From the NCBI RefSeq assembly GCF_003352085.1, contig NZ_CP025804.1, positions 1 through 64,000 on the forward strand: 64,000 nucleotides of DNA, read 5' to 3'. This document shows, one piece after another, positions 1 to 64,000 of this stretch (position 1 is the first letter of the stretch; each line of letters opens with the position of its first letter). Origin of the DNA: Sulfitobacter sp. SK012. Lineage in GTDB: Bacteria; Pseudomonadota; Alphaproteobacteria; Rhodobacterales; Rhodobacteraceae. The position numbers and the translations under genes were made by a program. A model generated the notes under the pieces. That model saw only the letters and a list, made by a program, of their open reading frames with translations. It was not told the origin of the DNA and did no database searches.

Positions 1-1353
1 ATGACGCGGGATGATTGGGATCAGACAAAAGAGCGGCTACTGAAAACTGTTGGGGAGAATAATTACAAAATGTGGATCAACCCGCTTGCGCTCGCAAGTA
101 TCGACAAGGGCATCGCGACGATCCACGTTCCGACCACATTTCTTGGCAATTATGTCAGCCAGAATTTCGCAGATCTGATCCTGCATGAAATGAAAGTTAG
201 CAGCCGAGATTTGGCCCGTCTGAATTTCTCTGTTGCTCCAAAAACCGCTGCTTCCGCCCCTTCCCCAGATTTCCGCCGCAAGACAAATACCAAACCCGTC
301 TCAACCAATCCACTTTATACTGCGCCTCTTGAAGGCCGCTTTACCTTTGACAACTTCGTCGTGGGCAAACCCAATGAGCTGGCACATGCCGCTGCGCGCC
401 GGGTTGCCGAAGGGGGCCCCGTAACATTCAACCCGCTTTTCCTTCATGGTGGCGTTGGCCTTGGCAAGACCCACCTGATGCACGCCATTGCACAAGAGCT
501 GCGGGCGCGCAGCCCTGAGCTTAACGTGCTGTATCTTTCTGCTGAGCAATTCATGTACCGCTTCGTACAAGCCCTTCGGGATCGCAAGATGATGGACTTC
601 AAAGAGATATTCCGGTCCGTTGACGTCCTGATGGTCGACGACGTCCAGTTCATCGCTGGAAAAGACAGCACCCAGGAAGAGTTCTTTCACACCTTCAACG
701 CACTGGTGGATCAGAACAAACAGATCATCATTTCCGCCGACCGCGCCCCGGGCGAGATCAAAGACCTCGAAGAGCGTGTTAAATCGCGCCTGCAATGCGG
801 TCTGATCGCCGATCTGCACCCTACGGATTATGAGCTGCGGTTGGGCATTCTACAAACGAAGGTCGAGACGCATCAGGCCACCTATCCAGACCTTGAGATG
901 GATGCAGGCGTTCTGGAATTTATTGCGCACCGGATTTCGACCAATGTGCGCGTGCTCGAAGGGGCGCTTACCCGTCTGTTCGCCTTTGCCTCACTTGTAG
1001 GCCGCAAGATCACATTGGAGTTAACCCAGGAATGTCTGGCCGATGTTCTGCGCGCCTCTGAACGGAAGACAACCATCGAAGAGATTCAGCGCAAGGTATC
1101 GGATCACTACAACATCCGCCTCAGCGATATGATCGGCCCCAAGCGGCTGCGAAGCTATGCAAGGCCGCGGCAGGTTGCGATGTATCTTTGCAAATTGATG
1201 ACCAGCCGGTCCCTGCCCGAGATCGGGCGCCGCTTTGGGGGCCGTGATCACACCACGGTTATGCATGGCGTGAAGCGGATCGAAGAGCTCAAGCAGTCAG
1301 ATGGTCAGATTGCAGAAGATCTGGAACTGTTGCGCCGCGCATTGGAAGCTTAA
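1..1353 (+). CDS. dnaA: Chromosomal replication initiator protein DnaA
   Basis: DnaA binds the chromosomal origin and melts it in its ATP form. The 450-residue protein has the four DnaA domains: an N-terminal DnaB-interacting part (about 1-75), a short linker rich in Ala/Pro/Thr (80-110), an AAA+ ATPase with Walker A GGVGLGKTH (about 150-158) and Walker B VLMVDDVQF (about 209-217), and a C-terminal helix-turn-helix with the DnaA signature GRDHTTVMHG. The ATG is the first base of the window, so no ribosome site or upstream origin can be seen. dnaN follows 135 bp later, the classical dnaA-dnaN-recF order. Length and motifs are normal. Confidence 0.98.
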   Translation: MTRDDWDQTKERLLKTVGENNYKMWINPLALASIDKGIATIHVPTTFLGNYVSQNFADLILHEMKVSSRDLARLNFSVAPKTAASAPSPDFRRKTNTKPVSTNPLYTAPLEGRFTFDNFVVGKPNELAHAAARRVAEGGPVTFNPLFLHGGVGLGKTHLMHAIAQELRARSPELNVLYLSAEQFMYRFVQALRDRKMMDFKEIFRSVDVLMVDDVQFIAGKDSTQEEFFHTFNALVDQNKQIIISADRAPGEIKDLEERVKSRLQCGLIADLHPTDYELRLGILQTKVETHQATYPDLEMDAGVLEFIAHRISTNVRVLEGALTRLFAFASLVGRKITLELTQECLADVLRASERKTTIEEIQRKVSDHYNIRLSDMIGPKRLRSYARPRQVAMYLCKLMTSRSLPEIGRRFGGRDHTTVMHGVKRIEELKQSDGQIAEDLELLRRALEA

Positions 1354-1488
1354 CACGCTAACTGCGAATGTTCTGACCGGTAGGCCTTGACGGGCCACCA
1401 TTTCCGTCTGACAAAACAGAAATGGCTTGTGAAAGCCCCGGAACAGGGTAGTTTGCCCGTCCCGGAGTGACCGGACTGGAGAGGGCAT

Positions 1489-2607
1489 ATGAAATTCAGC
1501 ATCGAACGCGCCGCGCTGCTTAAGGCTGTCTCGCAGGCCCAATCTGTCGTGGAACGCCGCAACACAATACCGATCCTTGCCAACGTGCTGATCGAAGCCG
1601 AAGGCAGCGATGTATCGTTCCGCGCTACGGATTTGGACATTGAGGTTGTCGACAGGGCCCCGGCTCAGGTCGAACGTGCAGGTTCAACCACTGTCGCCGC
1701 CACCACATTGCATGAAATCGTTCGCAAACTGCCCGATGGCGCGTTGGTTTCGCTTACTGCAGACAGCGCCGCCGGTCGGTTGACAGTTGAAGCAGGACGC
1801 TCGAACTTCTCGCTCGCGACACTGCCCAAAGAAGACTTCCCGGTGATGGCATCGTCTGAGTATGCCTCGAATTTCTCTGCAGATGCCAAAGTGCTGCGTA
1901 GGTTATTTGATAAGTCAAAATTCGCCATCTCAACCGAAGAGACGCGCTATTACCTGAACGGTGTGTATATGCACATCGCGGATGGTGACGGGGGCAAGAT
2001 GCTGCGCTGTGTGGCAACAGACGGCCATCGGCTCGCACGGATCGATGCAGATATGCCTGCTGATGCGAGCGACATGCCTGGCGTAATCGTGCCGCGCAAA
2101 ACCGTCGGTGAATTGCGCAAACTTCTGGATGACGACGACATGAAGATTGCCGTGTCCGTGTCTGAGACCAAAATTCGGTTTGCCACGCCGCAGATTACAC
2201 TTACGTCCAAAGTGATCGATGGGACGTTTCCTGACTACACCCGCGTGATCCCGCAGGGAAACACCCGCAAGTTGGAAGTCGATGCAGCAGAATTTGCGCG
2301 TGCCGTTGACCGTGTCGCCACAGTCAGCTCCGAGCGTTCTCGTGCGGTTAAATTGCAACTTGATGAGGATCGTTTGATCCTCTCGGTCAACGCACCTGAC
2401 AGTGGTGCCGCCGAAGAAGAGCTGGCCGTGGCCTATAACGACGAGCACCTTGAAATCGGATTCAACGCCAAATACCTGCTTGAAATTGCGAGCCAAGTTG
2501 ACCGTGAGAACGCCGTGTTCCTGTTTAACTCCTCTGGAGACCCGACCCTAATGCGCGAAGGCAATGACACCTCTGCAGTCTATGTCGTCATGCCGATGCG
2601 GGTGTGA
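1489..2607 (+). CDS. dnaN: DNA polymerase III beta subunit (sliding clamp)
   Basis: The ring-shaped beta clamp tethers DNA polymerase III and other replication or repair enzymes to DNA. The 372-residue product aligns along its length with three-domain DnaN proteins: it begins MKFSIERAALLKAVSQAQ, contains the central RYYLNGVYMH segment and ends in VYVVMPMRV, the typical C-terminus that contributes to the partner-binding pocket. The ATG is preceded by GGAGAGGG at a suitable distance. It lies between dnaA and recF on the same strand, so co-expression is likely, although the 135-bp gap after dnaA leaves room for its own promoter. Nothing unusual is seen. Confidence 0.98.
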   Translation: MKFSIERAALLKAVSQAQSVVERRNTIPILANVLIEAEGSDVSFRATDLDIEVVDRAPAQVERAGSTTVAATTLHEIVRKLPDGALVSLTADSAAGRLTVEAGRSNFSLATLPKEDFPVMASSEYASNFSADAKVLRRLFDKSKFAISTEETRYYLNGVYMHIADGDGGKMLRCVATDGHRLARIDADMPADASDMPGVIVPRKTVGELRKLLDDDDMKIAVSVSETKIRFATPQITLTSKVIDGTFPDYTRVIPQGNTRKLEVDAAEFARAVDRVATVSSERSRAVKLQLDEDRLILSVNAPDSGAAEEELAVAYNDEHLEIGFNAKYLLEIASQVDRENAVFLFNSSGDPTLMREGNDTSAVYVVMPMRV

Positions 2608-2647
2608 CGGCAACCGTAATTTCTAAAACTACTTCGGCGATCGATTG

Positions 2648-3741
2648 ATGGCTGGGCTTTACCTGAGCAACCTCACCCTATCGCATTTTCGCTCGCACAA
2701 GCGCGCAGTGCTGGATGTTGATGCAAGGCCTGTTGCGATTTATGGCAACAATGGCGCGGGTAAGACCAACGTACTTGAAGCAGTGTCGCTGTTATCACCG
2801 GGCCGCGGTTTGCGCCGTGCCAGCGCTCAAGACATGACCCGCCGCCCGGAAGCTCTGGGTTGGAAGCTGACGGCTTTGCTGCACTCGCCCAGAGGCCTCA
2901 ATGAGATTGAAATCCAATCCGAGGGTGGTGCAGCTCGCCAGGTCCGTATTGATAGCAAACCAGCCGCGCAGACTGCATTGGGTCGAATTGCACGCGTGTT
3001 GTGGTTGATCCCAGCGATGGATCGGCTTTGGATTGAGGGTGCAGATGGACGGCGGCGATTTCTGGACCGGATGACACTCAGCTTCCTGCCCGACCACGCG
3101 GAACTGTCATTGAACTATGAAAAAGCAATGCGAGAGCGCAACCGGCTGCTCAAGGACATGGTGCGCGAGCCTTCGTGGTATGCCGCCCTTGAGGCCCGTA
3201 TGGCCGAGGCAGGCGTTGCGATAGACGCAAACCGCCGCCATGCATTAGAGGCCCTTTCCAAGGCACAAGATGCCGCTGAGACGGCCTTTCCAGCAGCGAC
3301 GCTTGAGCTGCAATGTGACATGCCGCGCGACATCGATGGCTTTCAGGCGGCCCTCGCTGACAACCGGATGCGCGATTTAGCGGCTGGCCGCACCCTGATC
3401 GGACCGCATCGCGCCGATCTATATGCTGTCTATACCGCCAAGAAGGTTCCCGCTCGCGATTGCTCTACGGGGGAGCAGAAGGCGCTGCTGGTCTCGCTGA
3501 TCCTTGCCAACGCACGTGCTCTTGCCGCGGAAACCGGAGCACCACCTCTATTGCTTCTGGACGAAGTCGCGGCCCATCTAGATGCGGGTCGCCGAGCCGC
3601 CCTTTACGATGAAATCGTGGGCCTAGGTGCACAAGCTTGGATGACGGGGACCGGCGCAGAGCTCTTTGATGCTTTAGGGGATCGTGCCCAGTATCTTGAG
3701 GTGACTGAGGACAGTGGCACCTCTCAGGTAGGCATTGTGCC

Positions 3742-3745
<4 letters not shown>
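2648..3745 (+). CDS. recF: DNA replication and repair protein RecF
   Basis: RecF helps load RecA at single-strand gaps together with RecO and RecR. The protein is an SMC/ABC-type ATPase: Walker A GNNGAGKT at about residues 33-40, the signature STGEQKALL near residue 275 and Walker B LLLLDEVAAHLD shortly after. The frame is open from a TTG at 2645, but the adjacent ATG at 2648 (MAGLYLSNLTLSHFRSH) is preferred; it gives 365 residues, normal for the family. The gene follows dnaN by 40 bp, and its stop overlaps the start of the LysE-family gene, so the two are translationally coupled. Confidence 0.96.
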
Positions 3746-6857
<3,112 letters not shown>

Positions 6858-6876
6858 TCTTTTGTGAGGGATCATT

Positions 6877-8220
6877 ATGCTTTCTGTTCTTGCCGACCGC
6901 ACCTATCGTCACCTGTTTCTGGCACAAATCGTGGCACTGCTTGGCACTGGCCTTGCGACCATTGCTCTGGGGCTTTTGGCATACGATCTGTCAGGTGAAC
7001 GGGCCGGTCTGGTTTTAGGCACGATCTTCACTATCAAGATGGTCGCCTATGTTGGCATAGCCCCTATTGCCGGAGCCTTTGCAAATCGCTGGCCGCGACG
7101 CACAATGCTGGTCAGCCTTGATCTGATCCGAGCCGCCGTAGCGCTGTGCCTACCGTTCGTGACCGAAGTCTGGCAGGCTTACATCCTGATTTTCGTGCTG
7201 CAATCTGCTTCGGCCGCCTTCACACCCACGTTTCAAGCGACAATCCCCGACATCTTGCCAGAGGAAGACCGCTACACCCGTGCCTTGTCGCTCTCTCGGT
7301 TGGCCTACGATCTGGAAAACATCATTAGCCCGATGCTGGCCGCGATCCTGCTGACCTTGGTCAGCTATCATGCACTGTTCGTCGGCACCGTGATCGGGTT
7401 TGTCGGATCTGCCATGTTGGTCGTCTCCGTCCATCTGCCAAGCCCGCAACCAACTGCCCCAAGAGGCATCTATGACCGCACCACAAGAGGCATACGGATT
7501 TACCTCGCAACGCCACGCCTGCGAGGGCTTTTGTCTCTCAACCTTGCAGCGGCAGCCGCGGGTGCGATGGTGTTGGTGAACACGGTGGTTCTGGTTCGCT
7601 CTGATCTAGGACTTGGCGACGCTCAAGTAGCCATTGCTCTTGGTGCATTTGGTGGGGGATCAATGCTGGCGGCGCTTTTACTGCCCCGACTTCTGGGCAA
7701 CCGTCCCGACCGCCCCGTAATGATCGGCGGAGCCGCCGTACTGGTCGTTTCGCTCTTAAGCCTGTCGCTGTCGTCACTTATCTATGACACGCAGTGGTTT
7801 CCACTTCTCGCAGGCTGGCTGATCATCGGGATCGGCTATTCCGTCGTGCTGACTCCATCCGGGCGGCTACTCAAACGATCCGCACATTCCGAGGACCGGC
7901 CGGCCGTGTATGCTGCACAGTTTGCTTTATCACACGCTTGCTGGCTGGTGACATACCCCCTTGCAGGTTTGCTGATCACTATTGCTGAGCCAACCACAGC
8001 ATTTGCTGTTCTTGCATTGCTCGCGGCGGTTGGGATGGTCAGTGGGATCGTGCTGTGGACGCCGGACGATTCTGGAGCTTTCGAACATACTCATGAAGAC
8101 TTACCAGAGGATCACCCCCATATTCAGAATGGCCGATCACATAGCCACCCAATCGTCATTGATGACTATCATCAACACTGGCCGCGCTTGGTAAAACCAA
8201 AAACTGGCCAATTGAATTGA
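6877..8220 (+). CDS. MFS transporter with histidine-rich C-terminal tail
   Basis: A 447-residue major facilitator protein with about twelve hydrophobic spans, most like the EntS-type drug or siderophore exporter branch (N-terminal pattern YRHLFLAQIVALLGTGLAT; loop FANRWPRRTMLVSLDLIRA). The last 40 or so residues are hydrophilic and unusually rich in histidine and acidic residues (HTHEDLPEDHPHIQ, then HSHPIVIDDYHQH), a composition typical of metal-binding tails. The ATG at 6877 lies 19 bp after gyrB behind TGTGAGGGATC, so read-through from gyrB is likely. The transported substrate is not predictable; the tail suggests a link to divalent metal, an inference only. Confidence 0.85.
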   Translation: MLSVLADRTYRHLFLAQIVALLGTGLATIALGLLAYDLSGERAGLVLGTIFTIKMVAYVGIAPIAGAFANRWPRRTMLVSLDLIRAAVALCLPFVTEVWQAYILIFVLQSASAAFTPTFQATIPDILPEEDRYTRALSLSRLAYDLENIISPMLAAILLTLVSYHALFVGTVIGFVGSAMLVVSVHLPSPQPTAPRGIYDRTTRGIRIYLATPRLRGLLSLNLAAAAAGAMVLVNTVVLVRSDLGLGDAQVAIALGAFGGGSMLAALLLPRLLGNRPDRPVMIGGAAVLVVSLLSLSLSSLIYDTQWFPLLAGWLIIGIGYSVVLTPSGRLLKRSAHSEDRPAVYAAQFALSHACWLVTYPLAGLLITIAEPTTAFAVLALLAAVGMVSGIVLWTPDDSGAFEHTHEDLPEDHPHIQNGRSHSHPIVIDDYHQHWPRLVKPKTGQLN

Positions 8221-8480
8221 CCTGCATTGATCTCCTCTAGGTCAAGGTCTGTTTAGTTCCGAAGTGCCTACACTAATCTTAGACCCTATTGATGACAGAC
8301 AAGTCGTTTATTCAAACGCATCCCGTAGGTCAGCTAATGTTCGCCACCTGACAAAAGGTTCCCAGTGTGCCACTGGTGCGCCTCGGTCGCTTGGAGAAAA
8401 GTTCATGGGGCAGCTATGCCGACAATCCGGTAGTTACCCTTAAGAGTATCTGATGGGTAGCTAACCTTGGCGGGTTAATT

Positions 8481-8873
8481 TCAACTTCCGCTGCCCACCA
8501 CTGCAATGGCCTCGACTTCAACCAATAAGGCAGGCATGACGAGAGCCGGTGTAGCGTAGGCCGCGCTGGCGGGGACGCCCGCCGGAAAAGCTTCCGTCCG
8601 GGCTCTACCAAATTCACCATAATGGGAAATATCGGTCAGGAAGGTGTTAATCTTAATAACGTCGGCCATGGTCGCTCCGGCAGATGCAAGTAGCTCCTCT
8701 ATGTTCTTAAAAGTCTGCTTGGCTTGAGTGTAGACGTCCTCACCAACAACATTCCCGTCGCTGTCAAATGCAACTAAACCTGAGGTGTAAATGGTATCAC
8801 CGACCTTCACTCCGGCAGAGAGATTGAATTTCTTGGTCCAAGCCCAACCGGGATCGAGGCGCTGTTGTTTCAT
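8481..8873 (-). CDS. RidA/YjgF/YER057c family protein
   Basis: A 130-residue Rid-family protein. Members are trimeric and often hydrolyse reactive enamine/imine intermediates such as 2-aminoacrylate. Recognisable features are GDTIYTSGLVAFDSDG in the N-terminal half, the segment IEELLASAGATMADVIKINTFLTD, and SAAYATPALVMPALLVEVEAIAVV at the C-terminus, where the family's substrate pocket lies. The arginine of canonical RidA (in a CRxAxxV-type motif) is not in its usual context, so this may be a Rid2-7-type member rather than true RidA. It is isolated, with about 260 bp free on the 3' side and 340 bp on the 5' side. Confidence 0.88.
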   Translation of the reverse strand: MKQQRLDPGWAWTKKFNLSAGVKVGDTIYTSGLVAFDSDGNVVGEDVYTQAKQTFKNIEELLASAGATMADVIKINTFLTDISHYGEFGRARTEAFPAGVPASAAYATPALVMPALLVEVEAIAVVGSGS

Positions 8874-9217
8874 TTCGCGTTCCTAAACTGTCAGATTTGC
8901 AGCTTAAGTCTTAGCCTATCAGCAATGCTCAAGGTCCCAAACACAAACCTGATAGGTGGGCGATGAACACCACGACGTTCATTCTGAAGTGACCACATTG
9001 GGCTTCAGCCGTCATCTGACAGTTTCACTCAGAGATGTCGGACCCTTGTCTGACGCCCTGCTTGATTGCATCGGGAATCTTGCCTCAGGTGGGGAACGCT
9101 AGATGATCTGACAATTCGTCGGGGTATAGGTTTTATACTATACAGAATGGGCAAACTCTAACTCTGGGGGCTATATGAAAATGTGCAGATCAGTGCTCGT
9201 CTTTCAGGGAGAATAAC
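8874..9217. other. Intergenic region without a supported gene
   Basis: Divergent spacer between the RidA-like gene and the DUF4399 gene. It must hold the promoters of both. A good ribosome site (AGGGAGAATAAC) precedes the ATG at 9218, and an AT-rich patch with TATACTATA lies around 9130-9145, but no clean pair of promoter hexamers stands out. No coding potential, repeat or RNA fold is seen. Confidence 0.4.
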
Positions 9218-9646
9218 ATGAAGTACTTAATTTTAACTGTGACCGCAGGAATTCTGATTGCGGGAGCAGCCGTTGCAGACGGTCACCGCAGCCCAGCACC
9301 AGCAGACGCACGAGCATACATCGTATCACCTACAGACGGTTCGACGGTCTCAAATCCTGTCACTATCGTTTTTGGACTTGAAGGCATGGGCGTTGCTCCA
9401 GCAGGCACAGAAATGGACAACACCGGCCATCACCACTTGCTGATCAATACTGACCCAAGCACGCTGGACCTTGATTCAGGACTGCCCGCAACAGACCAAG
9501 TTGTCCATTTCGGTGGTGGTCAGACACAAATAACCCAAGAGCTGCCTGTGGGCACGCATACTCTACAGCTGCTTCTTGGCGATTGGAGCCACGTGCCGCA
9601 CAATCCGCCTGTCATGAGTGAGGTCATTACAGTCACGGTAAACTAG
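9218..9646 (+). CDS. Secreted DUF4399-domain protein
   Basis: A 142-residue protein with a cleavable signal peptide (MKYLILTVTAGILIAGAAVADG, probable cleavage after the AVA-D region), so it is likely periplasmic. The mature part matches the DUF4399 family: an Ig-like opening (ARAYIVSPTDGSTVSNPVTI), the motif TGHHHLLIN, and the ending LQLLLGDWSHVPHNPPVMS. The family function is unknown; the clustered histidines hint at metal binding, which is only an inference. A strong ribosome site (AGGGAG, 20208-style spacing of about 7) precedes the ATG. It is followed by an inverted-repeat segment at 9648-9712. Confidence 0.85.
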   Translation: MKYLILTVTAGILIAGAAVADGHRSPAPADARAYIVSPTDGSTVSNPVTIVFGLEGMGVAPAGTEMDNTGHHHLLINTDPSTLDLDSGLPATDQVVHFGGGQTQITQELPVGTHTLQLLLGDWSHVPHNPPVMSEVITVTVN

Positions 9647-9647
9647 A

Positions 9648-9712
9648 CCCGAGGCACGAGAGCAACTCGCACAGCTTTTATGCTCACATACAAAGTGCGC
9701 TGATGCCTCGGG
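9648..9712. repeat. Long-range inverted repeat with internal hairpins
   Basis: CCCGAGGCA (9648-9656) is perfectly complementary to TGCCTCGGG (9704-9712). Between them lies a small hairpin CGAG-AGCAA-CTCG (9657-9669) and a weaker AGC/GCT stem. The fold starts two bases after the stop codon of the DUF4399 gene. It lacks a U-run, so it is not a standard intrinsic terminator; it may stabilise the 3' end of the transcript or act on the downstream gene. Confidence 0.4.
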
Positions 9713-9788
9713 CTAACCTATCTCGATCCGTGCAATCAGAAATGTTACTAGAAATTTCACATAGTTGGTTTTTCGAAAGGTCGGGATG

Positions 9789-10991
9789 ATGCAGGCCATA
9801 GCGGACACAGAGCGTCTGGTCGAAGACGGGATTATTACCAGCGAGCAGGCCAAAACCATCGAGACTAGAGCGCGGGAAGCAATGGTCTATTTGGCCATAA
9901 ACAGCATTCTGTGCCTTGGTATTGTGGCAGCAACCGGCGGGTTTATTGCTTGGCTTGGGACCCCAGCATCGGTTGCTGGTCTAGGGTTATTTGCCCTGGG
10001 ATTAGGTGTTCTGATTTTGAGCTATGGCACCGAAATGTATCGAATGTTCGGCGCTGCGTCGGCGCTTATCGGCGCCGGTATGCTGATCGGGGGCGCCAGC
10101 CTTGAACTGATGGACAAGTATGAGGGCATCGCAGGACCCATCATGATTGTAAGCGGATTGATTGTCGCTGCCGCAACGGCGTGGCTCATGAAACACGAAC
10201 TAAATTCAGCACGCTTTGTGACCGGTGCAATCTTGGTAATGGGACTTGCGATGCACCTCGTGGGACTCGCGTTCGTCTTGGACCAAGGAGATGTGACAGG
10301 CGTGCCAATTAGTCTGTTCTATCTGTACGCAACGGCCGTCACAATCGGCGCAGGCTGGCTGACGGACGTTCGTCTGGTGACGTCGCTTGCTATTGCTCCA
10401 TTTGCCCAAGTGCTGAACACTGGCACTATATACTTTCACGCCGCTTACGTTTTCTATTCACCCGAGCCGACACTTTCCATAATACAGATGAGCTTACTGA
10501 TTGCCGCCTGCACTTGGGTCTCGGCCAGGTGGCCTGAGCGTACGGCCAGGCATGCTCGCGTGCTTGCGGTCATGGCCTTTATCGTTGCCAACCTTTGTGC
10601 ATTGGTCGGGTCGCTGTGGGGCGACTTTGTCGGTGAAACCGTTTGGGGGCCGGGGTACTTTCGATACGGGACTGACATGAGTTGGGAGGAATGGCTCGCA
10701 GCCCAATCCACATTCCGCGAAACTGCGCTGTTTTTATCTGCCAACCTCTATTCAGTTCTTTGGGCAGTTGCGCTGGCCGCTCTTATCTTCTGGGCGGCGA
10801 ACAAGTCCCAGAGGGGTCTTTTCAACGCGGCGATTACTTTCGGCGGCATTCACGCCTACACTCAGCTTTTCGAAAGCTTTTCGGACGAGCCTCTTGCCTA
10901 TGTCATTGGTGGGATAGCAGCCATACCGCTGGCATGGGGCATGTGGCGGTTGAACATTTGGATGGCAGGAGGTCGCGACCTCGCACATTAG
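9789..10991 (+). CDS. DUF2157-like multi-span membrane protein
   Basis: An integral membrane protein of about 400 residues. The hydrophilic N-terminus (QAIADTERLVEDGIITSEQAKTIETRAR) resembles the DUF2157 head, in which a short helix-turn-helix-like segment precedes the membrane part; about ten to twelve hydrophobic spans follow. Function unknown. The frame is open from a TTG at 9765, but the ribosome site GAAAGG at 9776-9781 favours the ATG at 9789 (or 9786). No partner gene is obvious; the next gene also encodes a small membrane protein but is 198 bp away. Confidence 0.7.
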   Translation: MQAIADTERLVEDGIITSEQAKTIETRAREAMVYLAINSILCLGIVAATGGFIAWLGTPASVAGLGLFALGLGVLILSYGTEMYRMFGAASALIGAGMLIGGASLELMDKYEGIAGPIMIVSGLIVAAATAWLMKHELNSARFVTGAILVMGLAMHLVGLAFVLDQGDVTGVPISLFYLYATAVTIGAGWLTDVRLVTSLAIAPFAQVLNTGTIYFHAAYVFYSPEPTLSIIQMSLLIAACTWVSARWPERTARHARVLAVMAFIVANLCALVGSLWGDFVGETVWGPGYFRYGTDMSWEEWLAAQSTFRETALFLSANLYSVLWAVALAALIFWAANKSQRGLFNAAITFGGIHAYTQLFESFSDEPLAYVIGGIAAIPLAWGMWRLNIWMAGGRDLAH

Positions 10992-11189
10992 AAATAGCAA
11001 CCGAATCTGATCAACTTATGAGAGATTGGGCAGGGCTCCGCTGCGCAAAAATCCACCAATGTGGCTATTGCGGAGAAGCTGTCGTTCTCAGCATTGGCTA
11101 TTTACTGGGTCCAGATCCTAATACGCCTTCATTAGCGCATCATGGCAATCATTGTTATCATCCACCAAATTGGGAAGCATTTTAGGCAA

Positions 11190-11672
11190 ATGGCGAAACA
11201 ATTCGAAAGCAGAACAGACGCCCGTAGGCTGAAGTTAACCGTAGGTGCGGGCCTTGCTGCCGCCAGTACTCTGTTGTTCTTGGCGCTGATTTTCGAGGAC
11301 ATTGGCGACCTTGCAGATTCGGATTGGTCCAATCTGCCCATTGGAATGATTGTTCGGTATATAATTGCGATGGGGCTTGGAGGCGCAATTGCCGGGTATG
11401 CACTGTCGAACCTGTTTGGCCGACCTGGCTTACTTGGGTGGGCTCTTTCGTTGATCGGTGGAGTTATCGCAGCAACGTTTGCAGGTTTGCTGGGTAGCGC
11501 CATCGGACTATTGCCGGACCTTTTGTCGGACGGTTTACAGTCTCGCGACATCGTCGCAGTTGGAGCAGGGATTTTGGTCTTTCCATTGGCGTTGATCGGG
11601 TGGCCAGTACTTTTGCCAATCTGGGCTGGATTGATTTCCCTAGTTCACCTTCTTGCCACCCGCCTGAGATAA
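11190..11672 (+). CDS. Small multi-span membrane protein, unknown function
   Basis: A protein of about 160 residues with four to five hydrophobic segments (for example LTVGAGLAAASTLLFLALIF, IIAMGLGGAIAGYALSNLF, LLGWALSLIGGVIAATFAGL) and a basic N-terminus (MAKQFESRTDARRLKLT). I do not recognise a family. The frame opens at an ATG at 11142, but the ATG at 11190 gives a more typical start with positive charge before the first span; the choice is uncertain. Base composition and codon use resemble those of the surrounding host genes. Confidence 0.55.
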   Translation: MAKQFESRTDARRLKLTVGAGLAAASTLLFLALIFEDIGDLADSDWSNLPIGMIVRYIIAMGLGGAIAGYALSNLFGRPGLLGWALSLIGGVIAATFAGLLGSAIGLLPDLLSDGLQSRDIVAVGAGILVFPLALIGWPVLLPIWAGLISLVHLLATRLR

Positions 11673-11951
11673 CTCGTCGTCAAATGATTGGCACAAGCCA
11701 ATCCGCCCTTAGTGTCGGCATGTGCATGGTGTAGCGATTTGACCATTTCTCCGACTCATGACTGTCACTCTCGGCCCTTAGCTGCCGCTCGCCGGACATG
11801 TTGTATGCTGCGATGCGGCCCGTGAGACCGGCCATTGATGCAAAGCGCAGCATTTCGTTCATGGCTCTGGCGGCAGAGCGGGACTTTCCGGTGATTGCAA
11901 AAAATAGTCAAAACCCATTGGCAGGCCCCCAAACTGATGCGTTTTGCTCGC

Positions 11952-13430
11952 TTAGCGCTCCAGGTCAGAAAGGATGGATTTCAGCGAGTGCGCGACGCGC
12001 GCCATCTGATCCGAATTCATACGATCACGGTCTATAGTCAGTGTGCAGAATTCATCCTCGTAGTGGATAAAATCGCCGTGCCCCGCCACTTCTTCGTAGA
12101 TTCCGGTCACCGCATAAGTTCGTATCGGTTTTGGGAACCCTTTGACCGTGACTGCATCCCGCTCCTCCACCCTCAGCCAATCCTTGACCATCGCATATGT
12201 TTCGGCTGCGAGCAGAATGCCGCCCGGTTCAGCTTCGGCTTCCAGCCGGGCCGTCAGGTTAACCTCTCTGCCGATGATCGTATAGTCCATCCGATTGTCC
12301 GAACCGAAATTGCCGACGGTGCAAAAGCCGGTGTTGATACCGATACGTGCCCGGAACGGACGGTCGATAAAGCCCTGCGCCCGCCATCCGGCCTGAAGGT
12401 CCGCGAGTCTACGCTGCATGGCGATAGCCATTCGGACGCAGGCTGAAGCATCTTCCCTGATACCACGGCTGTCCGTGTCACCAAAATAAAACATCATTGC
12501 GTCGCCTATGAACTTGTCAAAATATGCGCCGTGCTCCTGTGCAATCTTTGACATTTCCGAAAGGTATTCATTGAGAAGCGATGTAAGCTCCTCAGCTTCA
12601 AGCTGATCGGTTATCTCTGCGAAATCGACGATGTCGGAAAAGAAGATCGTCAGTTTTTTGCGGTGAGATTCGATTGCGGCCTGTTGATCCCCTGCAATGA
12701 TCGACCGATACAGTTGCGGTGGCATGTATTTAGCCAGTTGCTCCGAGACATTTTCGAGTGTCTCGTTCGCGGCGCGCATGTCATTCAGCAATCGTGTATT
12801 TGCGATTGCGATATCGGCCTGAGCCGCAAAGGTTTGCAGCACCTCGAATTGATCCGTGCTGAGTTCGCCCGTGTCACTGCGTAGAACGGCCAAGCCGCCC
12901 ACGGTGGTGTCGCCGTCGGAAATTGGTAACATCGTCACTGCGCGGTAGCCTGATGCCAGGAAATTGCCTGCACCCACCATGAAACGATCCTGCACCGCAG
13001 CGACATCGGCGATATCGATGCCTGTGCCGTTTAGGATGACGTGGCCATGTATGGTTTCGGGATGCAGCGGCGAAGGGAAACGATGGCGCCATGCCTCGAC
13101 TCCGTCCGGGTCTGGTCCGGCGATTGCGACCACTACTACATGATCAGCTTCTCGCAATGCGATGCTGATTGTCGCTTCGGGGAACAGACGCAATCCAGCC
13201 TGCACTATCGAATCGAAGACTGGTTGTGCCTGTCTGGGGGAATTGCTGATGACCTTGAGGATTTCGGCGGTGGCGGCCTGACGGTTGAGAGCCTCTTCCA
13301 AAGCATGTTCCAGATCGGCTGATCGCCGCCCGGTTGCCTTAGAGATCTTCGCCGACACACCAGAATTTACAGGCTTCTTTCGATGCGACAAATCACAACC
13401 CTCGCTGGCTTTTGTGAAATCTAATGCCAA
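11952..13430 (-). CDS. GAF domain-containing class III adenylate/guanylate cyclase
   Basis: A 492-residue soluble signalling enzyme that should make a cyclic nucleotide (cAMP more likely than cGMP). A short coiled segment (about 38-60) leads into a GAF domain (about 68-215), a small-molecule or redox sensing module. The catalytic class III cyclase domain runs from about 258 to 440, with the metal-binding aspartates in FFSDIVDF and GDAMMFYFG and the transition-state residues in REVNLTARLE. About 50 further residues (AGHGDFIHYEDEFCTLT...) follow. It stands alone between convergent spacers. The ligand of the GAF domain cannot be read from sequence. Confidence 0.88.
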   Translation of the reverse strand: MALDFTKASEGCDLSHRKKPVNSGVSAKISKATGRRSADLEHALEEALNRQAATAEILKVISNSPRQAQPVFDSIVQAGLRLFPEATISIALREADHVVVVAIAGPDPDGVEAWRHRFPSPLHPETIHGHVILNGTGIDIADVAAVQDRFMVGAGNFLASGYRAVTMLPISDGDTTVGGLAVLRSDTGELSTDQFEVLQTFAAQADIAIANTRLLNDMRAANETLENVSEQLAKYMPPQLYRSIIAGDQQAAIESHRKKLTIFFSDIVDFAEITDQLEAEELTSLLNEYLSEMSKIAQEHGAYFDKFIGDAMMFYFGDTDSRGIREDASACVRMAIAMQRRLADLQAGWRAQGFIDRPFRARIGINTGFCTVGNFGSDNRMDYTIIGREVNLTARLEAEAEPGGILLAAETYAMVKDWLRVEERDAVTVKGFPKPIRTYAVTGIYEEVAGHGDFIHYEDEFCTLTIDRDRMNSDQMARVAHSLKSILSDLER

Positions 13431-13617
13431 CAGTATACCTGATGCAGTGAAATCTTACACCGTGAAGACGAGGTCCGCTCTGGGTTCGCCGCAGTCATCT
13501 GATGGTTTTTGTCGAGAAAACCTGTGCCCGGCAGCCTCGGATGATGGCTGAGCGGGACAAGCATATACAGCGTTTCAGGTGTTCTTGGGCGGGCCAATGG
13601 CGCGGTTCGCCTTCCCG

Positions 13618-13908
13618 CTACGCCTCCACGAGGTCGTGATGTTTGATTGATCTGGCTTCGACGAGTTCCGTCTCAGCAGGATCGATATGCGGGCTTGCAT
13701 AGTCCTCGCCGACAAACGCTTTCAACGCTTCAAGGTTTTCCCAGACCATTACGAAACTGAATTCTCGCGGACTTTCCGGCTGAGGGGCACCGGGCAGGAC
13801 CTGAACAATCCCTGCCGTTCGCTTCATCAACGGGATCGCGGTTTCATGAAAGAACTCACTGAATTCCTTCTCCTTACCTGCCTTCGCCGTTACTTGGAAT
13901 ATTCGCAT
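13618..13908 (-). CDS. Antibiotic biosynthesis monooxygenase (ABM)-fold protein
   Basis: A 96-residue dimeric alpha-beta barrel protein of the ABM/YgiN type. It starts MRIFQVTAKAGKEKEFSEFF, has the central segment SFVMVWENLEALKAFVGEDY and ends in a hydrophilic tail. Members are quinone or haem monooxygenases, or have no known reaction, so the substrate cannot be named. The frame also allows a GTG two codons upstream (13914), but the ATG at 13908 is preferred. It is monocistronic. Confidence 0.75.
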   Translation of the reverse strand: MRIFQVTAKAGKEKEFSEFFHETAIPLMKRTAGIVQVLPGAPQPESPREFSFVMVWENLEALKAFVGEDYASPHIDPAETELVEARSIKHHDLVEA

Positions 13909-14094
13909 GATCACACAAACACCCTCCCTTTATTGGGTTCTTATCTGCATGACCGCCTCAGCTAAGTCGTATAGCATAATTCGAATAAAATGTCGCCTAC
14001 GGGCTGATTGTGTTGAAAAGCTCTGTATTCTCCCAAAGGTGACTGGAAAGTTCGCCATAGGGCTTCAGCCTCGACTACAGCTTCAGATCATGGA

Positions 14095-14857
14095 TCAGTC
14101 TGTCTCGGTCGGTGACGTCGGTTTTGTCAATTTAAAGGTCGCAGCGTAACGAGGCGCAAAGAACTTGGTGAAAGCCCTGACCTCAGGGCGCCGATAAGCG
14201 TCCGGTGCGATCAACATCATATTTGACCGAGACAATTCTTCGATGTTGTCAAAACAGCGGATGAGCGCGGCGTCAAAGGAAGCAATTCGCAAGTTTACAA
14301 GACCTAGACCGTGGCCCGCTCTGATAGATGCTTGCATCAGTTCCGGTTCACTAAATGACATGACTATCTGATCCGGCGAAACCCGGTGAGCAATCCAATT
14401 GTGCAAATAGGTCGGCACGTCGTCGTGCTCGAAAGTTACAAACCGATGGCCTTTCAGATCGTCCGAGGATTTCGGCAAACCGAACTTTTCAGCATATCTT
14501 TTCCCCCCAAACAGCGCCCACCGTGCGGTACTGAGTTTCCGGCAGATAAGAGTTTCATCTGGTTCGCTTTTTGATACTCGTATCGCAATATCGGCCTCAC
14601 CTTCCGACAGGTTCAAAACTTTCAAGCTGGGAATGAACTCGAATGCGACGCCCGGATGCATGGCGACAAATTCGCTGAGAATATCGGTTGCCTGCTCCGA
14701 GAAATACCCAGGTGCGGTTATGCGGATAGGGTGTGTTCCTGTCAGGTCAGTTGCCTTCGCGACAAAATCTGATGCCGCCACCTCAATTTTTTCAGCATGC
14801 GGAATAAGAGACCTGGCACTTTCGGTCGGCCTGAACCCTCGTGTATCGCGTTCGAAC
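14095..14857 (-). pseudogene. LysR-family regulator, N-terminal DNA-binding half removed by IS21
   Basis: The coding frame keeps the whole effector-binding domain of a LysR-type regulator (from about HPIRITAPGYFSE to the end) and the last part of its DNA-binding arm (FERDTRGFRPTESARSLIPHAEKI, of which the final part follows the usual wing). Reading upstream, the frame breaks at 14857, precisely where the IS21 terminal TGTCAATC begins at 14858. The helix-turn-helix (roughly the first 40 residues) is missing and is not found on the far side of the element. An internal GTG at 14781 could give a 228-residue product without DNA-binding domain, but this is best read as a disrupted gene. Confidence 0.85.
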
Positions 14858-14939
14858 TGTCAATCCCGGAGTAAAATCGGTCAGCGTCCCGGAGAGAAAT
14901 TGGCCAATTTGTCAGCTCCTTGGCTTCAGTTGGGTTTGT

Positions 14940-15704
14940 TCAGGCTGTGCGGTTTCGGCTTTGGTTCAGCCGATAGCTTTCACCATTCATCTCCAGGATA
15001 TGGACGTGGTGTGTCAGGCGGTCGAGGATGGCACCCGTGAGGCGTTCTGATCCGAAGACCTCTGTCCATTCATCGAACGGCAGGTTGGATGTGATGATGA
15101 TGGAGCCGCGTTCATATCGTTGACTGATCACTTCGAACAGCAACTCGGCCCCGGTCTTGGAGAGTGGCACGAACCCAAGTTCGTCAATGATCAGCAAATC
15201 TTGGGCTGCTAGTTGTTTTTGGTGTCGTTGCAGTCGGCGTTCGTCAACTGCCTCGATCATTTCATGAACCAGTGCAGCGGCTGTGGTGAAACGTACCTTC
15301 AAGCCCTTTTGGCAAGCTGCCAGTCCAAGGCCGAGAGCAACATGTGTTTTACCGGTCCCACTTGGTCCTAGCGCGATAACGTTTTGACGCTTTGCGGTGT
15401 ACTCGCAGCGGGCCAATTCCATCACCAGCACCTTGTTCAGTGACGGGATCGTTTTGAAGTCAAAGCTATCCAGGCTCTTGGTTGCCGGAAACTTCGCGGC
15501 TTTGATACGCCGCTCTACCATCCGTCGCTCACGTTCGATCAGCTCCAGCTCACACAAGCGCAGGAGATATTGGACATGATCCTTGTTCTCTGCGGCGCAT
15601 TGTTGGGCCTGTTTGGTGTATTCGCTTTGGAAGGTTGGCAGCCGAAGTTTGGTCAGGTGATGCCTGAGCAGAACCTGCGGTGTATCAGTAACAGTATCGT
15701 TCAT
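14940..15704 (-). CDS. istB: IS21 transposition helper ATPase IstB
   Basis: The 254-residue AAA+ ATPase assists the IstA transposase in target selection and strand transfer. Walker A is GPSGTGKT at about 113-120, Walker B is LLIIDELGFVPL, and the family ending LDRLTHHVHILEMNGESYR is present. Its ATG overlaps the istA stop by four bases (ATGA at 15701-15704), the usual IS21 translational coupling. The frame is intact, so the element could still supply this protein. Confidence 0.95.
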   Translation of the reverse strand: MNDTVTDTPQVLLRHHLTKLRLPTFQSEYTKQAQQCAAENKDHVQYLLRLCELELIERERRMVERRIKAAKFPATKSLDSFDFKTIPSLNKVLVMELARCEYTAKRQNVIALGPSGTGKTHVALGLGLAACQKGLKVRFTTAAALVHEMIEAVDERRLQRHQKQLAAQDLLIIDELGFVPLSKTGAELLFEVISQRYERGSIIITSNLPFDEWTEVFGSERLTGAILDRLTHHVHILEMNGESYRLNQSRNRTA

Positions 15705-17209
15705 GCGGCCACCTCGGACAACAGCACGGCATAGCTGGAAGGCTTTGTCGTCTCAACCACCGCTTTCGGCAGATAAGGATAGATATCGAGATCAAGCCTA
15801 GGCGGACGACGCTCAATCCGGCAAAGGATCAGATGCTTGATCGCATCGTAGCCAAGTGCGCCCAGGTCCAAGGCTTGTTTGATTGCAGCATGAACGTGCT
15901 CCATCTCGAAGGTTTCCAATAGTCGCAAGATCTGAACATATTCGCGCTTCCCCGCCTTACCCATGCGGGCTTCCAACAATCGATGAAGGGTCGTGAACGC
16001 ATCGGGCAGATCCCAACCCTGCAAGGGTGCCGCCTGGTCGAGAGCACCAACCTTCTGCTCCAACAATGGCAAGTAATGCATCGGGTCGAAAATCATATCT
16101 GCCTTCTCGTAAGATCGTCGATGTCGGGCGACAATCTCGGTCCCACAGCCGATCACGACCTCATGGACATAGCCGCGTACCTGAACCTCATGATGGGCAA
16201 AGGCGACAGGGACGGAGTAATCGTTATTGCGATAACGGATCATCGATATTGAAGTTGCCCGAGTACTGACCTTATCACACGCATCGTAAGGTGTTGGGGG
16301 CAATGCCATCAACGCGTCCAGGTCTCGTAGCAACCGTTCACCAATACTCTCACTATGCCCGCGAACAACATCGTCCTGACGCTTCAAACATTGTTCCTCC
16401 AACCAGGCGTTCAAAGCATCAAAACTATCGAACCGGGGAGCAGGGATTAGGAAGTTCCTCCGTCCGTAGCCAATGACACCTTCGACATTACCTTTGTCGT
16501 TACCTTTACCAGGGCGGCCAAACCGGTCCTCAAACAGATAATGCGATTGTAGTTCCGAGAAAGTTCTGGTCCGGATCCGCTTGCCTCCTCCCAAGATCTT
16601 TGCAACCGCTATCACGGTGTTATCGTACAGTGCCGACAAGGGCACACCACCGAAGAACGCAAACGCAGCGTTGTGACCATCACAGAAGGCTTCTGTCGTT
16701 TCTGCCGGATATGCCTTCATGAAGAACGCATCCGAATGCGGCAACGATATCGCAATGTAATGCAGCTTTCGTTCAACACCACCAATCACACCAAGGGTCT
16801 CGCCAAAATCGACCTGAGCATGGCCAGGGGTGTGAACCAGAGGAACAAACACCTCTTGGGTACGTCGCTGCTTCTCACGAACATAGTCCGTGACGATGGT
16901 GATCCCGCCAGTGAACCCATGTTCATCACGCAATCGCGCATGAATACGTTTGGCTGTGTGGCGTTGCTTTTTGATGACCCGTTTATCGTCTTTCAGGATC
17001 TGATCAATTATCCCAATGAACGGATCCAACTTCGGACGAACTGGCGCGGTCGTTCTTTGATAACCCGGCGGAACCGAATGCTTCAAAATCTTCGCCACTG
17101 TTTTGCGGTCAATCCCAAACAGACGGGCCGCCTCACTATTGTTCTTACCTTCGACATGGCACGCACGGCGCACCCGACTGTACAAATCCACAGAATACAT
17201 CTTCCCCAC
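15701..17209 (-). CDS. istA: IS21 family transposase IstA
   Basis: The 502-residue DDE transposase of the element. An N-terminal helix-turn-helix (NNSEAARLFGIDRKTVAKIL, about 23-42) should bind the terminal repeats. The catalytic core contains the expected acidic residues in HAQVDFGE, ALYDNTV and GNVEGVIGY. The C-terminal part carries the beta-barrel-like region (SVPVAFAHHEVQVRGYVHEV). The frame is intact and full length, and overlaps istB by four bases, so the element may be mobile. Confidence 0.95.
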   Translation of the reverse strand: MGKMYSVDLYSRVRRACHVEGKNNSEAARLFGIDRKTVAKILKHSVPPGYQRTTAPVRPKLDPFIGIIDQILKDDKRVIKKQRHTAKRIHARLRDEHGFTGGITIVTDYVREKQRRTQEVFVPLVHTPGHAQVDFGETLGVIGGVERKLHYIAISLPHSDAFFMKAYPAETTEAFCDGHNAAFAFFGGVPLSALYDNTVIAVAKILGGGKRIRTRTFSELQSHYLFEDRFGRPGKGNDKGNVEGVIGYGRRNFLIPAPRFDSFDALNAWLEEQCLKRQDDVVRGHSESIGERLLRDLDALMALPPTPYDACDKVSTRATSISMIRYRNNDYSVPVAFAHHEVQVRGYVHEVVIGCGTEIVARHRRSYEKADMIFDPMHYLPLLEQKVGALDQAAPLQGWDLPDAFTTLHRLLEARMGKAGKREYVQILRLLETFEMEHVHAAIKQALDLGALGYDAIKHLILCRIERRPPRLDLDIYPYLPKAVVETTKPSSYAVLLSEVAA

Positions 17210-17266
17210 CCGTTGCTCGACAGCACCAGATGTTAGATTGCGGAATTTTACTCCGCGACGGTCAGA

Positions 17267-18019
17267 TTACCCAACCATTTCCATGGCCATTTTGTCTCCG
17301 GGATTCACACTTGCTTGTTGGTCATTGCCAAACATCGAAAGATACAAGTTGTGATAACGATCCTCTTCCAGTCCAATCACCTTCCAAAGCACGATGTTAA
17401 ATGGGGCGGCGATTGCAAAGACGCTATCTGTCGATATTCCTGCTTTGGCAAAAATCGCTTTCGCTCTGTATTCGGCCTGTGCCTGCAACATCACCCCAAG
17501 CCCCAAATATGCTGTGCTGAACACAAGGGCCAGCGTGATCCCGCGCCCAAGCGGGCGCGACCAATCCCGTCGCGAAAGTGCCCAAATGGCAGTTCCAAGG
17601 AGCGGAAGAGTATAAATTGGATCAATGATAAAAATAGATCCCACGCCAACGGGATCCTGATAGAAGGGCCAGAACAACCGTGTTCCGTAGACCGTCATGG
17701 CGTCGATGATCGCATGTGTCGAGAAACATAAGAACACCGTCCACCAAACCAGAGCGCGGTGGTCTTTAAGTCGGCGAATACTGCGTACAAGAAGTTCGCC
17801 AATTACGGGGGCCGCCACTGCGTGTGTAGCCAGAGCATGTGTCCAACCGCGATGCAACACAAACTCATCGACTGCTGTATCGAATGACAAAAAGACATCA
17901 AGATCGGGTAAGGTTCCCAGCGCACCACCCAAAAGGGCGGCCTTGCGCGGACCAAGCGTTTTGCCCAGGCACAGTACAGAAATTGTTGATCCGAGAACAA
18001 ACTGGGTTAGTGAATCCAT
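17267..18019 (-). pseudogene. YdjM-type metal-dependent hydrolase, 3' end lost at IS21
   Basis: A membrane protein of the DUF457/YdjM family of predicted zinc-dependent hydrolases. It begins with the family hallmark MDSLTQFVLGSTI and carries the histidine/aspartate set GTLPDLDVF, HRGWTHAL and STHAIIDAMTVYGT, plus about four hydrophobic spans. It stops at 250 residues only two bases from the IS21 end, whereas I expect relatives of roughly 330-350 residues, so the C-terminal part is probably missing and the stop is fortuitous. Whether the shortened protein works is unknown. The start ATG at 18019 and the N-terminal half look undamaged. Confidence 0.65.
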
Positions 18020-18260
18020 TTGGCAGTACTGTTCCCTTCAATATTTCATACCACCAATCTGAAGGTCACCCGTCCGAATGGCATCGATGTCTACCTATGA
18101 GGGGAGTTGCGGGCCGGGAACACATCCTCACAGCTCAAGTTACAAACCCATAAATAACATCAATGTGAGACAACAAGATTCGCCCAAGAATGGCAATTTG
18201 CTAAATTTTGGTCCCTTCGCCATAGTTGTAAGCTGGTGGGGAAATGCAAGGAAATAGGTC

Positions 18261-18818
18261 ATGGTTTGGGCTGCTGCTTCGAAATTACTTTCTAAATTGA
18301 CCGGTAACAAAGAAGGAAAAGGGCGAGTCGGCGACGGTTTGATGAAAAAAAAATTGAACCATGCTGATACAGGTATTCCTATTGGCAGAGAGGATCAGCC
18401 CGCTCCCTATAGTCGCTGGAAAGCCCAAAACAACGATGCGTTTTTTGCGGATGACGTTGATTTGCCCGACGGGGCAACTCTCCAATGGCGCGAATACCTC
18501 TGGAACGGCCCGACATCCATTGACGAATGTGAATGGGGCGCGGTTCGATGGCGATTTTATAGCAATGGGTTGGTGTGTTTCGACGCAAAAATGTCAAACA
18601 CCAGCGGACGAGTGGACCCAGGGGATGTACAGGGCCATCGTATCGAGTTGAGAGAGAAGAATGGTCTCTTGCTTGGCGTCTGGGTATCTGGCGTTTTTGT
18701 AAAAAAATCACTACCCCAGCGTAGTTTTGCAGCTTCATTTATGGATCAGCATGAACTGCTCAAACTTCACTTTTCTGATTTAGACGACAATCAAAACGGT
18801 GCATGGGTTTGCCTATAA
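18261..18818 (+). CDS. Hypothetical protein, 185 residues
   Basis: A soluble protein with no signal peptide or membrane span. The first 60 residues are basic and low in structure (KLLSKLTGNKEGKGR), followed by a globular part rich in Trp, beta-type stretches and short repeats of hydrophobic residues (ATLQWREYLWNGPTSIDEC, GAVRWRFYSNGLVCFDAKM). This pattern resembles small beta-sandwich domains of unknown function such as DUF6294, but I cannot assign it with confidence. The ATG at 18261 is preceded by GGAAATAGGTC. No operon partner; the 440 bp around it are otherwise empty. Confidence 0.6.
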   Translation: MVWAAASKLLSKLTGNKEGKGRVGDGLMKKKLNHADTGIPIGREDQPAPYSRWKAQNNDAFFADDVDLPDGATLQWREYLWNGPTSIDECEWGAVRWRFYSNGLVCFDAKMSNTSGRVDPGDVQGHRIELREKNGLLLGVWVSGVFVKKSLPQRSFAASFMDQHELLKLHFSDLDDNQNGAWVCL

Positions 18819-18906
18819 TGAGTTTTTTGACCGCTCCTGTTGTACTGTACGTTTGAAACTGAACAAGCGGCACGCGGACCCGTAGGGTCGACGACAAGTG
18901 GAAGGA

Positions 18907-19014
18907 ATGACTGAAACCCCAATTAGACTTAACTATATCCCATTCGAGAGCTTTGAAGTTGGTCAGAAGCAGATCCTTGAAAAGATGCGCCGCGCGGAGC
19001 TCAAGAGTTGTTGA
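18907..19014 (+). pseudogene. Short broken ORF, possible gene remnant
   Basis: Directly behind GGAAGGA, an ATG opens a 35-codon frame (MTETPIRLNYIPFESFEVGQ, then KQILEKMRRAELKSC) with good coding character. A coding-like stretch in another frame continues to the TAA at about 19097 (LSLEGNTVAKASSPLEYTTQ and ITSVEDLLM). This looks like one gene split by a frameshift near 19010. No family is recognised. The rest of the 349-bp spacer (18819-19167) holds nothing else. Confidence 0.3.
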
Positions 19015-19167
19015 GCTTGGAAGGCAATACCGTTGCGAAAGCCTCGTCGCCCCTTGAGTACACAACTCAAATAACTTCAGTAGAGGATTTGTTAATGTAA
19101 CTGAGAACTGACCCAGTAGAGGTCAGAATTGTCACTGACATTCAACACAGAGGTGTTGCGACGTTAG

Positions 19168-19818
19168 TCAAAGCACTCGCAAGCCTAGCTCACTCAATAG
19201 ATCGGCGGCTTGTCGTTTTGAAATGACGGCGCCCCTAAACCGCTTGGCATCACCCAACGTGACACCGCCGAGATCCGCTCCGCGCAAATCAGCATCCTCA
19301 AAGCGACAACCGGATAAATTTGCATCCCGCAAAGAGCAGTCCTCGAATACGGTTTCTCGGAAGTCACAGGACCGAAGATCGGCCTCGCCAAAATCGAGGT
19401 GTTTGAGTGTCATTTTCCGAAACGATAGCTTCGGAAGAAGGGCCAGACCGAACAAACTATCCCGTAGCTCAAAGTCGTTCGTGCGCGTGTCACTTAGGTC
19501 CGCCCCAATCATTTTGCAGCCTGCAACCTTCATTGCAACAAGTGTCGCCCCTTGAAAACGGCAGTTGCTGTAATCGCCGCCTTCAATCTGGGCTTCTGTG
19601 AGTAAAGCGCTCAAAAAACTGGCCCCGGGCGCTCGACACCCCAAAAAAATAGCGTTTTCCAAATTAGCACCATTGAAGGATGTACGTGTCAGGTTGCACT
19701 TTTCAAAGCACCAGCCGGACATATTGGATTCTGACAAGTCCAAACCCTGAAGGTCACAGTGACTAAGGGTGGCAGTTTCGCACAGACTGGCTAAGTCCTT
19801 GATGTCTCTTAGACTCAT
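19168..19818 (-). CDS. Qnr-like pentapeptide-repeat protein
   Basis: A pentapeptide-repeat protein folding as a right-handed quadrilateral beta helix. Repeats of the A(D/N)LxX and CxFxx type run through almost the whole chain (LDLSESNMSG, ANLENAIFLG, DADLRGADLGG), interrupted around the middle as in Qnr/McbG proteins, and it ends with the family-like tail GAVISKRQAADLLSELGLRVL. The frame is open to a GTG at 19932, but the ATG at 19818 (MSLRDIKDLASLC) gives 216 residues, the normal size for Qnr-type proteins, which mimic DNA and protect gyrase from quinolones. Protection of gyrase here is an inference. It is monocistronic and convergent with no close gene. Confidence 0.75.
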   Translation of the reverse strand: MSLRDIKDLASLCETATLSHCDLQGLDLSESNMSGWCFEKCNLTRTSFNGANLENAIFLGCRAPGASFLSALLTEAQIEGGDYSNCRFQGATLVAMKVAGCKMIGADLSDTRTNDFELRDSLFGLALLPKLSFRKMTLKHLDFGEADLRSCDFRETVFEDCSLRDANLSGCRFEDADLRGADLGGVTLGDAKRFRGAVISKRQAADLLSELGLRVL

Positions 19819-20100
19819 CTTTTTACCTGAAAGATGATGTTGTGATCCGTTTTGCATAGGCATTTGTCTGTCACCAGACGCTCGGCGTTTCAAGTGCGAT
19901 GCGCACACTTTGGTACAACCCGTCAAAACCAAGCCTCATCAGATCTACATGCTTTTGCTTGGCCGTGTCGGCGTCTGAAAATGGGCTCCACTATGCCAGG
20001 TTCTGTGCCGTCTAGGCCGGACCAGGCGGAGGGACTGATACGTGCCGGTAGGAAAAAATGCACATCCCACTTAGTCTCCGTTTTCGATTTTCCAAAAAAT

Positions 20101-20170
20101 TGAACGGCGTTCATATTTGTCTTGAACATTGTTCACTTACGTTGTATACGCTCAGTATGAACGATGTTCA
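20101..20170. promoter_or_regulatory. Three-copy operator TGAACNNNGTTCA
   Basis: Three copies of one palindrome: TGAACGGCGTTCA (20101-20113), TGAACATTGTTCA (20123-20135) and TGAACGATGTTCA (20158-20170). Centre spacings are 22 and 35 bases. The middle copy overlaps the -35 element and the third lies just after the -10 element of the promoter at 20122-20150, the layout of a repressor site set. Such 13-bp dyads are typical for TetR-family dimers, but no regulator gene is nearby, so the protein is unknown. Confidence 0.7.
20122..20150 (+). promoter_or_regulatory. Promoter of the small-protein operon
   Basis: TTGAAC (20122-20127) and TATACG (20145-20150) are separated by 17 bases, 39 bases before the first start codon at 20189. 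The hexamers overlap or touch the TGAACNNNGTTCA palindromes, so binding there would block RNA polymerase. Inferred from sequence. Confidence 0.6.
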
Positions 20171-20188
20171 ATTACTGGAGGAACCACG

Positions 20189-20398
20189 ATGTTCAAACAA
20201 ATTGCGACCTTGGCTCGCGGCCGTATGACCGACAGCTCACCTACAGTACACGATGCAAATGCCTTAGATTTGGTTTGCCAAGAGATACGGGACGCAGCGC
20301 AAGGCGTTGGTAAACCCAGCAAAGAGATTGCGGTCGGAATGGCATACGCAGAACGCGAAAAAGCGATGTCCGGATTGTGGCAGGAGGGTCTCTCATGA
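20189..20398 (+). CDS. Small protein resembling the PspA N-terminus
   Basis: A 69-residue protein beginning MFKQIATLARGRMTDSSPTV and containing ALDLVCQEIRDAAQGVGKPS. The pattern matches the first helices of PspA/IM30 (MFKxLxTLxxG...IDQxIREA), the part that contacts membranes, but the long coiled coil is missing; the last ten residues are unrelated. It may be a truncated PspA relative or a separate small family. The ATG at 20189 sits behind GGAGG; the frame's upstream extension (20129) is not needed. It is the first gene of a tight three-gene unit and overlaps the next start (ATGA). Confidence 0.55.
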   Translation: MFKQIATLARGRMTDSSPTVHDANALDLVCQEIRDAAQGVGKPSKEIAVGMAYAEREKAMSGLWQEGLS

Positions 20399-20505
20399 GT
20401 AAGGAACCAAAGCCTTTCAGCAAGCTGGATGTGATCCTGATCGTCTTGGCCACCCCAGTTATCTGCGCCGCTGCTTTTATAATCCTATTTGTAATGTTTA
20501 TTTAA
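20395..20505 (+). CDS. Single-span small membrane protein, 36 residues
   Basis: A micro-gene with the sequence MSKEPKPFSKLDVILIVLAT followed by PVICAAAFIILFVMFI. A short positively charged head leads into one hydrophobic span of about 22 residues, so it should insert in the inner membrane. Translation is coupled to the previous gene by a four-base ATGA overlap, and GGAGGG lies upstream. No known family is recognised. Its size, coupling and the membrane-binding character of the first gene suggest a common job at the membrane. Confidence 0.6.
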   Translation: MSKEPKPFSKLDVILIVLATPVICAAAFIILFVMFI

Positions 20506-20519
20506 TGAGGGATCATCTA

Positions 20520-20685
20520 ATGTCTGAAGAACAAAAACAAAATCCTTGGAAACTTAGACGTGATCCGTACCCCCCCCTCACCCCCTACGGAATATCGTGA
20601 CGTGGTGATGGGCATCATTGCGGTATTAATTATCCCCTCCGCGTTACTCGTGGCCTTCGTCGTTTTCTATTTAAACACTGCATAA
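20520..20685 (+). pseudogene. Small membrane protein interrupted at a C8 tract
   Basis: The ATG at 20520 follows TGAGGGATCATCTA. The frame reads MSEEQKQNPWKLRRDPYPPL and stops after 26 residues at 20598-20600. With one base fewer in the run of eight C (20570-20577), it would continue SPPTEYRDVVMGIIAVLIIP and SALLVAFVVFYLNTA to the TAA at 20683-20685, a 54-residue single-span membrane protein much like its neighbour. The gene is therefore either out of phase through a variable homopolymer, a true frameshift mutant, or a sequencing error. It is the third member of the unit starting at 20189. Confidence 0.55.
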
Positions 20686-21418
20686 ATTTGGTTCTGTCCC
20701 GATCAATTACCGGTCTTAGACGTGGTTTCGTCGTGGGTTGGCAAAAGCACATACCCCAGAGGCTCTTTGAGCAAGATCTATAGGAATCCAGACAACTCTG
20801 AGCAGATCAGAAGCCATGCTAACAAGTGGCGAACGCCCGGTAAGGGGCGTTATGTTATGCAGCCAAAAGTAGTGCGGGCGAGGCTTCGGGCCAATTATTA
20901 AGTGATGGGAGCGGGTTGGATTGGTCACTTCGAGTCATATCAACTGAATCCCGTGATTCACGAGGTTCTCGAGCAATAGAAATCTGCGATGTGCTGGCCA
21001 GGCTGGTTTCAAAGTACTTTATTCGCTTGGTGGTTGAAAAACACAGTGAGGGTGAGTGGACCGCGCGAGAACTCTGTGAGCGATTTGATGAGAATTTCGT
21101 CATTGGGAAGCGTGAAGTGATGAAATTCACAGAGGCCGCTTAACCAACCATGGTGTCCGAGTTGCGGGCTGCCCCGCCGTTCGCAGTAATCTGCCAAACT
21201 GGTGCTTCTGGCCCATTGCCGACCTTCGGTGGTAGCGAAGAGAAGCTCCGCTTACTCATTCAAGTTTGATGACGGGATGGCATTTTGAAGCAAAAAACCC
21301 TCATAGTTAAATAGGACGGGTGCTCACATTTTGCTTGATCGGGACACGAAAAACCTCAACTTAGAAGAAAGACATTCGCTTTGGGGAGTGTCAGATGAAA
21401 AAATTTGACAGGTGAAGC
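20686..21418. other. 733-bp region with one doubtful ORF
   Basis: A frame at 20916-21143 (75 codons from TTG, preceded by GGGAG) encodes a hydrophilic peptide ending KREVMKFTEAA; it has no recognisable family and is not called as a gene. A small hairpin AACGCCC-GGTAAG-GGGCGTT lies at 20832-20851 without a U-run. The rest (21144-21418) shows no coding potential. The following HdeD-like gene should have its promoter close to 21380-21410. Confidence 0.35.
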
Positions 21419-21979
21419 ATGGACAATATCCAGAATGAAAGCGCAACGGATGGCAGGTTTGCAAAGGGACTGACTTGGCTGGGGATCGCCTTAATAGTTT
21501 TTGGCGTGCTCGCAGTTATTTTCCCGCTCGCGACGACGATTGCGGCCAAGGTTTTTATTGGCTGGCTCTTCATCGTCGCAGGTGGGTTTCAAATATGGCA
21601 ATCGTTTTCGACCCGTGAATGGGGAGGATTCCTGTGGAACCTGCTGATTGGGCTTCTGTACTTGGTTGTTGGATGCTGGCTTGCCTTTGATCCGTTTTCC
21701 GGAATCATCGGACTTACGGTTCTCTTGGCCATCACTTTTATTGCGCAGGGCATTATGGAAGCGGTGATGGCAAATAATCTACGTCCCAAGACCGGCTGGG
21801 GATGGATGATGTTTTCTGGTCTTATTGGTATTTTGGCAGGCGTCTTGATCATCTCGGGCCTGCCCAGTACGGCGGTTTGGGCGGTCGGCCTAATGGTTGG
21901 GGTCAACATGATTTCATCTGGCTTTGCATTCTTTACGTTGGGATCAGCAGCCAAAGCATTGGGCGAGAAATCGAGCTAA
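21419..21979 (+). CDS. HdeD/DUF308 family membrane protein
   Basis: A 186-residue protein with six hydrophobic spans and the internal repetition typical of HdeD-type (DUF308) proteins: LTWLGIALIVFGVLAVIFPL near the start and a similar FSGLIGILAGVLIISGLP near the end, with VFIGWLFIVAGGFQIWQSF between. HdeD of E. coli contributes to acid resistance at high cell density; most relatives are uncharacterised. The ATG at 21419 follows GACAGGTGAAGC. It stands alone. Assignment to family is firm, function is not. Confidence 0.85.
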   Translation: MDNIQNESATDGRFAKGLTWLGIALIVFGVLAVIFPLATTIAAKVFIGWLFIVAGGFQIWQSFSTREWGGFLWNLLIGLLYLVVGCWLAFDPFSGIIGLTVLLAITFIAQGIMEAVMANNLRPKTGWGWMMFSGLIGILAGVLIISGLPSTAVWAVGLMVGVNMISSGFAFFTLGSAAKALGEKSS

Positions 21980-22680
21980 ATCCCTCGGCCAGACCTAAGT
22001 GTAAAATTCAGTGCTAAAAGAAAATCTGGCAAAGGAAGGCGCCTAGAAGGAGTATCTTCTTTTTGTCGGGGGACAGATATGATTTCGGTTGAATGAGCGA
22101 GTGCTTAGGTTGTCCGTAGAGATGCTTGTCCCCGCTCACCAAACCGGAAAGACTTCAACTCAAACACCAAGACAATGGTTAACGTCGCCGTCACTCTCGG
22201 CCTATAGCGGGCTTATTACACTTTGCAGCGAACGGTGGCTTGGAGCCCTTAGTCACCGATGCTACGGCCTGCACATTCCAACTAGAAGGGCGGAAACTTG
22301 CCATTCGATACGCGTGCGTACCAACCCTGCCGAAACATTTGAAGCCGACATTCGAGTAACCTCGAAAGGGGTTTTTCGTCGGCACTGCCGCAAGCCCGTT
22401 GTTAGCCCCTTTCGGACAAAAAATCCGACAGCAGAAATCGACGCAGTGGACGGAAGCCGAACAATGGCTACGACTAGCGCATCACCCCTAATTTCCCAGA
22501 GTTTAAGCTCGGGTAGTAACTCCTAGGATACCGCTGAACGTCTATGCCTAGTAAACGGCCTCAAAAGCATGGCCGTCGACAGCCGCAGGACCAAATGTTC
22601 TCTTCTTAGGCATCCTTCGGATTTTAACCTATTCAAAAACAACAATTTTCTCGCAGGACCCTACCAGAAAGGAAACCTTG
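21980..22680. other. 701-bp region without a supported gene
   Basis: A 145-codon frame at 22089-22526 has a low-complexity, unconserved-looking translation and no ribosome site, and is not called. A perfect 9-bp inverted repeat, CGAAAGGGG (22363-22371) with CCCCTTTCG (22406-22414), encloses 34 bases. The last 40 bases are AT-rich and carry the ribosome site GAAAGGAAA of the lipoprotein gene starting at 22681. Confidence 0.35.
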
Positions 22681-23214
22681 ATGAAATTGTCTTCCTTATT
22701 TGCCGTTCTTGGCCTTGCCCTACTAAACTCCGGATGTGGGTCTGACTTTTATAGCTATGGCCTTAAAGTTGGTTCGTCAGAAACCGTTCTGCCGCAAAAA
22801 GACGGGTCCTTTATTCCCGGAGACTATGAATTTAAGCCCGTTCTATTCATCTCAAACGACAAGAAATTTACCGTGTCGATCCGGCATCCTGTGCTTCCCG
22901 TAAGCAACTAAGAAAGTGCTATTGCCCAAGTTGCATTTTATCTCGTCAACCCTTGAAATAGAACTTTCCGAGTGAACTCTATTGAGTTCGCTCACCCAAA
23001 TTTAAATGACGAAGAAATTGTGCCAAAAGAAAGCTTCAAAATCGGGGAGAACTTTTATGTTCTCAAGTATGACAGTTCGCAGTTTTCAAGCAAAGTTTGA
23101 GAAATCGTGAAAATTGAATTCACTTACAATGGCAAGCGAGAAACGGTGGTGTTTAACGAAGTATTGTTATGGGTGCCACGCTATAGTAATGATGAGGTAC
23201 TAACATCTCGCTAG
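22681..23214 (+). pseudogene. Decayed lipoprotein gene
   Basis: Starts as a lipoprotein: MKLSSLFAVLGLALLNSGCG contains a signal peptide with the lipobox LNSGC, and the frame continues to HPVLPVSN and stops at 22909-22911. Downstream, another frame resumes with clear coding character (VNSIEFAHPNLNDEEIVPKE, SFKIGENFYVLKYDSSQFSS), is interrupted by one in-frame TGA at 23098-23100, and continues KIEFTYNGKRETVVFNEVLL to the TAG at 23212-23214. So a frameshift plus a nonsense mutation split what looks like a single gene of about 175 codons. The first part could still give a 76-residue lipoprotein. No family recognised. Confidence 0.6.
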
Positions 23215-23654
23215 CTGATTTACTATTTAGCAAACAGTGAAACTATGTGAAGCTGATCTCCCTCCCAGAACAGGTTTGACCAGCATTCGGTACTTTGGGT
23301 TCCTGCCGCAGTTTGCGACGCTTGGGAGAAAGATTGTTCAAAGGCACCTTAGGCCAATGAGCCAAGGTCCGGAACGTCCGCGACCAGATCATTGCACCAA
23401 TTGAAATGCTGCACGATGCGCCAATGGCTGGTCAGGTGAAGCTGCAATGCGGCGTCAGATCAACTGGTGAGAGTCCGTTGTGGGCCGCTTGCCAATGGCG
23501 AAGGACGGTATGATACAAGGGGCAATTGCAACTGCGCCGAGTCGATGGATTTGGCTTTTGCAAATAAATTAAAGATATGGGCAAAATATGCTTTAAGTTA
23601 GTTAAACAAGAAAGGATCTATCGTATCAATAAGTATGGCCCTAAGACACTATCA
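23215..23654. other. 440-bp region without a supported gene
   Basis: No convincing ORF or RNA fold. G+C content falls towards the right as the imported-looking DUF1415 gene is approached; the AT-rich stretch at 23555-23640 is probably the upstream DNA that came with that gene. An upstream extension of the DUF1415 frame to 23577 is possible but is not supported by the family. Confidence 0.35.
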
Positions 23655-24200
23655 ATGACTCATCAAGACGTAGTTAAAAACACCCGTCGATGGCTTGAAC
23701 AAATGGTAGTAGGATTAAATCTATGCCCATTTTCCCGTAAAGCCATAGCCCAAGACCAAGTGTATTATGCCATCTGTGATGCCACCAACGATGCACAACT
23801 AAAGCAGTTCTATGTGAGTGAATTGCAGCGCTTACTTGGGGCTAACGAAAATGACGTAGCCACTAGTTTGCTCATGTTTACCCAAGGTCTAGAAGAGTTC
23901 GACAACTACCTCGCCTTGCTCGATTGGTTTCAACAGCTATTGGAGAAGGCAGAACTTACAGAGCATGTGCAATTAGCATCTTTTCACCCTCGATATCAAT
24001 TTGAAGGTGTAGCTGCTAACGATCTCAGCCACTTCACTAATCGCTCACCCTATCCAACCATACATCTTCTGCGTCAAGATCAAATGACTAAAGCCCTCGC
24101 TTACGTTTTGAGCCCTGAGAAGATTTATATAGATAACATAAGAACATTGAATAAACTTGGTCGCCAGCAGGTCGAAGCACTCTGCCCCTGGGGTAAATAA
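23655..24200 (+). CDS. DUF1415 family protein, probably acquired from Gammaproteobacteria
   Basis: A 181-residue protein of the DUF1415 family. The conserved opening TRRWLEQMVVGLNLCPFSRK, the segment VQLASFHPRYQFEG, the motif NRSPYPTIHLLR and the ending NIRTLNKLGRQQVEALCPW are all present; function unknown. The frame is open from 23577, but the ATG at 23655 (MTHQDVVKNT) matches the family start. DUF1415 is known mainly from marine Gammaproteobacteria, and this gene is visibly AT-richer (many AAA, TTA, CAA codons) than all its neighbours. It ends seven bases before the frame of the damaged IS30 transposase. Transfer together with mobile DNA is likely. Confidence 0.85.
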   Translation: MTHQDVVKNTRRWLEQMVVGLNLCPFSRKAIAQDQVYYAICDATNDAQLKQFYVSELQRLLGANENDVATSLLMFTQGLEEFDNYLALLDWFQQLLEKAELTEHVQLASFHPRYQFEGVAANDLSHFTNRSPYPTIHLLRQDQMTKALAYVLSPEKIYIDNIRTLNKLGRQQVEALCPWGK

Positions 24201-24206
24201 AGAACG

Positions 24207-25496
24207 TTAGCATTGTCTTGTAACCGCTGTTAACCCAGCTACCGCTATCGCTCGTTTTGCAGTGGCAGCGAAAGTCCGCAACGACGAGCCGCACCGCAAC
24301 ATGCCATTATTGCGCCAATGTCCGCAATCCGCGGCGATCTCAACCGGTCGATGCAACGCACTCTGCGAACATCTCTGCTGGCGTTTGGTCTTGCGAGGTC
24401 GTTCGTTGAGTTGCCTTGCAATTGCAATTGCACTGAGTTTTGCTTGGGAATGAACGGATAGGTCCGTTCCGCGAGGCAAGTACTGCCTCAAAAGCCGGTT
24501 GGTGTTCTCGTTTGACCCGCGCTGCCATGGTGATTGTGGGTCGCAGAAGTAGACATCAACGTCGGTTGCCAACGTGAATCGCGGATGATCTGCCAGCTCT
24601 TTGCCACGATCCCACGTCAGCGACTTGTAGAGCTCGCGCGGCAGTTTCTGAGCCGATTTGATCAGCGCCGTGATGACACTCTGTGTGTCTTTGTTCGCGA
24701 CTTTGACCCGCATCACGTACCGAGAATGCCGTTCCACGAGTGTCGCGATATAACTGTTCTTTGATCCACCGATTAAGTCGCCCTCCCAGTGGCCCCGAAC
24801 AGCACGATCTTCGACGGACGCAGGCCTTTCGCTGATAGATACAGCGTCCTTGATCTGGCCATTTCCCTTTCGCTTCTGGCTGGCATGCTGTGAGCGCCGG
24901 ACAGTGCGTTTAGCCCGCAAGTGCTCCAGAAGTTCCTTCTTCAGGACACCGCGGGCCTGTATATATAGGCTTCTGTAAATCGTTTCGTGTGACACCTGTT
25001 TGTGCGCCTCTCCAGGGGATGCGCGTTTGAACCAACCAGCAACTTGTTCTGGCGACCACTTGCGCCGTAACTTTGCGGATACTGCGTGGGCCAACATCGG
25101 GTGACAAGCCAACTTGCACATCTTGGGGCGCAAAGCCCGATCCCATGCAGCTTGGTCTGATGCCGTTGCGCGATAGCACAACTTGCCCCCATTGCGTCGT
25201 ACCTCGCGGCGGATCGTTGAAGGCGCACGTCGCAACTGACGCGCAATTGCCCGGAGAGATTGCTTGGTGCTGAGCCCACGAGATATCTCTTCACGCTCAG
25301 CAAGGCTCAATGCAGAACGACCGCGTCTGCGATCAGGTGGACGTATTCCGCCCGTCGGTGAAATCACGGAAAATACCGACGATGAGTGGCGATCAAAAAC
25401 GCGCCCAATCGACCTCATCGACTCGCCACGCTGCCATCGATCCCAGATATCGGCACGCTGTTCGCCTGAATAATAGATCCTGCGACGATACTTCAT
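24207..25496 (-). CDS. IS30 family transposase, frameshifted near its C-terminus
   Basis: The transposase of the IS30 element. The N-terminal helix-turn-helix part (SLRAIARQLRRAPSTIRREV, about 80-99), SPEQVAGWFKR and the DDE core are intact: GHWEGDLIGG, LTWDRGKELADH and GSNENTNRLLRQYLPRG. After NERPRKT (about residue 373) the normal ending (QTPAEMFAECVASTG, stop at 24340-24342 inside the left terminal repeat) lies in another frame, so about 10 bases (1 modulo 3) seem deleted near 24385. Translation therefore runs out of the element into flanking DNA, giving 429 residues with an alien tail. Activity is doubtful because the catalytic residues are kept but the C-terminus is lost. Confidence 0.85.
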   Translation of the reverse strand: MKYRRRIYYSGEQRADIWDRWQRGESMRSIGRVFDRHSSSVFSVISPTGGIRPPDRRRGRSALSLAEREEISRGLSTKQSLRAIARQLRRAPSTIRREVRRNGGKLCYRATASDQAAWDRALRPKMCKLACHPMLAHAVSAKLRRKWSPEQVAGWFKRASPGEAHKQVSHETIYRSLYIQARGVLKKELLEHLRAKRTVRRSQHASQKRKGNGQIKDAVSISERPASVEDRAVRGHWEGDLIGGSKNSYIATLVERHSRYVMRVKVANKDTQSVITALIKSAQKLPRELYKSLTWDRGKELADHPRFTLATDVDVYFCDPQSPWQRGSNENTNRLLRQYLPRGTDLSVHSQAKLSAIAIARQLNERPRKTKRQQRCSQSALHRPVEIAADCGHWRNNGMLRCGSSLRTFAATAKRAIAVAGLTAVTRQC

Positions 25497-25556
25497 TCAA
25501 AACACTCCATCTCTTCCTAAAGATTAAAGTGTTGCGTCGATCAGTTGAGGCCACCG
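24331..25556. mobile_element. IS30-family insertion sequence
   Basis: An element of about 1.2 kb defined by imperfect terminal inverted repeats: CTCAACCGGTCGATGCAAC (24339-24357) on the left and, read inward from the right, CTCAACTGATCGACGCAAC (about 25532-25550). The exact outer ends (24331 and 25556) are estimates. The expected native stop codon of the transposase falls inside the left repeat, as usual for this family. No clear target duplication could be fixed because the ends are uncertain. Confidence 0.75.
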
Positions 25557-25685
25557 GGCAAAGCACCGGTCGTGTCTTTTGCGGTCAACAGGAGGTTCGT
25601 CGCGCAGTGCGGTCACTCATGACTCGCGCAGCGAATGCCGGCATTGAGTCCAAAGTGTCTGGAGCTGGCAGCGGGAAAGTTACCT

Positions 25686-25988
25686 CTAGCCAGAGCCTGT
25701 CTGCCTTTCAACAATCTTTAAAACGAACCAAATGACGCCTACAAGAATGAGCAATGACAGACCAATTGCAAACAATAGTTGCGCAACACGACCGAGGCGG
25801 GATTTAACGCCTCGAAGAAGATCATCGTTAACCCGGTTCCACATTTGCCCGTAGGGTAGCGAATGGTTTTCCTTTATTCTTCGGAAAGAAAGATTGGGCC
25901 ATGCAATTGCAAAAAAGAAGCAGACAAATCCGACCCAAGTCGTGTGAAAACCTAGTAGTAACCCAAGTTGGATGATTGCATGGCTCAT
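25686..25988 (-). CDS. Two-span small membrane protein, unknown
   Basis: A 100-residue protein with an N-terminal hydrophobic span (IIQLGLLLGFHTTWVGFVCF), a basic loop (NLSFRRIKENHSLPYGQMW) and a second span (LLFAIGLSLLILVGVIWFVL). It has coding character and an ATG start at 25988, but no family is recognised. It lies between the IS30 element and a decayed gene, with no evident partner. A real but uncharacterised gene is more likely than chance. Confidence 0.5.
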   Translation of the reverse strand: MSHAIIQLGLLLGFHTTWVGFVCFFFAIAWPNLSFRRIKENHSLPYGQMWNRVNDDLLRGVKSRLGRVAQLLFAIGLSLLILVGVIWFVLKIVERQTGSG

Positions 25989-26159
25989 TCTTACTCTTCG
26001 GTTCTAATATGCAAGATAGCTTTGCCGATAGGCACTTATCCTAAGCTATCGCAATTTATACCTCAATGTCTTCGTCGTCCGCATAGCAGTCCTTGGAGGC
26101 GGACTTAGCGAATGTCCGGACTCCACCCAAAGTACCGATTTCTGCACTTTAGCGTGTCA

Positions 26160-26420
26160 GCTGTACTGAGCATGGAGGCGACATCGCGGTGTATCTTGAC
26201 CGGATGCCTTATCGGGATCGTGCCCTTCCTGGTGGCGGATATGCTGGATTCAAATAGCGGCGACTGCCAGACGGGTGATGACTGGACGTCGATCACCGTG
26301 ACCAACGGTAAGCTGGTGACCGCCAAAACCCGGCTACTTCCGAACTGGCGGCACATAAATTGCTAGCGTTGCCTGAGCATACGGATGGGGACAGCCACAA
26401 TCGCTGTCCCCGCCTTACCT
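26160..26420 (+). pseudogene. Remnant of a DJ-1/PfpI (type 1 glutamine amidotransferase) gene
   Basis: Only the C-terminal end of a DJ-1/PfpI-type protein is recognisable. One frame reads IVPFLVADMLDSNSG and GDDWTSITVTNGKLVT, the usual family ending before the last motif; a frameshift near 26325 then moves to a second frame that reads QNPATSELAAHKLLALPEHT, matching the family's GQNPASSE motif. The N-terminal two thirds, including the nucleophile cysteine, are absent. The boundaries are approximate. The fragment is followed by a perfect hairpin at 26387-26411. Confidence 0.55.
26387..26411 (+). terminator. Perfect 9-bp hairpin
   Basis: GGGGACAGC (26387-26395) pairs perfectly with GCTGTCCCC (26403-26411) across a 7-base loop. 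It lies at the end of the DJ-1-like remnant and was probably its transcription terminator, although the following bases (GCCTTACC) do not form a proper U-run. Confidence 0.45.
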
Positions 26421-26645
26421 AAAACCAAGCTGAACCAGTACCAGCTGGTGCCGGTAGGATCACTTTTTTGGAAAGGCTGAGTTGGATCATTGCATCCAAA
26501 AGTGCAGTTTTTGATTTAGTGAATATGTATTTAGGGCGAACAAAGAAAGCCCGCTCCGCTCAAACCAAAGTGAATTGACGGGAATGTAGCGATACACGCG
26601 TCCCTACATATTTTGGTTCGTGTGGTAAATGATGCTGCCGATTAT

Positions 26646-26728
26646 GTCCTTAGAGCCTCCCGACTATGTTTGGGAGAGCACCGCTAGCGGTGTCATCCGA
26701 GCATAACAGCCCACTTCCCTCTAAGGAC
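26646..26728 (+). ncRNA. Candidate structured RNA (multi-stem junction)
   Basis: A compact fold: GTCCTTAGAG (26646-26655) pairs perfectly over ten bases with CTCTAAGGAC (26719-26728); enclosed are a CTCCC/GGGAG stem (26657-26661 with 26672-26676) and a perfect palindromic hairpin CACCGCTAGCGGTG (26679-26692). An intrinsic terminator on the plus strand follows 4 bases later (26733-26760). No ORF overlaps it. The combination of nested perfect stems plus terminator suggests a small RNA, although no clean promoter is seen upstream. It could alternatively be a degenerate repeat. Confidence 0.45.
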
Positions 26729-26732
26729 TACA

Positions 26733-26760
26733 GGGAGCGCGCCTCAAAGCGCACCCTTTT
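26733..26760 (+). terminator. Intrinsic terminator after the candidate RNA
   Basis: GGGAGCGC (26733-26740) pairs with GCGCACCC (26749-26756), with one A-A mismatch and an 8-base loop, and TTTT follows. The direction of the U-run is plus strand. Because hemY ends on the minus strand at 26766, the same hairpin may also serve the opposite strand. Confidence 0.6.
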
Positions 26761-26765
26761 GCTGG

Positions 26766-28268
26766 CTATTTCGCTGCTTTTTCAAGCTCTTCCCCAACGG
26801 TATCGGGGGTATCTTCAGATAAAATCTCAGCGTCTTCGATCACCACAGTACCATCAACAGCCTCTGGCGCGTCAGCGCCACTACTGTCCTCAATTGCGCC
26901 AACAATTAAGGGCAGCATTTGGACGCCACCGGGCATCGCAACCTCAGAGAGCGGTGGTGATTTCCATGCAAGTGTATCAAAGCTCTTGCAGTTTTCGCAG
27001 ATCGGCTTCCAGTCTGCATGAATGTGATGGCAGTTATCACAAATCCACTGAGGGCCACGTGAGACGCTTAGCGCGCGCGCAAGCCAACCTTTGACCACAG
27101 TATCTGAAGCACCCTCGCCCCGCTCAATGGCAGCCATCAACGTAACTGAACGAGCAGTCGGATCCGTTTCAACCAAATCGCCCAACGCGCGGCGCGCCTC
27201 TGGGAAATCTTCATTCGCAATATGCAATTCTGACAGCACCATACGCGATTCAGCATGATCAGACTTGCTGCGGGTCAGCGCCACAAAGCGCTTGATCCGC
27301 TTGGGTGGTGTCTCATCGGGTTCTATAGCTGCAAAAGCCGCAGCAAGATCAGGGTGTGGCTGCGCTTCCCAAGCTTTCTTCAGGACGCGGGTGGCATAGC
27401 GCGGCTTGCTTTGTTCGATATAACTTTGAGCCGCCATAACAGCGGCGGGGATTAGATCAGGCGACAGACGGTTCGCCTCAATCGCCGCTTCGCGCGCCTC
27501 GATGCTATTGCCATCGGCGATCACATCTTTTGCTTCGGATAACGCCAACACGGCATCACGGCGTTTGTGGACATCGCGGGGTAAATGACCATTTTTCAGC
27601 TTAGCGCTCAATGTCTGACGTGCACCTGACCAGTCTTCCTTGGCCGCCTGAAGCTGCAAAAGAACATCACCCGTCTCTTCGTGCTTGGGCTTGAGTGCAA
27701 AGGCCTTCTTTGCCAATTCAAGGCCCGTTTCGGTGTCTCCATCCGCCAGCTTTTGTTTCATGATCCCGCGCACACCAACAAATCGGGTCTGCTCGTTTTC
27801 GACGAGCTTGCGATATGTTTCCTCTGCCTTGCGGCGGTCACCAGCCAACTCCGCAGCCTGAGCTGTTAGCAGGTTGGTCAATTCCGGCTTGTTTAGGTAT
27901 TTGTCAGCCTTTGCAGCTTTGGCCATGGCCACACGGCCTTCGCCGCTCGCAAGCGCCATTAGCCCCTCTGAAAGAGCTTCAAAACCTTTGCGTTCGCGGT
28001 TGCGGTCAAAATACCGCGATAGGGCCGTTTCATCGCCGTTTAGGAATTTCCAGAGTGCCACGAGAAGCGAAAACAGCTTGAGCAATACCCAGACTGTGAA
28101 CATGAGCGCGACGACAGCAAGCACTGTTTCAAGCGGACCAAGGCTAAATTCAGTGCCCATAACCGTTAGCTGCATGCCACCCGAACTCTCGAGCAAGAAA
28201 CCAGCACCCCACGCAACGACCGCGATTACGCCAACAAACACAACAATTTTAATCAATGACCAAAGCAT
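26766..28268 (-). CDS. hemY: HemY-type inner-membrane TPR protein with zinc ribbon
   Basis: A 500-residue protein of the proteobacterial HemY family, which is linked to haem biosynthesis by gene order but whose role is unclear. Two N-terminal membrane spans (about 3-25 and 46-70), the HemY_N segment, and TPR-like helices through most of the remaining chain. A short cysteine cluster near the end, CDNCHHIHADWKPICENC, forms a rubredoxin-type zinc ribbon, as in LapB-like adaptor proteins. The acidic C-terminal tail is typical of Rhodobacterales. It follows the mitofilin-like gene and hemD on the same strand, a unit shared across this family. Confidence 0.9.
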   Translation of the reverse strand: MLWSLIKIVVFVGVIAVVAWGAGFLLESSGGMQLTVMGTEFSLGPLETVLAVVALMFTVWVLLKLFSLLVALWKFLNGDETALSRYFDRNRERKGFEALSEGLMALASGEGRVAMAKAAKADKYLNKPELTNLLTAQAAELAGDRRKAEETYRKLVENEQTRFVGVRGIMKQKLADGDTETGLELAKKAFALKPKHEETGDVLLQLQAAKEDWSGARQTLSAKLKNGHLPRDVHKRRDAVLALSEAKDVIADGNSIEAREAAIEANRLSPDLIPAAVMAAQSYIEQSKPRYATRVLKKAWEAQPHPDLAAAFAAIEPDETPPKRIKRFVALTRSKSDHAESRMVLSELHIANEDFPEARRALGDLVETDPTARSVTLMAAIERGEGASDTVVKGWLARALSVSRGPQWICDNCHHIHADWKPICENCKSFDTLAWKSPPLSEVAMPGGVQMLPLIVGAIEDSSGADAPEAVDGTVVIEDAEILSEDTPDTVGEELEKAAK

Positions 28269-28278
28269 AATAAGTTCC

Positions 28279-29595
28279 TTAGTTTGCCGTCAGGCGTTGA
28301 GCCAGCGCATCAGCAGCAGCTTGCGCATTGCTGCGCGCTTGGGCCCCGGCAAGCCAATCAGCCATCTCGGTTTTGGCTTCCTCAGGCAGGGCTTCGATTT
28401 CAGCAATCGTATCAGGTAAATTTCCGTTGCGCAGTGCAGCTTCGGCACGCGAGAGCACGGCATCGGGATCAGATCCTTCACGCGGTAAAACAGAACGTGC
28501 GCCAAGCTGGCGCTTTAGAAACCCACCAATGCCTTGTGCACTTTCGTCTTGGTCATTCGCGCGCGCGGCAGCCAATGCCGCCCTCGCCAGATCAGGAAAG
28601 CTCTGCTGCAGATCGGCCATCGTGACAACGCCATCACCAGCTGAATCACTCAGCGCTTGGGGGATGTCACCGACTTCGACAGACTGAAGCTCAGTCAGCG
28701 GCTCAAGGAACGGTTGGCCAGCGTCAATTGCTAACATGATCCGTGCAAGAGCTGCCTGCGCTGTCGCAGCTTTGGCAGAATCTGCGGTTGCTTCTTTGAC
28801 GCTACGGGCGTTGTCGAGCAGCCCTGCAATCTCGGCGCGCTGATCTTCTACGGACGCTTTGAGTGTTGTCAGTTCGCTGGCATAAGCCGCAGCAGCTTCT
28901 GCACCTAAGTCCGCCAGCGGTGGTAATGATTCCAAAGCCGCCAGCCGCGTGTTCACCTTGGACAGCTGCTCCGAGACATCGGCGATTTGGGACGTAACGT
29001 CGGTTTTTAGATCGTCAATTGACGACAGATCAACCTCGGAGGGAGCGCGTTCTTCAACTGCTGACAGCCGCTCTTGTTGCGATGCTAAGTCGGCGCGCAA
29101 TTGTGTTGTGATCGCATCTCCGCGGTTGTCAAAAAGATCAAGTTCAGACGCTACGAACCCTGCAACCGCCGCGATCGCACCACCCAACAGCAAAGGCCAG
29201 AAAATACTCTCGCGCTTTTCAGGTTCGATCGGAGCTGGCACTGGATGAACCATCTCTGCCCTCGACGAAGAACTTGACTGAGATAAGCTCGCGTCCTTCT
29301 TTTGTACGTTCTGCTTTGACACATCATCCGTGGGTGTATCTTTAGCCGGCCGCGGTTTTTCCACTTTCGGCATTGCAGCAGCAATTGGTTTCGCTTGATT
29401 TGAGGCAGGCTCAGGTTTCTTAACGGTCTCGCTTGAGGCCGCCGCCTTGGAAGCCGGTTTTGATTTTGCAGCCTTAGGCTTTGCCTCAGGGTCGGCGTCT
29501 GATCCAAGAACAACCGCATCTTCGATCTCCGGTGTCGCCTTGGACGCATCCGTAGCCTTGCTACTAGGAGAAGTTGGTTTCGTCGCTTTCGCCAC
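28279..29595 (-). CDS. Mitofilin/COG4223-like inner-membrane protein
   Basis: A protein of about 438 residues found between hemD and hemY in many Alphaproteobacteria and related to mitochondrial mitofilin. The N-terminal 150 residues are low-complexity Lys/Ala/Pro, followed by one membrane span (SIFWPLLLGGAIAAVAGFVA), a long coiled coil (about 190-290) and a helical C-terminal domain. The frame is open to 29643, but the GTG at 29595 (VAKATKPTSPSSK) preceded by GAAAAGG is the better start. Homologues shape the envelope or assist the neighbouring haem genes; this is inference from family work. The stop lies 10 bp before hemY. Confidence 0.85.
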   Translation of the reverse strand: MAKATKPTSPSSKATDASKATPEIEDAVVLGSDADPEAKPKAAKSKPASKAAASSETVKKPEPASNQAKPIAAAMPKVEKPRPAKDTPTDDVSKQNVQKKDASLSQSSSSSRAEMVHPVPAPIEPEKRESIFWPLLLGGAIAAVAGFVASELDLFDNRGDAITTQLRADLASQQERLSAVEERAPSEVDLSSIDDLKTDVTSQIADVSEQLSKVNTRLAALESLPPLADLGAEAAAAYASELTTLKASVEDQRAEIAGLLDNARSVKEATADSAKAATAQAALARIMLAIDAGQPFLEPLTELQSVEVGDIPQALSDSAGDGVVTMADLQQSFPDLARAALAAARANDQDESAQGIGGFLKRQLGARSVLPREGSDPDAVLSRAEAALRNGNLPDTIAEIEALPEEAKTEMADWLAGAQARSNAQAAADALAQRLTAN

Positions 29596-29667
29596 CGTAA
29601 ACACCTTTTCGATTCTGACCCTAAGGCCAATCAATTGCACCAACCTTATCCGGCAAGTGACGCCCTC

Positions 29668-30366
29668 TCAAGGCAAGGCGACACGAAGACACAGGCTTTC
29701 AACCGCCTTCACCATCTTATCACCCTGCGGAGACGGCAATATTTCCAATGAGGCCAACCCTGCAGAGGCAAGTGGATCCGCTACCGCCCCGCTAAGGGCA
29801 ACAGCGTGAACATGGCGCATATCAGGTGATTCTTGCATGAATTTAAGGGCTGTACGCGGGGAAAAAAGCGGCACAATCGTCGTACCTTGCAACGCACTGA
29901 GAGCCTCGGAGCTTAGCCCGCGCAATATTTGGTCATAGAGTGTCAGCGTCTGCGTTTGGATTCCGCTTTTGCTCAAATTTTCGCCAATATCGCCGCGTCT
30001 ATGGTGTCCTGCCAGATGTAAAAGCGGCCCTTTGGGACGCAGATCGAGAATATGGGCAATCAAGTCTACGGCAGTTTCCCCAGCTAAATGTGCCGACCAA
30101 CCTGCTTGGCGTGCAGCCTCATAGGTACGCGCACCGACACAATAGGCAGCCATCCCGTTTGCTGCGGGCGCAAAACCCACGGCGTTTGCAGAAGTAAAAA
30201 TAACTGCCTGGATTCCATTGAGGGAAACGGGAGTATCAAGGGGGACAATTTCCAACAGCGGAGAAATCACAACCTGCACCTTACTGAGGGCCAATGGGTC
30301 CAGTCGTGCGACGAAACGCTCAGAACTGGCTTGGGGGCGGGTCAACAAAAGGGTGCGGTCGGCCAC
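29668..30366 (-). CDS. hemD: Uroporphyrinogen-III synthase
   Basis: HemD closes and inverts the D ring of hydroxymethylbilane to make uroporphyrinogen III for haem, sirohaem, cobalamin and chlorophyll-type pigments. The 232-residue product has the two-lobed family layout: LLTRPQASSERFVARLD at the start, IFTSANAVGFAP and YCVGARTYEAARQAGW in the first lobe, VPLFSPRTALKFM in the second. It starts with GTG at 30366, 64 bp from the divergent tsaD. Sequence conservation in this family is low, but the motifs and the link to hemY make the call safe. Confidence 0.9.
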   Translation of the reverse strand: MADRTLLLTRPQASSERFVARLDPLALSKVQVVISPLLEIVPLDTPVSLNGIQAVIFTSANAVGFAPAANGMAAYCVGARTYEAARQAGWSAHLAGETAVDLIAHILDLRPKGPLLHLAGHHRRGDIGENLSKSGIQTQTLTLYDQILRGLSSEALSALQGTTIVPLFSPRTALKFMQESPDMRHVHAVALSGAVADPLASAGLASLEILPSPQGDKMVKAVESLCLRVALP

Positions 30367-30430
30367 GGGTTCGGCTCTCAGGATTGTTTGCTATGGCTTA
30401 CGATGTTAACTCCTCAAAAGACACCCCGGA

Positions 30431-31543
30431 ATGGATACGACTTTGACAATGACGACCCGCATCATCCTCGGCATCGAAAGCAGCTGTGATGACACGGCCG
30501 CGGCCATCATCCGTGGCAACGCTCAGAACGGGGCTGAAGTTTTGTCCTCTATTGTTATGGGCCAGAATGCCCTGCACGCAGATTTTGGAGGCGTTGTTCC
30601 GGAGATTGCGGCACGCGCCCATGCTGAAAAGCTGGACCATTGCGTCGAGCAGGCTCTGGAGCAAGCAGGCATGCGTCTGTCGGATTTGGATGCTGTTGCT
30701 GTGACCGCTGGGCCCGGATTGATCGGTGGTGTCGTGTCGGGCGTGATGTGCGCCAAAGGGATCGCAACGGCGAGGGGCTTGCCCCTTTACGGCGTGAATC
30801 ATCTGGCGGGACATGCACTGACCCCGCGACTGACAGATGGAGTCTCTTACCCCTACCTAATGCTGCTGGTTTCAGGAGGGCATTGTCAGTTTCTGATTGT
30901 GCGTGGGGCTGATGACTTTAGCCGTTTGGGTGGCACAATTGATGACGCGCCTGGCGAAGCATTTGACAAAATCGCGCGGCTGATATCTTTGCCGCAACCC
31001 GGCGGCCCCGCCATTGAAGCATGTGCAAAAAGCGGCGATCCTACGCGCTTTGCTTTACCGCGACCCCTACTGGACCGTGCGGGTTGTGACATGTCTTTCT
31101 CGGGTCTCAAAACTGCCGTTCTTCGCCAACGCGATGCGCTTATGAATGGGAGCGGAGCGCTGACTAAAAGAGATCAGGCCGACCTTGCAGCCGGATTTCA
31201 AGCGGCGGTGGTCGATGTGCTTGCGGAAAAAACACGCCGCGCATTGGATCGCTATCTTGAGCTTGCGCCGCAAAAACCAAGCCTGTGCGTCGCGGGAGGA
31301 GTTGCGGCAAATATGTCTATTCGCGCCGGATTAGAGACTGTTTCAGCCAAAATGGGCGCTGACTTTATCGCTCCTCCGCTCGTACTCTGCACAGATAACG
31401 CAGCGATGATCGCATATGCGGGTCTTGAGCAGATGGACCTACGCGTACCTGATGGGATTGGTCTTTCACCACGTCCGCGCTGGCCGCTTGATACCACTCA
31501 GCCAGCGATGTTGGGCAGCGGCAAGAAGGGGGCCAAAGCATGA
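30431..31543 (+). CDS. tsaD: tRNA N6-threonylcarbamoyladenosine transferase
   Basis: TsaD transfers the threonylcarbamoyl group to A37 of ANN-reading tRNAs (t6A), working with TsaB and TsaE; tsaE lies in this window at 59135. The ASKHA-fold protein shows [13 protein letters not shown] near the start, the metal-binding [10 protein letters not shown] (two His), LVSGGHCQ, and ending [18 protein letters not shown]. The start is either the ATG at 30431 (370 residues) or, closer to the family norm, the ATG at 30449 ([15 protein letters not shown], 364 residues). It overlaps gpsA by four bases, so the two are coupled. Confidence 0.97.
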
Positions 31544-32493
31544 GTGTGAGTGTTCTGGGCGCTGGTGCCTTTGGGACCGCGTTGGCAATTTCACTGAGCC
31601 AAAACAGCCCCGTCACCTTATGGGCACGCGAATTGGGTGATATGGCCGACCTACGCGAGAACGCAAAACGACTACCAAACTGTCCGTTTCCTGACGCGTT
31701 GGCGGTGACCGGGGAGCTGAAAACCGCGACGCTGGCTGATATCATACTGCTCGCGGTTCCGATGCAAAAACTACGGGAGTTTCTAACGGCTCACGCTGAT
31801 GTACTGGCCGGCAAAGCGCTGGTCGCTTGTTGTAAAGGGATCGAATTGACGAGCGGCTGCGGCCCCGCCGAGGTTATTTCCCAAACCGCACCGAGCGCCA
31901 AATCTGCGATCCTGACAGGACCGAGCTTTGCCATCGATATCGCAAATGGTTTGCCAACAGCGCTAACTTTGGCCTGCGCAGATGACGATACCGGGAAGAC
32001 GCTTCAGGCCGCCCTCACGACACCAACGCTGCGGCTTTATCGTACGACAGATACCGTTGGTGCCGAGCTCGGCGGTGGCCTGAAGAATGTAATAGCCATT
32101 GCTTGCGGTGCCGCGATCGGTGCTGGCCTGGGTGAAAGCGCACGCGCTGCGTTGATGACGCGCGGCTATGCGGAAATGCAACGTATGGCCGAGCATGTAG
32201 GCGCGCAGCCTGATACTTTGTCAGGACTTTCTGGGTTTGGCGATCTGACGTTGACCTGCACTTCGAACCATTCGCGCAACTACCGCTTAGGCCTGTCCAT
32301 CGGCGACGGCAGCCGTTTTGAAGCGGGTACAACAGTTGAAGGAGCAGCCACTGCACGCGCGGTAGCTAACCTGGCTGAACGAGAAAGATTGGACATGCCA
32401 ATCACGCAAGTCGTTGCAGCACTGCTCGACAAACGCTTAGATGTACAAAGCGCCATGCGCGCACTCTTAAACCGCCCCTTAAAGGAAGAATAG
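31540..32493 (+). CDS. gpsA: Glycerol-3-phosphate dehydrogenase [NAD(P)+]
   Basis: GpsA reduces dihydroxyacetone phosphate to sn-glycerol-3-phosphate for phospholipid synthesis. The 317-residue protein has the Rossmann motif [13 protein letters not shown], the substrate-site segments KGIEL and [16 protein letters not shown], the catalytic lysine region [14 protein letters not shown], and the signature [20 protein letters not shown]. The ATG overlaps the tsaD stop (ATGA), and the next gene follows after one base, so tsaD-gpsA-YciI-EVE form one unit. Standard length. Confidence 0.97.
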
Positions 32494-32494
32494 C

Positions 32495-32767
32495 ATGCTT
32501 GTAGCATTGATTGCCCACGACAAACCCGGCGCGCTGGATGTGCGCATGACAAACCGTCCCGCGCATGTGGAATACCTGGGATCGACAGACATGGTGCATT
32601 TGGCTGGACCGATGTTGGACGGTGAAGGCGGGATGATCGGTTCTTTGATCGTGCTGGACGTTCCAAATATGCCCGCGGCTCAAAACTGGGCAGATAACGA
32701 CCCCTATGCAAAAGCGGGGCTCTTTGCGAGCGTGTCGCTGACCGAGTGGAAAAAGGTGATTGGCTGA
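32495..32767 (+). CDS. YciI-like protein
   Basis: A 90-residue dimeric alpha-beta barrel protein of the YciI family (DxxGALDVR and HxxYLG-like opening MLVALIAHDKPGALDVRMTN; conserved IGSLIVLDVPNMPAAQNWADNDPYAKAGLF). Relatives may catalyse small hydrolase or isomerase reactions; the role here is unknown. The start is two bases after the gpsA stop and the stop overlaps the EVE gene (TGATG), so translation is coupled on both sides. This gene triplet is conserved in Rhodobacteraceae. Confidence 0.85.
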   Translation: MLVALIAHDKPGALDVRMTNRPAHVEYLGSTDMVHLAGPMLDGEGGMIGSLIVLDVPNMPAAQNWADNDPYAKAGLFASVSLTEWKKVIG

Positions 32768-33186
32768 TGGCCTATTGGCTCTTTAAGTCTGAACCCTCCG
32801 TCTGGGGCTGGGATGATCAGGTGGCCAAAGGCGATGTCGGTGAAGAGTGGGACGGTGTGCGCAATTACCAAGCCCGCAACTTCATGCGCGAGATGGCCGT
32901 AGGGGACCGCGGCTTTTTCTATCACTCGCAAAAAGAGAAATCTGTAGTCGGCATTGTCGAAGTAGCTGTGGCTGCGCACCCCGACAGCACTACCGACGAT
33001 CCCCGCTGGGAATGCGTTGATATCAAGGCCGTAAAGCCCCTTATAGAGCCTGTTTCGCTGAATCAGATCAAAGGCGAGGACCTGCTGTCCGACATGATCT
33101 TGGTGCGGAATTCACGCCTATCTGTGCAACCCGTGACGGACGCTGAGTGGCAGGTAATCTGCAAGATGGGAAAGACTAAACCGTAG
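32767..33186 (+). CDS. EVE-domain protein
   Basis: A 139-residue EVE-domain protein: it begins MAYWLFKSEPSVWGWDDQVA, has WDGVRNYQARNFMREM and GFFYHSQKEKSVVGIVEV. The fold is PUA-related and in several members binds modified cytosine or RNA. The frame is open from 32746, but the ATG at 32767 matches the family start and overlaps the preceding stop. Its cargo is unknown. The gene lies about 3 kb from a cytosine-5 methyltransferase, which is suggestive but probably coincidental given that the tsaD unit is conserved. Confidence 0.85.
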   Translation: MAYWLFKSEPSVWGWDDQVAKGDVGEEWDGVRNYQARNFMREMAVGDRGFFYHSQKEKSVVGIVEVAVAAHPDSTTDDPRWECVDIKAVKPLIEPVSLNQIKGEDLLSDMILVRNSRLSVQPVTDAEWQVICKMGKTKP

Positions 33187-33243
33187 CTTTTTGGCTGCAT
33201 TTTGGGTATTTTGACGCCAATTAATGCGGTGGGAGTTGAAGAT

Positions 33244-33636
33244 ATGGGAATTTTGTCTGTTCTATTGGCGGCAATTGCTGGCTTTGCGGTTGGGGCCGTC
33301 TGGTACATGAAACTGTCCAAGCCCTGGATGGAAGCTGCCGGGGTTGAGGCTGGTCCAGATGGTCGCCCCAAAAACGACTCACCGCTACCCTACGTGATGG
33401 CATTTATTGCGATGATCGTTGTTGCCGGCATGATGCGGCATATGTTTGCCCTCTCCGGAATTGACACAATTGGCAAAGGGGCTGTGTCTGGTCTGGGCAT
33501 TGGACTGTTTTTCATCAGCCCCTGGATCATGATTAACAATGGCTATGGTGGGCGGCCATTTAAACTAACACTGATTGATGGCGGCTATGCGACGCTGGGC
33601 TGTGCTGCAATTGGGTTGGTGTTGGGTTTGTTTTGA
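33244..33636 (+). CDS. DUF1761 membrane protein
   Basis: A 130-residue protein with three to four hydrophobic spans and the DUF1761 pattern GFAVGAVWYMKLSKPWMEAAG near the start. Function unknown. The frame extends upstream to 33202, but the ATG at 33244 sits behind GGGAGTTGAAGAT and begins the first span, so it is preferred. It ends 240 bp before the DUF2853 gene on the other strand. Confidence 0.75.
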   Translation: MGILSVLLAAIAGFAVGAVWYMKLSKPWMEAAGVEAGPDGRPKNDSPLPYVMAFIAMIVVAGMMRHMFALSGIDTIGKGAVSGLGIGLFFISPWIMINNGYGGRPFKLTLIDGGYATLGCAAIGLVLGLF

Positions 33637-33821
33637 AAATAACAGTTTCTGGAACGAAAAAAGGGCCAAGCCCACAAGCCAGAACCCCTTCTCACCCCGT
33701 GTGCTCCCAAGTGCACCACACACGTATCTGAAATCTGTTCCGGCATTCTGTCCGATGTAAATTGAGTACCTCAACCATCAGAAAAATGCAATTTTTGAAT
33801 AGCTTAAAGCTTATTCAAAAA

Positions 33822-33854
33822 AGAAACGCCCGCTTAACCAAGCGGGCGTTTCTG
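33822..33854 (-). terminator. Strong intrinsic terminator
   Basis: AGAAACGCCCGCTT pairs perfectly with AAGCGGGCGTTTCT around a 5-base loop. Read on the minus strand it is followed by a run of T (TTTTTT), so it terminates the DUF2853 gene, whose stop is 20 bp away; it may also stop leftward read-through of the plus-strand transcript. Confidence 0.8.
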
Positions 33855-33874
33855 ATCGATAATCGGGGTTCGGC

Positions 33875-34216
33875 TTAACCGTACACAGACTCTTTGCCGA
33901 AATGCTTGGTCAGCATGTAATAGATCACCGCGCGGTATTTGTTGCGCTCTGATTTACCATAAACCTCGATCACAGAATTGATCGCTTCCATCAAGTTTGG
34001 ACCATCAGGCAAGCCGAGTTTTTTAATGAGAAAGTTATTTTTGACCGTCTCTAGCTCTGCCGGTTGGGTGCCAGCAACTGTCGACGCATCAGCGTTATAG
34101 ATTGCTGGACCACAGCCGATCGTTACTTTGGTCAGAAGGTCCATATCCGGCGCCATGCCACATTTGTCCTTCAGATCTTCCGCGTATTTCGCGATCCACT
34201 CGTCACGTTTGCCCAT
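33875..34216 (-). CDS. DUF2853 family protein
   Basis: A 113-residue small soluble helical protein of the DUF2853 family. It begins MGKRDEWIAKYAEDLKDKCG and ends YYMLTKHFGKESVYG, both characteristic. Function unknown. The frame is open to 34249, but the ATG at 34216 has GGGAGATATTAAT just upstream. It is monocistronic with a strong terminator on its 3' side. Confidence 0.85.
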   Translation of the reverse strand: MGKRDEWIAKYAEDLKDKCGMAPDMDLLTKVTIGCGPAIYNADASTVAGTQPAELETVKNNFLIKKLGLPDGPNLMEAINSVIEVYGKSERNKYRAVIYYMLTKHFGKESVYG

Positions 34217-35212
34217 ATTAATATCTCCCACCTTGGACTTGGTCAGCAAAATCTGACCTCGACCAAGAGCCTAGAGCCAATTTTTCCGTGGCAAAAGGAA
34301 TTTTTGCAGGATTTATTCCCCGCAACCGATGCCTCGCGAAATTCAATGGACTGTGCTTCTCGCAAGAGATCCTCAAAACAGCTGCTTACAGGAGGCCGCT
34401 TACTTGAGGATAACCGCTGTCGCATTTCCCAATGCGCCGCTTGTCCCGACACCGCCCGCACAATGGCCCTCAGATATGCTATCTGTCTTGTGCAAACAGC
34501 TGCTATCACTGGACCGACTTGGGCGCGAAAAAGTAGGCGAGAAAACCTAGGCCGAAATGGGCAAAGCAGAGCGGCGGCATAACAAAATAACGGTCAAACT
34601 TGTCTTCTGCACCAGCGAGGATCACACATAACGCGAACTACAAAACAGTATGAGGCGTCCCAAATTGCTGGAAATCCCCCACATTAGTGTCTGAATCGAC
34701 ATCACACCCCATGCCTCTATCTCATTGCTGTTGGTAGGCGATCCCGGCAACATGCTTATCAAGGATATGTCGTGTGAAGCTGTATGGTTTTATCAAAACG
34801 CGAAGGCGCACTCAGCATAGCTCTACGGTTAATTCCAGAAACGGCGACCCTCTCGCTTCAACTAAGCACCGCCACCAACAATGACGGCCCAAGTGAAAAG
34901 AACGGTATGGCAATGCGAGGCATTCCCAAGAAAAACCTTCGCCTCGGATCGCGTCATGATCTAAACAATTAGCGCCTTTGATTTTCGGCATAACTTCGCG
35001 CACCTAGCACGGTTGCCGCCAAAACCGCGGCAGGCGTCGTCATACACGCTCATCTGACATCTTCGATCTCAACATACGAAACCTCAACCAACCATAGATC
35101 AGCGGCGCAGTTCATGTATCGGGCTCGGTCAAAATTTCTCGCAATCAACTTGGGTAGATTGGTGTTGGTCGCTACACTCACGGCGAACGTGCAGGTCAAA
35201 AGGAACGCTGAG
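34217..35212. other. About 1 kb with one possible decayed ORF
   Basis: No intact gene. On the minus strand a frame at 34506-34712 has coding character but carries an in-frame TAG (listed separately). An ATG frame at 34784-34972 (plus) is low in complexity and not called. The rest is unremarkable. The FAH-type gene begins at 35213, so its promoter should lie in the last 100 bp. Confidence 0.4.
34506..34712 (-). pseudogene. Small membrane-protein ORF with an in-frame TAG
   Basis: A 69-codon frame starting with ATG (MGCDVDSDTNVGDFQQFGTP) is interrupted by TAG at 34638-34640 and then continues with a hydrophobic C-terminal half (LCVILAGAEDKFDRYFVMPP, HFGLGFLAYFFAPKS) to a TGA at 34506-34508. The second half resembles the end of a membrane protein. 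It could be a nonsense-mutated small gene or a fragment. Confidence 0.3.
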
Positions 35213-36052
35213 ATGAAGCTTTGCCGGATAAAAACTGAAAATGGCGTACTGCCCGCAGCAGTGGACCAAGGCGGTAAGTTACGAGACTTGTCTGCGCATA
35301 TCAGCGACATCGCTCCTGAAACAACATCTCCAGAGGCTTTGAAAACCCTTAGTAAAATCGAAATTGCCAGTCTGCCTGAAATCACTGGGACCTATGCTCC
35401 AATCCTCTCTGACGTGCGGCGGTTACTTTGCATCGGGTTGAACTATACCGATCACGCTGAGGAAATGAATCTGCCAATTCCTGAATTTCCAATCTTGTTC
35501 ATGAAGGCCTGTCCGGTCACGGGTGCCAATGACCCCATTATCATCCCGAAGGGGTCCGAGAAGACCGACTGGGAGGTTGAGATGGGCATCATCATCGGTA
35601 GCCGTGCACAACACGTGACCGAAGATGACGCAATGGATCATGTTGCCGGATATTGCGTCGTAAATGACGTGTCCGAGCGGACGTTTCAGCTTGAGATGGG
35701 CGGCCAGTGGATGAAGGGTAAGTCTTGCGACAGTTTCGCGCCCGTTGGCCCTTGGTTCGTTACGTCGGACGAAGTACCTGACCCCCAAGTTCTTGATCTG
35801 TACCTAGATGTGAACGGTGAACGCCGCCAGACCGGCACCACCGCCCGAATGATCTTTTCCATCGCTCAGATCGTTTCGTTCGTCAGCCGCTTCGTAACGC
35901 TTGTGCCCGGGGATATTATTGCGACCGGCACACCGCCCGGCGTTGGCGTGGGTATGAAACCGCAGAAGTTTTTGAAGGCCGGGGATGTTGTGACGCTCGG
36001 CATCACAGGCTTGGGTGATCAACAGCAAGAGGCCATTCCGTTTAGTGGATAA
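35213..36052 (+). CDS. Fumarylacetoacetate hydrolase (FAH) family protein
   Basis: A 279-residue FAH-superfamily enzyme, related to 2-hydroxyhepta-2,4-diene-1,7-dioate isomerases, ureidoglycolate lyase-like and acylpyruvase-like members; the exact substrate cannot be told. Metal-binding and catalytic features: GLNYTDHAEEMN, FMKACPVTGANDPI, DWEVEMGIIIG, YCVVNDVSERTFQ, and the C-terminal GDIIATGTPPGVGVGM. The open frame starts at 35114, but the ATG at 35213 (MKLCRIKTENG) is preceded by AAAGGAACG and matches the family. It is isolated. Confidence 0.88.
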   Translation: MKLCRIKTENGVLPAAVDQGGKLRDLSAHISDIAPETTSPEALKTLSKIEIASLPEITGTYAPILSDVRRLLCIGLNYTDHAEEMNLPIPEFPILFMKACPVTGANDPIIIPKGSEKTDWEVEMGIIIGSRAQHVTEDDAMDHVAGYCVVNDVSERTFQLEMGGQWMKGKSCDSFAPVGPWFVTSDEVPDPQVLDLYLDVNGERRQTGTTARMIFSIAQIVSFVSRFVTLVPGDIIATGTPPGVGVGMKPQKFLKAGDVVTLGITGLGDQQQEAIPFSG

Positions 36053-36338
36053 CAGGAGGGTCGATATATCAGCCTATGATATTGGGTCCACTTGCGTGAT
36101 GGCACCAAACACCGGGGCCAAAGGTATCAACCGTCTCTACCAGTACACTCATAAAAAGCTGGTTGTGCGGTTTGCTTTCCTGAAGCCTTAACGGTTCCGA
36201 GTTTGATGCCACGTACCATCGTGACAGTAGTTACAAGATGGACCCTGCCATCATTCCGCCGCCGCCACTTGTGCACGCAGGAAAAATATTGATCCCATGC
36301 GCTGAGTCTGGTCTATGGATGGAAAGAAAAGGCAGAAC

Positions 36339-37487
36339 ATGACGCGAACATTCTATGAATTTTTTGCTGGCGGCGGTATGGCGCGCGCTGGCTTGGGTAC
36401 GGAATGGACCTGTCTGCTGGCCAATGATTTTGACAAAAAAAAGGGCGAGACGTACCGCACAAACTGGGGTGGTAAGGATCTTATCGTTGACGACATCCGC
36501 AACATCGCTCCAGAGGAAATGCCAGGGACGCCCGATCTGATCTGGGGTTCATTTCCCTGCCAAGATCTATCTCTTGCAGGAAGTGGTGCGGGTTTGGCTG
36601 GCAATCGTTCCGGCACGTTCTGGCCGTTTATCTCGCACCTCAATGCACTGCGCGACGACGGCCGAGCGCCTGCGTTGATCGCACTGGAAAACGTGTTGGG
36701 GACGCTGACCTCACACAAGGGGCGCGACTTCGCGGCAATCTGCGGCGCGCTCAAAGAGGCCGGGTATCGTGCTGGCGCGTTTGTAGCAGATGCGGCGTTG
36801 TTTGTGCCTCAATCGCGGCCGCGCCTCTTTATCGTCGGACTGCGCAATGATCTGGCAGTGACTTCGAGAACGGCCAGCCGCGAACCTGTACAGCCTTGGC
36901 ACACCAAGGGTTTGATGGCGGCGCAAGATAGGCTTCCCAACGCTCTCAAGAAAAATTGGGTCTGGTGGCAAATGCCCTCCCCAAAAAAGCGCGAGGCGCG
37001 GTTTGCCGATATGGTCGAAGATCGTCCAACCTCAACTAAATGGCACAAACCTGCTGAGACGACGGCTCTTTTGTCGATGATGTCACAGGTCAATCTCGCC
37101 AAAGTCGAGACAGCCAAGGCGGCCGGTGTTCCCATGGTTGGAACGATATACAAACGCACGCGCCATGAGCATGGGATCAAGGTTCAGCGCGCTGAAATTC
37201 GATTTGATGATATTGCCGGGTGTTTGAGGACCCCGGCGGGTGGTTCATCTAGGCAGTCGATCATGGTCGTAGACGGAAAACGGATCCGTTCGCGCCTGAT
37301 TTCAACCCGCGAAACCGCGCGACTGATGGGTCTGCCTGACAGCTACCTGTTGCCTGCGACCTATAACGAGGCCTATCACCTCACCGGCGACGGCGTTGTT
37401 GTTCCGGTCGTTCGCCACATCGCTGCGCATTTGCTGGAACCCTTGTTAGAGCATAATATCGCGGCAAAAATGCAGGCCAGCGCATGA
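36339..37487 (+). CDS. DNA (cytosine-5-)-methyltransferase
   Basis: A 382-residue C5-cytosine methyltransferase. Motif I is FYEFFAGGGMARAGLG (about 7-20), motif IV is the catalytic SFPCQDLSLAGSG with Cys74, motif VI is LENV (117-120), motif VIII is QSRPRLFIVG (158-167), and motifs IX-X lie near STRETARLMGLPDSY and ending DGVVVPVVRHIAAHLLEPL. The target recognition domain lies between VIII and IX. The frame is open from 36315; the ATG at 36339 with AAAAGGCAGA upstream is chosen. Its stop overlaps the next gene by four bases (ATGA). Read as the modification half of a restriction-modification pair. Confidence 0.93.
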   Translation: MTRTFYEFFAGGGMARAGLGTEWTCLLANDFDKKKGETYRTNWGGKDLIVDDIRNIAPEEMPGTPDLIWGSFPCQDLSLAGSGAGLAGNRSGTFWPFISHLNALRDDGRAPALIALENVLGTLTSHKGRDFAAICGALKEAGYRAGAFVADAALFVPQSRPRLFIVGLRNDLAVTSRTASREPVQPWHTKGLMAAQDRLPNALKKNWVWWQMPSPKKREARFADMVEDRPTSTKWHKPAETTALLSMMSQVNLAKVETAKAAGVPMVGTIYKRTRHEHGIKVQRAEIRFDDIAGCLRTPAGGSSRQSIMVVDGKRIRSRLISTRETARLMGLPDSYLLPATYNEAYHLTGDGVVVPVVRHIAAHLLEPLLEHNIAAKMQASA

Positions 37488-38341
37488 GTGAAATCCCCTG
37501 TGAAGCCAATGCGGAGTTGCGTAAGAAGATACTCGAATTCGCTGAGGTACTGCGGAGCCAAGCCCATACGCTTGGCGATCACGGTCTGGAAGAGCAGGAC
37601 TTTTACCAGTCCGGTCTTTTCCGTGGGACGATCGAACGCCTCCGGGGGCAGTTTTCAGCGTCAATGCGCGAAAAGCGTGAATTCGTAGCGCTGGTCCTGA
37701 ATTATATGACCGATGGTGGTTTTGTAGCGTCTTGGGGGTCCGCGGGAGAGTCCAACCGGCACGACTACGTCGTAACGCTGAATTCAGGCAAAACAGCAGT
37801 GATCGAGCTGAAGGGTTGCTTGGACGGAAACAACACCAACATCTTTGAGCGCCCGCCACACGCTGATGAATTCATCATTTGGAGCGTGTGCAGCAATCCC
37901 GGCGCTGATCCACGCCACAACGTTTGGTCCGGCATTCATACTCGGCTAAGTGCCGAGATGATCGACCGCAACCAGCGTATTGATGGGTTGGTCGTTTGGG
38001 ATTGGATTTGCGGAACCAGCGCACGGCCCTGCCCTAAGCTGATTGGTGCAGAGGGCCGCCTAACCGCTGTAGGGCCTTACCGCCTGCCGCCGCCGTGCAT
38101 CTACCTTTTCCCCGGCACGGTGCCGAGTCCCAGAAACAACCCGAACCCGCGCATTAATACGCTTGAGGACGTTGGGTTGTTGGCGGCAATGCAGGCTTGC
38201 TTTGGTGGGCGTGAAGAAGAGGTCAATCATGTCGGGATCGACGTTGCCCACCGCGAAGCAGAGACGGTGCGCCGGACCACGATCACCCGCGACGGGGCAG
38301 TGCAAAAAATGACAGAACCAACACCAATCCGCCGGTCCTGA
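37484..38341 (+). CDS. Putative type II restriction endonuclease (PD-(D/E)XK-like)
   Basis: A 285-residue protein with no family I recognise. The central region carries Asp94 and, 13 residues later, the segment VIELKG (Glu108, Lys110), the spacing and context of a PD-(D/E)XK nuclease active site; the following GCLDGNNTNIFERPPHADEF and later DGLVVWDWICG fit a restriction-type core. An N-terminal helical part (about 10-75) may contact DNA. It is translationally coupled to the methyltransferase by an ATGA overlap and there is no third gene in the unit. A restriction enzyme paired with the methylase is the natural reading, but it is an inference. Confidence 0.6.
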   Translation: MSEIPCEANAELRKKILEFAEVLRSQAHTLGDHGLEEQDFYQSGLFRGTIERLRGQFSASMREKREFVALVLNYMTDGGFVASWGSAGESNRHDYVVTLNSGKTAVIELKGCLDGNNTNIFERPPHADEFIIWSVCSNPGADPRHNVWSGIHTRLSAEMIDRNQRIDGLVVWDWICGTSARPCPKLIGAEGRLTAVGPYRLPPPCIYLFPGTVPSPRNNPNPRINTLEDVGLLAAMQACFGGREEEVNHVGIDVAHREAETVRRTTITRDGAVQKMTEPTPIRRS

Positions 38342-38466
38342 ATTTCAGTGTTTTGATGGGTGGGTCCGCGCTCTATCGCGGGAAGGCGTCAGTTTGATTT
38401 AAACTTTCGCAATGTGCTGTTGGTCTGTAGGAAAGCGATCCCTACCCAACCAACTTTAATAGACAT

Positions 38467-38493
38467 CGCCGGGGCAGAATATCCGCCCCGGCG
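38467..38493. terminator. GC-rich hairpin between two gene ends
   Basis: CGCCGGGGC (38467-38475) pairs perfectly with GCCCCGGCG (38485-38493) around a 9-base loop. It lies 17 bases downstream of ahcY (minus strand) and after the plus-strand nuclease gene, so it probably ends both transcripts. No proper U-run is present on either strand, which lowers confidence. Confidence 0.5.
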
Positions 38494-38509
38494 TAGAATG
38501 TTGTAGAGC

Positions 38510-39901
38510 TTAGTAGCGGTAATGCTCTGGCTTGAATGGGCCATCGGGCGAGACGCCAATATAAGCGGCCTGCTCAGCGTCGAGTTTGCTGAGACGAACG
38601 CCGATCCGGTCAAGATGCAGACGCGCGACCTTCTCATCCAGATGCTTGGGCAAGATGTAAACGCCGGGCTTATATTCATCACCCTTGGTAAACAGTTCGA
38701 TCTGAGCAAGAACCTGGTTGGTGAACGATGCGGACATCACAAAGGACGGGTGGCCCGTCGCGTTACCAAGGTTCAGCAAACGGCCTTCGGAGAGCAAGAT
38801 CAGACGATGGCCATTCGGCATCTCGATCATGTCGACCTGCTCTTTGATGTTGGTCCACTTGTGGTTCTTGAGGGCAGCGACCTGAATTTCATTGTCGAAG
38901 TGGCCAATGTTGCCGACGATCGCCATGTCCTTCATCTGGCGCATATGCTCGATCCGGATCACGTCTTTGTTGCCTGTGGTCGTGATAAAGATATCAGCCG
39001 TTTCCAGCGCATCCTCAAGCAGGACAACCTCGAAGCCATCCATTGCGGCTTGCAGCGCGCAGATTGGATCAACTTCCGTAACTTTCACACGAGCGCCGGC
39101 ACCGGATAGGGACGCAGCAGACCCTTTGCCAACATCGCCGTAACCCATCACGACAGCAACTTTGCCTGCCATCATGGTGTCTGTGGCACGACGAATTCCG
39201 TCGACCAGAGATTCTTTACAGCCGTATTTATTGTCGAATTTCGACTTGGTCACTGAGTCGTTCACATTGATCGCTGGGAAAGGCAGTTGGCCCTTCTTAA
39301 AGAGATCATAGAGACGGTGAACGCCGGTGGTTGTTTCCTCGGAAACACCTTGGATCGCTTCACGTGTCTTGATGAACCAACCCGGGGTTTCTTTCATGCG
39401 CTTACGGATCTGATCAAAGATCGCCTGCTCTTCTTCGGATGTTGGCACGGCAAGCAAGTCCGCCTCGCCTTCTTCGACGCGCGCGCCCAAGAGGATGTAG
39501 AGTGTCGCATCACCCCCATCATCGAGGATCATGTTGGCCCCTTCAGGGAACTTGAAGGATTTGTCGAGGTAATCCCAATGCTCAACTAGGGTTTGACCCT
39601 TAATCGCGAAGACGGGCGTACCGCCTTCGGCAATGGCTGCTGCCGCGTGGTCTTGGGTCGAGAAAATATTGCACGAAGCCCAGCGCACGTCTGCACCCAA
39701 CGCATTCAGCGTTTCGATGAGAACAGCGGTCTGAATGGTCATGTGCAAGGAACCCACAATGCGTGCGCCCTTTAGCGGCTTGCTATCGCCATATTCCTCG
39801 CGCAGCGCCATCAGGCCCGGCATTTCAGTTTCAGCAATATCAAGTTCTTTGCGCCCAAAAGCGGCAAGGCTGATGTCTTTTACTTTGTAATCTGCGGCCA
39901 T
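38510..39901 (-). CDS. ahcY: Adenosylhomocysteinase
   Basis: AhcY hydrolyses S-adenosylhomocysteine, the inhibitor left after methyl transfer, to adenosine and homocysteine. The 463-residue protein has the N-terminal [20 protein letters not shown], the substrate-binding [13 protein letters not shown] stretch, [12 protein letters not shown], the NAD-binding [10 protein letters not shown], and ends with KPEHYRY (the C-terminal Tyr contributes to the neighbouring subunit's NAD site). Length is normal. A ribosome site TGAGGAGCG precedes the ATG. The methyltransferases in the window (cytosine methylase, FkbM) all generate its substrate. Confidence 0.97.
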
Positions 39902-40088
39902 GTTGGCGCTCCTCAGTCATGGGTTTGGGCGGCAGATACCACTGGCCCTGCCATTGCGCAATCAGTGTGGGGTTGGCCTGATGTGTTGCCTCATCTCATT
40001 GCTGTGATAATTTAACTTTGGATTGTCCAAATGATGCCTTATTTGGATGATTGAAGAAACAGAGATAGGTTTTTCATAGGATTGTTTC

Positions 40089-40793
40089 ATGAACGCTCCC
40101 TTAGCTGAGAACAAATACGGCGTGTATTCACTGCCTTCCAAGCTAAATCACCGACCAGCCGTCCGGCTGATCAAGCAAGGTTACGTCTATGAGCCCAAAA
40201 CCATCCGTTTCATGATGGAGAATGCAGGCGATGGCGACATCATCCACGCCGGAACGTTCTTTGGCGATTTCCTGCCGGGTCTTGCTGGTGCGATGTCGCC
40301 GAAGGGAAAAATCTGGGCGTTTGAACCCAATCCAGATTCTTTTGAGCACGCAAAACGCACGATCAAGCTGAACAAACTCAAGAATGTGACAATCCAAAAT
40401 CACGCACTTTCAAATACATCAGGCGAACTGCTTTTTAGAACCCATGATAAAAACGGCCAGCCGATGGGGGGGCACAGCACTGTGGTCCACGAGTTTGGTG
40501 ACGGCATCCAACGAGTTTCTGCTGTCTCTCTTGATGACATGATCCCTGCAAATCGCAAAATCTCGATCCTCCAGTTGGATGTTGAGGGACACGAGCGCGC
40601 GGCCTTGATTGGCGCAGAAAAGATCATCAATCGCTGCAAACCCATCTTGATCCTCGAAGATTTCAAACGTCCGCGATTTATTCGGCTTAACTTTGGTCAT
40701 CTAGGCTACAAGCTGATTGGAAAACTGCATGGAAATCGCATTTTTTCAACTGAACCGGTCGCGTTCTGGAAAGATAACCAGCCTCAGTCCTAA
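40089..40793 (+). CDS. FkbM family methyltransferase
   Basis: A 234-residue SAM-dependent methyltransferase of the FkbM family, whose members O-methylate sugars or similar hydroxyls. SAM-binding pattern DIIHAGTFFGDFLPGLAGAM, then IWAFEPNPDSF (acidic SAM-ribose residue), NVTIQNHALSNTSGEL, SLDDMIPANRKISILQLDVEGHE (typical family signature) follow in order. It is the left edge of the glycan locus and so may methylate a sugar in the product. The ATG at 40089 has a weak ribosome site. It is diverging from ahcY, with 187 bp between them. Confidence 0.85.
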   Translation: MNAPLAENKYGVYSLPSKLNHRPAVRLIKQGYVYEPKTIRFMMENAGDGDIIHAGTFFGDFLPGLAGAMSPKGKIWAFEPNPDSFEHAKRTIKLNKLKNVTIQNHALSNTSGELLFRTHDKNGQPMGGHSTVVHEFGDGIQRVSAVSLDDMIPANRKISILQLDVEGHERAALIGAEKIINRCKPILILEDFKRPRFIRLNFGHLGYKLIGKLHGNRIFSTEPVAFWKDNQPQS

Positions 40794-40956
40794 TCCTTGC
40801 ACCATCGCTGTCATTTCTCTGGAAGCCAGCCAGAGGTTCGGACCAATGCGCCAATAGCCCCGTGCGGCAACAATCGATTTTATATTTTCCTTTCGACGTC
40901 TACAAAGTGTTCTGGAGCATAGCGCTCATTGAATTCGTCAAAAGGGGCTCCCAAAT

Positions 40957-41553
40957 ATGGCCAAACCACCCCGTGCGTGGCAGCGGATGCTTTCGGGTCG
41001 CAGATTAGACCTGCTTGATCCAACTCCTGTGGATATTGAAATCGAAGACATCGCTCACGGCCTTGCCTTTGTGGCGCGCTGGAATGGGCAAACGCGCGGT
41101 GATCATGCTTACAGCGTGGCCGAACACTCACTATTGGTTGAAACTCTATTTGGGCGAATACGCCCAGATGGCCCCGCTAAATGGCGGTTAGCAGCGCTCC
41201 TTCATGATGCCCCGGAATATGTGATTGGCGACATGATTTCACCCGTCAAGGCGGCCGTTGGACCCGGATACGGAGAGCTCGATTTGAGGTTAACAGCTGC
41301 GATCCATATTCGTTTTGGTCTGCCAGCAGCCCTTCCCATTTCAGTTAAAAAGCAGATCAAAAAAGCCGACCGTATCAGCGCTTGGATGGAAGCAACCCAG
41401 ATCGCTGGGTTTTCTGAAACTGAAGCAACCAAACTCTTTGGCAATCCAGATCCCGCCCTGACCCAAGGATTGCAGATCGTACTTAGACCCGCCGCACAAG
41501 CCCGCCACGATTTTACGGAACGCCACGCGGCCCTTCTGGAACAACTGCCATGA
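40957..41553 (+). CDS. HD-domain phosphohydrolase
   Basis: A 198-residue HD-superfamily hydrolase. Metal ligands are in GDHAYSVAEHSLLVETLF, LAALLHDAPEYVIGDMISPVK and, towards the end, KADRISAWMEATQ. It is most like YfbR/5'-deoxynucleotidase-type proteins, but the substrate is unconfirmed. The ATG at 40957 follows AAAGGGGCTCCCAAAT. Its stop overlaps the start of the GNAT gene (ATGA). Probably a housekeeping pair rather than part of the glycan locus. Confidence 0.8.
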   Translation: MAKPPRAWQRMLSGRRLDLLDPTPVDIEIEDIAHGLAFVARWNGQTRGDHAYSVAEHSLLVETLFGRIRPDGPAKWRLAALLHDAPEYVIGDMISPVKAAVGPGYGELDLRLTAAIHIRFGLPAALPISVKKQIKKADRISAWMEATQIAGFSETEATKLFGNPDPALTQGLQIVLRPAAQARHDFTERHAALLEQLP

Positions 41554-42035
41554 TCAATGTACGTCCGGCCATCCCTTTGGACGCCCCATCTATGGCGCGC
41601 CTGTTAAATGAGATCATCCGCATTGGCGGGACAACCGCAATTACGCGACCCGTGACAGGCGAGGATTTAAGCGACTGGATGACCGAAAGTGCAGGGCAAT
41701 CAGCATGGCATGTGGCCCTAGATCAAGACGAAGAAGTCGTTGGATTTCAATGGATCAGCCCCAATGAAGCTCTGCCGCCTGAGGCCATTGATATTGCAAC
41801 CTTTGTGCAAGTTGGCCGCACGGGACTTGGCATCGGATCATCACTTTTTAAGGCAAGTTCCGCTGCGGCCAAAGCGTTAGGTTATGTTTGGATCAATGCA
41901 AATATCCGCGCGGATAACGAAGGTGGTTTGACCTATTACCAAAGTCGCGGATTTCGCGATTACGGCATCATTGAAGGCTACCCCTTGGCAGATGGCACGC
42001 GCGTGGACAAAAGGCTGAAGCGCTACGATATCTAG
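41550..42035 (+). CDS. GNAT family N-acetyltransferase
   Basis: A 161-residue GNAT acetyltransferase of the phosphinothricin-acetyltransferase-like type: INVRPAIPLDAPSMARLLNEI, IDIATFVQVGRTGLGIGSSLF with the acetyl-CoA pyrophosphate loop (GRTGLGIGSSLF), and the ending RGFRDYGIIEGYPL. The acceptor amine is unknown. Translationally coupled to the HD gene. Its stop overlaps the stop of the convergent hypothetical gene (CTAG at 42032-42035). Confidence 0.85.
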   Translation: MINVRPAIPLDAPSMARLLNEIIRIGGTTAITRPVTGEDLSDWMTESAGQSAWHVALDQDEEVVGFQWISPNEALPPEAIDIATFVQVGRTGLGIGSSLFKASSAAAKALGYVWINANIRADNEGGLTYYQSRGFRDYGIIEGYPLADGTRVDKRLKRYDI

Positions 42036-42646
42036 CTGAACTCTGAAATGCTGCGTGGTGTTGCCCGCGCACCTTGGCCTGCAAGAATGACATTCAGCCG
42101 CAAATCCATAAGTGACAAACGCAGCTTTTTGGCAGGTAGGCGAAAAATGAGCGTGTGGTAGGCATCATGCCCGACAAAACCATCGTCACCGCGCAGCGTA
42201 TGCATCAAAGTGCGAACGGTTCTAGATTTGCCTACCACTAACTTCTCTTTAAGCTCCGTATCTTCCTGAGCTCCATCTACTGATGAGCGAATGAAGAGCG
42301 GCACATCGTCTTTGCGATCACATTCTGCATCTGCTGTCAGGACAAGTGTATCACCAGCGCTCAACAACCCTCTGCCGAGGCCAATGTTCAGCGTCAGCCA
42401 GCGCGGCGTCCCCTTTACGGTCACATCCGTATCAACAAGCATTCCCGCTGCGGTTTGTGCGCTCAAAGCAACCTCGGCCTGCTCCGCATCCCAACTGTAG
42501 TAAATTGAGGGCACAATATGAGCGTTATTCTCTACTGCCTCAATCTGCCGTAGGGCGCGCAAGACAGATAAGGTTTGGTCGCTCGATATCTCGATGGGGT
42601 GGGTCACGGGAGAGGTCCTGCCTTGGTCCGACGAATGCCCCTTCAT
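42032..42646 (-). CDS. Hypothetical protein, 204 residues
   Basis: A soluble protein without signal peptide or membrane span, of mixed beta/alpha character. Motif-like parts: IVPSIYYSWDAEQAEV, WLTLNIGLGRGLLSAGDTLVLTA, VRTLMHTLRGDDGFVGHDAY. No family recognised. The beta-rich pattern suggests a carbohydrate-recognition or jelly-roll-like fold, but that is a guess. It is divergent from the fucosyltransferase-like gene (72 bp between starts), and converges with the GNAT gene with a 4-bp overlap of stops, so it probably belongs to the glycan locus. Confidence 0.6.
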   Translation of the reverse strand: MKGHSSDQGRTSPVTHPIEISSDQTLSVLRALRQIEAVENNAHIVPSIYYSWDAEQAEVALSAQTAAGMLVDTDVTVKGTPRWLTLNIGLGRGLLSAGDTLVLTADAECDRKDDVPLFIRSSVDGAQEDTELKEKLVVGKSRTVRTLMHTLRGDDGFVGHDAYHTLIFRLPAKKLRLSLMDLRLNVILAGQGARATPRSISEFS

Positions 42647-42718
42647 GCCTCAGCCCTCGATCCTTGTCGAGACCAGCCCCTTGCCCAATCGGAGCGAATT
42701 GAGGATAGGATTAATCCT

Positions 42719-43603
42719 ATGCCTGTTGCCGCATCATATCTGACTGGTCAGCCCTTGCTGTTCATCGACGCCCAGCACGGGTTGTGCAACCGGCTGCGGG
42801 CGATTGCGTCGGCTGCGGCGATTGCACAAGTCACAGGCCGCGAATTGGTTGTGGTTTGGGTGCCTGATCATCACTGCGCCGGACATCTGTCGGATATCAT
42901 CGACTATCCCGGCCTGGTGATCCATGACGCTCAGGCAGCTCTTGCCGTTCGTGCGCAGACTCCAGTGAGTTATAATTATATGGAGATCGAAGAGGGTGCC
43001 GCCTTTGACGCCCCTATTTTGGCGGAGACGGACGCCGGGAACGACGTCTTTATCCGCGCGGCCTATACTCTCAACAGCCCACATCGCGACTATAAGATCG
43101 AACAAAGTTTTTTGCGCGGGCTGATCCCTAGGCCTCATGTCAGCGATCTGGTGGCTTCGGTCCGGCATCCCAATCAGGTTGCGGCGCATATTCGCATGGG
43201 GACCGGGCCCGGGCACGACCATCTTAGCTACGAAGCACCAGAGAATTGGCCGGCGGAACGCCACGAAGAATTGACGCTTTGGCGCAAAAAAAGCCATGCA
43301 TCACATTTCCTGCAACGGATCGAAGCGCTTGAGCTTGAGGGCAGGGCAGATAGCATTTTTCTCGCTGCTGATCTTTCCCAAACTTATGAAACATTCACGG
43401 AACGCTTTGGAGACCGCCTCGCATATCTGCCTCGCGAGGATTTTGACCGCTCAGCAAGGCAACTGCAATTTGCGCTGGCAGACCTGATTTTGCTATCGGC
43501 AGCGGATCGTTTCTTGGCGTCTAACTGGAGTTCATTTTCCGATATTGCCCAGCGCCTTGCCCCCGCGGACCGGCCGATGGAACAAAGCGGCGTAGATTTC
43601 TAG
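42719..43603 (+). CDS. Fucosyltransferase-like (GT23/GT65-type fold) protein
   Basis: A 294-residue protein with the donor-binding pattern of the alpha-1,6-/O-fucosyltransferase superfamily: DAQHGLCNRLRAIASAAAIA at the start (G-x-NR-x-RA motif), VAAHIRMGTGPGHDH (HxRxG motif), SIFLAADLSQTYETFTERFG and ASNWSSFSDIA near the end. The acceptor is unknown. The frame opens at 42575 but the ATG at 42719 is the likely start; GAGGATAGGATTAATCCT precedes it. Placed in a locus that makes GDP-L-fucose, it is a good candidate for the fucose-transferring enzyme. Confidence 0.7.
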   Translation: MPVAASYLTGQPLLFIDAQHGLCNRLRAIASAAAIAQVTGRELVVVWVPDHHCAGHLSDIIDYPGLVIHDAQAALAVRAQTPVSYNYMEIEEGAAFDAPILAETDAGNDVFIRAAYTLNSPHRDYKIEQSFLRGLIPRPHVSDLVASVRHPNQVAAHIRMGTGPGHDHLSYEAPENWPAERHEELTLWRKKSHASHFLQRIEALELEGRADSIFLAADLSQTYETFTERFGDRLAYLPREDFDRSARQLQFALADLILLSAADRFLASNWSSFSDIAQRLAPADRPMEQSGVDF

Positions 43604-43684
43604 ATGGAGCACTCGCACAGATGACCTTGTCCCGGGTTGTCAGGATGTGCCAAATGGGCAGTACCTGCACTCAAGGATACTCAC

Positions 43685-44080
43685 GTGGCCAAATCACCTG
43701 CAAAAAAATCTGAATTGGAAATTGAACGTGACCTGCTGCGCGAAAGCTTGTTCCAGACACTCGCTGCACTGAAGGAAATGGAATCAGAGATCGGACAAAT
43801 GCGCGCTGATGCAAAGGGCCACACAAAAGCGGTTGCTGATCGGCACATGCTCAAGGCGCTTAATGATCTGCTCCAACAACAGATGAAGACAAAAGATAAG
43901 GCCCATCAAGCGCGCGAAGCCGTTTTGGGCCGTGCCTTGCTGCAAGACGGAGCACGCCTGCGGGAAGCCACGGCCGAAACGGCGCAGCTATCTGCAGAAA
44001 TTGAACGCATCCATGGATCAAAATCATGGAAGCTGACCCAGCCTCTGCGAAGCGTTCGACGCCCCGGCGGCAAGGTTTGA
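43685..44080 (+). CDS. Small coiled-coil protein
   Basis: A 131-residue protein, largely one coiled coil (about 10-120; heptads in LEIERDLLRESLFQTLAALK, EIGQMRADAKGHTKAV), ending in the segment SWKLTQPLRSVRR that is often attached to glycosyltransferases and sulfotransferases of glycan loci. A GTG at 43685 behind AAGGATACTC is chosen; the frame is open from 43637. It is transcribed with the sulfotransferase gene, which starts 10 bp after its stop. Function unknown; it may be an adaptor. Confidence 0.6.
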   Translation: MAKSPAKKSELEIERDLLRESLFQTLAALKEMESEIGQMRADAKGHTKAVADRHMLKALNDLLQQQMKTKDKAHQAREAVLGRALLQDGARLREATAETAQLSAEIERIHGSKSWKLTQPLRSVRRPGGKV

Positions 44081-44090
44081 GGACACCAAC

Positions 44091-44885
44091 ATGAGCTATG
44101 ATGACCTAAAAAAAGCACTGCCTACACAAGAAGCAAATTTTGCACCATGTTATGCTTTCTCGGTTCACAAGAGCGGCAGCACCTTGATGCACTCAATGAT
44201 TGACGCCGTATGCCGCGTCGAAAAAATACCCGCCGTCACATTGCCGGATATTATGTTCAACCTTGGCGAAACAGGGATCGACTGGATGTCTGATCCTGAA
44301 CTGCTTCCGATTTTCCAGAAGCGCTGGCTTTACTATGGCTTTAGGAATTTTCCGAAAATCCTTGAAACGCCCGAGGCAGAAATCGGGACTAAGAAGTTTG
44401 TTCTTCTAGTTCGAGATCCACGTGATTCACTCGTATCTCAGTACTTCTCATATGGCCGAAAAGATGGGAGCCATGCGTCGCCCAAGAAAAACCCCGCTGC
44501 GTATCACAAGAAAATGCAAGAAATCGAAGACAAAGAAATTGACAAATATGTTACGGCAGCGGCCCCACCCTTGCGGCGCAAACTGCTGAAATACAGTGAA
44601 AATCTGAACTTTGAACTTGGAATGCTGAGACGCTATGAGGATATTTACTACGACAAGCAGACATTTCTTTCTGATATCTTTGATCATTTTGGCATCAGAG
44701 CTGACCCGCAGACTATTGCGAGAGTCGCACAGCGACATGATGTTAGACCTGCGCAAGAAGATGACAGCAAACACATCCGCAAAGGTACGCCAGGCGATCA
44801 CCGCGAAAAGCTGCGGCCTGAAACGATTGAGGTACTTAATGATACGTTCCGCGATATCGGTGCGTTCTACGGATACCGGCTTTAG
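44091..44885 (+). CDS. PAPS-dependent sulfotransferase
   Basis: A 264-residue cytosolic sulfotransferase. The 5'-phosphosulfate loop is SVHKSGSTLMHSMID near the start, the 3'-phosphate site is VLLVRDPRDSLVSQYFSY, and the C-terminal HIRKGTPGDHREKL is the second 3'-PAPS site. The donor is PAPS; the acceptor is unknown. Its context in a locus for a fucose-containing glycan suggests a sugar hydroxyl. It is coupled to the small coiled-coil protein (10 bp), and an unrelated second sulfotransferase faces it at 45002. Confidence 0.85.
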   Translation: MSYDDLKKALPTQEANFAPCYAFSVHKSGSTLMHSMIDAVCRVEKIPAVTLPDIMFNLGETGIDWMSDPELLPIFQKRWLYYGFRNFPKILETPEAEIGTKKFVLLVRDPRDSLVSQYFSYGRKDGSHASPKKNPAAYHKKMQEIEDKEIDKYVTAAAPPLRRKLLKYSENLNFELGMLRRYEDIYYDKQTFLSDIFDHFGIRADPQTIARVAQRHDVRPAQEDDSKHIRKGTPGDHREKLRPETIEVLNDTFRDIGAFYGYRL

Positions 44886-45001
44886 GCTGCTCGCACGGTC
44901 GCGACTGCACAGAAAAACTTTGGTATGGGCCTATATCCATCCGGGCTGAGCTTTCCGCAAACTACGACGCTCCGCCGTTGCCGCACTTGGGCTGGCTCGT
45001 T

Positions 45002-45793
45002 CTAGAAAATTGCCTGTTGCCGCAAATAGCTCTGCATTTGCAGCGTATCGTGATCAACGATCTCCGCTATTTTGTCGTTCAGCTCGGGAAACGAAATGCG
45101 GCGTTTCTGGACACGCTCAGCACCTGAGTGCATCTTTGCGAACCCTGCCATCTGGGAAGCGCCCACGTCCAACGAAATCGCCCGATAAAGATCAGCACAG
45201 CGATCGGCAAACGTTTTCTTATCATTCTCAAACAGCCCTTCGTAACTTACCAGATGCAGTTTGAAAGATGGTGCTTGACCCTCGTGCGCCTTGATCCAAG
45301 TGGCAACATTTCTCACAGACTGGCTCCAAACTCGGACCCCCTTTGAAAAGTCGTCTTGCCAACCATCTGCTGCGTTCTGATACCGAGCTTGATAAGATGC
45401 CGCGACATCATGGACGTCACGGATGATGTGGATCACCTGAATATCTTTGTTCGCCCAGTGGGGCGCATTGAAGACTGAGAAATTCCTCCAAAGAGATATC
45501 AACTTGTCCCCAACGACCTGCGCCTGATCCATGTTTTCAATGGCTTGCAAGTTAGCGGCCCCGTTGAAATATGCGGGCTTTTGATCATACGAGGTATAGC
45601 CACAGTCAGTGTCGCGAAAACTCCTCAACCGTTCTGGATCAAACAACCCTGGGCGCAGCTGACTATTGTCCTTATTGAACAACATATTGTATCGCTCTTG
45701 GCCGACAAAAGTTTGAGGGGCCCAATTTAGCAATGTGGTCAGGGCCGTTGTGCCCGAACGCGGGCAGCCCGAAACAAAAAGATACCGTTTCAT
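45002..45793 (-). CDS. Sulfotransferase family protein
   Basis: A 263-residue sulfotransferase, only distantly related to that at 44091. Features: LFVSGCPRSGTTALTTLLNW (5'-PSB), IQVIHIIRDVHDVAASYQARY (3'-PB), and typical helices between. The acceptor is unknown. It lies at the 3' end of the minus-strand unit GT2-GT4-Gmd-like-sulfotransferase; the Gmd-like stop is 28 bp upstream. Having two different sulfotransferases argues that the glycan is sulfated at more than one position. Confidence 0.85.
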   Translation of the reverse strand: MKRYLFVSGCPRSGTTALTTLLNWAPQTFVGQERYNMLFNKDNSQLRPGLFDPERLRSFRDTDCGYTSYDQKPAYFNGAANLQAIENMDQAQVVGDKLISLWRNFSVFNAPHWANKDIQVIHIIRDVHDVAASYQARYQNAADGWQDDFSKGVRVWSQSVRNVATWIKAHEGQAPSFKLHLVSYEGLFENDKKTFADRCADLYRAISLDVGASQMAGFAKMHSGAERVQKRRISFPELNDKIAEIVDHDTLQMQSYLRQQAIF

Positions 45794-45820
45794 TATCCCG
45801 CTTTCATTTGTTTAGCAGGC

Positions 45821-46780
45821 CTACCCACGTTTGGCTTCCGCTTCGCACATCTTGCGCACGACATCTTTCATATGGGTCTTTGCCGTCCAACCCAAAAGAT
45901 CCGCTGCACGCGAAGGATCTGCGCGACTGGTTCGGATATCGCTGGGACGCGAGAACTCCTGAGACAGATCAACATGTTCCTGCCAATCGAGATCGAAATG
46001 CGCAAAAGCCGCGGCCACAAAATCCCGCAAAGCCGTCGTGTGACCCGTGGCAATCAGGTAATCACCCGGCGCGTCCGTCTGCAACATCCGCCACATGGCT
46101 TCGACATACTCTGGGGCCCATCCCCAATCCCGCGCGATATCAAGGTTGCCCAAGGTCAATTTTCCGGTGTCACCGCTTGCAATCCGGTGCGCGCCTGCGA
46201 TGATTTTGCGCGTTACAAAGCGTTGCGGGCGCAAAGGAGATTCGTGGTTAAAAAGAATGCCTGTGTAACATTGCAGCCCATAGGCCTCGCGGTAGTTTGC
46301 TACCAGCCAATGGGCAGAGGCCTTGGCCACCGCATAAGGGCTGCGTGGCTGAAATGGAGTCTTTTCGGTTGCAGCTGTATCGCCGGTATCGCCAAAACAC
46401 TCGCTAGATCCCGCCTGATAGATTTGGACGACCTTACTGCGTAGCCGCGCGACCTCCAGCAGGTTGAGCACCCCTGTCACGATGCTTTCAAGCGTCTCTG
46501 CAGGTTGCTCAAAGGAAAGCCCAACCGAGCTTTGGCCAGAAAGGTTATAAATTTCTTGCGGATCGCTGCGTTCGACTGCCTGAAAGACGCTGCGAAAATC
46601 GTTGGGCGCCATGGACAGCACCTTAACCTTATCGACAATGCCCAGCGCCTGCAGGTTTGACAGGCTCGCCGATTGCGCATCACGGGAGGTACCCCAGACT
46701 TCGTAGCCCTTAGCCAGCAAAAGCTCCGCCAAATAACTGCCGTCTTGTCCACCGATTCCGCAAATCAACGCGCGCTGCAT
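45821..46780 (-). CDS. GDP-mannose 4,6-dehydratase-like protein
   Basis: A 319-residue extended short-chain dehydrogenase related to Gmd. NAD(P) site is [20 protein letters not shown], active-site residues are in GSSECFGD (the family's S/T and E) and YAVAKASAHW (Tyr-x-x-x-Lys), and the Gmd-type segment FNHESPLRPQRFVTRKI is present. It is about 50 residues shorter than the Gmd at 51080 and differs in the signature. It may catalyse the same reaction or a related dehydration (as in RmlB/Tyv-type enzymes). The ATG at 46780 behind GGAGAG is preferred. Stop is 28 bp before the sulfotransferase start, start is 13 bp after the GT4 stop. Confidence 0.75.
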   Translation of the reverse strand: MQRALICGIGGQDGSYLAELLLAKGYEVWGTSRDAQSASLSNLQALGIVDKVKVLSMAPNDFRSVFQAVERSDPQEIYNLSGQSSVGLSFEQPAETLESIVTGVLNLLEVARLRSKVVQIYQAGSSECFGDTGDTAATEKTPFQPRSPYAVAKASAHWLVANYREAYGLQCYTGILFNHESPLRPQRFVTRKIIAGAHRIASGDTGKLTLGNLDIARDWGWAPEYVEAMWRMLQTDAPGDYLIATGHTTALRDFVAAAFAHFDLDWQEHVDLSQEFSRPSDIRTSRADPSRAADLLGWTAKTHMKDVVRKMCEAEAKRG

Positions 46781-46792
46781 CGTGCTCTCCAA

Positions 46793-47947
46793 CTATATGT
46801 GATCGACATCCGCCATTAGGCTCCGCAAACGGGTCCATTCAGCGAAAAACGCCGTCGTAGCCTTGGTGTCGCGCGCTCTGATGGCAACGTCAATCTGCTG
46901 AGCCATTTTATCGGCCATCGGTTGCCACTCAAACTTTGCTGCATGTGCCAGCCCCTTTTCGCGCAAGGTGGCGCGGGTATCTGGGCTCAAGACCCCCTGC
47001 AGTGCCGTGACCATCTCTGGAACGGAGGTGCCGTCGATCAACAGAGCTGCATCTCCCGCGGCTTCAGCTAAGGATCCACGGCTGGTTGTGATGACAGGAC
47101 ACCCAGATGCCATCGCTTCAATCACCGGCATGCCGAAACCTTCGTAAAGGGAAGGATAAACCAACGCTGCAGCACCAGCATAAGCGAGCGACAAGTCATC
47201 ATCGCTTAGCGAAACGCGGCTTGCACGGACGCCATTTGGCAAACTGTCAAGAATGCGCGCCTCAATCTCAGTTTCGCCTCCGACGCAAAAGACATCGAAG
47301 TCAGCGCTCTGCATTTCGCCCAATGCATCAAAGAACAGATCAGAATTCTTATAGGCTTTGTGTTGGACCCTTGAGCCGACAAAAAGGAAATAGGGTCGAT
47401 CAAGGCTGTGCGCTGCGCGAAATGCGTCGACTTGAGTCTGATCGCGCGGGCGAAATGTTTCTACGTCCACGCCGCAGTATTCTACGGCTACCAGAGCATC
47501 TGAAATTTCAGGGTAGAGTTTGATCAAGTCGTTGCGGGTTGAGTTCGAGATGCAAAGATACGACTGCGCAAAGGCGATCGCGATTTCCTTTTCACGCCAA
47601 TCCTTAATACGCATGTCGAAATCAAACAGCTCGGGGATCATATCATAGACCATCAAAGCCATCGGTGTGGACACGGGGGATGTGTAGTAGGTCGACACAA
47701 AAGCGTCCGCGCCCAAGTGGTCACACATCTGTTGCAGCAAAGCGGAATCCGCGGCTGCCTCGGGTGCATGCCAACGTGGAAATGGGATGGTCCGGACGCC
47801 ATCGATTTCCGGGGCATTGCCGCGATCCAGCAGGACCATATCAAAGCGGTTCTGCTGTGCCCAAAGCGTCAACACAGACACCCAAACGCGCGCGATCCCT
47901 GAAGAAGCAAGCTGAAAGAAGACCCCATCAATCATCAACTTTTTCAT
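46793..47947 (-). CDS. Glycosyltransferase family 4 (GT-B fold)
   Basis: A 384-residue GT-B glycosyltransferase of the GT4 type. The C-terminal nucleotide-binding half shows PYFLFVGSRVQHKAYKN, VYPSLYEGFGMPVIEAMASG (the EX7E motif, E-GFGMPVIE) and CPVITTSRGSLAEAAGDAAL. The N-terminal acceptor half is unremarkable. Donor and acceptor unknown. Its ATG overlaps the GT2 stop (ATGA), so both are translated from one message. Confidence 0.9.
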   Translation of the reverse strand: MKKLMIDGVFFQLASSGIARVWVSVLTLWAQQNRFDMVLLDRGNAPEIDGVRTIPFPRWHAPEAAADSALLQQMCDHLGADAFVSTYYTSPVSTPMALMVYDMIPELFDFDMRIKDWREKEIAIAFAQSYLCISNSTRNDLIKLYPEISDALVAVEYCGVDVETFRPRDQTQVDAFRAAHSLDRPYFLFVGSRVQHKAYKNSDLFFDALGEMQSADFDVFCVGGETEIEARILDSLPNGVRASRVSLSDDDLSLAYAGAAALVYPSLYEGFGMPVIEAMASGCPVITTSRGSLAEAAGDAALLIDGTSVPEMVTALQGVLSPDTRATLREKGLAHAAKFEWQPMADKMAQQIDVAIRARDTKATTAFFAEWTRLRSLMADVDHI

Positions 47948-49593
47948 GATCCCGTCCCCATTTCAGGTTTGGCTGCGCGCGCCAAATCGCGCAGCGCCTT
48001 TTGGACAAGTCTACTGCGATCAACCTCGTCCTGCGTTGAAGACTTTGGCAAACCCAATATGTCAGTGGTAAATTCTGGCAGGTCAGCGGTAAACCCTTGG
48101 GCGATCAGCTGCGCAGCGTATTTCTTAAGGATCATCCGCCCTTCTATCAGTCCGCGCGTATCTGCGCGCGTCGAGAGGCCCTTAGGGTTCTGATAATACA
48201 CAACGTGTGGCTCATTCACTTTGAAGAATGACTTGCCCTTAGACAGACAGCGCATCCAGAATTCATAGTCCCCGGCGGATTTGTATGAGGCGTCGAACAA
48301 CCCCATTTCACTATGCAGTGATTTGCGCCACATCGGTGCATTGTGCGGCGAGTTAAAGCGCAGCATGTTATAAGGTGTGATCACCGGCAGATCGCTTTTG
48401 TAGCCAAAGGCTGCGACTTCATCCCAGCTAAGGTTTGGAGCAAAGGAATAGTAAAAATCCTGATAGACCACGTCTGCAAAGGGCGTCGCATCCAACGCAC
48501 CCGCTTGGATTTCAAATGAATCAGCGCGGCGCAGATCATCAAGGTTGGCATTCGTCAAATAGTCACCTTTTGACATCTGAACGCCGAGGTTCCATGCCTC
48601 GTAAATGCCTATGCAGCTGTCCATTCTGCGGTATTGGATATTGGGATGATCCTTGAGGTAACGGGCGATTACCTCACCCTCGTTCTCGGGGGAGTCTGCA
48701 TCGATGATGATCAGCTCTGAATGGCGATCAAAGCAGGTCTGGGTGGTAATGTTATCCATGAACTGTTCAATGAAATCACCGCCACGAAACAGGCTGGTGA
48801 TGGCGCTAACGCGCAGTCCAGAATCTGGATTTATATGATAGGGTGTTGCGGGTTTCAGGGCTGCGCGCGCAGCTGCAAGCGCTTCGGTATCTTTGGCCTG
48901 GGCCGCCCAGTTATCTAGATGAACGATTCGATTTGTCCCCATGATCCAGCTCGACAGGCCATCATGCAGCACCTCAACGCTGTCTTTGGATAGACGTGTG
49001 ATCTCCGCGTTGAAGAAATTGATGACCTGATCAGCTCGGCTCATTTCTCGACCTTGAAGCAGCTCGCGGAAATGTTCGAGCTCACTTGGCAGCCCGCCAC
49101 GGCCTTCGATAATTCGATAGACGAATTGAACAAACTCAGCGTCAGTTTGGTTAGGCGCGACCTTTGCCGTTGTGCGAGACGATTGACTGTCAGCTTTCTT
49201 GTTCAAAGCCAGCAGAAAATGCGGGAACGGCGTGCCGCCTGCGATCTCGTTAGTCCAGCGGTTTAGTTCTTTGGTTTTTGGACGGCGATTTAGAGTAAGC
49301 TCAAATGCCAGCTTGATTGCCTTCTTGGTGCTGGTGATGTGATCCTCGACGGATAGGTCCGGCAATTTGCGCAGCGAGGCTTTGGTGAGTACTTTCGCAG
49401 ATAATGCATCATCCAGGCCATCGGTTGATTTGCCTGCATAAAACGCCAACAAGCGTGCTGTCGGATCAGACAGCGGCACATCCTCCACGGTTTGACCAGC
49501 ATCAAGAGCCTGCTTTAGTGCGGCCCGGTCGTCATCAGATACGCCAGCCACCAACAGATCAAACATATCGCGTTGCGCGGTTCCTACAGTCAT
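47944..49593 (-). CDS. GT2-family glycosyltransferase with N-terminal helical repeats
   Basis: A protein of about 549 residues. The C-terminal half (from about 255) is a GT-A domain: VSAITSLFRGGDFIEQFMDN, IDADSPENEGEVIARYLKDH, YLTNANLDDLRRADSF (the metal-binding DxD type), and ending in a HVVYYQNPKGLSTR loop. The N-terminal half contains two helical segments of the DUF4214 kind, LAFELTLNRRPKTKELNRWT and FVYRIIEGRGGLPSELEHF, usually found on secreted or extracellular proteins. The start is the ATG at 49593 rather than the TTG at 49596. It is the first gene of the minus-strand unit and 169 bp from the divergent gene at 49762. Confidence 0.8.
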   Translation of the reverse strand: MTVGTAQRDMFDLLVAGVSDDDRAALKQALDAGQTVEDVPLSDPTARLLAFYAGKSTDGLDDALSAKVLTKASLRKLPDLSVEDHITSTKKAIKLAFELTLNRRPKTKELNRWTNEIAGGTPFPHFLLALNKKADSQSSRTTAKVAPNQTDAEFVQFVYRIIEGRGGLPSELEHFRELLQGREMSRADQVINFFNAEITRLSKDSVEVLHDGLSSWIMGTNRIVHLDNWAAQAKDTEALAAARAALKPATPYHINPDSGLRVSAITSLFRGGDFIEQFMDNITTQTCFDRHSELIIIDADSPENEGEVIARYLKDHPNIQYRRMDSCIGIYEAWNLGVQMSKGDYLTNANLDDLRRADSFEIQAGALDATPFADVVYQDFYYSFAPNLSWDEVAAFGYKSDLPVITPYNMLRFNSPHNAPMWRKSLHSEMGLFDASYKSAGDYEFWMRCLSKGKSFFKVNEPHVVYYQNPKGLSTRADTRGLIEGRMILKKYAAQLIAQGFTADLPEFTTDILGLPKSSTQDEVDRSRLVQKALRDLARAAKPEMGTGS

Positions 49594-49761
49594 CAACCAA
49601 AGCTCCGTTTCGCGCGAGGGTGCAAGGCCGTCGCTCTACCACGTGCAAAACACCCATGGCAACTGTAGCCCAACCCTTGCCGCGCTGGACAAGGTAGGAT
49701 GCGCGCATTAATCATCATCCCCCGGACGTTGCACATAAAATGCCGAAGGGGAAAGGCCCTG

Positions 49762-51021
49762 ATGAAACCTTTGGACAGCACCCCCAGACGTGGCCATGGC
49801 GACACAACGTTGCGCTGCGTGGCAGTTCCCGTCGTGGCCAGCGATATCGGGCCAGTCCTAGCACAGTTGTTTGCGCTTTGGTCTGATGAGCGTTTTGCGC
49901 CAGTGGTGGATGCACGAACGCATCGACCGCATCTGATGATTGTCGCAAACGCGGCAAATGAAGATCAGCTGGCGTTGGCTGAGGCGCTGTTTCGCGATCA
50001 TCCAAAGCTTGCCAATGCATTTTCGGGTTTCAGTGCACTCAGTGCTGATCTAGCTGGTGATTTCGACCGCTATGAACGCAAGCCCGGCGCTCGGGAGGGC
50101 GCATATGGTGCCCGTGCAGGTCCAAACTTTCAATTTTTCAAGACGATGGAATTCTCGCAGGAGCGCGGCGGCTTCACCCTTCAAATCGAGGTTGATTGCC
50201 TGCCCGTCTCAGCGGGGTGGGTTGAAGCCACGCAAGATGTTATCGATGACCACACCAGTGCTTGGGTGATCGGTTCAGTTTATGCTGGTATTGGCGAGCT
50301 TAAGAAAAAAACCCAGTCCCATCTTAACGGAAATGCTCTCTACCGTACAGGTGACCCTTTGTTTCAGGCGTTTCTGCGTGAGGTTTGGCAGCCTCGTCTG
50401 ATGAAACAAATTGGGCTCGACTATACCGTGCCATATGATTGCTGGTGGGCGTTAGAGTGTGCGAGGGCCAGCGCGCGCAAGCCAAATGACGCGTGGCATT
50501 TGTTTCAGGCCTACGATCCGTTTTTTCATAGCGATCCATTTGTCGTGAATCTGCTCGTCACAACGGCAGAAGTTGACGACTATTTGGATGTGTTCGACAG
50601 ACATGCAACTTTGGGGCAAGCACCCGTCTTTTTCCATGGTCAAGCGATGAATTCGGTGCGCGCCAGCCTCCTTGAGCACCCAAGCGACGGGATGCCTCAA
50701 GCGATTTCAAGACTGTCCGGAGCCGAAGTAAGTGGTTCCGTATCTGGTACCAAGATTCCGGTAACAGTGGCGAGCGGTCCTGGTTGGTTAGAATCTTTGG
50801 CACGACGCTATGCAGAGGATCCAACGTTAGCAGCATCGCTGCTGCGTGCAGCGGCAGCAGAAATGAATGTTAACCCCAAGAACTTTGGTGCCGGTCCGTT
50901 AGGCGCACTTGACCGCGCGGTCAAACAGCTTGGCCCAGACGATGCAGTCGTTCAGTATTTTCGCAAAACAGAGGCGCGTGTTGTATCGCTTGGGTCGGCA
51001 GAAGGCTCATCCTCGCATTGA
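49762..51021 (+). CDS. Unassigned protein of the glycan locus (possible glycosyltransferase)
   Basis: A 419-residue soluble protein with no family I recognise. A segment FTLQIEVDCLPVSAGWVEAT contains an acidic pair in a strand-loop context like the DxD of GT-A enzymes, and AVPVVASDIGPVLAQLFALW resembles the first strand and helix of a nucleotide-binding fold; the C-terminal 100 residues are helical. The frame is open to 49699, but GAAAGGCCCTG in front of the ATG at 49762 supports the shorter start. It opens the plus-strand unit with gmd-fcl-manC. A new glycosyltransferase family is plausible. Confidence 0.55.
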   Translation: MKPLDSTPRRGHGDTTLRCVAVPVVASDIGPVLAQLFALWSDERFAPVVDARTHRPHLMIVANAANEDQLALAEALFRDHPKLANAFSGFSALSADLAGDFDRYERKPGAREGAYGARAGPNFQFFKTMEFSQERGGFTLQIEVDCLPVSAGWVEATQDVIDDHTSAWVIGSVYAGIGELKKKTQSHLNGNALYRTGDPLFQAFLREVWQPRLMKQIGLDYTVPYDCWWALECARASARKPNDAWHLFQAYDPFFHSDPFVVNLLVTTAEVDDYLDVFDRHATLGQAPVFFHGQAMNSVRASLLEHPSDGMPQAISRLSGAEVSGSVSGTKIPVTVASGPGWLESLARRYAEDPTLAASLLRAAAAEMNVNPKNFGAGPLGALDRAVKQLGPDDAVVQYFRKTEARVVSLGSAEGSSSH

Positions 51022-51079
51022 TAAATCCGCACCAATATGAAAAGCATCACGAAACCGTTGCAGCAATGGATCCGCAGGC

Positions 51080-52195
51080 ATGAAAAAAGCACTTATTACC
51101 GGCGTCACAGGGCAGGATGGCTCTTATTTGGCAGAGTTTCTGTTGGCCAAAGGGTATGAGGTCCACGGGATCAAACGGCGGGCATCGCTGTTCAACACTC
51201 AGCGGATTGACCACATCTATCAGGATCCGCACGTCAACAACGCGCATTTCAAGCTGCATTACGGTGATCTGACTGATACGTCGAACCTGACACGTATTCT
51301 TAGCGAAGTGCAGCCAGACGAGGTCTATAACCTGGGTGCGCAAAGCCATGTTGCTGTGAGCTTTGAAGCTCCGGAATATACTGCGGATGTCGATGGCATT
51401 GGGACATTGCGCCTGCTTGAAGCGATCCGGTTCCTTGACATGGAGAAGACGACGCGCTTCTATCAGGCCTCCACGTCCGAGCTTTACGGTCTTGTTCAAG
51501 AAACGCCGCAGACCGAAACTACGCCGTTCCACCCGCGCAGCCCCTATGCTGTGGCGAAAATGTACGCCTATTGGATCACTGTAAACTACCGTGAAGCCTA
51601 CGGAATGTATGCCTGCAATGGCATCTTGTTTAACCACGAGAGCCCCCGGCGCGGTGAGACTTTTGTGACCCGCAAGATTACGCGCGGCCTGTGTAATATT
51701 GGGCAAGGCCTCGAAAAGTGTCTCTATATGGGCAACATCGATGCCTTACGCGATTGGGGTCACGCCAAAGACTATGTACGGATGCAGTGGATGATGCTGC
51801 AGCAAGATACTCCTGAAGATTTTGTCATCGCGACCGGAAAGCAGTATTCGGTGCGCGAGTTCATCACTTGGTCGGCTGCTGAATTAGGTCTTGAGTTGGA
51901 ATTTAACGGCACCGGCGTGGACGAGACAGCAACCGTCGCCAAGATCACCGGCGACAACGCGCCAGCCCTGAAGGTCGGCGACGTGGTGCTGAAAATTGAC
52001 CCAAATTATTTCCGCCCAGCTGAAGTCGAAACGCTGTTGGGCGATCCGACAAAAGCCAAGGAAAAGCTGGGCTGGGTCCCAGAAATCACCACGCAAGAGA
52101 TGTGCACCGAGATGGTCGCATCCGATCTCAAAACTGCCAAGCGTCACGCCTTGCTCAAAGAGCATGGGTTTGATTTGCCCGTTAGCGTCGAATAG
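51080..52195 (+). CDS. gmd: GDP-mannose 4,6-dehydratase
   Basis: Gmd converts GDP-D-mannose to GDP-4-keto-6-deoxy-D-mannose, the first step to GDP-L-fucose. The 371-residue protein has the NADP site [20 protein letters not shown], the catalytic ASTSELYG (Thr/Ser and Glu), [10 protein letters not shown] (Tyr, Lys), [20 protein letters not shown] and [16 protein letters not shown], all as in standard Gmd. The ATG is 59 bp after the preceding gene; fcl follows 16 bp later. Normal length. Confidence 0.96.
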
Positions 52196-52210
52196 CGAGA
52201 AAGGTCAGCC

Positions 52211-53188
52211 ATGACCAAAATCTACATCGCAGGGCATCGCGGCATGGTAGGCACCGCCATCAAGCGCAGGCTGGAAACGCGCCGCGCAGACGGCGAAGCG
52301 CTTGAATTGATCACAGCCACCCACGCAGAATTGGACCTGACCGATCAGGTTCAGGTGCGGGATTTTATGAACGCAAATAAGCCAGATATTGTCATTCTGG
52401 CCGCCGCAAAGGTGGGCGGCATTCACGCAAACAACACCTACCCTGCTGATTTCATTTATGAAAATTTGATGATTCAGTCCAACGTGATACATCAAGCGCA
52501 CAGCGCCGGGGTTCAGCGTCTGTTACAACTGGGCTCAAGCTGTATCTATCCCAAGGGCGCGTCTCAGCCGATGCGCGAAGACGCGTTATTAACTGGCACG
52601 TTGGAACCCACGAACGAGCCTTACGCGGTTGCAAAAATCGCGGGGATCAAGCTTTGTGAAAGCTATAACCGTCAACATGGAACGGACTATCGTTCTGTGA
52701 TGCCCACCAATCTTTATGGGCCTGGCGACAACTTCCACCCTGAAAACAGCCATGTTCTTCCTGCGTTGATGCGCCGCTTCCATGAAGCTGAGGCCAGTGG
52801 TGCAGAAGAGGTTATAATCTGGGGTTCAGGCACCCCGCGCCGGGAATTCCTTCACGTGGACGACATGGCGGAAGCGTCATTGTTTGTGCTGGACCTCGAC
52901 AGAGCAACCTATGATGCAAACACCGAGCCGATGCTCAGCCACATTAATGTCGGCTCTGGCACGGATATTTCAATCCTTGAGCTGGCAAAAATGGTTGCAA
53001 AGGTTACGGGCTACACCGGGACCATCACCACAGACCCCAGCAAGCCAGATGGCACATTGCGTAAACTCATGGACGTGTCGCGCCTTGCAAATATGGGCTG
53101 GCGCGCGCGCATCGATCTTCAGGACGGCATCCGAGAGACCTATGCTTGGTTCAACGAACAGTCGGAAAATACGCTTCGGGCGAAATAA
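52211..53188 (+). CDS. fcl: GDP-L-fucose synthase
   Basis: Fcl (WcaG) epimerises and reduces GDP-4-keto-6-deoxy-D-mannose to GDP-L-fucose. The 325-residue short-chain dehydrogenase begins [20 protein letters not shown], has the catalytic [15 protein letters not shown] (Ser, Cys), [17 protein letters not shown] (Tyr-x-x-x-Lys) and [20 protein letters not shown] with the histidine used in epimerisation. It follows gmd closely and is transcribed with it. This makes the product of the locus L-fucose-containing. Confidence 0.96.
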
Positions 53189-53333
53189 CGATGCCTCATC
53201 CGCTGCCATAAATACGCTCCAACCTTACCGCATCATGGCCAAGCTTTGCGGTTAGGGATAATACTGGATGTGTCCACGATATTTGGGCAAACCAAGAGAT
53301 AATTCGAACCTCGTACAAAGGGTTGCGCTGACA

Positions 53334-54770
53334 ATGATTGTTCCTGTTCTTCTATGTGGCGGCTCCGGCACACGGCTCTGGCCCTTGTCGCGGAAATCCT
53401 ATCCGAAACAATTTGCCCGGTTGATGGGCGATGAAAGCCTGTTTCAGGCCTCAGCCCGGCGGTTGACCGGAGATGGCTTTGCCGCCCCTCTGATCCTAAC
53501 GGGTGATCCGTTCCGCTTTATCGTGACTGAACAGATGGCGGCGATTGAACAATCCCCGCAGGCGATCCTGATTGAACCAGAGGGCCGCAATACCGCCCCC
53601 GCGGTTCTGGCCGCCGCCCTATGGTTGGCGCGCACAGACCCTGAGGCGTTGATGCTGGTGGCACCGTCCGATCACGTGATTGCACAAACACCGTTGTTTC
53701 TTGAGGCAGTCCAAGCAGCAGTACCTCGAGCTGAGGCTGGTGATCTGGTGACGTTTGGCATCACGCCAGCGCGTGCCGAAACAGGCTATGGATATCTCGA
53801 ATTGGCCGCTGGAGCGGATGCAAATGCCGTTAGCCCCCAACCACTGGCGCGCTTTGTGGAAAAACCTGACGCCGCGCAGGCGCAAGAAATGCTCGATGCT
53901 GGGAATTTCCTGTGGAACGCGGGAATTTTTCTATTCTCTGCCAAGGCGATCATTGCGGCCTATCAAGCGCATTCACCAAATCTGATGGATGGCGTGCAAG
54001 CATCACTTGATGAATCACAAACTGATTTGGGTTTTACCCGCCTAGCGGCAGAGCCTTGGAGTCAGATCGAAGATATTTCAATCGACTACGCGATTATGGA
54101 AAGGGCCGATAATTTGGCCGTTATGCCATATGCGCACAGCTGGTCCGATCTAGGGGGCTGGGATGCTGTCTGGCGCGAGGCAGGGCCAGATGACAACGGC
54201 AATGTTTGTTCGGACCACGCAACGGCAATTGATTGTGACAACTCGCTGCTCCGGTCAGAGTCTGACAATGTTGAAGTTGTAGGCATCGGGCTGAATGATG
54301 TCGTGGTTGTCGCAACATCTGATGCGGTTCTTGTTGCGCATAAATCTCAAGCCCAGCGCGTCAAAGAAGCGGTGACAGCACTAAAGGCGCGTGGTGTCAC
54401 ACAAGCCGATCAATTTCCGATTGATCACCGCCCTTGGGGTTGGTTTGAAAGCCTCGTGATTGGCGAGCGGTTTCAGGTAAAACGGATTGTCGTACACCCT
54501 GGTGCTTCTCTTTCGCTCCAAAGCCATCACCACCGGTCGGAACATTGGATCGTCGTGCAAGGCACCGCGAGGGTGACCGTGGACAAGGACGTCAAGCTCG
54601 TCTCCGAAAACCAGTCCGTTTATATCCCGCTGGGTGCCGTGCACCGGATGGAAAACCCAGGCAAGGTACCAATGGTATTGATCGAAGTACAGACAGGCAG
54701 CTATCTGGGTGAAGACGACATCATCCGATACGAAGACATCTATGCGCGTGGCCAGGGAGCCAAGGGATAA
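53334..54770 (+). CDS. manC: Mannose-1-phosphate guanylyltransferase / mannose-6-phosphate isomerase
   Basis: ManC makes GDP-mannose, the Gmd substrate, and its C-terminal domain can isomerise fructose-6-phosphate. The 478-residue protein opens with the pyrophosphorylase signature LLCGGSGTRLWPLSRKSYPK, has LIEPEGRNTAPAVLAAAL and EKPDAAQAQEMLDAGNFLWN, and ends with the cupin-type isomerase domain ASLSLQSHHHRSEHWIVVQG. The frame is open from 53268; the ATG at 53334 is the family start. It closes the set manC-gmd-fcl; the RegA gene faces it 3 bp from its stop. Confidence 0.95.
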   Translation: MIVPVLLCGGSGTRLWPLSRKSYPKQFARLMGDESLFQASARRLTGDGFAAPLILTGDPFRFIVTEQMAAIEQSPQAILIEPEGRNTAPAVLAAALWLARTDPEALMLVAPSDHVIAQTPLFLEAVQAAVPRAEAGDLVTFGITPARAETGYGYLELAAGADANAVSPQPLARFVEKPDAAQAQEMLDAGNFLWNAGIFLFSAKAIIAAYQAHSPNLMDGVQASLDESQTDLGFTRLAAEPWSQIEDISIDYAIMERADNLAVMPYAHSWSDLGGWDAVWREAGPDDNGNVCSDHATAIDCDNSLLRSESDNVEVVGIGLNDVVVVATSDAVLVAHKSQAQRVKEAVTALKARGVTQADQFPIDHRPWGWFESLVIGERFQVKRIVVHPGASLSLQSHHHRSEHWIVVQGTARVTVDKDVKLVSENQSVYIPLGAVHRMENPGKVPMVLIEVQTGSYLGEDDIIRYEDIYARGQGAKG

Positions 54771-54773
54771 ACC

Positions 54774-55319
54774 TTATTTTGGCGAGCGTTTCGCCAAAAT
54801 CCGTTGAAGCGTCCGCCGGTGCATATTAAGCCGCCGGGCTGTCTCGGACACGTTACGATCACACAACTCATAGACACGCTGAATATGCTCCCAGCGCACT
54901 CTGTCAGCGCTCATTGGATTTTCTGGCGGTGGCGGCAAATCATCACCGGTAGTAAGCAGCGCATTGGTAATGTCATTCGCATCGGCCGGTTTGGACAGAT
55001 AATCTGTCGCTCCGATTTTCACCGCTGCGACAGCTGTCGCGATTGCACCATATCCAGTCAGCACGACAACCCTCGCATCGGGCCGCTTTTCACGCAGGAT
55101 TTCAACAACATCTAGGCCATTTCCATCACCCAACCGTAGGTCAACAACCGCATAGGCTGGTGGGCGTGCCGTCGCAATAGCACTACCCGCGGCAACACAA
55201 TCAGCGGTTTCCACTTCAAACCCACGTTTTTCCATCGCCTTGGCAAGCCGGCGAAGAAATGGTTCATCATCATCAAGTAAGAGCAGGCTCTTGTCCGGAC
55301 CGATATCTAGCTGTGTCAT
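54774..55319 (-). CDS. regA: Photosynthetic/redox response regulator RegA (PrrA/ActR)
   Basis: The DNA-binding response regulator of the RegB/RegA redox system, controlling respiration, nitrogen and CO2 fixation and photosynthesis genes in Rhodobacterales. The receiver domain has the acidic pocket LLDDDEPF and phospho-acceptor Asp60 (VVDLRLGDGNGLDVV), and Lys in YLSKPADAND; the C-terminal Fis-type helix-turn-helix is NVSETARRLNMHRRTLQRIL. The GTG at 55328 is possible, but AAGGGG ahead of the ATG at 55319 favours the 181-residue form. It ends 3 bp from manC, on the other strand, and follows senC. Confidence 0.95.
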   Translation of the reverse strand: MTQLDIGPDKSLLLLDDDEPFLRRLAKAMEKRGFEVETADCVAAGSAIATARPPAYAVVDLRLGDGNGLDVVEILREKRPDARVVVLTGYGAIATAVAAVKIGATDYLSKPADANDITNALLTTGDDLPPPPENPMSADRVRWEHIQRVYELCDRNVSETARRLNMHRRTLQRILAKRSPK

Positions 55320-55384
55320 GTTGCTCACCCCTTACGGCTGTTCTGTGAGAATATGTAGCGCAACTGGGGAGGCGTCAAACCCTG

Positions 55385-56002
55385 CTACATATTATCAACA
55401 AAACAACCGATGCTCTCAGCCAATTGTTCAGGCGTCTTTTCGCGGCGAAAGAACTCAACAAAGCCTTCATCAGGCATAACCAAATAGCTGAAAGTCGAGT
55501 GATCAACGAGGTACTCGCCATCCACCGGGGGGTGCGCGCTATAGTAGGTACGGTAGGCTTTGCTCACTGCTTTGATTTGTTCTTGCGATCCCGTTAGCCC
55601 GATCATCTTGGGGTGCATGTTTTCTGCAAACTCACCAACCACCTGCGGTGTGTCGCGCGCAGGATCAATGGTGATGAAAACCGGCGTAACCGATTGCCCG
55701 CGCTCGGCCATAATTTCCACTGCGGATGCATTCCTGTCGACGTCCAGCGGGCAAACATCTGGGCAGTAGGTGTAGCCAAAATAGATCAACGTCGGCTCTG
55801 TGATGACATCAACATCTGTCACGATTTCACCCTGCGCGTTCAAAAGCTCAAACGGACCGCCTAGATCAGCGCCTCCAGCCACGGCCGTTGAACGGCATTG
55901 CGCGTATTGGTCGTCGGATGCCAGTCCACCCGTGAGCACTGTCATGGCGATCATGCCAAGCCCAATTAAGAGGGCGGCGGCAATGGCTATCATACGGATC
56001 AT
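55385..56002 (-). CDS. senC: SCO1/SenC family copper chaperone
   Basis: A thioredoxin-fold protein (SCO1/SenC/PrrC) that assists copper delivery to cytochrome c oxidase. After an N-terminal membrane anchor (IAIAAALLIGLGMIAMTVL) the copper site CPDVC (with the later His in DHSTFSYLV) is present in YFGYTYCPDVCPLDVDRN. The start at 56002 (ATG after AGGAGG, spacing 6) gives 205 residues; the frame is open to 56020. It lies between regA and the divergent regB, the usual cassette in Rhodobacterales. Confidence 0.95.
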   Translation of the reverse strand: MIRMIAIAAALLIGLGMIAMTVLTGGLASDDQYAQCRSTAVAGGADLGGPFELLNAQGEIVTDVDVITEPTLIYFGYTYCPDVCPLDVDRNASAVEIMAERGQSVTPVFITIDPARDTPQVVGEFAENMHPKMIGLTGSQEQIKAVSKAYRTYYSAHPPVDGEYLVDHSTFSYLVMPDEGFVEFFRREKTPEQLAESIGCFVDNM

Positions 56003-56105
56003 GGGCATCCTCCTTGGCATGGCGTTTCACGCCTTGATCGTTGTCAGGCACACACCTACCCTAGTGAAAGAACGATACAAATCACATTAATGATAGGGTG
56101 CGCAG

Positions 56106-57494
56106 ATGACGCAGGCAACGATCCGGCCCCTTGGTGGGCGCATGCGGGCCAATTGGATTAGGTTGCGCACAATGATCGTTCTGCGGTGGTTCGCCATTGC
56201 GGGGCAATTGATTGCGACGACGGTTGCTCCCTTGCTTTATGGGTTACAGCTAGAGCTCGGGTGGTGTTATTTTGCCATCGGCGCGTCCATCATCGCTAAC
56301 CTCGTCGCCACCTTTATCTTTCCCCAGAATAAACGGCTGTCCGAGAGTGAGAACCTCGCTATGATCATGTTTGATCTGGTGCAACTGAGCTTTCTTCTGT
56401 TCTTAACCGGTGGCCTGAACAATCCATTCGTATTGCTGCTGCTAGGGCCTGTCACGATATCGGCGGCAGCGCTGAGCTTGCGATCAACTATTGTCTTGGG
56501 CGGTATGGCCATTGTTGTCGTTTCAATACTGGCCGTTTTTCATTTGCCGCTGCACACCGAGGGTGGGGACACCCTGGCGATCCCGGAGCTTTTTATCTTT
56601 GGCCACTGGATCGCCCTGATTATTGCGATTGTCTTTACCAGTGCATATTCGCGCCGCGTCACGAGCGAAATCCACTCCATGTCTGACGCATTGGCCGCAA
56701 CACAGTTGGCGTTGGTTCGAGAGCAAAAGCTGACCGACTTGGGCGGTGTGGTGGCTGCCGCGGCACATGAGTTGGGCACACCACTTGCGACAATCAAGCT
56801 GGCCAGCGCTGAATTGGTCGGCGAGTTGAAGGGCAGACCAGAGTTGCTAGAGGACGCCGTTCTGATCCGCGATCAAACCGACCGTTGCCGCGATATTCTG
56901 CGTGATATGGGCCGTGCGGGTAAAGATGATCTGCATTTGCGTCAGGCTCCCCTAATGACAGTGATCGAAGGCGCTGCGGATCCGCACTTGGATAGAGGCA
57001 AAAAGGTCATCATTTTGCATGACGAAAGCAGCGGACCTGAGACAAGCCAACCTGCTATCTTACGGATGCCAGAGATCATTCATGGGTTGCGCAACCTCGT
57101 ACAAAATGGCGTGGATTTCGCAGAGACGACTGTCTGGATCGAAGCGCGCTGGTCGAAACAGGAGATAACGGTTCGGATATTGGATGACGGTCCGGGCTTT
57201 CCGCCACACCTCTTGCGCCGGATCGGTGATCCTTTCATGCCGCGCGGCAAATCGACACAAACTGACCCGGCTAGGCCTGAATATGAGGGGATGGGTTTGG
57301 GTCTTTTTATTGCCAAAACACTGCTTGAGCGGTCTGGCGCAAGACTGAGCTTTGCGAATGGTGCAGAGAATACAGATGCTAAATCTGCGCTTTCTGGAGC
57401 TGTGGTAGAAGTAACTTGGCCTCGCGTCAAGATTGATGCACGCGACGGCGCAACGCCTATTGAATACGGTCAAAACCAGAAAATCACCGTGTGA
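56106..57494 (+). CDS. regB: Redox sensor histidine kinase RegB (PrrB/ActS)
   Basis: The membrane sensor kinase partner of RegA, reading quinone and redox state. The N-terminal domain has six hydrophobic spans and the quinone-binding heptapeptide GGLNNPF at 102-108. The H box is AAAHELGTPLATI with His221, followed by the redox-active Cys261 in DQTDRCRDILRDM and the N and G boxes (LRNLVQNGVDFA, DDGPGFPPHLL, GMGLGLFIAKTLLERSGA). The 462-residue length is normal. Divergent from senC-regA, with 103 bp between starts; the linked hvrA gene of Rhodobacter is not present here. Confidence 0.97.
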   Translation: MTQATIRPLGGRMRANWIRLRTMIVLRWFAIAGQLIATTVAPLLYGLQLELGWCYFAIGASIIANLVATFIFPQNKRLSESENLAMIMFDLVQLSFLLFLTGGLNNPFVLLLLGPVTISAAALSLRSTIVLGGMAIVVVSILAVFHLPLHTEGGDTLAIPELFIFGHWIALIIAIVFTSAYSRRVTSEIHSMSDALAATQLALVREQKLTDLGGVVAAAAHELGTPLATIKLASAELVGELKGRPELLEDAVLIRDQTDRCRDILRDMGRAGKDDLHLRQAPLMTVIEGAADPHLDRGKKVIILHDESSGPETSQPAILRMPEIIHGLRNLVQNGVDFAETTVWIEARWSKQEITVRILDDGPGFPPHLLRRIGDPFMPRGKSTQTDPARPEYEGMGLGLFIAKTLLERSGARLSFANGAENTDAKSALSGAVVEVTWPRVKIDARDGATPIEYGQNQKITV

Positions 57495-57592
57495 AATTGA
57501 GCTCGGTCAACGAAGCCCACCTTTGAGTTAACCACTTATTAACTGCGCTGCCGAACAATCAAGGGAGTCTTTCCTTAGCGAGCGGTACGTTC

Positions 57593-59089
57593 ATGCCTAT
57601 GTTCGATTTAATGATTGTTGTGACCGGATCACTCATTAGCGCCGTGATTGCGATTTGGTGGTTGAACCGCATAACACCTGCAGCAGAAATCTCTGCCGAG
57701 GCTGGAGCCGAAGGGCAGGTTTTGTTGTTCGAAGAAGGCGCACTGCACCATGCGACGCCTGATGCGCAGGACCGTTTTTCGCTGGAACCGGGTGCGCATG
57801 AATGGGAGGATCTACGCGATAAAATTCTCAAGCAAGTCCCTGATTTCCCGCTACGGCCCGGCGTTGCTGCCTTTGGTGAAACGCGCGTCCTGATCGATGG
57901 CGGCGGTGACGTTGCGATCAGTTTTCGTGGCCCCATGACACGGGTAGCGTTTCGAGATGGACCCTCAGAAACCGCAGATCTGACAGAGCTGATCAACCTT
58001 CGTGCGATCACTACAAGCAACCCTCAAGCCGTTTGGCAGGTCTGCCCTCAGGGGCGGGTGACTTGGCACAATTTTGCTTATGCAGCCCTCTATCGTCACG
58101 CAACAGGTACGGAACCTGACCCCATATCACCGCTCTTTGCCGTCGACATCGTCGGACAAAAAGACGCTAAAGAACAGCGCGCTTCACTGTCGATTGGTGA
58201 GGATGGGAGCCTTGAATGGTATCAAATTCACCGAACTCAGATGGAAGGTGGCGCGGTCATTCGCGCAACATGTCTGGATGCCGTTGTTCGCGCCGAAAAG
58301 GCCCAGCGTAATTTTGTGCAGACCCTCGCCAAGACCTTTGCGCATCTATCCATTGGTTTGGCAATTTTTGATCGCAAAAGGCAGCTAGCGATATTTAACC
58401 CAGCATTGATTGATCTTACAAACCTTTCGGCTGAGTTCCTTAGCGGGCGGCCGACGATGATGTCGTTCTTTGATCTGCTGCGGGAGAACCGGCGCATGCC
58501 AGAGCCGAAGAATTACAAAAACTGGCGTCAGGAAATTGCTGAAGTTATCGCAGCGGCCAATGATGGGCGCTATCAAGAAACCTGGTCGCTCGAGACGGGC
58601 CAAACCTATAAGGTCAGTGGGCGACCTCACCCGGATGGCGCAACTGCTTTCTTAATCGAAGATATCAGCGCAGAGGTGACCCTGGCGCGCAATTTCAGGG
58701 CCGAATTAGATTTGGGGCAATGCCTTCTTGATACACTAAGCGACGGTATCGTGGTTTTTTCGCAATCCGGCGTTCTGACTTTTTCTAATGCCGCTTATGG
58801 GGACATGTGGGGCCTCAATCCCGAACAGAGCTTTGCCAATGTGACGATTGGAGATTCCATTAAAGCGTGGAAAGAACAGGCCTCGCCGAACCCGATGTGG
58901 CAAGATGTCGAGGATTTCGTTATGGGTGCCGCGGACCGTTATCCATGGGACATGCCCGTCCAGATCAAAGGCAAAAACCCGATGGCGTGCCAAGTCGTTC
59001 CTGTTGTGTCTGGTGCGACAATGATCAGGTTTTGCCTAGCAAATCAGCTGCCCAAACTGCATCAATCTGTGGCGCAGGCAAAGGAATAG
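57593..59089 (+). CDS. PAS-domain protein without output domain
   Basis: A 498-residue protein anchored by one N-terminal span (VVTGSLISAVIAIWWLN). It carries PAS-type folds in tandem: one around 240-340 (LAKTFAHLSIGLAIFDRKRQ, IFNPALIDLTNL) and one around 375-470 (CLLDTLSDGIVVFSQSGVLT, FSNAAYGDMWGL). A normal kinase or cyclase output domain is missing. It is known from Rhodobacteraceae next to tsaE. The protein may act by binding a partner; RegB next door is a possible one by position only. Whether it senses a ligand or redox state cannot be told. Confidence 0.8.
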   Translation: MPMFDLMIVVTGSLISAVIAIWWLNRITPAAEISAEAGAEGQVLLFEEGALHHATPDAQDRFSLEPGAHEWEDLRDKILKQVPDFPLRPGVAAFGETRVLIDGGGDVAISFRGPMTRVAFRDGPSETADLTELINLRAITTSNPQAVWQVCPQGRVTWHNFAYAALYRHATGTEPDPISPLFAVDIVGQKDAKEQRASLSIGEDGSLEWYQIHRTQMEGGAVIRATCLDAVVRAEKAQRNFVQTLAKTFAHLSIGLAIFDRKRQLAIFNPALIDLTNLSAEFLSGRPTMMSFFDLLRENRRMPEPKNYKNWRQEIAEVIAAANDGRYQETWSLETGQTYKVSGRPHPDGATAFLIEDISAEVTLARNFRAELDLGQCLLDTLSDGIVVFSQSGVLTFSNAAYGDMWGLNPEQSFANVTIGDSIKAWKEQASPNPMWQDVEDFVMGAADRYPWDMPVQIKGKNPMACQVVPVVSGATMIRFCLANQLPKLHQSVAQAKE

Positions 59090-59134
59090 TATAGCGACCC
59101 TTGCGGCTGCGGGTGGGCCACGTAGTTTGGCGCA

Positions 59135-59611
59135 ATGGATACTCGCCACCTTTCTCTAACGCTCGACTCAGCTGATGCTACTAACATGCATGCTTTGACA
59201 CTGGCCGCACATCTTTCGGCAGGCGATACTATTTTGCTGAGTGGTGATGTGGGTGCGGGCAAAACCCATTTCGCTCGCACATTGATCCAGTCCCTCATAC
59301 ATCCCCCGGAAGATGTTCCATCTCCGACCTTCACCCTCGTACAGACCTATGAAGGTGCGGATTGCCCAATCTGGCATGCGGACCTTTACCGTCTAAGCTC
59401 CACCCATGAGATCGAAGAGCTTGGTCTGTTTGAGGCCGTCGACACTGCGATTTGCCTGATAGAATGGCCGGACCGATTAGGCGACCTGACACCGCAAGAA
59501 GCGCTGTTGATTGGCTTGCAGGTTGGCTCGACTGAGGATAGCCGAGTTATGGACGTTCGCTGGACACATCCCAAATGGGACGCAAAATTGGTAGGCTGGG
59601 GAAAATGTTAG
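59135..59611 (+). CDS. tsaE: tRNA t6A biosynthesis ATPase TsaE
   Basis: TsaE is the ATPase that cycles the TsaB-TsaD complex in t6A synthesis. The 158-residue protein has the P-loop SGDVGAGKTHFARTLIQSL (GDVGAGKT at 37-44), PSPTFTLVQTYEG, the WHADLYRLSS motif and IEWPDRLGDL. Its stop overlaps the start of the amgK gene (ATGTTAG at 59605-59611). tsaD is in this window at 30431, but not adjacent. Confidence 0.95.
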   Translation: MDTRHLSLTLDSADATNMHALTLAAHLSAGDTILLSGDVGAGKTHFARTLIQSLIHPPEDVPSPTFTLVQTYEGADCPIWHADLYRLSSTHEIEELGLFEAVDTAICLIEWPDRLGDLTPQEALLIGLQVGSTEDSRVMDVRWTHPKWDAKLVGWGKC

Positions 59612-60624
59612 ATCGTAGCTGCCAGATCAACCAGTTTGTGACCGCAAGTGGGTGGGGAAACACCCCGCGCAGGCTGGTTGCAGGCGACGCATCAAACCGT
59701 CGTTATGAAAGACTTGAAAAAGCCGATGGCAGCACGTTGATCCTTATGGATGCGCCGACGGAAAAAGGCGAAGATATTCGCCCTTTCGTCGCCATTGCAA
59801 GGCACTTGAGAGCAATGGGCCTTAGTGCTCCAGAAATCCACTTCAGCGACACCGATCTTGGTTTGCTGTTGATCGAAGACCTCGGTGATGCGCTCTTTGC
59901 GAGGGTTGTTCAGGCCACACCGACAATGGAACGTCCGATTTATGATGCTGCCATTGACGTGCTGACGGCCCAGCACGCGGCCCCTGCCCCAGATTTAGCT
60001 CCGTATGATGCAGCCACCATGACACCGTTAGCCGCGTTGGCATTTCACTGGTATCAACTGGGGACCAAGGATGCCCTAGATCAAACCACCTTGGCTGAAT
60101 TCGAAGCGAAATTTCGCGCCCTCCTTTCCCCGCTTGATACCGCACAGCGCGTTTTAATTCAGCGCGATTTTCATGCTGAAAACCTACTTTGGCTTCCTGA
60201 TCGAAAAGGCGTCGCGCGCGTAGGGCTCTTGGATTTTCAGGATGCTATGTCAGGTCACCCCGCCTACGATCTGGTGTCCGTTCTTCAAGATGCTCGCCGC
60301 GATGTGGATCCAGAGTTAGAGCGCGCAATGATTGAACGCTATCTCGATCAAAACCCACAGGATCGTGACGCATTTATTTCGGCATATGCCCTGCTTGGCC
60401 TTCAACGGAATCTACGTATTTTGGGTGTGTTCGCACGTCTATGCATGCGTGATGGCAAGGCGCATTACGTCGATCTGATCCCGCGTGTTTGGGGCCACAT
60501 TCAAACCAACCTCCGCCATCCTGCACTTGGATCTCTGAGGCCGCTGATAGATACGCTACCTGCCCCCACGGAAAAGATACTCGAAAGGTTGAAGGCAAAA
60601 TGCGCGACCGTCCAGAAGCTGTAA
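59605..60624 (+). CDS. amgK: N-acetylmuramate/N-acetylglucosamine kinase AmgK
   Basis: AmgK phosphorylates the anomeric position of N-acetylmuramate and N-acetylglucosamine in the peptidoglycan recycling route of Pseudomonas and many Alphaproteobacteria, bypassing MurQ. The 339-residue aminoglycoside-phosphotransferase-fold protein has ASNRRYERLEKADGSTLILM (nucleotide site), IQRDFHAENLLWL (catalytic loop, Asp) and GLLDFQDAMSGHPAYDL (metal-binding). The ATG at 59605 overlaps tsaE, and murU starts before its stop, so tsaE-amgK-murU-addB are translated as one chain. Confidence 0.9.
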   Translation: MLDRSCQINQFVTASGWGNTPRRLVAGDASNRRYERLEKADGSTLILMDAPTEKGEDIRPFVAIARHLRAMGLSAPEIHFSDTDLGLLLIEDLGDALFARVVQATPTMERPIYDAAIDVLTAQHAAPAPDLAPYDAATMTPLAALAFHWYQLGTKDALDQTTLAEFEAKFRALLSPLDTAQRVLIQRDFHAENLLWLPDRKGVARVGLLDFQDAMSGHPAYDLVSVLQDARRDVDPELERAMIERYLDQNPQDRDAFISAYALLGLQRNLRILGVFARLCMRDGKAHYVDLIPRVWGHIQTNLRHPALGSLRPLIDTLPAPTEKILERLKAKCATVQKL

Positions 60625-61292
60625 TGATGTTCGCTGCGGGCTTTGGCACACGCATGAAACACCTTACAGCCAATCAACCAAAGCCGTTGATACAGGTCGC
60701 CGGCAAACCCCTGATCGACCACGCACTTGATCTGACACACGCCATTCAGCCCAAACATCTCGTTGCGAACTTGCACTACAAGGCCGAGATGCTTGAAGAT
60801 CACCTGCATCCCCTCAATGTGGAAACGTTGACCGAGCTGCCGGATATTCTTGAAACCGGAGGCGGGCTTCGCAATGCCCTGCCCTTGCTTGGCGATGGCC
60901 CCGTTTTTACCATGAACACGGATGCGATCTGGCGCGGCGCAAATCCGCTAAAGTTGCTTCTGGATGCGTGGGATGGGTCAACTATGGACGCGCTGCTGAT
61001 TGCGGTCCCCCCTGATCAAGCGGTGGGTTATTCTGGCAGCGGGGACTTTACCATTGATATCGACGGGCGCCTGACGCGAGGGCCGGGCCTGATTTATGGT
61101 GGAATACAGATCATCAAAACTGACCTGCTTGCGACGATTCCGGAGACCGCTTTCTCACTCAATAGAATCTGGGATCTGATGCTGGAGAGACAGCGCTTGT
61201 TTGGTCTGACCTATGATGGTCACTGGTGCGATGTTGGTCATCCTCAGGGCGTGGCTCTTGCGGAAAACATGCTGAGTAGAGCCGATGTTTGA
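60600..61292 (+). CDS. murU: N-acetylmuramate 1-phosphate uridylyltransferase MurU
   Basis: MurU converts N-acetylmuramate 1-phosphate to UDP-MurNAc and so feeds recycled murein sugar back to cell wall synthesis. The 230-residue nucleotidyltransferase begins VMMFAAGFGTRMKHLTANQP (the pyrophosphorylase signature with Arg and Lys), contains MNTDAIW, and ends HWCDVGHPQGVALAENML. The frame extends to 60489 upstream, but the ATG at 60600 behind GAAGGCAAA, overlapping amgK, is correct for the family. addB starts inside its last codons. Confidence 0.92.
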   Translation: MRDRPEAVMMFAAGFGTRMKHLTANQPKPLIQVAGKPLIDHALDLTHAIQPKHLVANLHYKAEMLEDHLHPLNVETLTELPDILETGGGLRNALPLLGDGPVFTMNTDAIWRGANPLKLLLDAWDGSTMDALLIAVPPDQAVGYSGSGDFTIDIDGRLTRGPGLIYGGIQIIKTDLLATIPETAFSLNRIWDLMLERQRLFGLTYDGHWCDVGHPQGVALAENMLSRADV

Positions 61293-64000
61293 GTCAAATG
61301 AAAGCCCACGCGTTTACGGCCTGCCGCCTGGTGTCGACTTCCCAAAAGCTCTGGTTTCCGGGCTCTTGCGCAGGACCGAAGGTACGCCTCCCGAGGCTCT
61401 CGCACGCGTTGATTTGATCGTCAACACACGCCGGATGGCCCGACGCTTGCGTGAGATATTCGAGGCCGGCACGCCGCGGCTGTTACCCCGAATTGGGCTC
61501 ATCACCGATCTTGGTTCTCTTGCGCCTTCTGTTATTGCCCCCGCGCCGATGCCCCCTTTGCGCAGACGGTTAGAGTTGATCGGCCTGATCTCTGCTTTAC
61601 TTGACCGTGCGCCTGAATTGGCACCGCGCGCCTCGCTTTATGATCTGACAGACAGCCTGGCAAAGCTGATGGATGAAATTCAGGGTGAAGGAGTCACAGC
61701 CGACGATATCGCAGCACTTGATGTGACTGATCAATCGGGCCACTGGCAGCGCGCCAAAACCTTTCTTGGCATTGCGCAGGACTACATTGATCAAACAACC
61801 GCGCAGCCTGACGCCGAAGCACGGCAGCGCAAACTGGTTCTGGATATCGCAGCCCATTGGGAAAACACGCCGCCCCAGAACCCAGTAATAATCGCGGGCT
61901 CGACCGGATCCCGCGGGACTACAATGATGCTAATGCAAGCGGTGGCGAAACTGCCACAAGGCGCATTGGTCCTGCCTGGCTTTGACGATGCGTTGCCTGC
62001 TGGAGTTTGGGCCGCGCTAGATGATCCGCTGATGTCCGAAGATCACCCGCAATACCGTTTCCATAGCATGATGAAGGGGCTCGGTGCCTCGCCCAACAGC
62101 GTGATGCCTTGGGATGATACTCGGCCTCCCGCGCCTGCGCGAAATCGGCTGGTGTCTTTGTCGCTCCGGCCTGCGCCTGTGACAGATGCTTGGCGCGTTG
62201 AGGGGCCAATGCTGGAGAACATTGGAGAAGCCGTCAAAGACGTAACACTTATCCAGGCAGACACTCCAAGAGCCGAAGCTCTTGCGATAGCGATGCGGCT
62301 GCGTATGGCCGCCGAAGAGGGTCAAACCGCTGCGTTGATCACACCTGATCGGATGCTAACACGCCGGGTGACTGCCGCACTCAGCCGATGGAATATTTTA
62401 CCTGATGACAGTGCGGGTACACCACTTCATCTTTCGCCGCCTGGTCGGTTCTTGCGCCATGTGGCTGCGCTACTTTCGCGACGACTAGATGCAGAAGCAC
62501 TGCTCACATTGCTCAAACACCCTCTGACCCATAGCGCCAGTGACCGCAATTTGCACCAACTGCGCACCCAGCGGCTCGAACTAGAAATCCGGCGCAACGG
62601 CCTGCCCTATCCTGATCGCGGGGAGTTAATCACTCTTGCGACCCGTAGCGTTCCAAAAGGGGAAGACCCAGAGCCAACGGTGGTCTGGGCAGAATGGGTA
62701 AGCGCCACCCTGACTGAAATATGTGACCCTAACTCTCTGAGTCTGGAGCATTGGACCACAAGACACCTGACGCTGGCGAACCAACTTGCTTCCGGTACCT
62801 TGGGTCTTGAGGGGCATGAGTTATGGAGGAAGAAGTCTGGTGAAAAAGCTTGGCAGGTGATGCAGGGCCTGCAAGCTGAAGCAGCACATGGCGGCGATTT
62901 CTCGGCGGTGGATTACGGTGATTTGGTGGGCGCGCTCCTGTCGCAAGAGGAAGTTCGCGACCGCGACGCCCCCCATCCGGATATTATGATTTGGGGCACC
63001 CTAGAAGCGCGCGTACAGGGTGCCGATCTGGTGATCCTTGGCGGTTTGAACGATGGTACCTGGCCTGAAGCCCCGACTCCGGATCCATGGCTCAACCGGA
63101 AGATGAGGCATGACGCAGGTCTTTTGCTGCCTGAACGTCGCGTTGGCTTATCTGCGCATGACTACCAACAGGCCGTTTGCGCGCCAGAAGTTTGGATGAC
63201 CCGGGCAATCAGGTCGGAGGATTCCGAAACAGTGCCGTCGCGATGGCTGAACCGCCTAGGCAACCTGATGAATGGCCTTAAAGAAATTGGTGGTGATGCG
63301 GCCTATGCGGCAATGATCGGCCGGGGGAATGTCTGGTTAGCACAGGCAAAGGCGCTTGAGGCTGTTGAACGGGTAGATCCGGCACATCGCCCATCGCCGC
63401 GCCCGCCAATCGCGGCCCGTCCATGTGCGCTTTCCGTCACCGAGATCAAAACGCTGATCCGTGACCCCTACGCCATATATGCCAAGCACAGCCTGCGTCT
63501 GCGCGCACTTCGACCTCTTATTCAATCACCCGACGCCCCGTTAAGAGGTATTGTCGTGCATGCGGTGATGGAAAGGTTCATCAAGAGCGTCGTTGCGGAT
63601 CCTGATAACCTGACGAAAAGTGCCTTGTTAGAGACCGCTAAAACCGTTCTGGACGAGATTGCCCCTTGGCCTGCAGCGCGTAGTCTCTGGCTCGCCCGGA
63701 TCGATAGAATCGCTGATTGGTTCGTTGAAGAAGAACGCGCTCGGCAAATCAATTCGCAACCCCTCGCCTTTGAGGATGGTGCCCGAGGTATGCTATTTAT
63801 GCGCGACATCGGGTTCACCTTACGATGTATGGCAGACAGAATTGACCAGACCAGCGCTGGTGAGATCGAGATTTATGATTACAAGACTGGCAAACCTCCC
63901 ACAAAAACTCAGCAGAAACTCTTTGATAAACAGCTGCTGATCGAGGCTGCGATGGTTGAAGAGGGCGCGTTTAAGGAAATCGGCCCTGCCCCTGTGGCCC
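61285..64000 (+). CDS. addB: Double-strand break repair protein AddB (5' part, cut by window end)
   Basis: AddB is the helicase-like, nuclease-bearing partner of AddA in the RecBCD-type double-strand-break repair enzyme of Alphaproteobacteria. The ATG at 61285 (MFESNESPRVYGLPPGVDFP) overlaps the murU stop, and the reading frame remains open to the end of the window (905 codons). Recognisable parts: VDLIVNTRRMARRLREIF near the start; VIIAGSTGSRGTTMMLMQAV; LVILGGLNDGTWPEAPTPDPW in the helicase-like core; and, at the end, the PD-(D/E)XK-type nuclease start VVHAVMERF and EIEIYDYKTGKPPTKTQQKL. The C-terminus is missing, so full length is unknown; addA is expected downstream. Confidence 0.93.
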   Translation, partial: MFESNESPRVYGLPPGVDFPKALVSGLLRRTEGTPPEALARVDLIVNTRRMARRLREIFEAGTPRLLPRIGLITDLGSLAPSVIAPAPMPPLRRRLELIGLISALLDRAPELAPRASLYDLTDSLAKLMDEIQGEGVTADDIAALDVTDQSGHWQRAKTFLGIAQDYIDQTTAQPDAEARQRKLVLDIAAHWENTPPQNPVIIAGSTGSRGTTMMLMQAVAKLPQGALVLPGFDDALPAGVWAALDDPLMSEDHPQYRFHSMMKGLGASPNSVMPWDDTRPPAPARNRLVSLSLRPAPVTDAWRVEGPMLENIGEAVKDVTLIQADTPRAEALAIAMRLRMAAEEGQTAALITPDRMLTRRVTAALSRWNILPDDSAGTPLHLSPPGRFLRHVAALLSRRLDAEALLTLLKHPLTHSASDRNLHQLRTQRLELEIRRNGLPYPDRGELITLATRSVPKGEDPEPTVVWAEWVSATLTEICDPNSLSLEHWTTRHLTLANQLASGTLGLEGHELWRKKSGEKAWQVMQGLQAEAAHGGDFSAVDYGDLVGALLSQEEVRDRDAPHPDIMIWGTLEARVQGADLVILGGLNDGTWPEAPTPDPWLNRKMRHDAGLLLPERRVGLSAHDYQQAVCAPEVWMTRAIRSEDSETVPSRWLNRLGNLMNGLKEIGGDAAYAAMIGRGNVWLAQAKALEAVERVDPAHRPSPRPPIAARPCALSVTEIKTLIRDPYAIYAKHSLRLRALRPLIQSPDAPLRGIVVHAVMERFIKSVVADPDNLTKSALLETAKTVLDEIAPWPAARSLWLARIDRIADWFVEEERARQINSQPLAFEDGARGMLFMRDIGFTLRCMADRIDQTSAGEIEIYDYKTGKPPTKTQQKLFDKQLLIEAAMVEEGAFKEIGPAPVA

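Follow-up and report, generated by a model that had tools for sequence, protein, structure and literature searches.

How a glycan that would carry both L-fucose and sulfate reaches the surface of Sulfitobacter sp. SK012 is the question raised by an island of genes within the window (the whole 64,000-nucleotide stretch of DNA that was analysed). The initial annotation described such a product without visible export genes, set the locus apart from capsule loci and suggested that the glycan, assembled in the cytoplasm, may decorate a protein or lipid. We consider it reasonably probable that the island is a module for fucosylating and sulfating a surface polysaccharide that leaves the cell through an ABC exporter, and that module and exporter have been parted in this lineage.

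Extent and gene content of the island

The island lies on a 4.8-Mb chromosome contig, between a GNAT gene and regA. The HD-domain and GNAT genes, which had been counted as part of the locus, were rejected as members. A comparison of the HD/GNAT-regA arrangement returned 20 loci, one being the window itself, and in all 19 loci from relatives these genes adjoin regA without the island. The fkbM gene is an insertion that separates ahcY from the HD gene and has a counterpart at the same site in genome G020 (60% identity); of the relatives' loci in which the ahcY-HD gap can be seen, 5/5 lack it. The accessory module is fkbM together with positions 42032-54770.

Table 1. Features of the island and its host flank
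Feature	Position	Strand	Remarks
FkbM-family methyltransferase	40089..40793	+	PF05050 1.6e-18, TIGR01444 1.3e-23
HD-domain protein and GNAT protein	40957..42035	+	host genes flanking the island, non-members
204-aa protein	42032..42646	-	no Pfam family; real gene, conserved beside fucT
FucT, fucosyltransferase of NodZ/FUT1/FUT8/POFUT fold	42719..43603	+	294 aa; structure comparison
Coiled-coil protein, C-terminal SKSW-type tail	43637..44080	+	
Sulfotransferase 1	44091..44885	+	PF00685 1.2e-8; conserved in G020, 66%
Sulfotransferase 2, different family from sulfotransferase 1	45002..45793	-	PF13469 2.1e-13
Second Gmd-like GDP-sugar 4,6-dehydratase	45821..46792	-	PF16363 1.6e-104
GT4 glycosyltransferase	46793..47947	-	PF13692 2.2e-20; G020 73%
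DUF4214 + GT2 glycosyltransferase	47944..49596	-	PF13946 5.6e-8, then PF00535 2.6e-12
GT-A-fold glycosyltransferase, unannotated	49762..51021	+	419 aa; predicted structure
gmd, GDP-mannose 4,6-dehydratase	51080..52195	+	TIGR01472 579.6 bits (cut-off 415)
fcl, GDP-L-fucose synthase	52211..53188	+	NF047922 515 bits (cut-off 500)
manC, mannose-1-phosphate guanylyltransferase / mannose-6-phosphate isomerase	53268..54770	+	TIGR01479 587.8 bits (cut-off 372.95)

The full GDP-L-fucose route proposed by the initial annotation was confirmed, with ManC, Gmd and Fcl all above curated cut-offs. Pfam matches likewise recovered the GT4, the GT2, the second Gmd-like dehydratase, the FkbM protein and the two unlike sulfotransferases, both of which carry sulfotransferase domains above the Pfam cut-offs (PF00685 and PF13469) and are putative PAPS-dependent carbohydrate sulfotransferases. 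The GDP-L-fucose genes, the NodZ-fold FucT and the two sulfotransferases support a fucose- and sulfate-containing glycan as the probable product. Among the 20 proteins scanned between 38510 and 60624, no flippase, polymerase or ABC-exporter family was found above cut-off, again as first described. No nodulation genes were seen among the island proteins.

In PDB sequence searches, sulfotransferase 1 had no match at E 0.1 or better, and the one match to sulfotransferase 2 was weak (E 0.019); sulfotransferase 2 has no counterpart in the otherwise similar G020 island. The second Gmd-like protein stayed below the gmd equivalog cut-off (TIGR01472, 313.5 bits < 415), and its closest solved structures are the GDP-mannose dehydratases 2z1m and 1rpn. 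For the GT-A-fold protein, no Pfam or NCBIfam family was matched and a PDB profile search gave nothing better than E 0.21. Its model (pLDDT 87.8) had xyloside xylosyltransferase 1 as best Foldseek match (E 1.6e-7; TM 0.41 over the query length and 0.55 over that of the target). Among 118 genomes it was found in G000 and G020 only; its homologue search was limited to the 8000 candidates sharing most words. Of the 79 named fucT loci, 20 have a homologue of the 204-aa protein, which in 19 sits within 4 kb of fucT, and 32 have one of the SKSW-type tail, with 27 at no more than this distance.

A fucosyltransferase family of the NodZ/POFUT fold

The initial annotation had called FucT fucosyltransferase-like. 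The Pfam O-FucT match is below threshold (E 0.0065), and the call is now backed by structure comparison, in which the protein has the overall GT-B fucosyltransferase fold of NodZ, FUT1, FUT8 and POFUT. Translation most likely starts at ATG 42719 rather than TTG 42575, in keeping with the database protein of 294 residues. Identity to NodZ is 14-18% over the structural alignments. FucT was rejected as a NodZ orthologue because a profile search gave NodZ only at E 0.078 over 32 residues.

According to the available text of PMC3180450, CePOFUT1 binds GDP-fucose through Gly42-Asn43, Arg240, Asp309 and Ser355-Thr356-Phe357. In 29 FucT sequences G22, N25, R160, D219, S272 and S273 are invariant and F274 is conserved in at least 90%; the residues were paired with the POFUT1 positions by motif order, not by residue-level structural alignment, and the numbers of R160 and N25 are counted from base 42716. 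The fold and these residues suggest that FucT may act on a growing glycan.

The family, for which no Pfam or NCBIfam model matched above cut-off, comprises 291 database proteins and 79 loci in species genomes, with a fusion to GT2 in 41 of the 79. It is widespread and little described: among the matches listed in open-licence literature (titles and abstract starts), no paper dealt with it in these bacteria, and fucosyltransferase combined with Sulfitobacter matched only work on coastal viruses. To our knowledge, the family, its GT2 fusion and the split layout of module and exporter are new. One database source already names a Roseovarius aquimarinus homologue 'O-fucosyltransferase family protein', so automatic annotation already points to a fucosyltransferase. 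Its description would allow bacteria with fucosylated and sulfated glycans on their surface to be predicted.

Export genes on the chromosome and in relatives

Genes for an ABC exporter of the Kps type are found at two places on the same chromosome. Genes kpsT, kpsE and kpsM lie at C1:4025758-4028686 (~4.03 Mb), ~0.8 Mb from the island if the chromosome is circular, with the KpsM/KpsT transporter pair over the cut-offs of PF01061 and PF00005. KpsE matched TIGR01010 with E 3.3e-62, yet with 210.7 bits against a cut-off of 437.5, and KpsM reached 88.2 bits for NF050053 (cut-off 300). Genes for KpsC, an outer-membrane export protein and KpsS were found at C1:1632360-1636965 (~1.63 Mb), where PF05159 and PF02563 are over cut-off (C1:1632513-1636710); KpsS is under its NCBIfam cut-off (NF050054) and KpsC is without any NCBIfam match. 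Glycosyltransferases, glf and RTX proteins occupy the 20 kb before kpsTEM. Of six Sulfotransfer_3 genes listed in the genome, four are in or near these regions, one in the island, two 31-34 kb from kpsT and one 3 kb from kpsS; this list is incomplete, as it omits sulfotransferase 1, which passes the cut-off, and one of the six is below it.

Exporter and island are unlinked here and in G020, where they are on different contigs, and in neither genome do the biosynthesis genes of this glycan adjoin the exporter. They do so in Sulfitobacter undariae (G017). There, one contig carries fucT and, ~11 kb on, gmd, a sulfotransferase-like gene, fcl, manC and one GT2 gene, followed by kpsM-kpsE-kpsT, another sulfotransferase-like gene and GT4; both sulfotransferase-like genes are below Pfam cut-offs. 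In G047, kpsM-E-T-sulfotransferase-GT4 shares a contig with manC-fcl-gmd-fucT, ~39 kb from kpsM. All four fucT-bearing genomes among the 118 also carry KpsM of this kind, the best non-self matches being those of G020 (73%) and G047 (57%).

KpsM was present in 31 of the 38 named fucT genomes searched. In at least 17 of the 38, KpsM and fucT share a contig, with 5.3-54.6 kb between them (14 within 20 kb; 0.35 expected). The same-contig test covered 20 places, of which one contig was too short; 19 stretches were returned, 16 with fucT, and S. undariae makes 17, KpsM-bearing genomes outside the test being counted as unlinked. The binomial tail overstates independence, since the 38 genomes are related. 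Seven of the 38 lack KpsM at E 1e-10, including the Vibrio, the Limnohabitans and three Ruegeria, and the matches in three Alteromonas, at 26-27% identity, are remote. Many genomes have a KpsM of this kind (55/118), and a kpsMTE-GT4-lectin/GT block occurs in G029 and G058, both without fucT (2/6 such exporter stretches); the exporter thus does not imply fucose. Plasmid hot spots for polysaccharide genes could also unite fucT and kpsM without a common product.

Sulfotransferases were found in 35 of the 79 fucT loci, and their density near fucT is not sharply peaked (23, 64, 35, 49 and 26 per Mb in 2-kb bins). These neighbourhood counts are lower bounds, because many stretches end at contig ends and the ORF caller drops genes: it found fucT in 70 of the 79 loci and missed KpsM in the L055 stretch, where a later KpsM search placed it.

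Proposed route, alternatives and known systems

In the reading that we favor, the polysaccharide would be assembled in the cytoplasm and exported by the Kps-type ABC transporter encoded in trans. ManC would supply GDP-mannose, which Gmd and Fcl would convert to GDP-L-fucose, an established pathway of enzymes identified here by family. FucT may then transfer L-fucose onto the growing glycan, the GT2, GT4 and GT-A enzymes may attach neighbouring sugars, and the two sulfotransferases would sulfate it, with FkbM perhaps methylating it. KpsS and KpsC would build the chain on a Kdo-type glycolipid, for export by KpsMTE and the outer-membrane export protein. The Kps genes are present in the genome; linkage in relatives suggests their use for the island product, and their tie to the island within this genome is likewise presumptive.

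Export genes elsewhere that are tied to the locus, which the initial annotation named as grounds against its reading, were largely found: Kps genes lie elsewhere in the genome and are linked to fucT in relatives. Cytoplasmic assembly remains compatible, since ABC-dependent capsules are built inside the cell (available text of PMC11041684); the protein or lipid acceptor found no support. That the glycan decorates a surface protein, for instance an RTX protein, and needs no glycan exporter of its own is unlikely. This reading would fit an island lacking an exporter and the fold shared with the protein O-fucosyltransferases POFUT1/2. RTX proteins, considered as the acceptor, lie near kpsTEM and, by motif count, in only 6 of the 79 fucT loci. 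A locus without an exporter is weak evidence for protein glycosylation, and relatives point to an exporter elsewhere on the chromosome. We judge it very unlikely that the island decorates LPS or another lipid-linked oligosaccharide independently of ABC and Wzx/Wzy export alike. A short decoration requires no polymerase, and four glycosyltransferases (FucT, GT4, GT2 and GT-A) would suffice for an oligosaccharide, but the scan of proteins from the island and its surroundings hit no lipid-core or ligase family, and the KpsM linkage in relatives also argues against it.

It is unlikely, too, that another polysaccharide locus of the genome draws on the module to make an exopolysaccharide or O-antigen of the Wzx/Wzy type. 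The genome has three Wzx-like genes (C1:1.60, 2.47 and 3.14 Mb), and at the 2.47 Mb locus there are a separate manC, a sulfotransferase and what looks from the sequence like a priming-type sugar transferase. However, these three seeds, all from this genome, so that other flippases could escape, matched no called ORF in the 79 fucT loci, and the occurrence of KpsM on fucT contigs speaks for ABC export. MptE-like (PF01973) proteins near fucT, considered as candidate flagellin glycosyltransferases of the Maf kind, were set aside: the match in this genome is below cut-off and only 4 of the 79 loci have one.

Only tentatively can the island be seen as a copy, loose from its exporter, of a mobile 'sulfofucose' cassette that is general in marine Alpha- and Gammaproteobacteria and plugs into different surface-glycan systems. 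The parts of such a cassette would be a NodZ-fold fucosyltransferase (often GT2-fused), a sulfotransferase, a coiled-coil or methyltransferase-like partner and GDP-fucose genes. Counting against it, a GDP-fucose gene and a sulfotransferase occur together in only 23 of the 79 loci, and 21 have neither (lower bounds). If this holds, sulfated-fucose polymers would have a counterpart in bacteria.

Sulfated ABC-type capsules, and with them the type of system proposed here, are already known. The available texts on Vibrio sp. KMM 8419 (PMC11641403) and Cobetia marina KMM 1449 (PMC11766843) describe such capsules in marine bacteria, naming the export genes kpsDME, kpsT and kpsS in the former and kpsSC in the latter. 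As there, sulfotransferase, nucleotide-sugar and ABC export genes are spread over several regions; unlike there, the island is far from the exporter. The Vibrio and Cobetia clusters encode dTDP-rhamnose synthesis with that of UDP-glucose or GDP-mannose, whereas the island would provide L-fucose; the available Vibrio text does not mention a fucosyltransferase, nor does that on Cobetia contain a fucos- word. E. coli group 2 capsules are exported by KpsMTEDCS (available text of PMC11041684), and KpsM-, KpsT-, KpsE-, KpsS- and KpsC-like proteins and an outer-membrane export protein are encoded here. Unlike in E. coli, the export genes are in two chromosomal places and the fucose module in a third, and KpsM, KpsE, KpsS and KpsC lack matches above the NCBIfam Kps cut-offs. 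The rhizobial genes for Nod-factor fucosylation and sulfation (nolK-noeL-nodZ-noeK, noeJ, noeI and noeE; available text of PMC4881576) resemble the island in combining GDP-fucose genes, a NodZ-fold fucosyltransferase, a sulfotransferase and a methyltransferase. The island works in part like this set and is not a member of it, differing in the lack of a nodulation gene and the distance of FucT from NodZ.

Sulfated polysaccharides from bacteria attract interest both in marine biofilms and as fucoidan-like materials. Rhamnose biofilm plasmids of roseobacters were reportedly described by Michael in 2016, a work cited in PMC13386836. The fucT contigs of S. undariae and G047 resemble them in carrying rml-looking genes and what looks like a replication partition pair, of which the ParA-type member is a Pfam match and the ParB-type one stays below cut-off, whereas the island in the window is on the 4.8-Mb contig and has no rml-like genes.

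Insertion sites and gene content of the island

In the window, the housekeeping genes ahcY and regA frame the interval 40089-54770. Genes for an HD and a GNAT protein directly adjoined regA, with short spacers only, in 19 of 19 regA loci of relatives examined, and fkbM was absent from the gap between ahcY and the HD gene in all five loci whose stretch extends to ahcY. This gene order indicates two insertions in the window, one of fkbM and one of the main island between the GNAT gene and regA. The relative G020 carried the island at the identical site; the second sulfotransferase of the window was without a match in the G020 island.

Coordinates of the features discussed (window, SK012 chromosome C1 or fetched stretches L)
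Feature	Position	Strand	Remark
Transposase-like protein	window 24207-25496	-	HTH_38 and integrase core domains
C5 cytosine DNA methylase	window 36315-37487	+	
285-aa protein	window 37484-38341	+	no Pfam family; 4-base overlap with the methylase gene
ahcY	window 38510-39901	-	left border
fkbM	window 40089-40793		insertion one
Main island	window 42032-54770		insertion two
419-aa protein	window 49762-51021		
regA	window 54774-55328	-	right border
303-aa protein	C1:68046-68957 (L140 8047-8958)		just beyond window end
kpsC, outer-membrane export protein, kpsS	C1:1632360-1636965		
RTX-repeat protein run	C1:4006410-4017034 (L118 16411 to L119 7035)		ahead of kpsTEM
1297-aa protein	C1:4020420-4024313 (L119 10421-14314)		
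kpsT, kpsE, kpsM	C1:4025758-4028686		exporter genes
2056-aa protein of G047	L131 4182-10352		

ManC, Gmd and Fcl passed the curated NCBIfam cut-offs and would constitute the route from mannose-6-phosphate to GDP-L-fucose, except for the phosphomannomutase step. Both island sulfotransferases passed Pfam cut-offs. The second Gmd-like protein scored below the gmd equivalog cut-off; its closest known structures are GDP-mannose dehydratases. Scans of Pfam and NCBIfam found no family for the 419-aa protein, which had 30 database matches, itself counted, among 8000 candidates sharing most words. Its confident model (pLDDT 87.8) resembles GT-A enzymes, e.g. xyloside xylosyltransferase 1. This putative GT-A protein was present in 2 of 118 genomes, both of which have the island.

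Among 79 loci of fucT, the gene for a predicted NodZ-fold fucosyltransferase, homologues of the 204-aa protein (minus strand) occurred in 20 (≤4 kb from fucT in 19), and proteins sharing the C-terminal part of the coiled-coil protein in 32 (≤4 kb in 27); these and the other ORF-based neighbourhood counts in the 79 loci are lower bounds, as the ORF caller drops some genes. Stretches from Alteromonas (L087), Vibrio (L071) and a Lamellibrachia symbiont (L090) shared a recurring order around a GT2-FucT fusion: coiled-coil/methyltransferase-like protein, sulfotransferase, the fusion, pyruvyl-transferase-like protein and gmd. The sulfotransferase was split in two pieces in L071.

Export genes and their linkage to fucT

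The initial annotation had seen no export gene, which is correct for the island itself. Genes for a Kps-type ABC exporter and its partners were located elsewhere in the SK012 genome. The 20 kb before kpsT-kpsE-kpsM hold glycosyltransferases, glf and RTX proteins, and two sulfotransferases lie 31-34 kb from kpsT. These two appear in a genome listing of six Sulfotransfer_3 genes with one in the island and one 3 kb from kpsS; the listing is incomplete (sulfotransferase 1 of the window is missing), and one of the six is below the cut-off. The RTX run was recognized by similarity and repeats. The 1297-aa protein has galectin-like, Galactosyl_T and GT2-type domains; the 2056-aa protein of the fucT-bearing relative G047 likewise has a double-GT2 part.

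The exporter was found in all four fucT-bearing genomes of the 118 (SK012 counted), and is common overall (55/118). In Sulfitobacter undariae, the genes for the coiled-coil and 204-aa proteins and fucT share a single contig with the biosynthesis genes and the exporter: gmd, a sulfotransferase-like gene, fcl, manC and GT2 come next, and kpsM-kpsE-kpsT, a second sulfotransferase-like gene and GT4 lie beyond them. On a single G047 contig, kpsM-E-T-sulfotransferase-GT4 occurs with manC-fcl-gmd-fucT about 39 kb from kpsM. KpsM was searched at E 1e-10 in 38 named fucT genomes, mostly isolates and drawn from 39 of the 79 loci, and was present in 31. It lay on the fucT contig in at least 17 of the 38, at 5.3-54.6 kb. 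The distance was within 20 kb in 14, against 0.35 expected for one KpsM placed randomly in 4.3 Mb; as the 38 genomes are related, the binomial tail probability for this excess overstates their independence.

Route of the island product

The ABC-dependent pathway works without a flippase or Wzy polymerase. Because it requires neither, their absence from the island calls for no protein acceptor. The initial annotation had suggested, from the missing export genes, that the product may decorate a protein or a lipid, but this pathway, with the Kps genes elsewhere in the genome, would account for the absence. According to excerpts of PMC11041684, the chain is assembled intracellularly on a lipid anchor, KpsS and KpsC add Kdo, and KpsMT exports it with KpsE and KpsD. 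Excerpts of two further papers describe sulfated capsules with ABC export genes in Vibrio (PMC11641403) and Cobetia (PMC11766843). We consider it rather likely that the island is a fucosylation/sulfation module of an ABC-exported surface polysaccharide, apart from its exporter in this lineage. The kind of system is already known; for the present variant, marked by a fucosyltransferase family of NodZ fold, the GT2 fusion and the separation of island and exporter, no description was found in the literature among the matches listed.

KpsM was not found at E 1e-10 in 7 of the 38 named genomes, matches in three Alteromonas were remote, and the exporter with GT4 and lectin/GT neighbours also occurred in G029 and G058, both lacking fucT (two of six exporter stretches fetched from fucT-negative genomes). 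This argues that the exporter can go with or without fucosylation, which would be an optional extra; FucT proteins of other lineages may act in a different route. Sulfotransferases occurred in 35 of the 79 fucT loci with no sharp concentration beside fucT, and 21 showed neither a GDP-fucose gene nor a sulfotransferase within the stretch covered. Another possible outlet for the island product is through Wzx-like genes, three of which are present in the SK012 genome, but their proteins, used as seeds, had no match among the called ORFs of the 79 loci.

Other genes in and near the window

The 303-aa protein gave a weak Capsule_synth match, and G020 has a similar protein at the corresponding place. 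The C5 cytosine DNA methylase and the 285-aa protein are possibly a restriction-modification pair. The transposase-like protein is presumably IS30-like.
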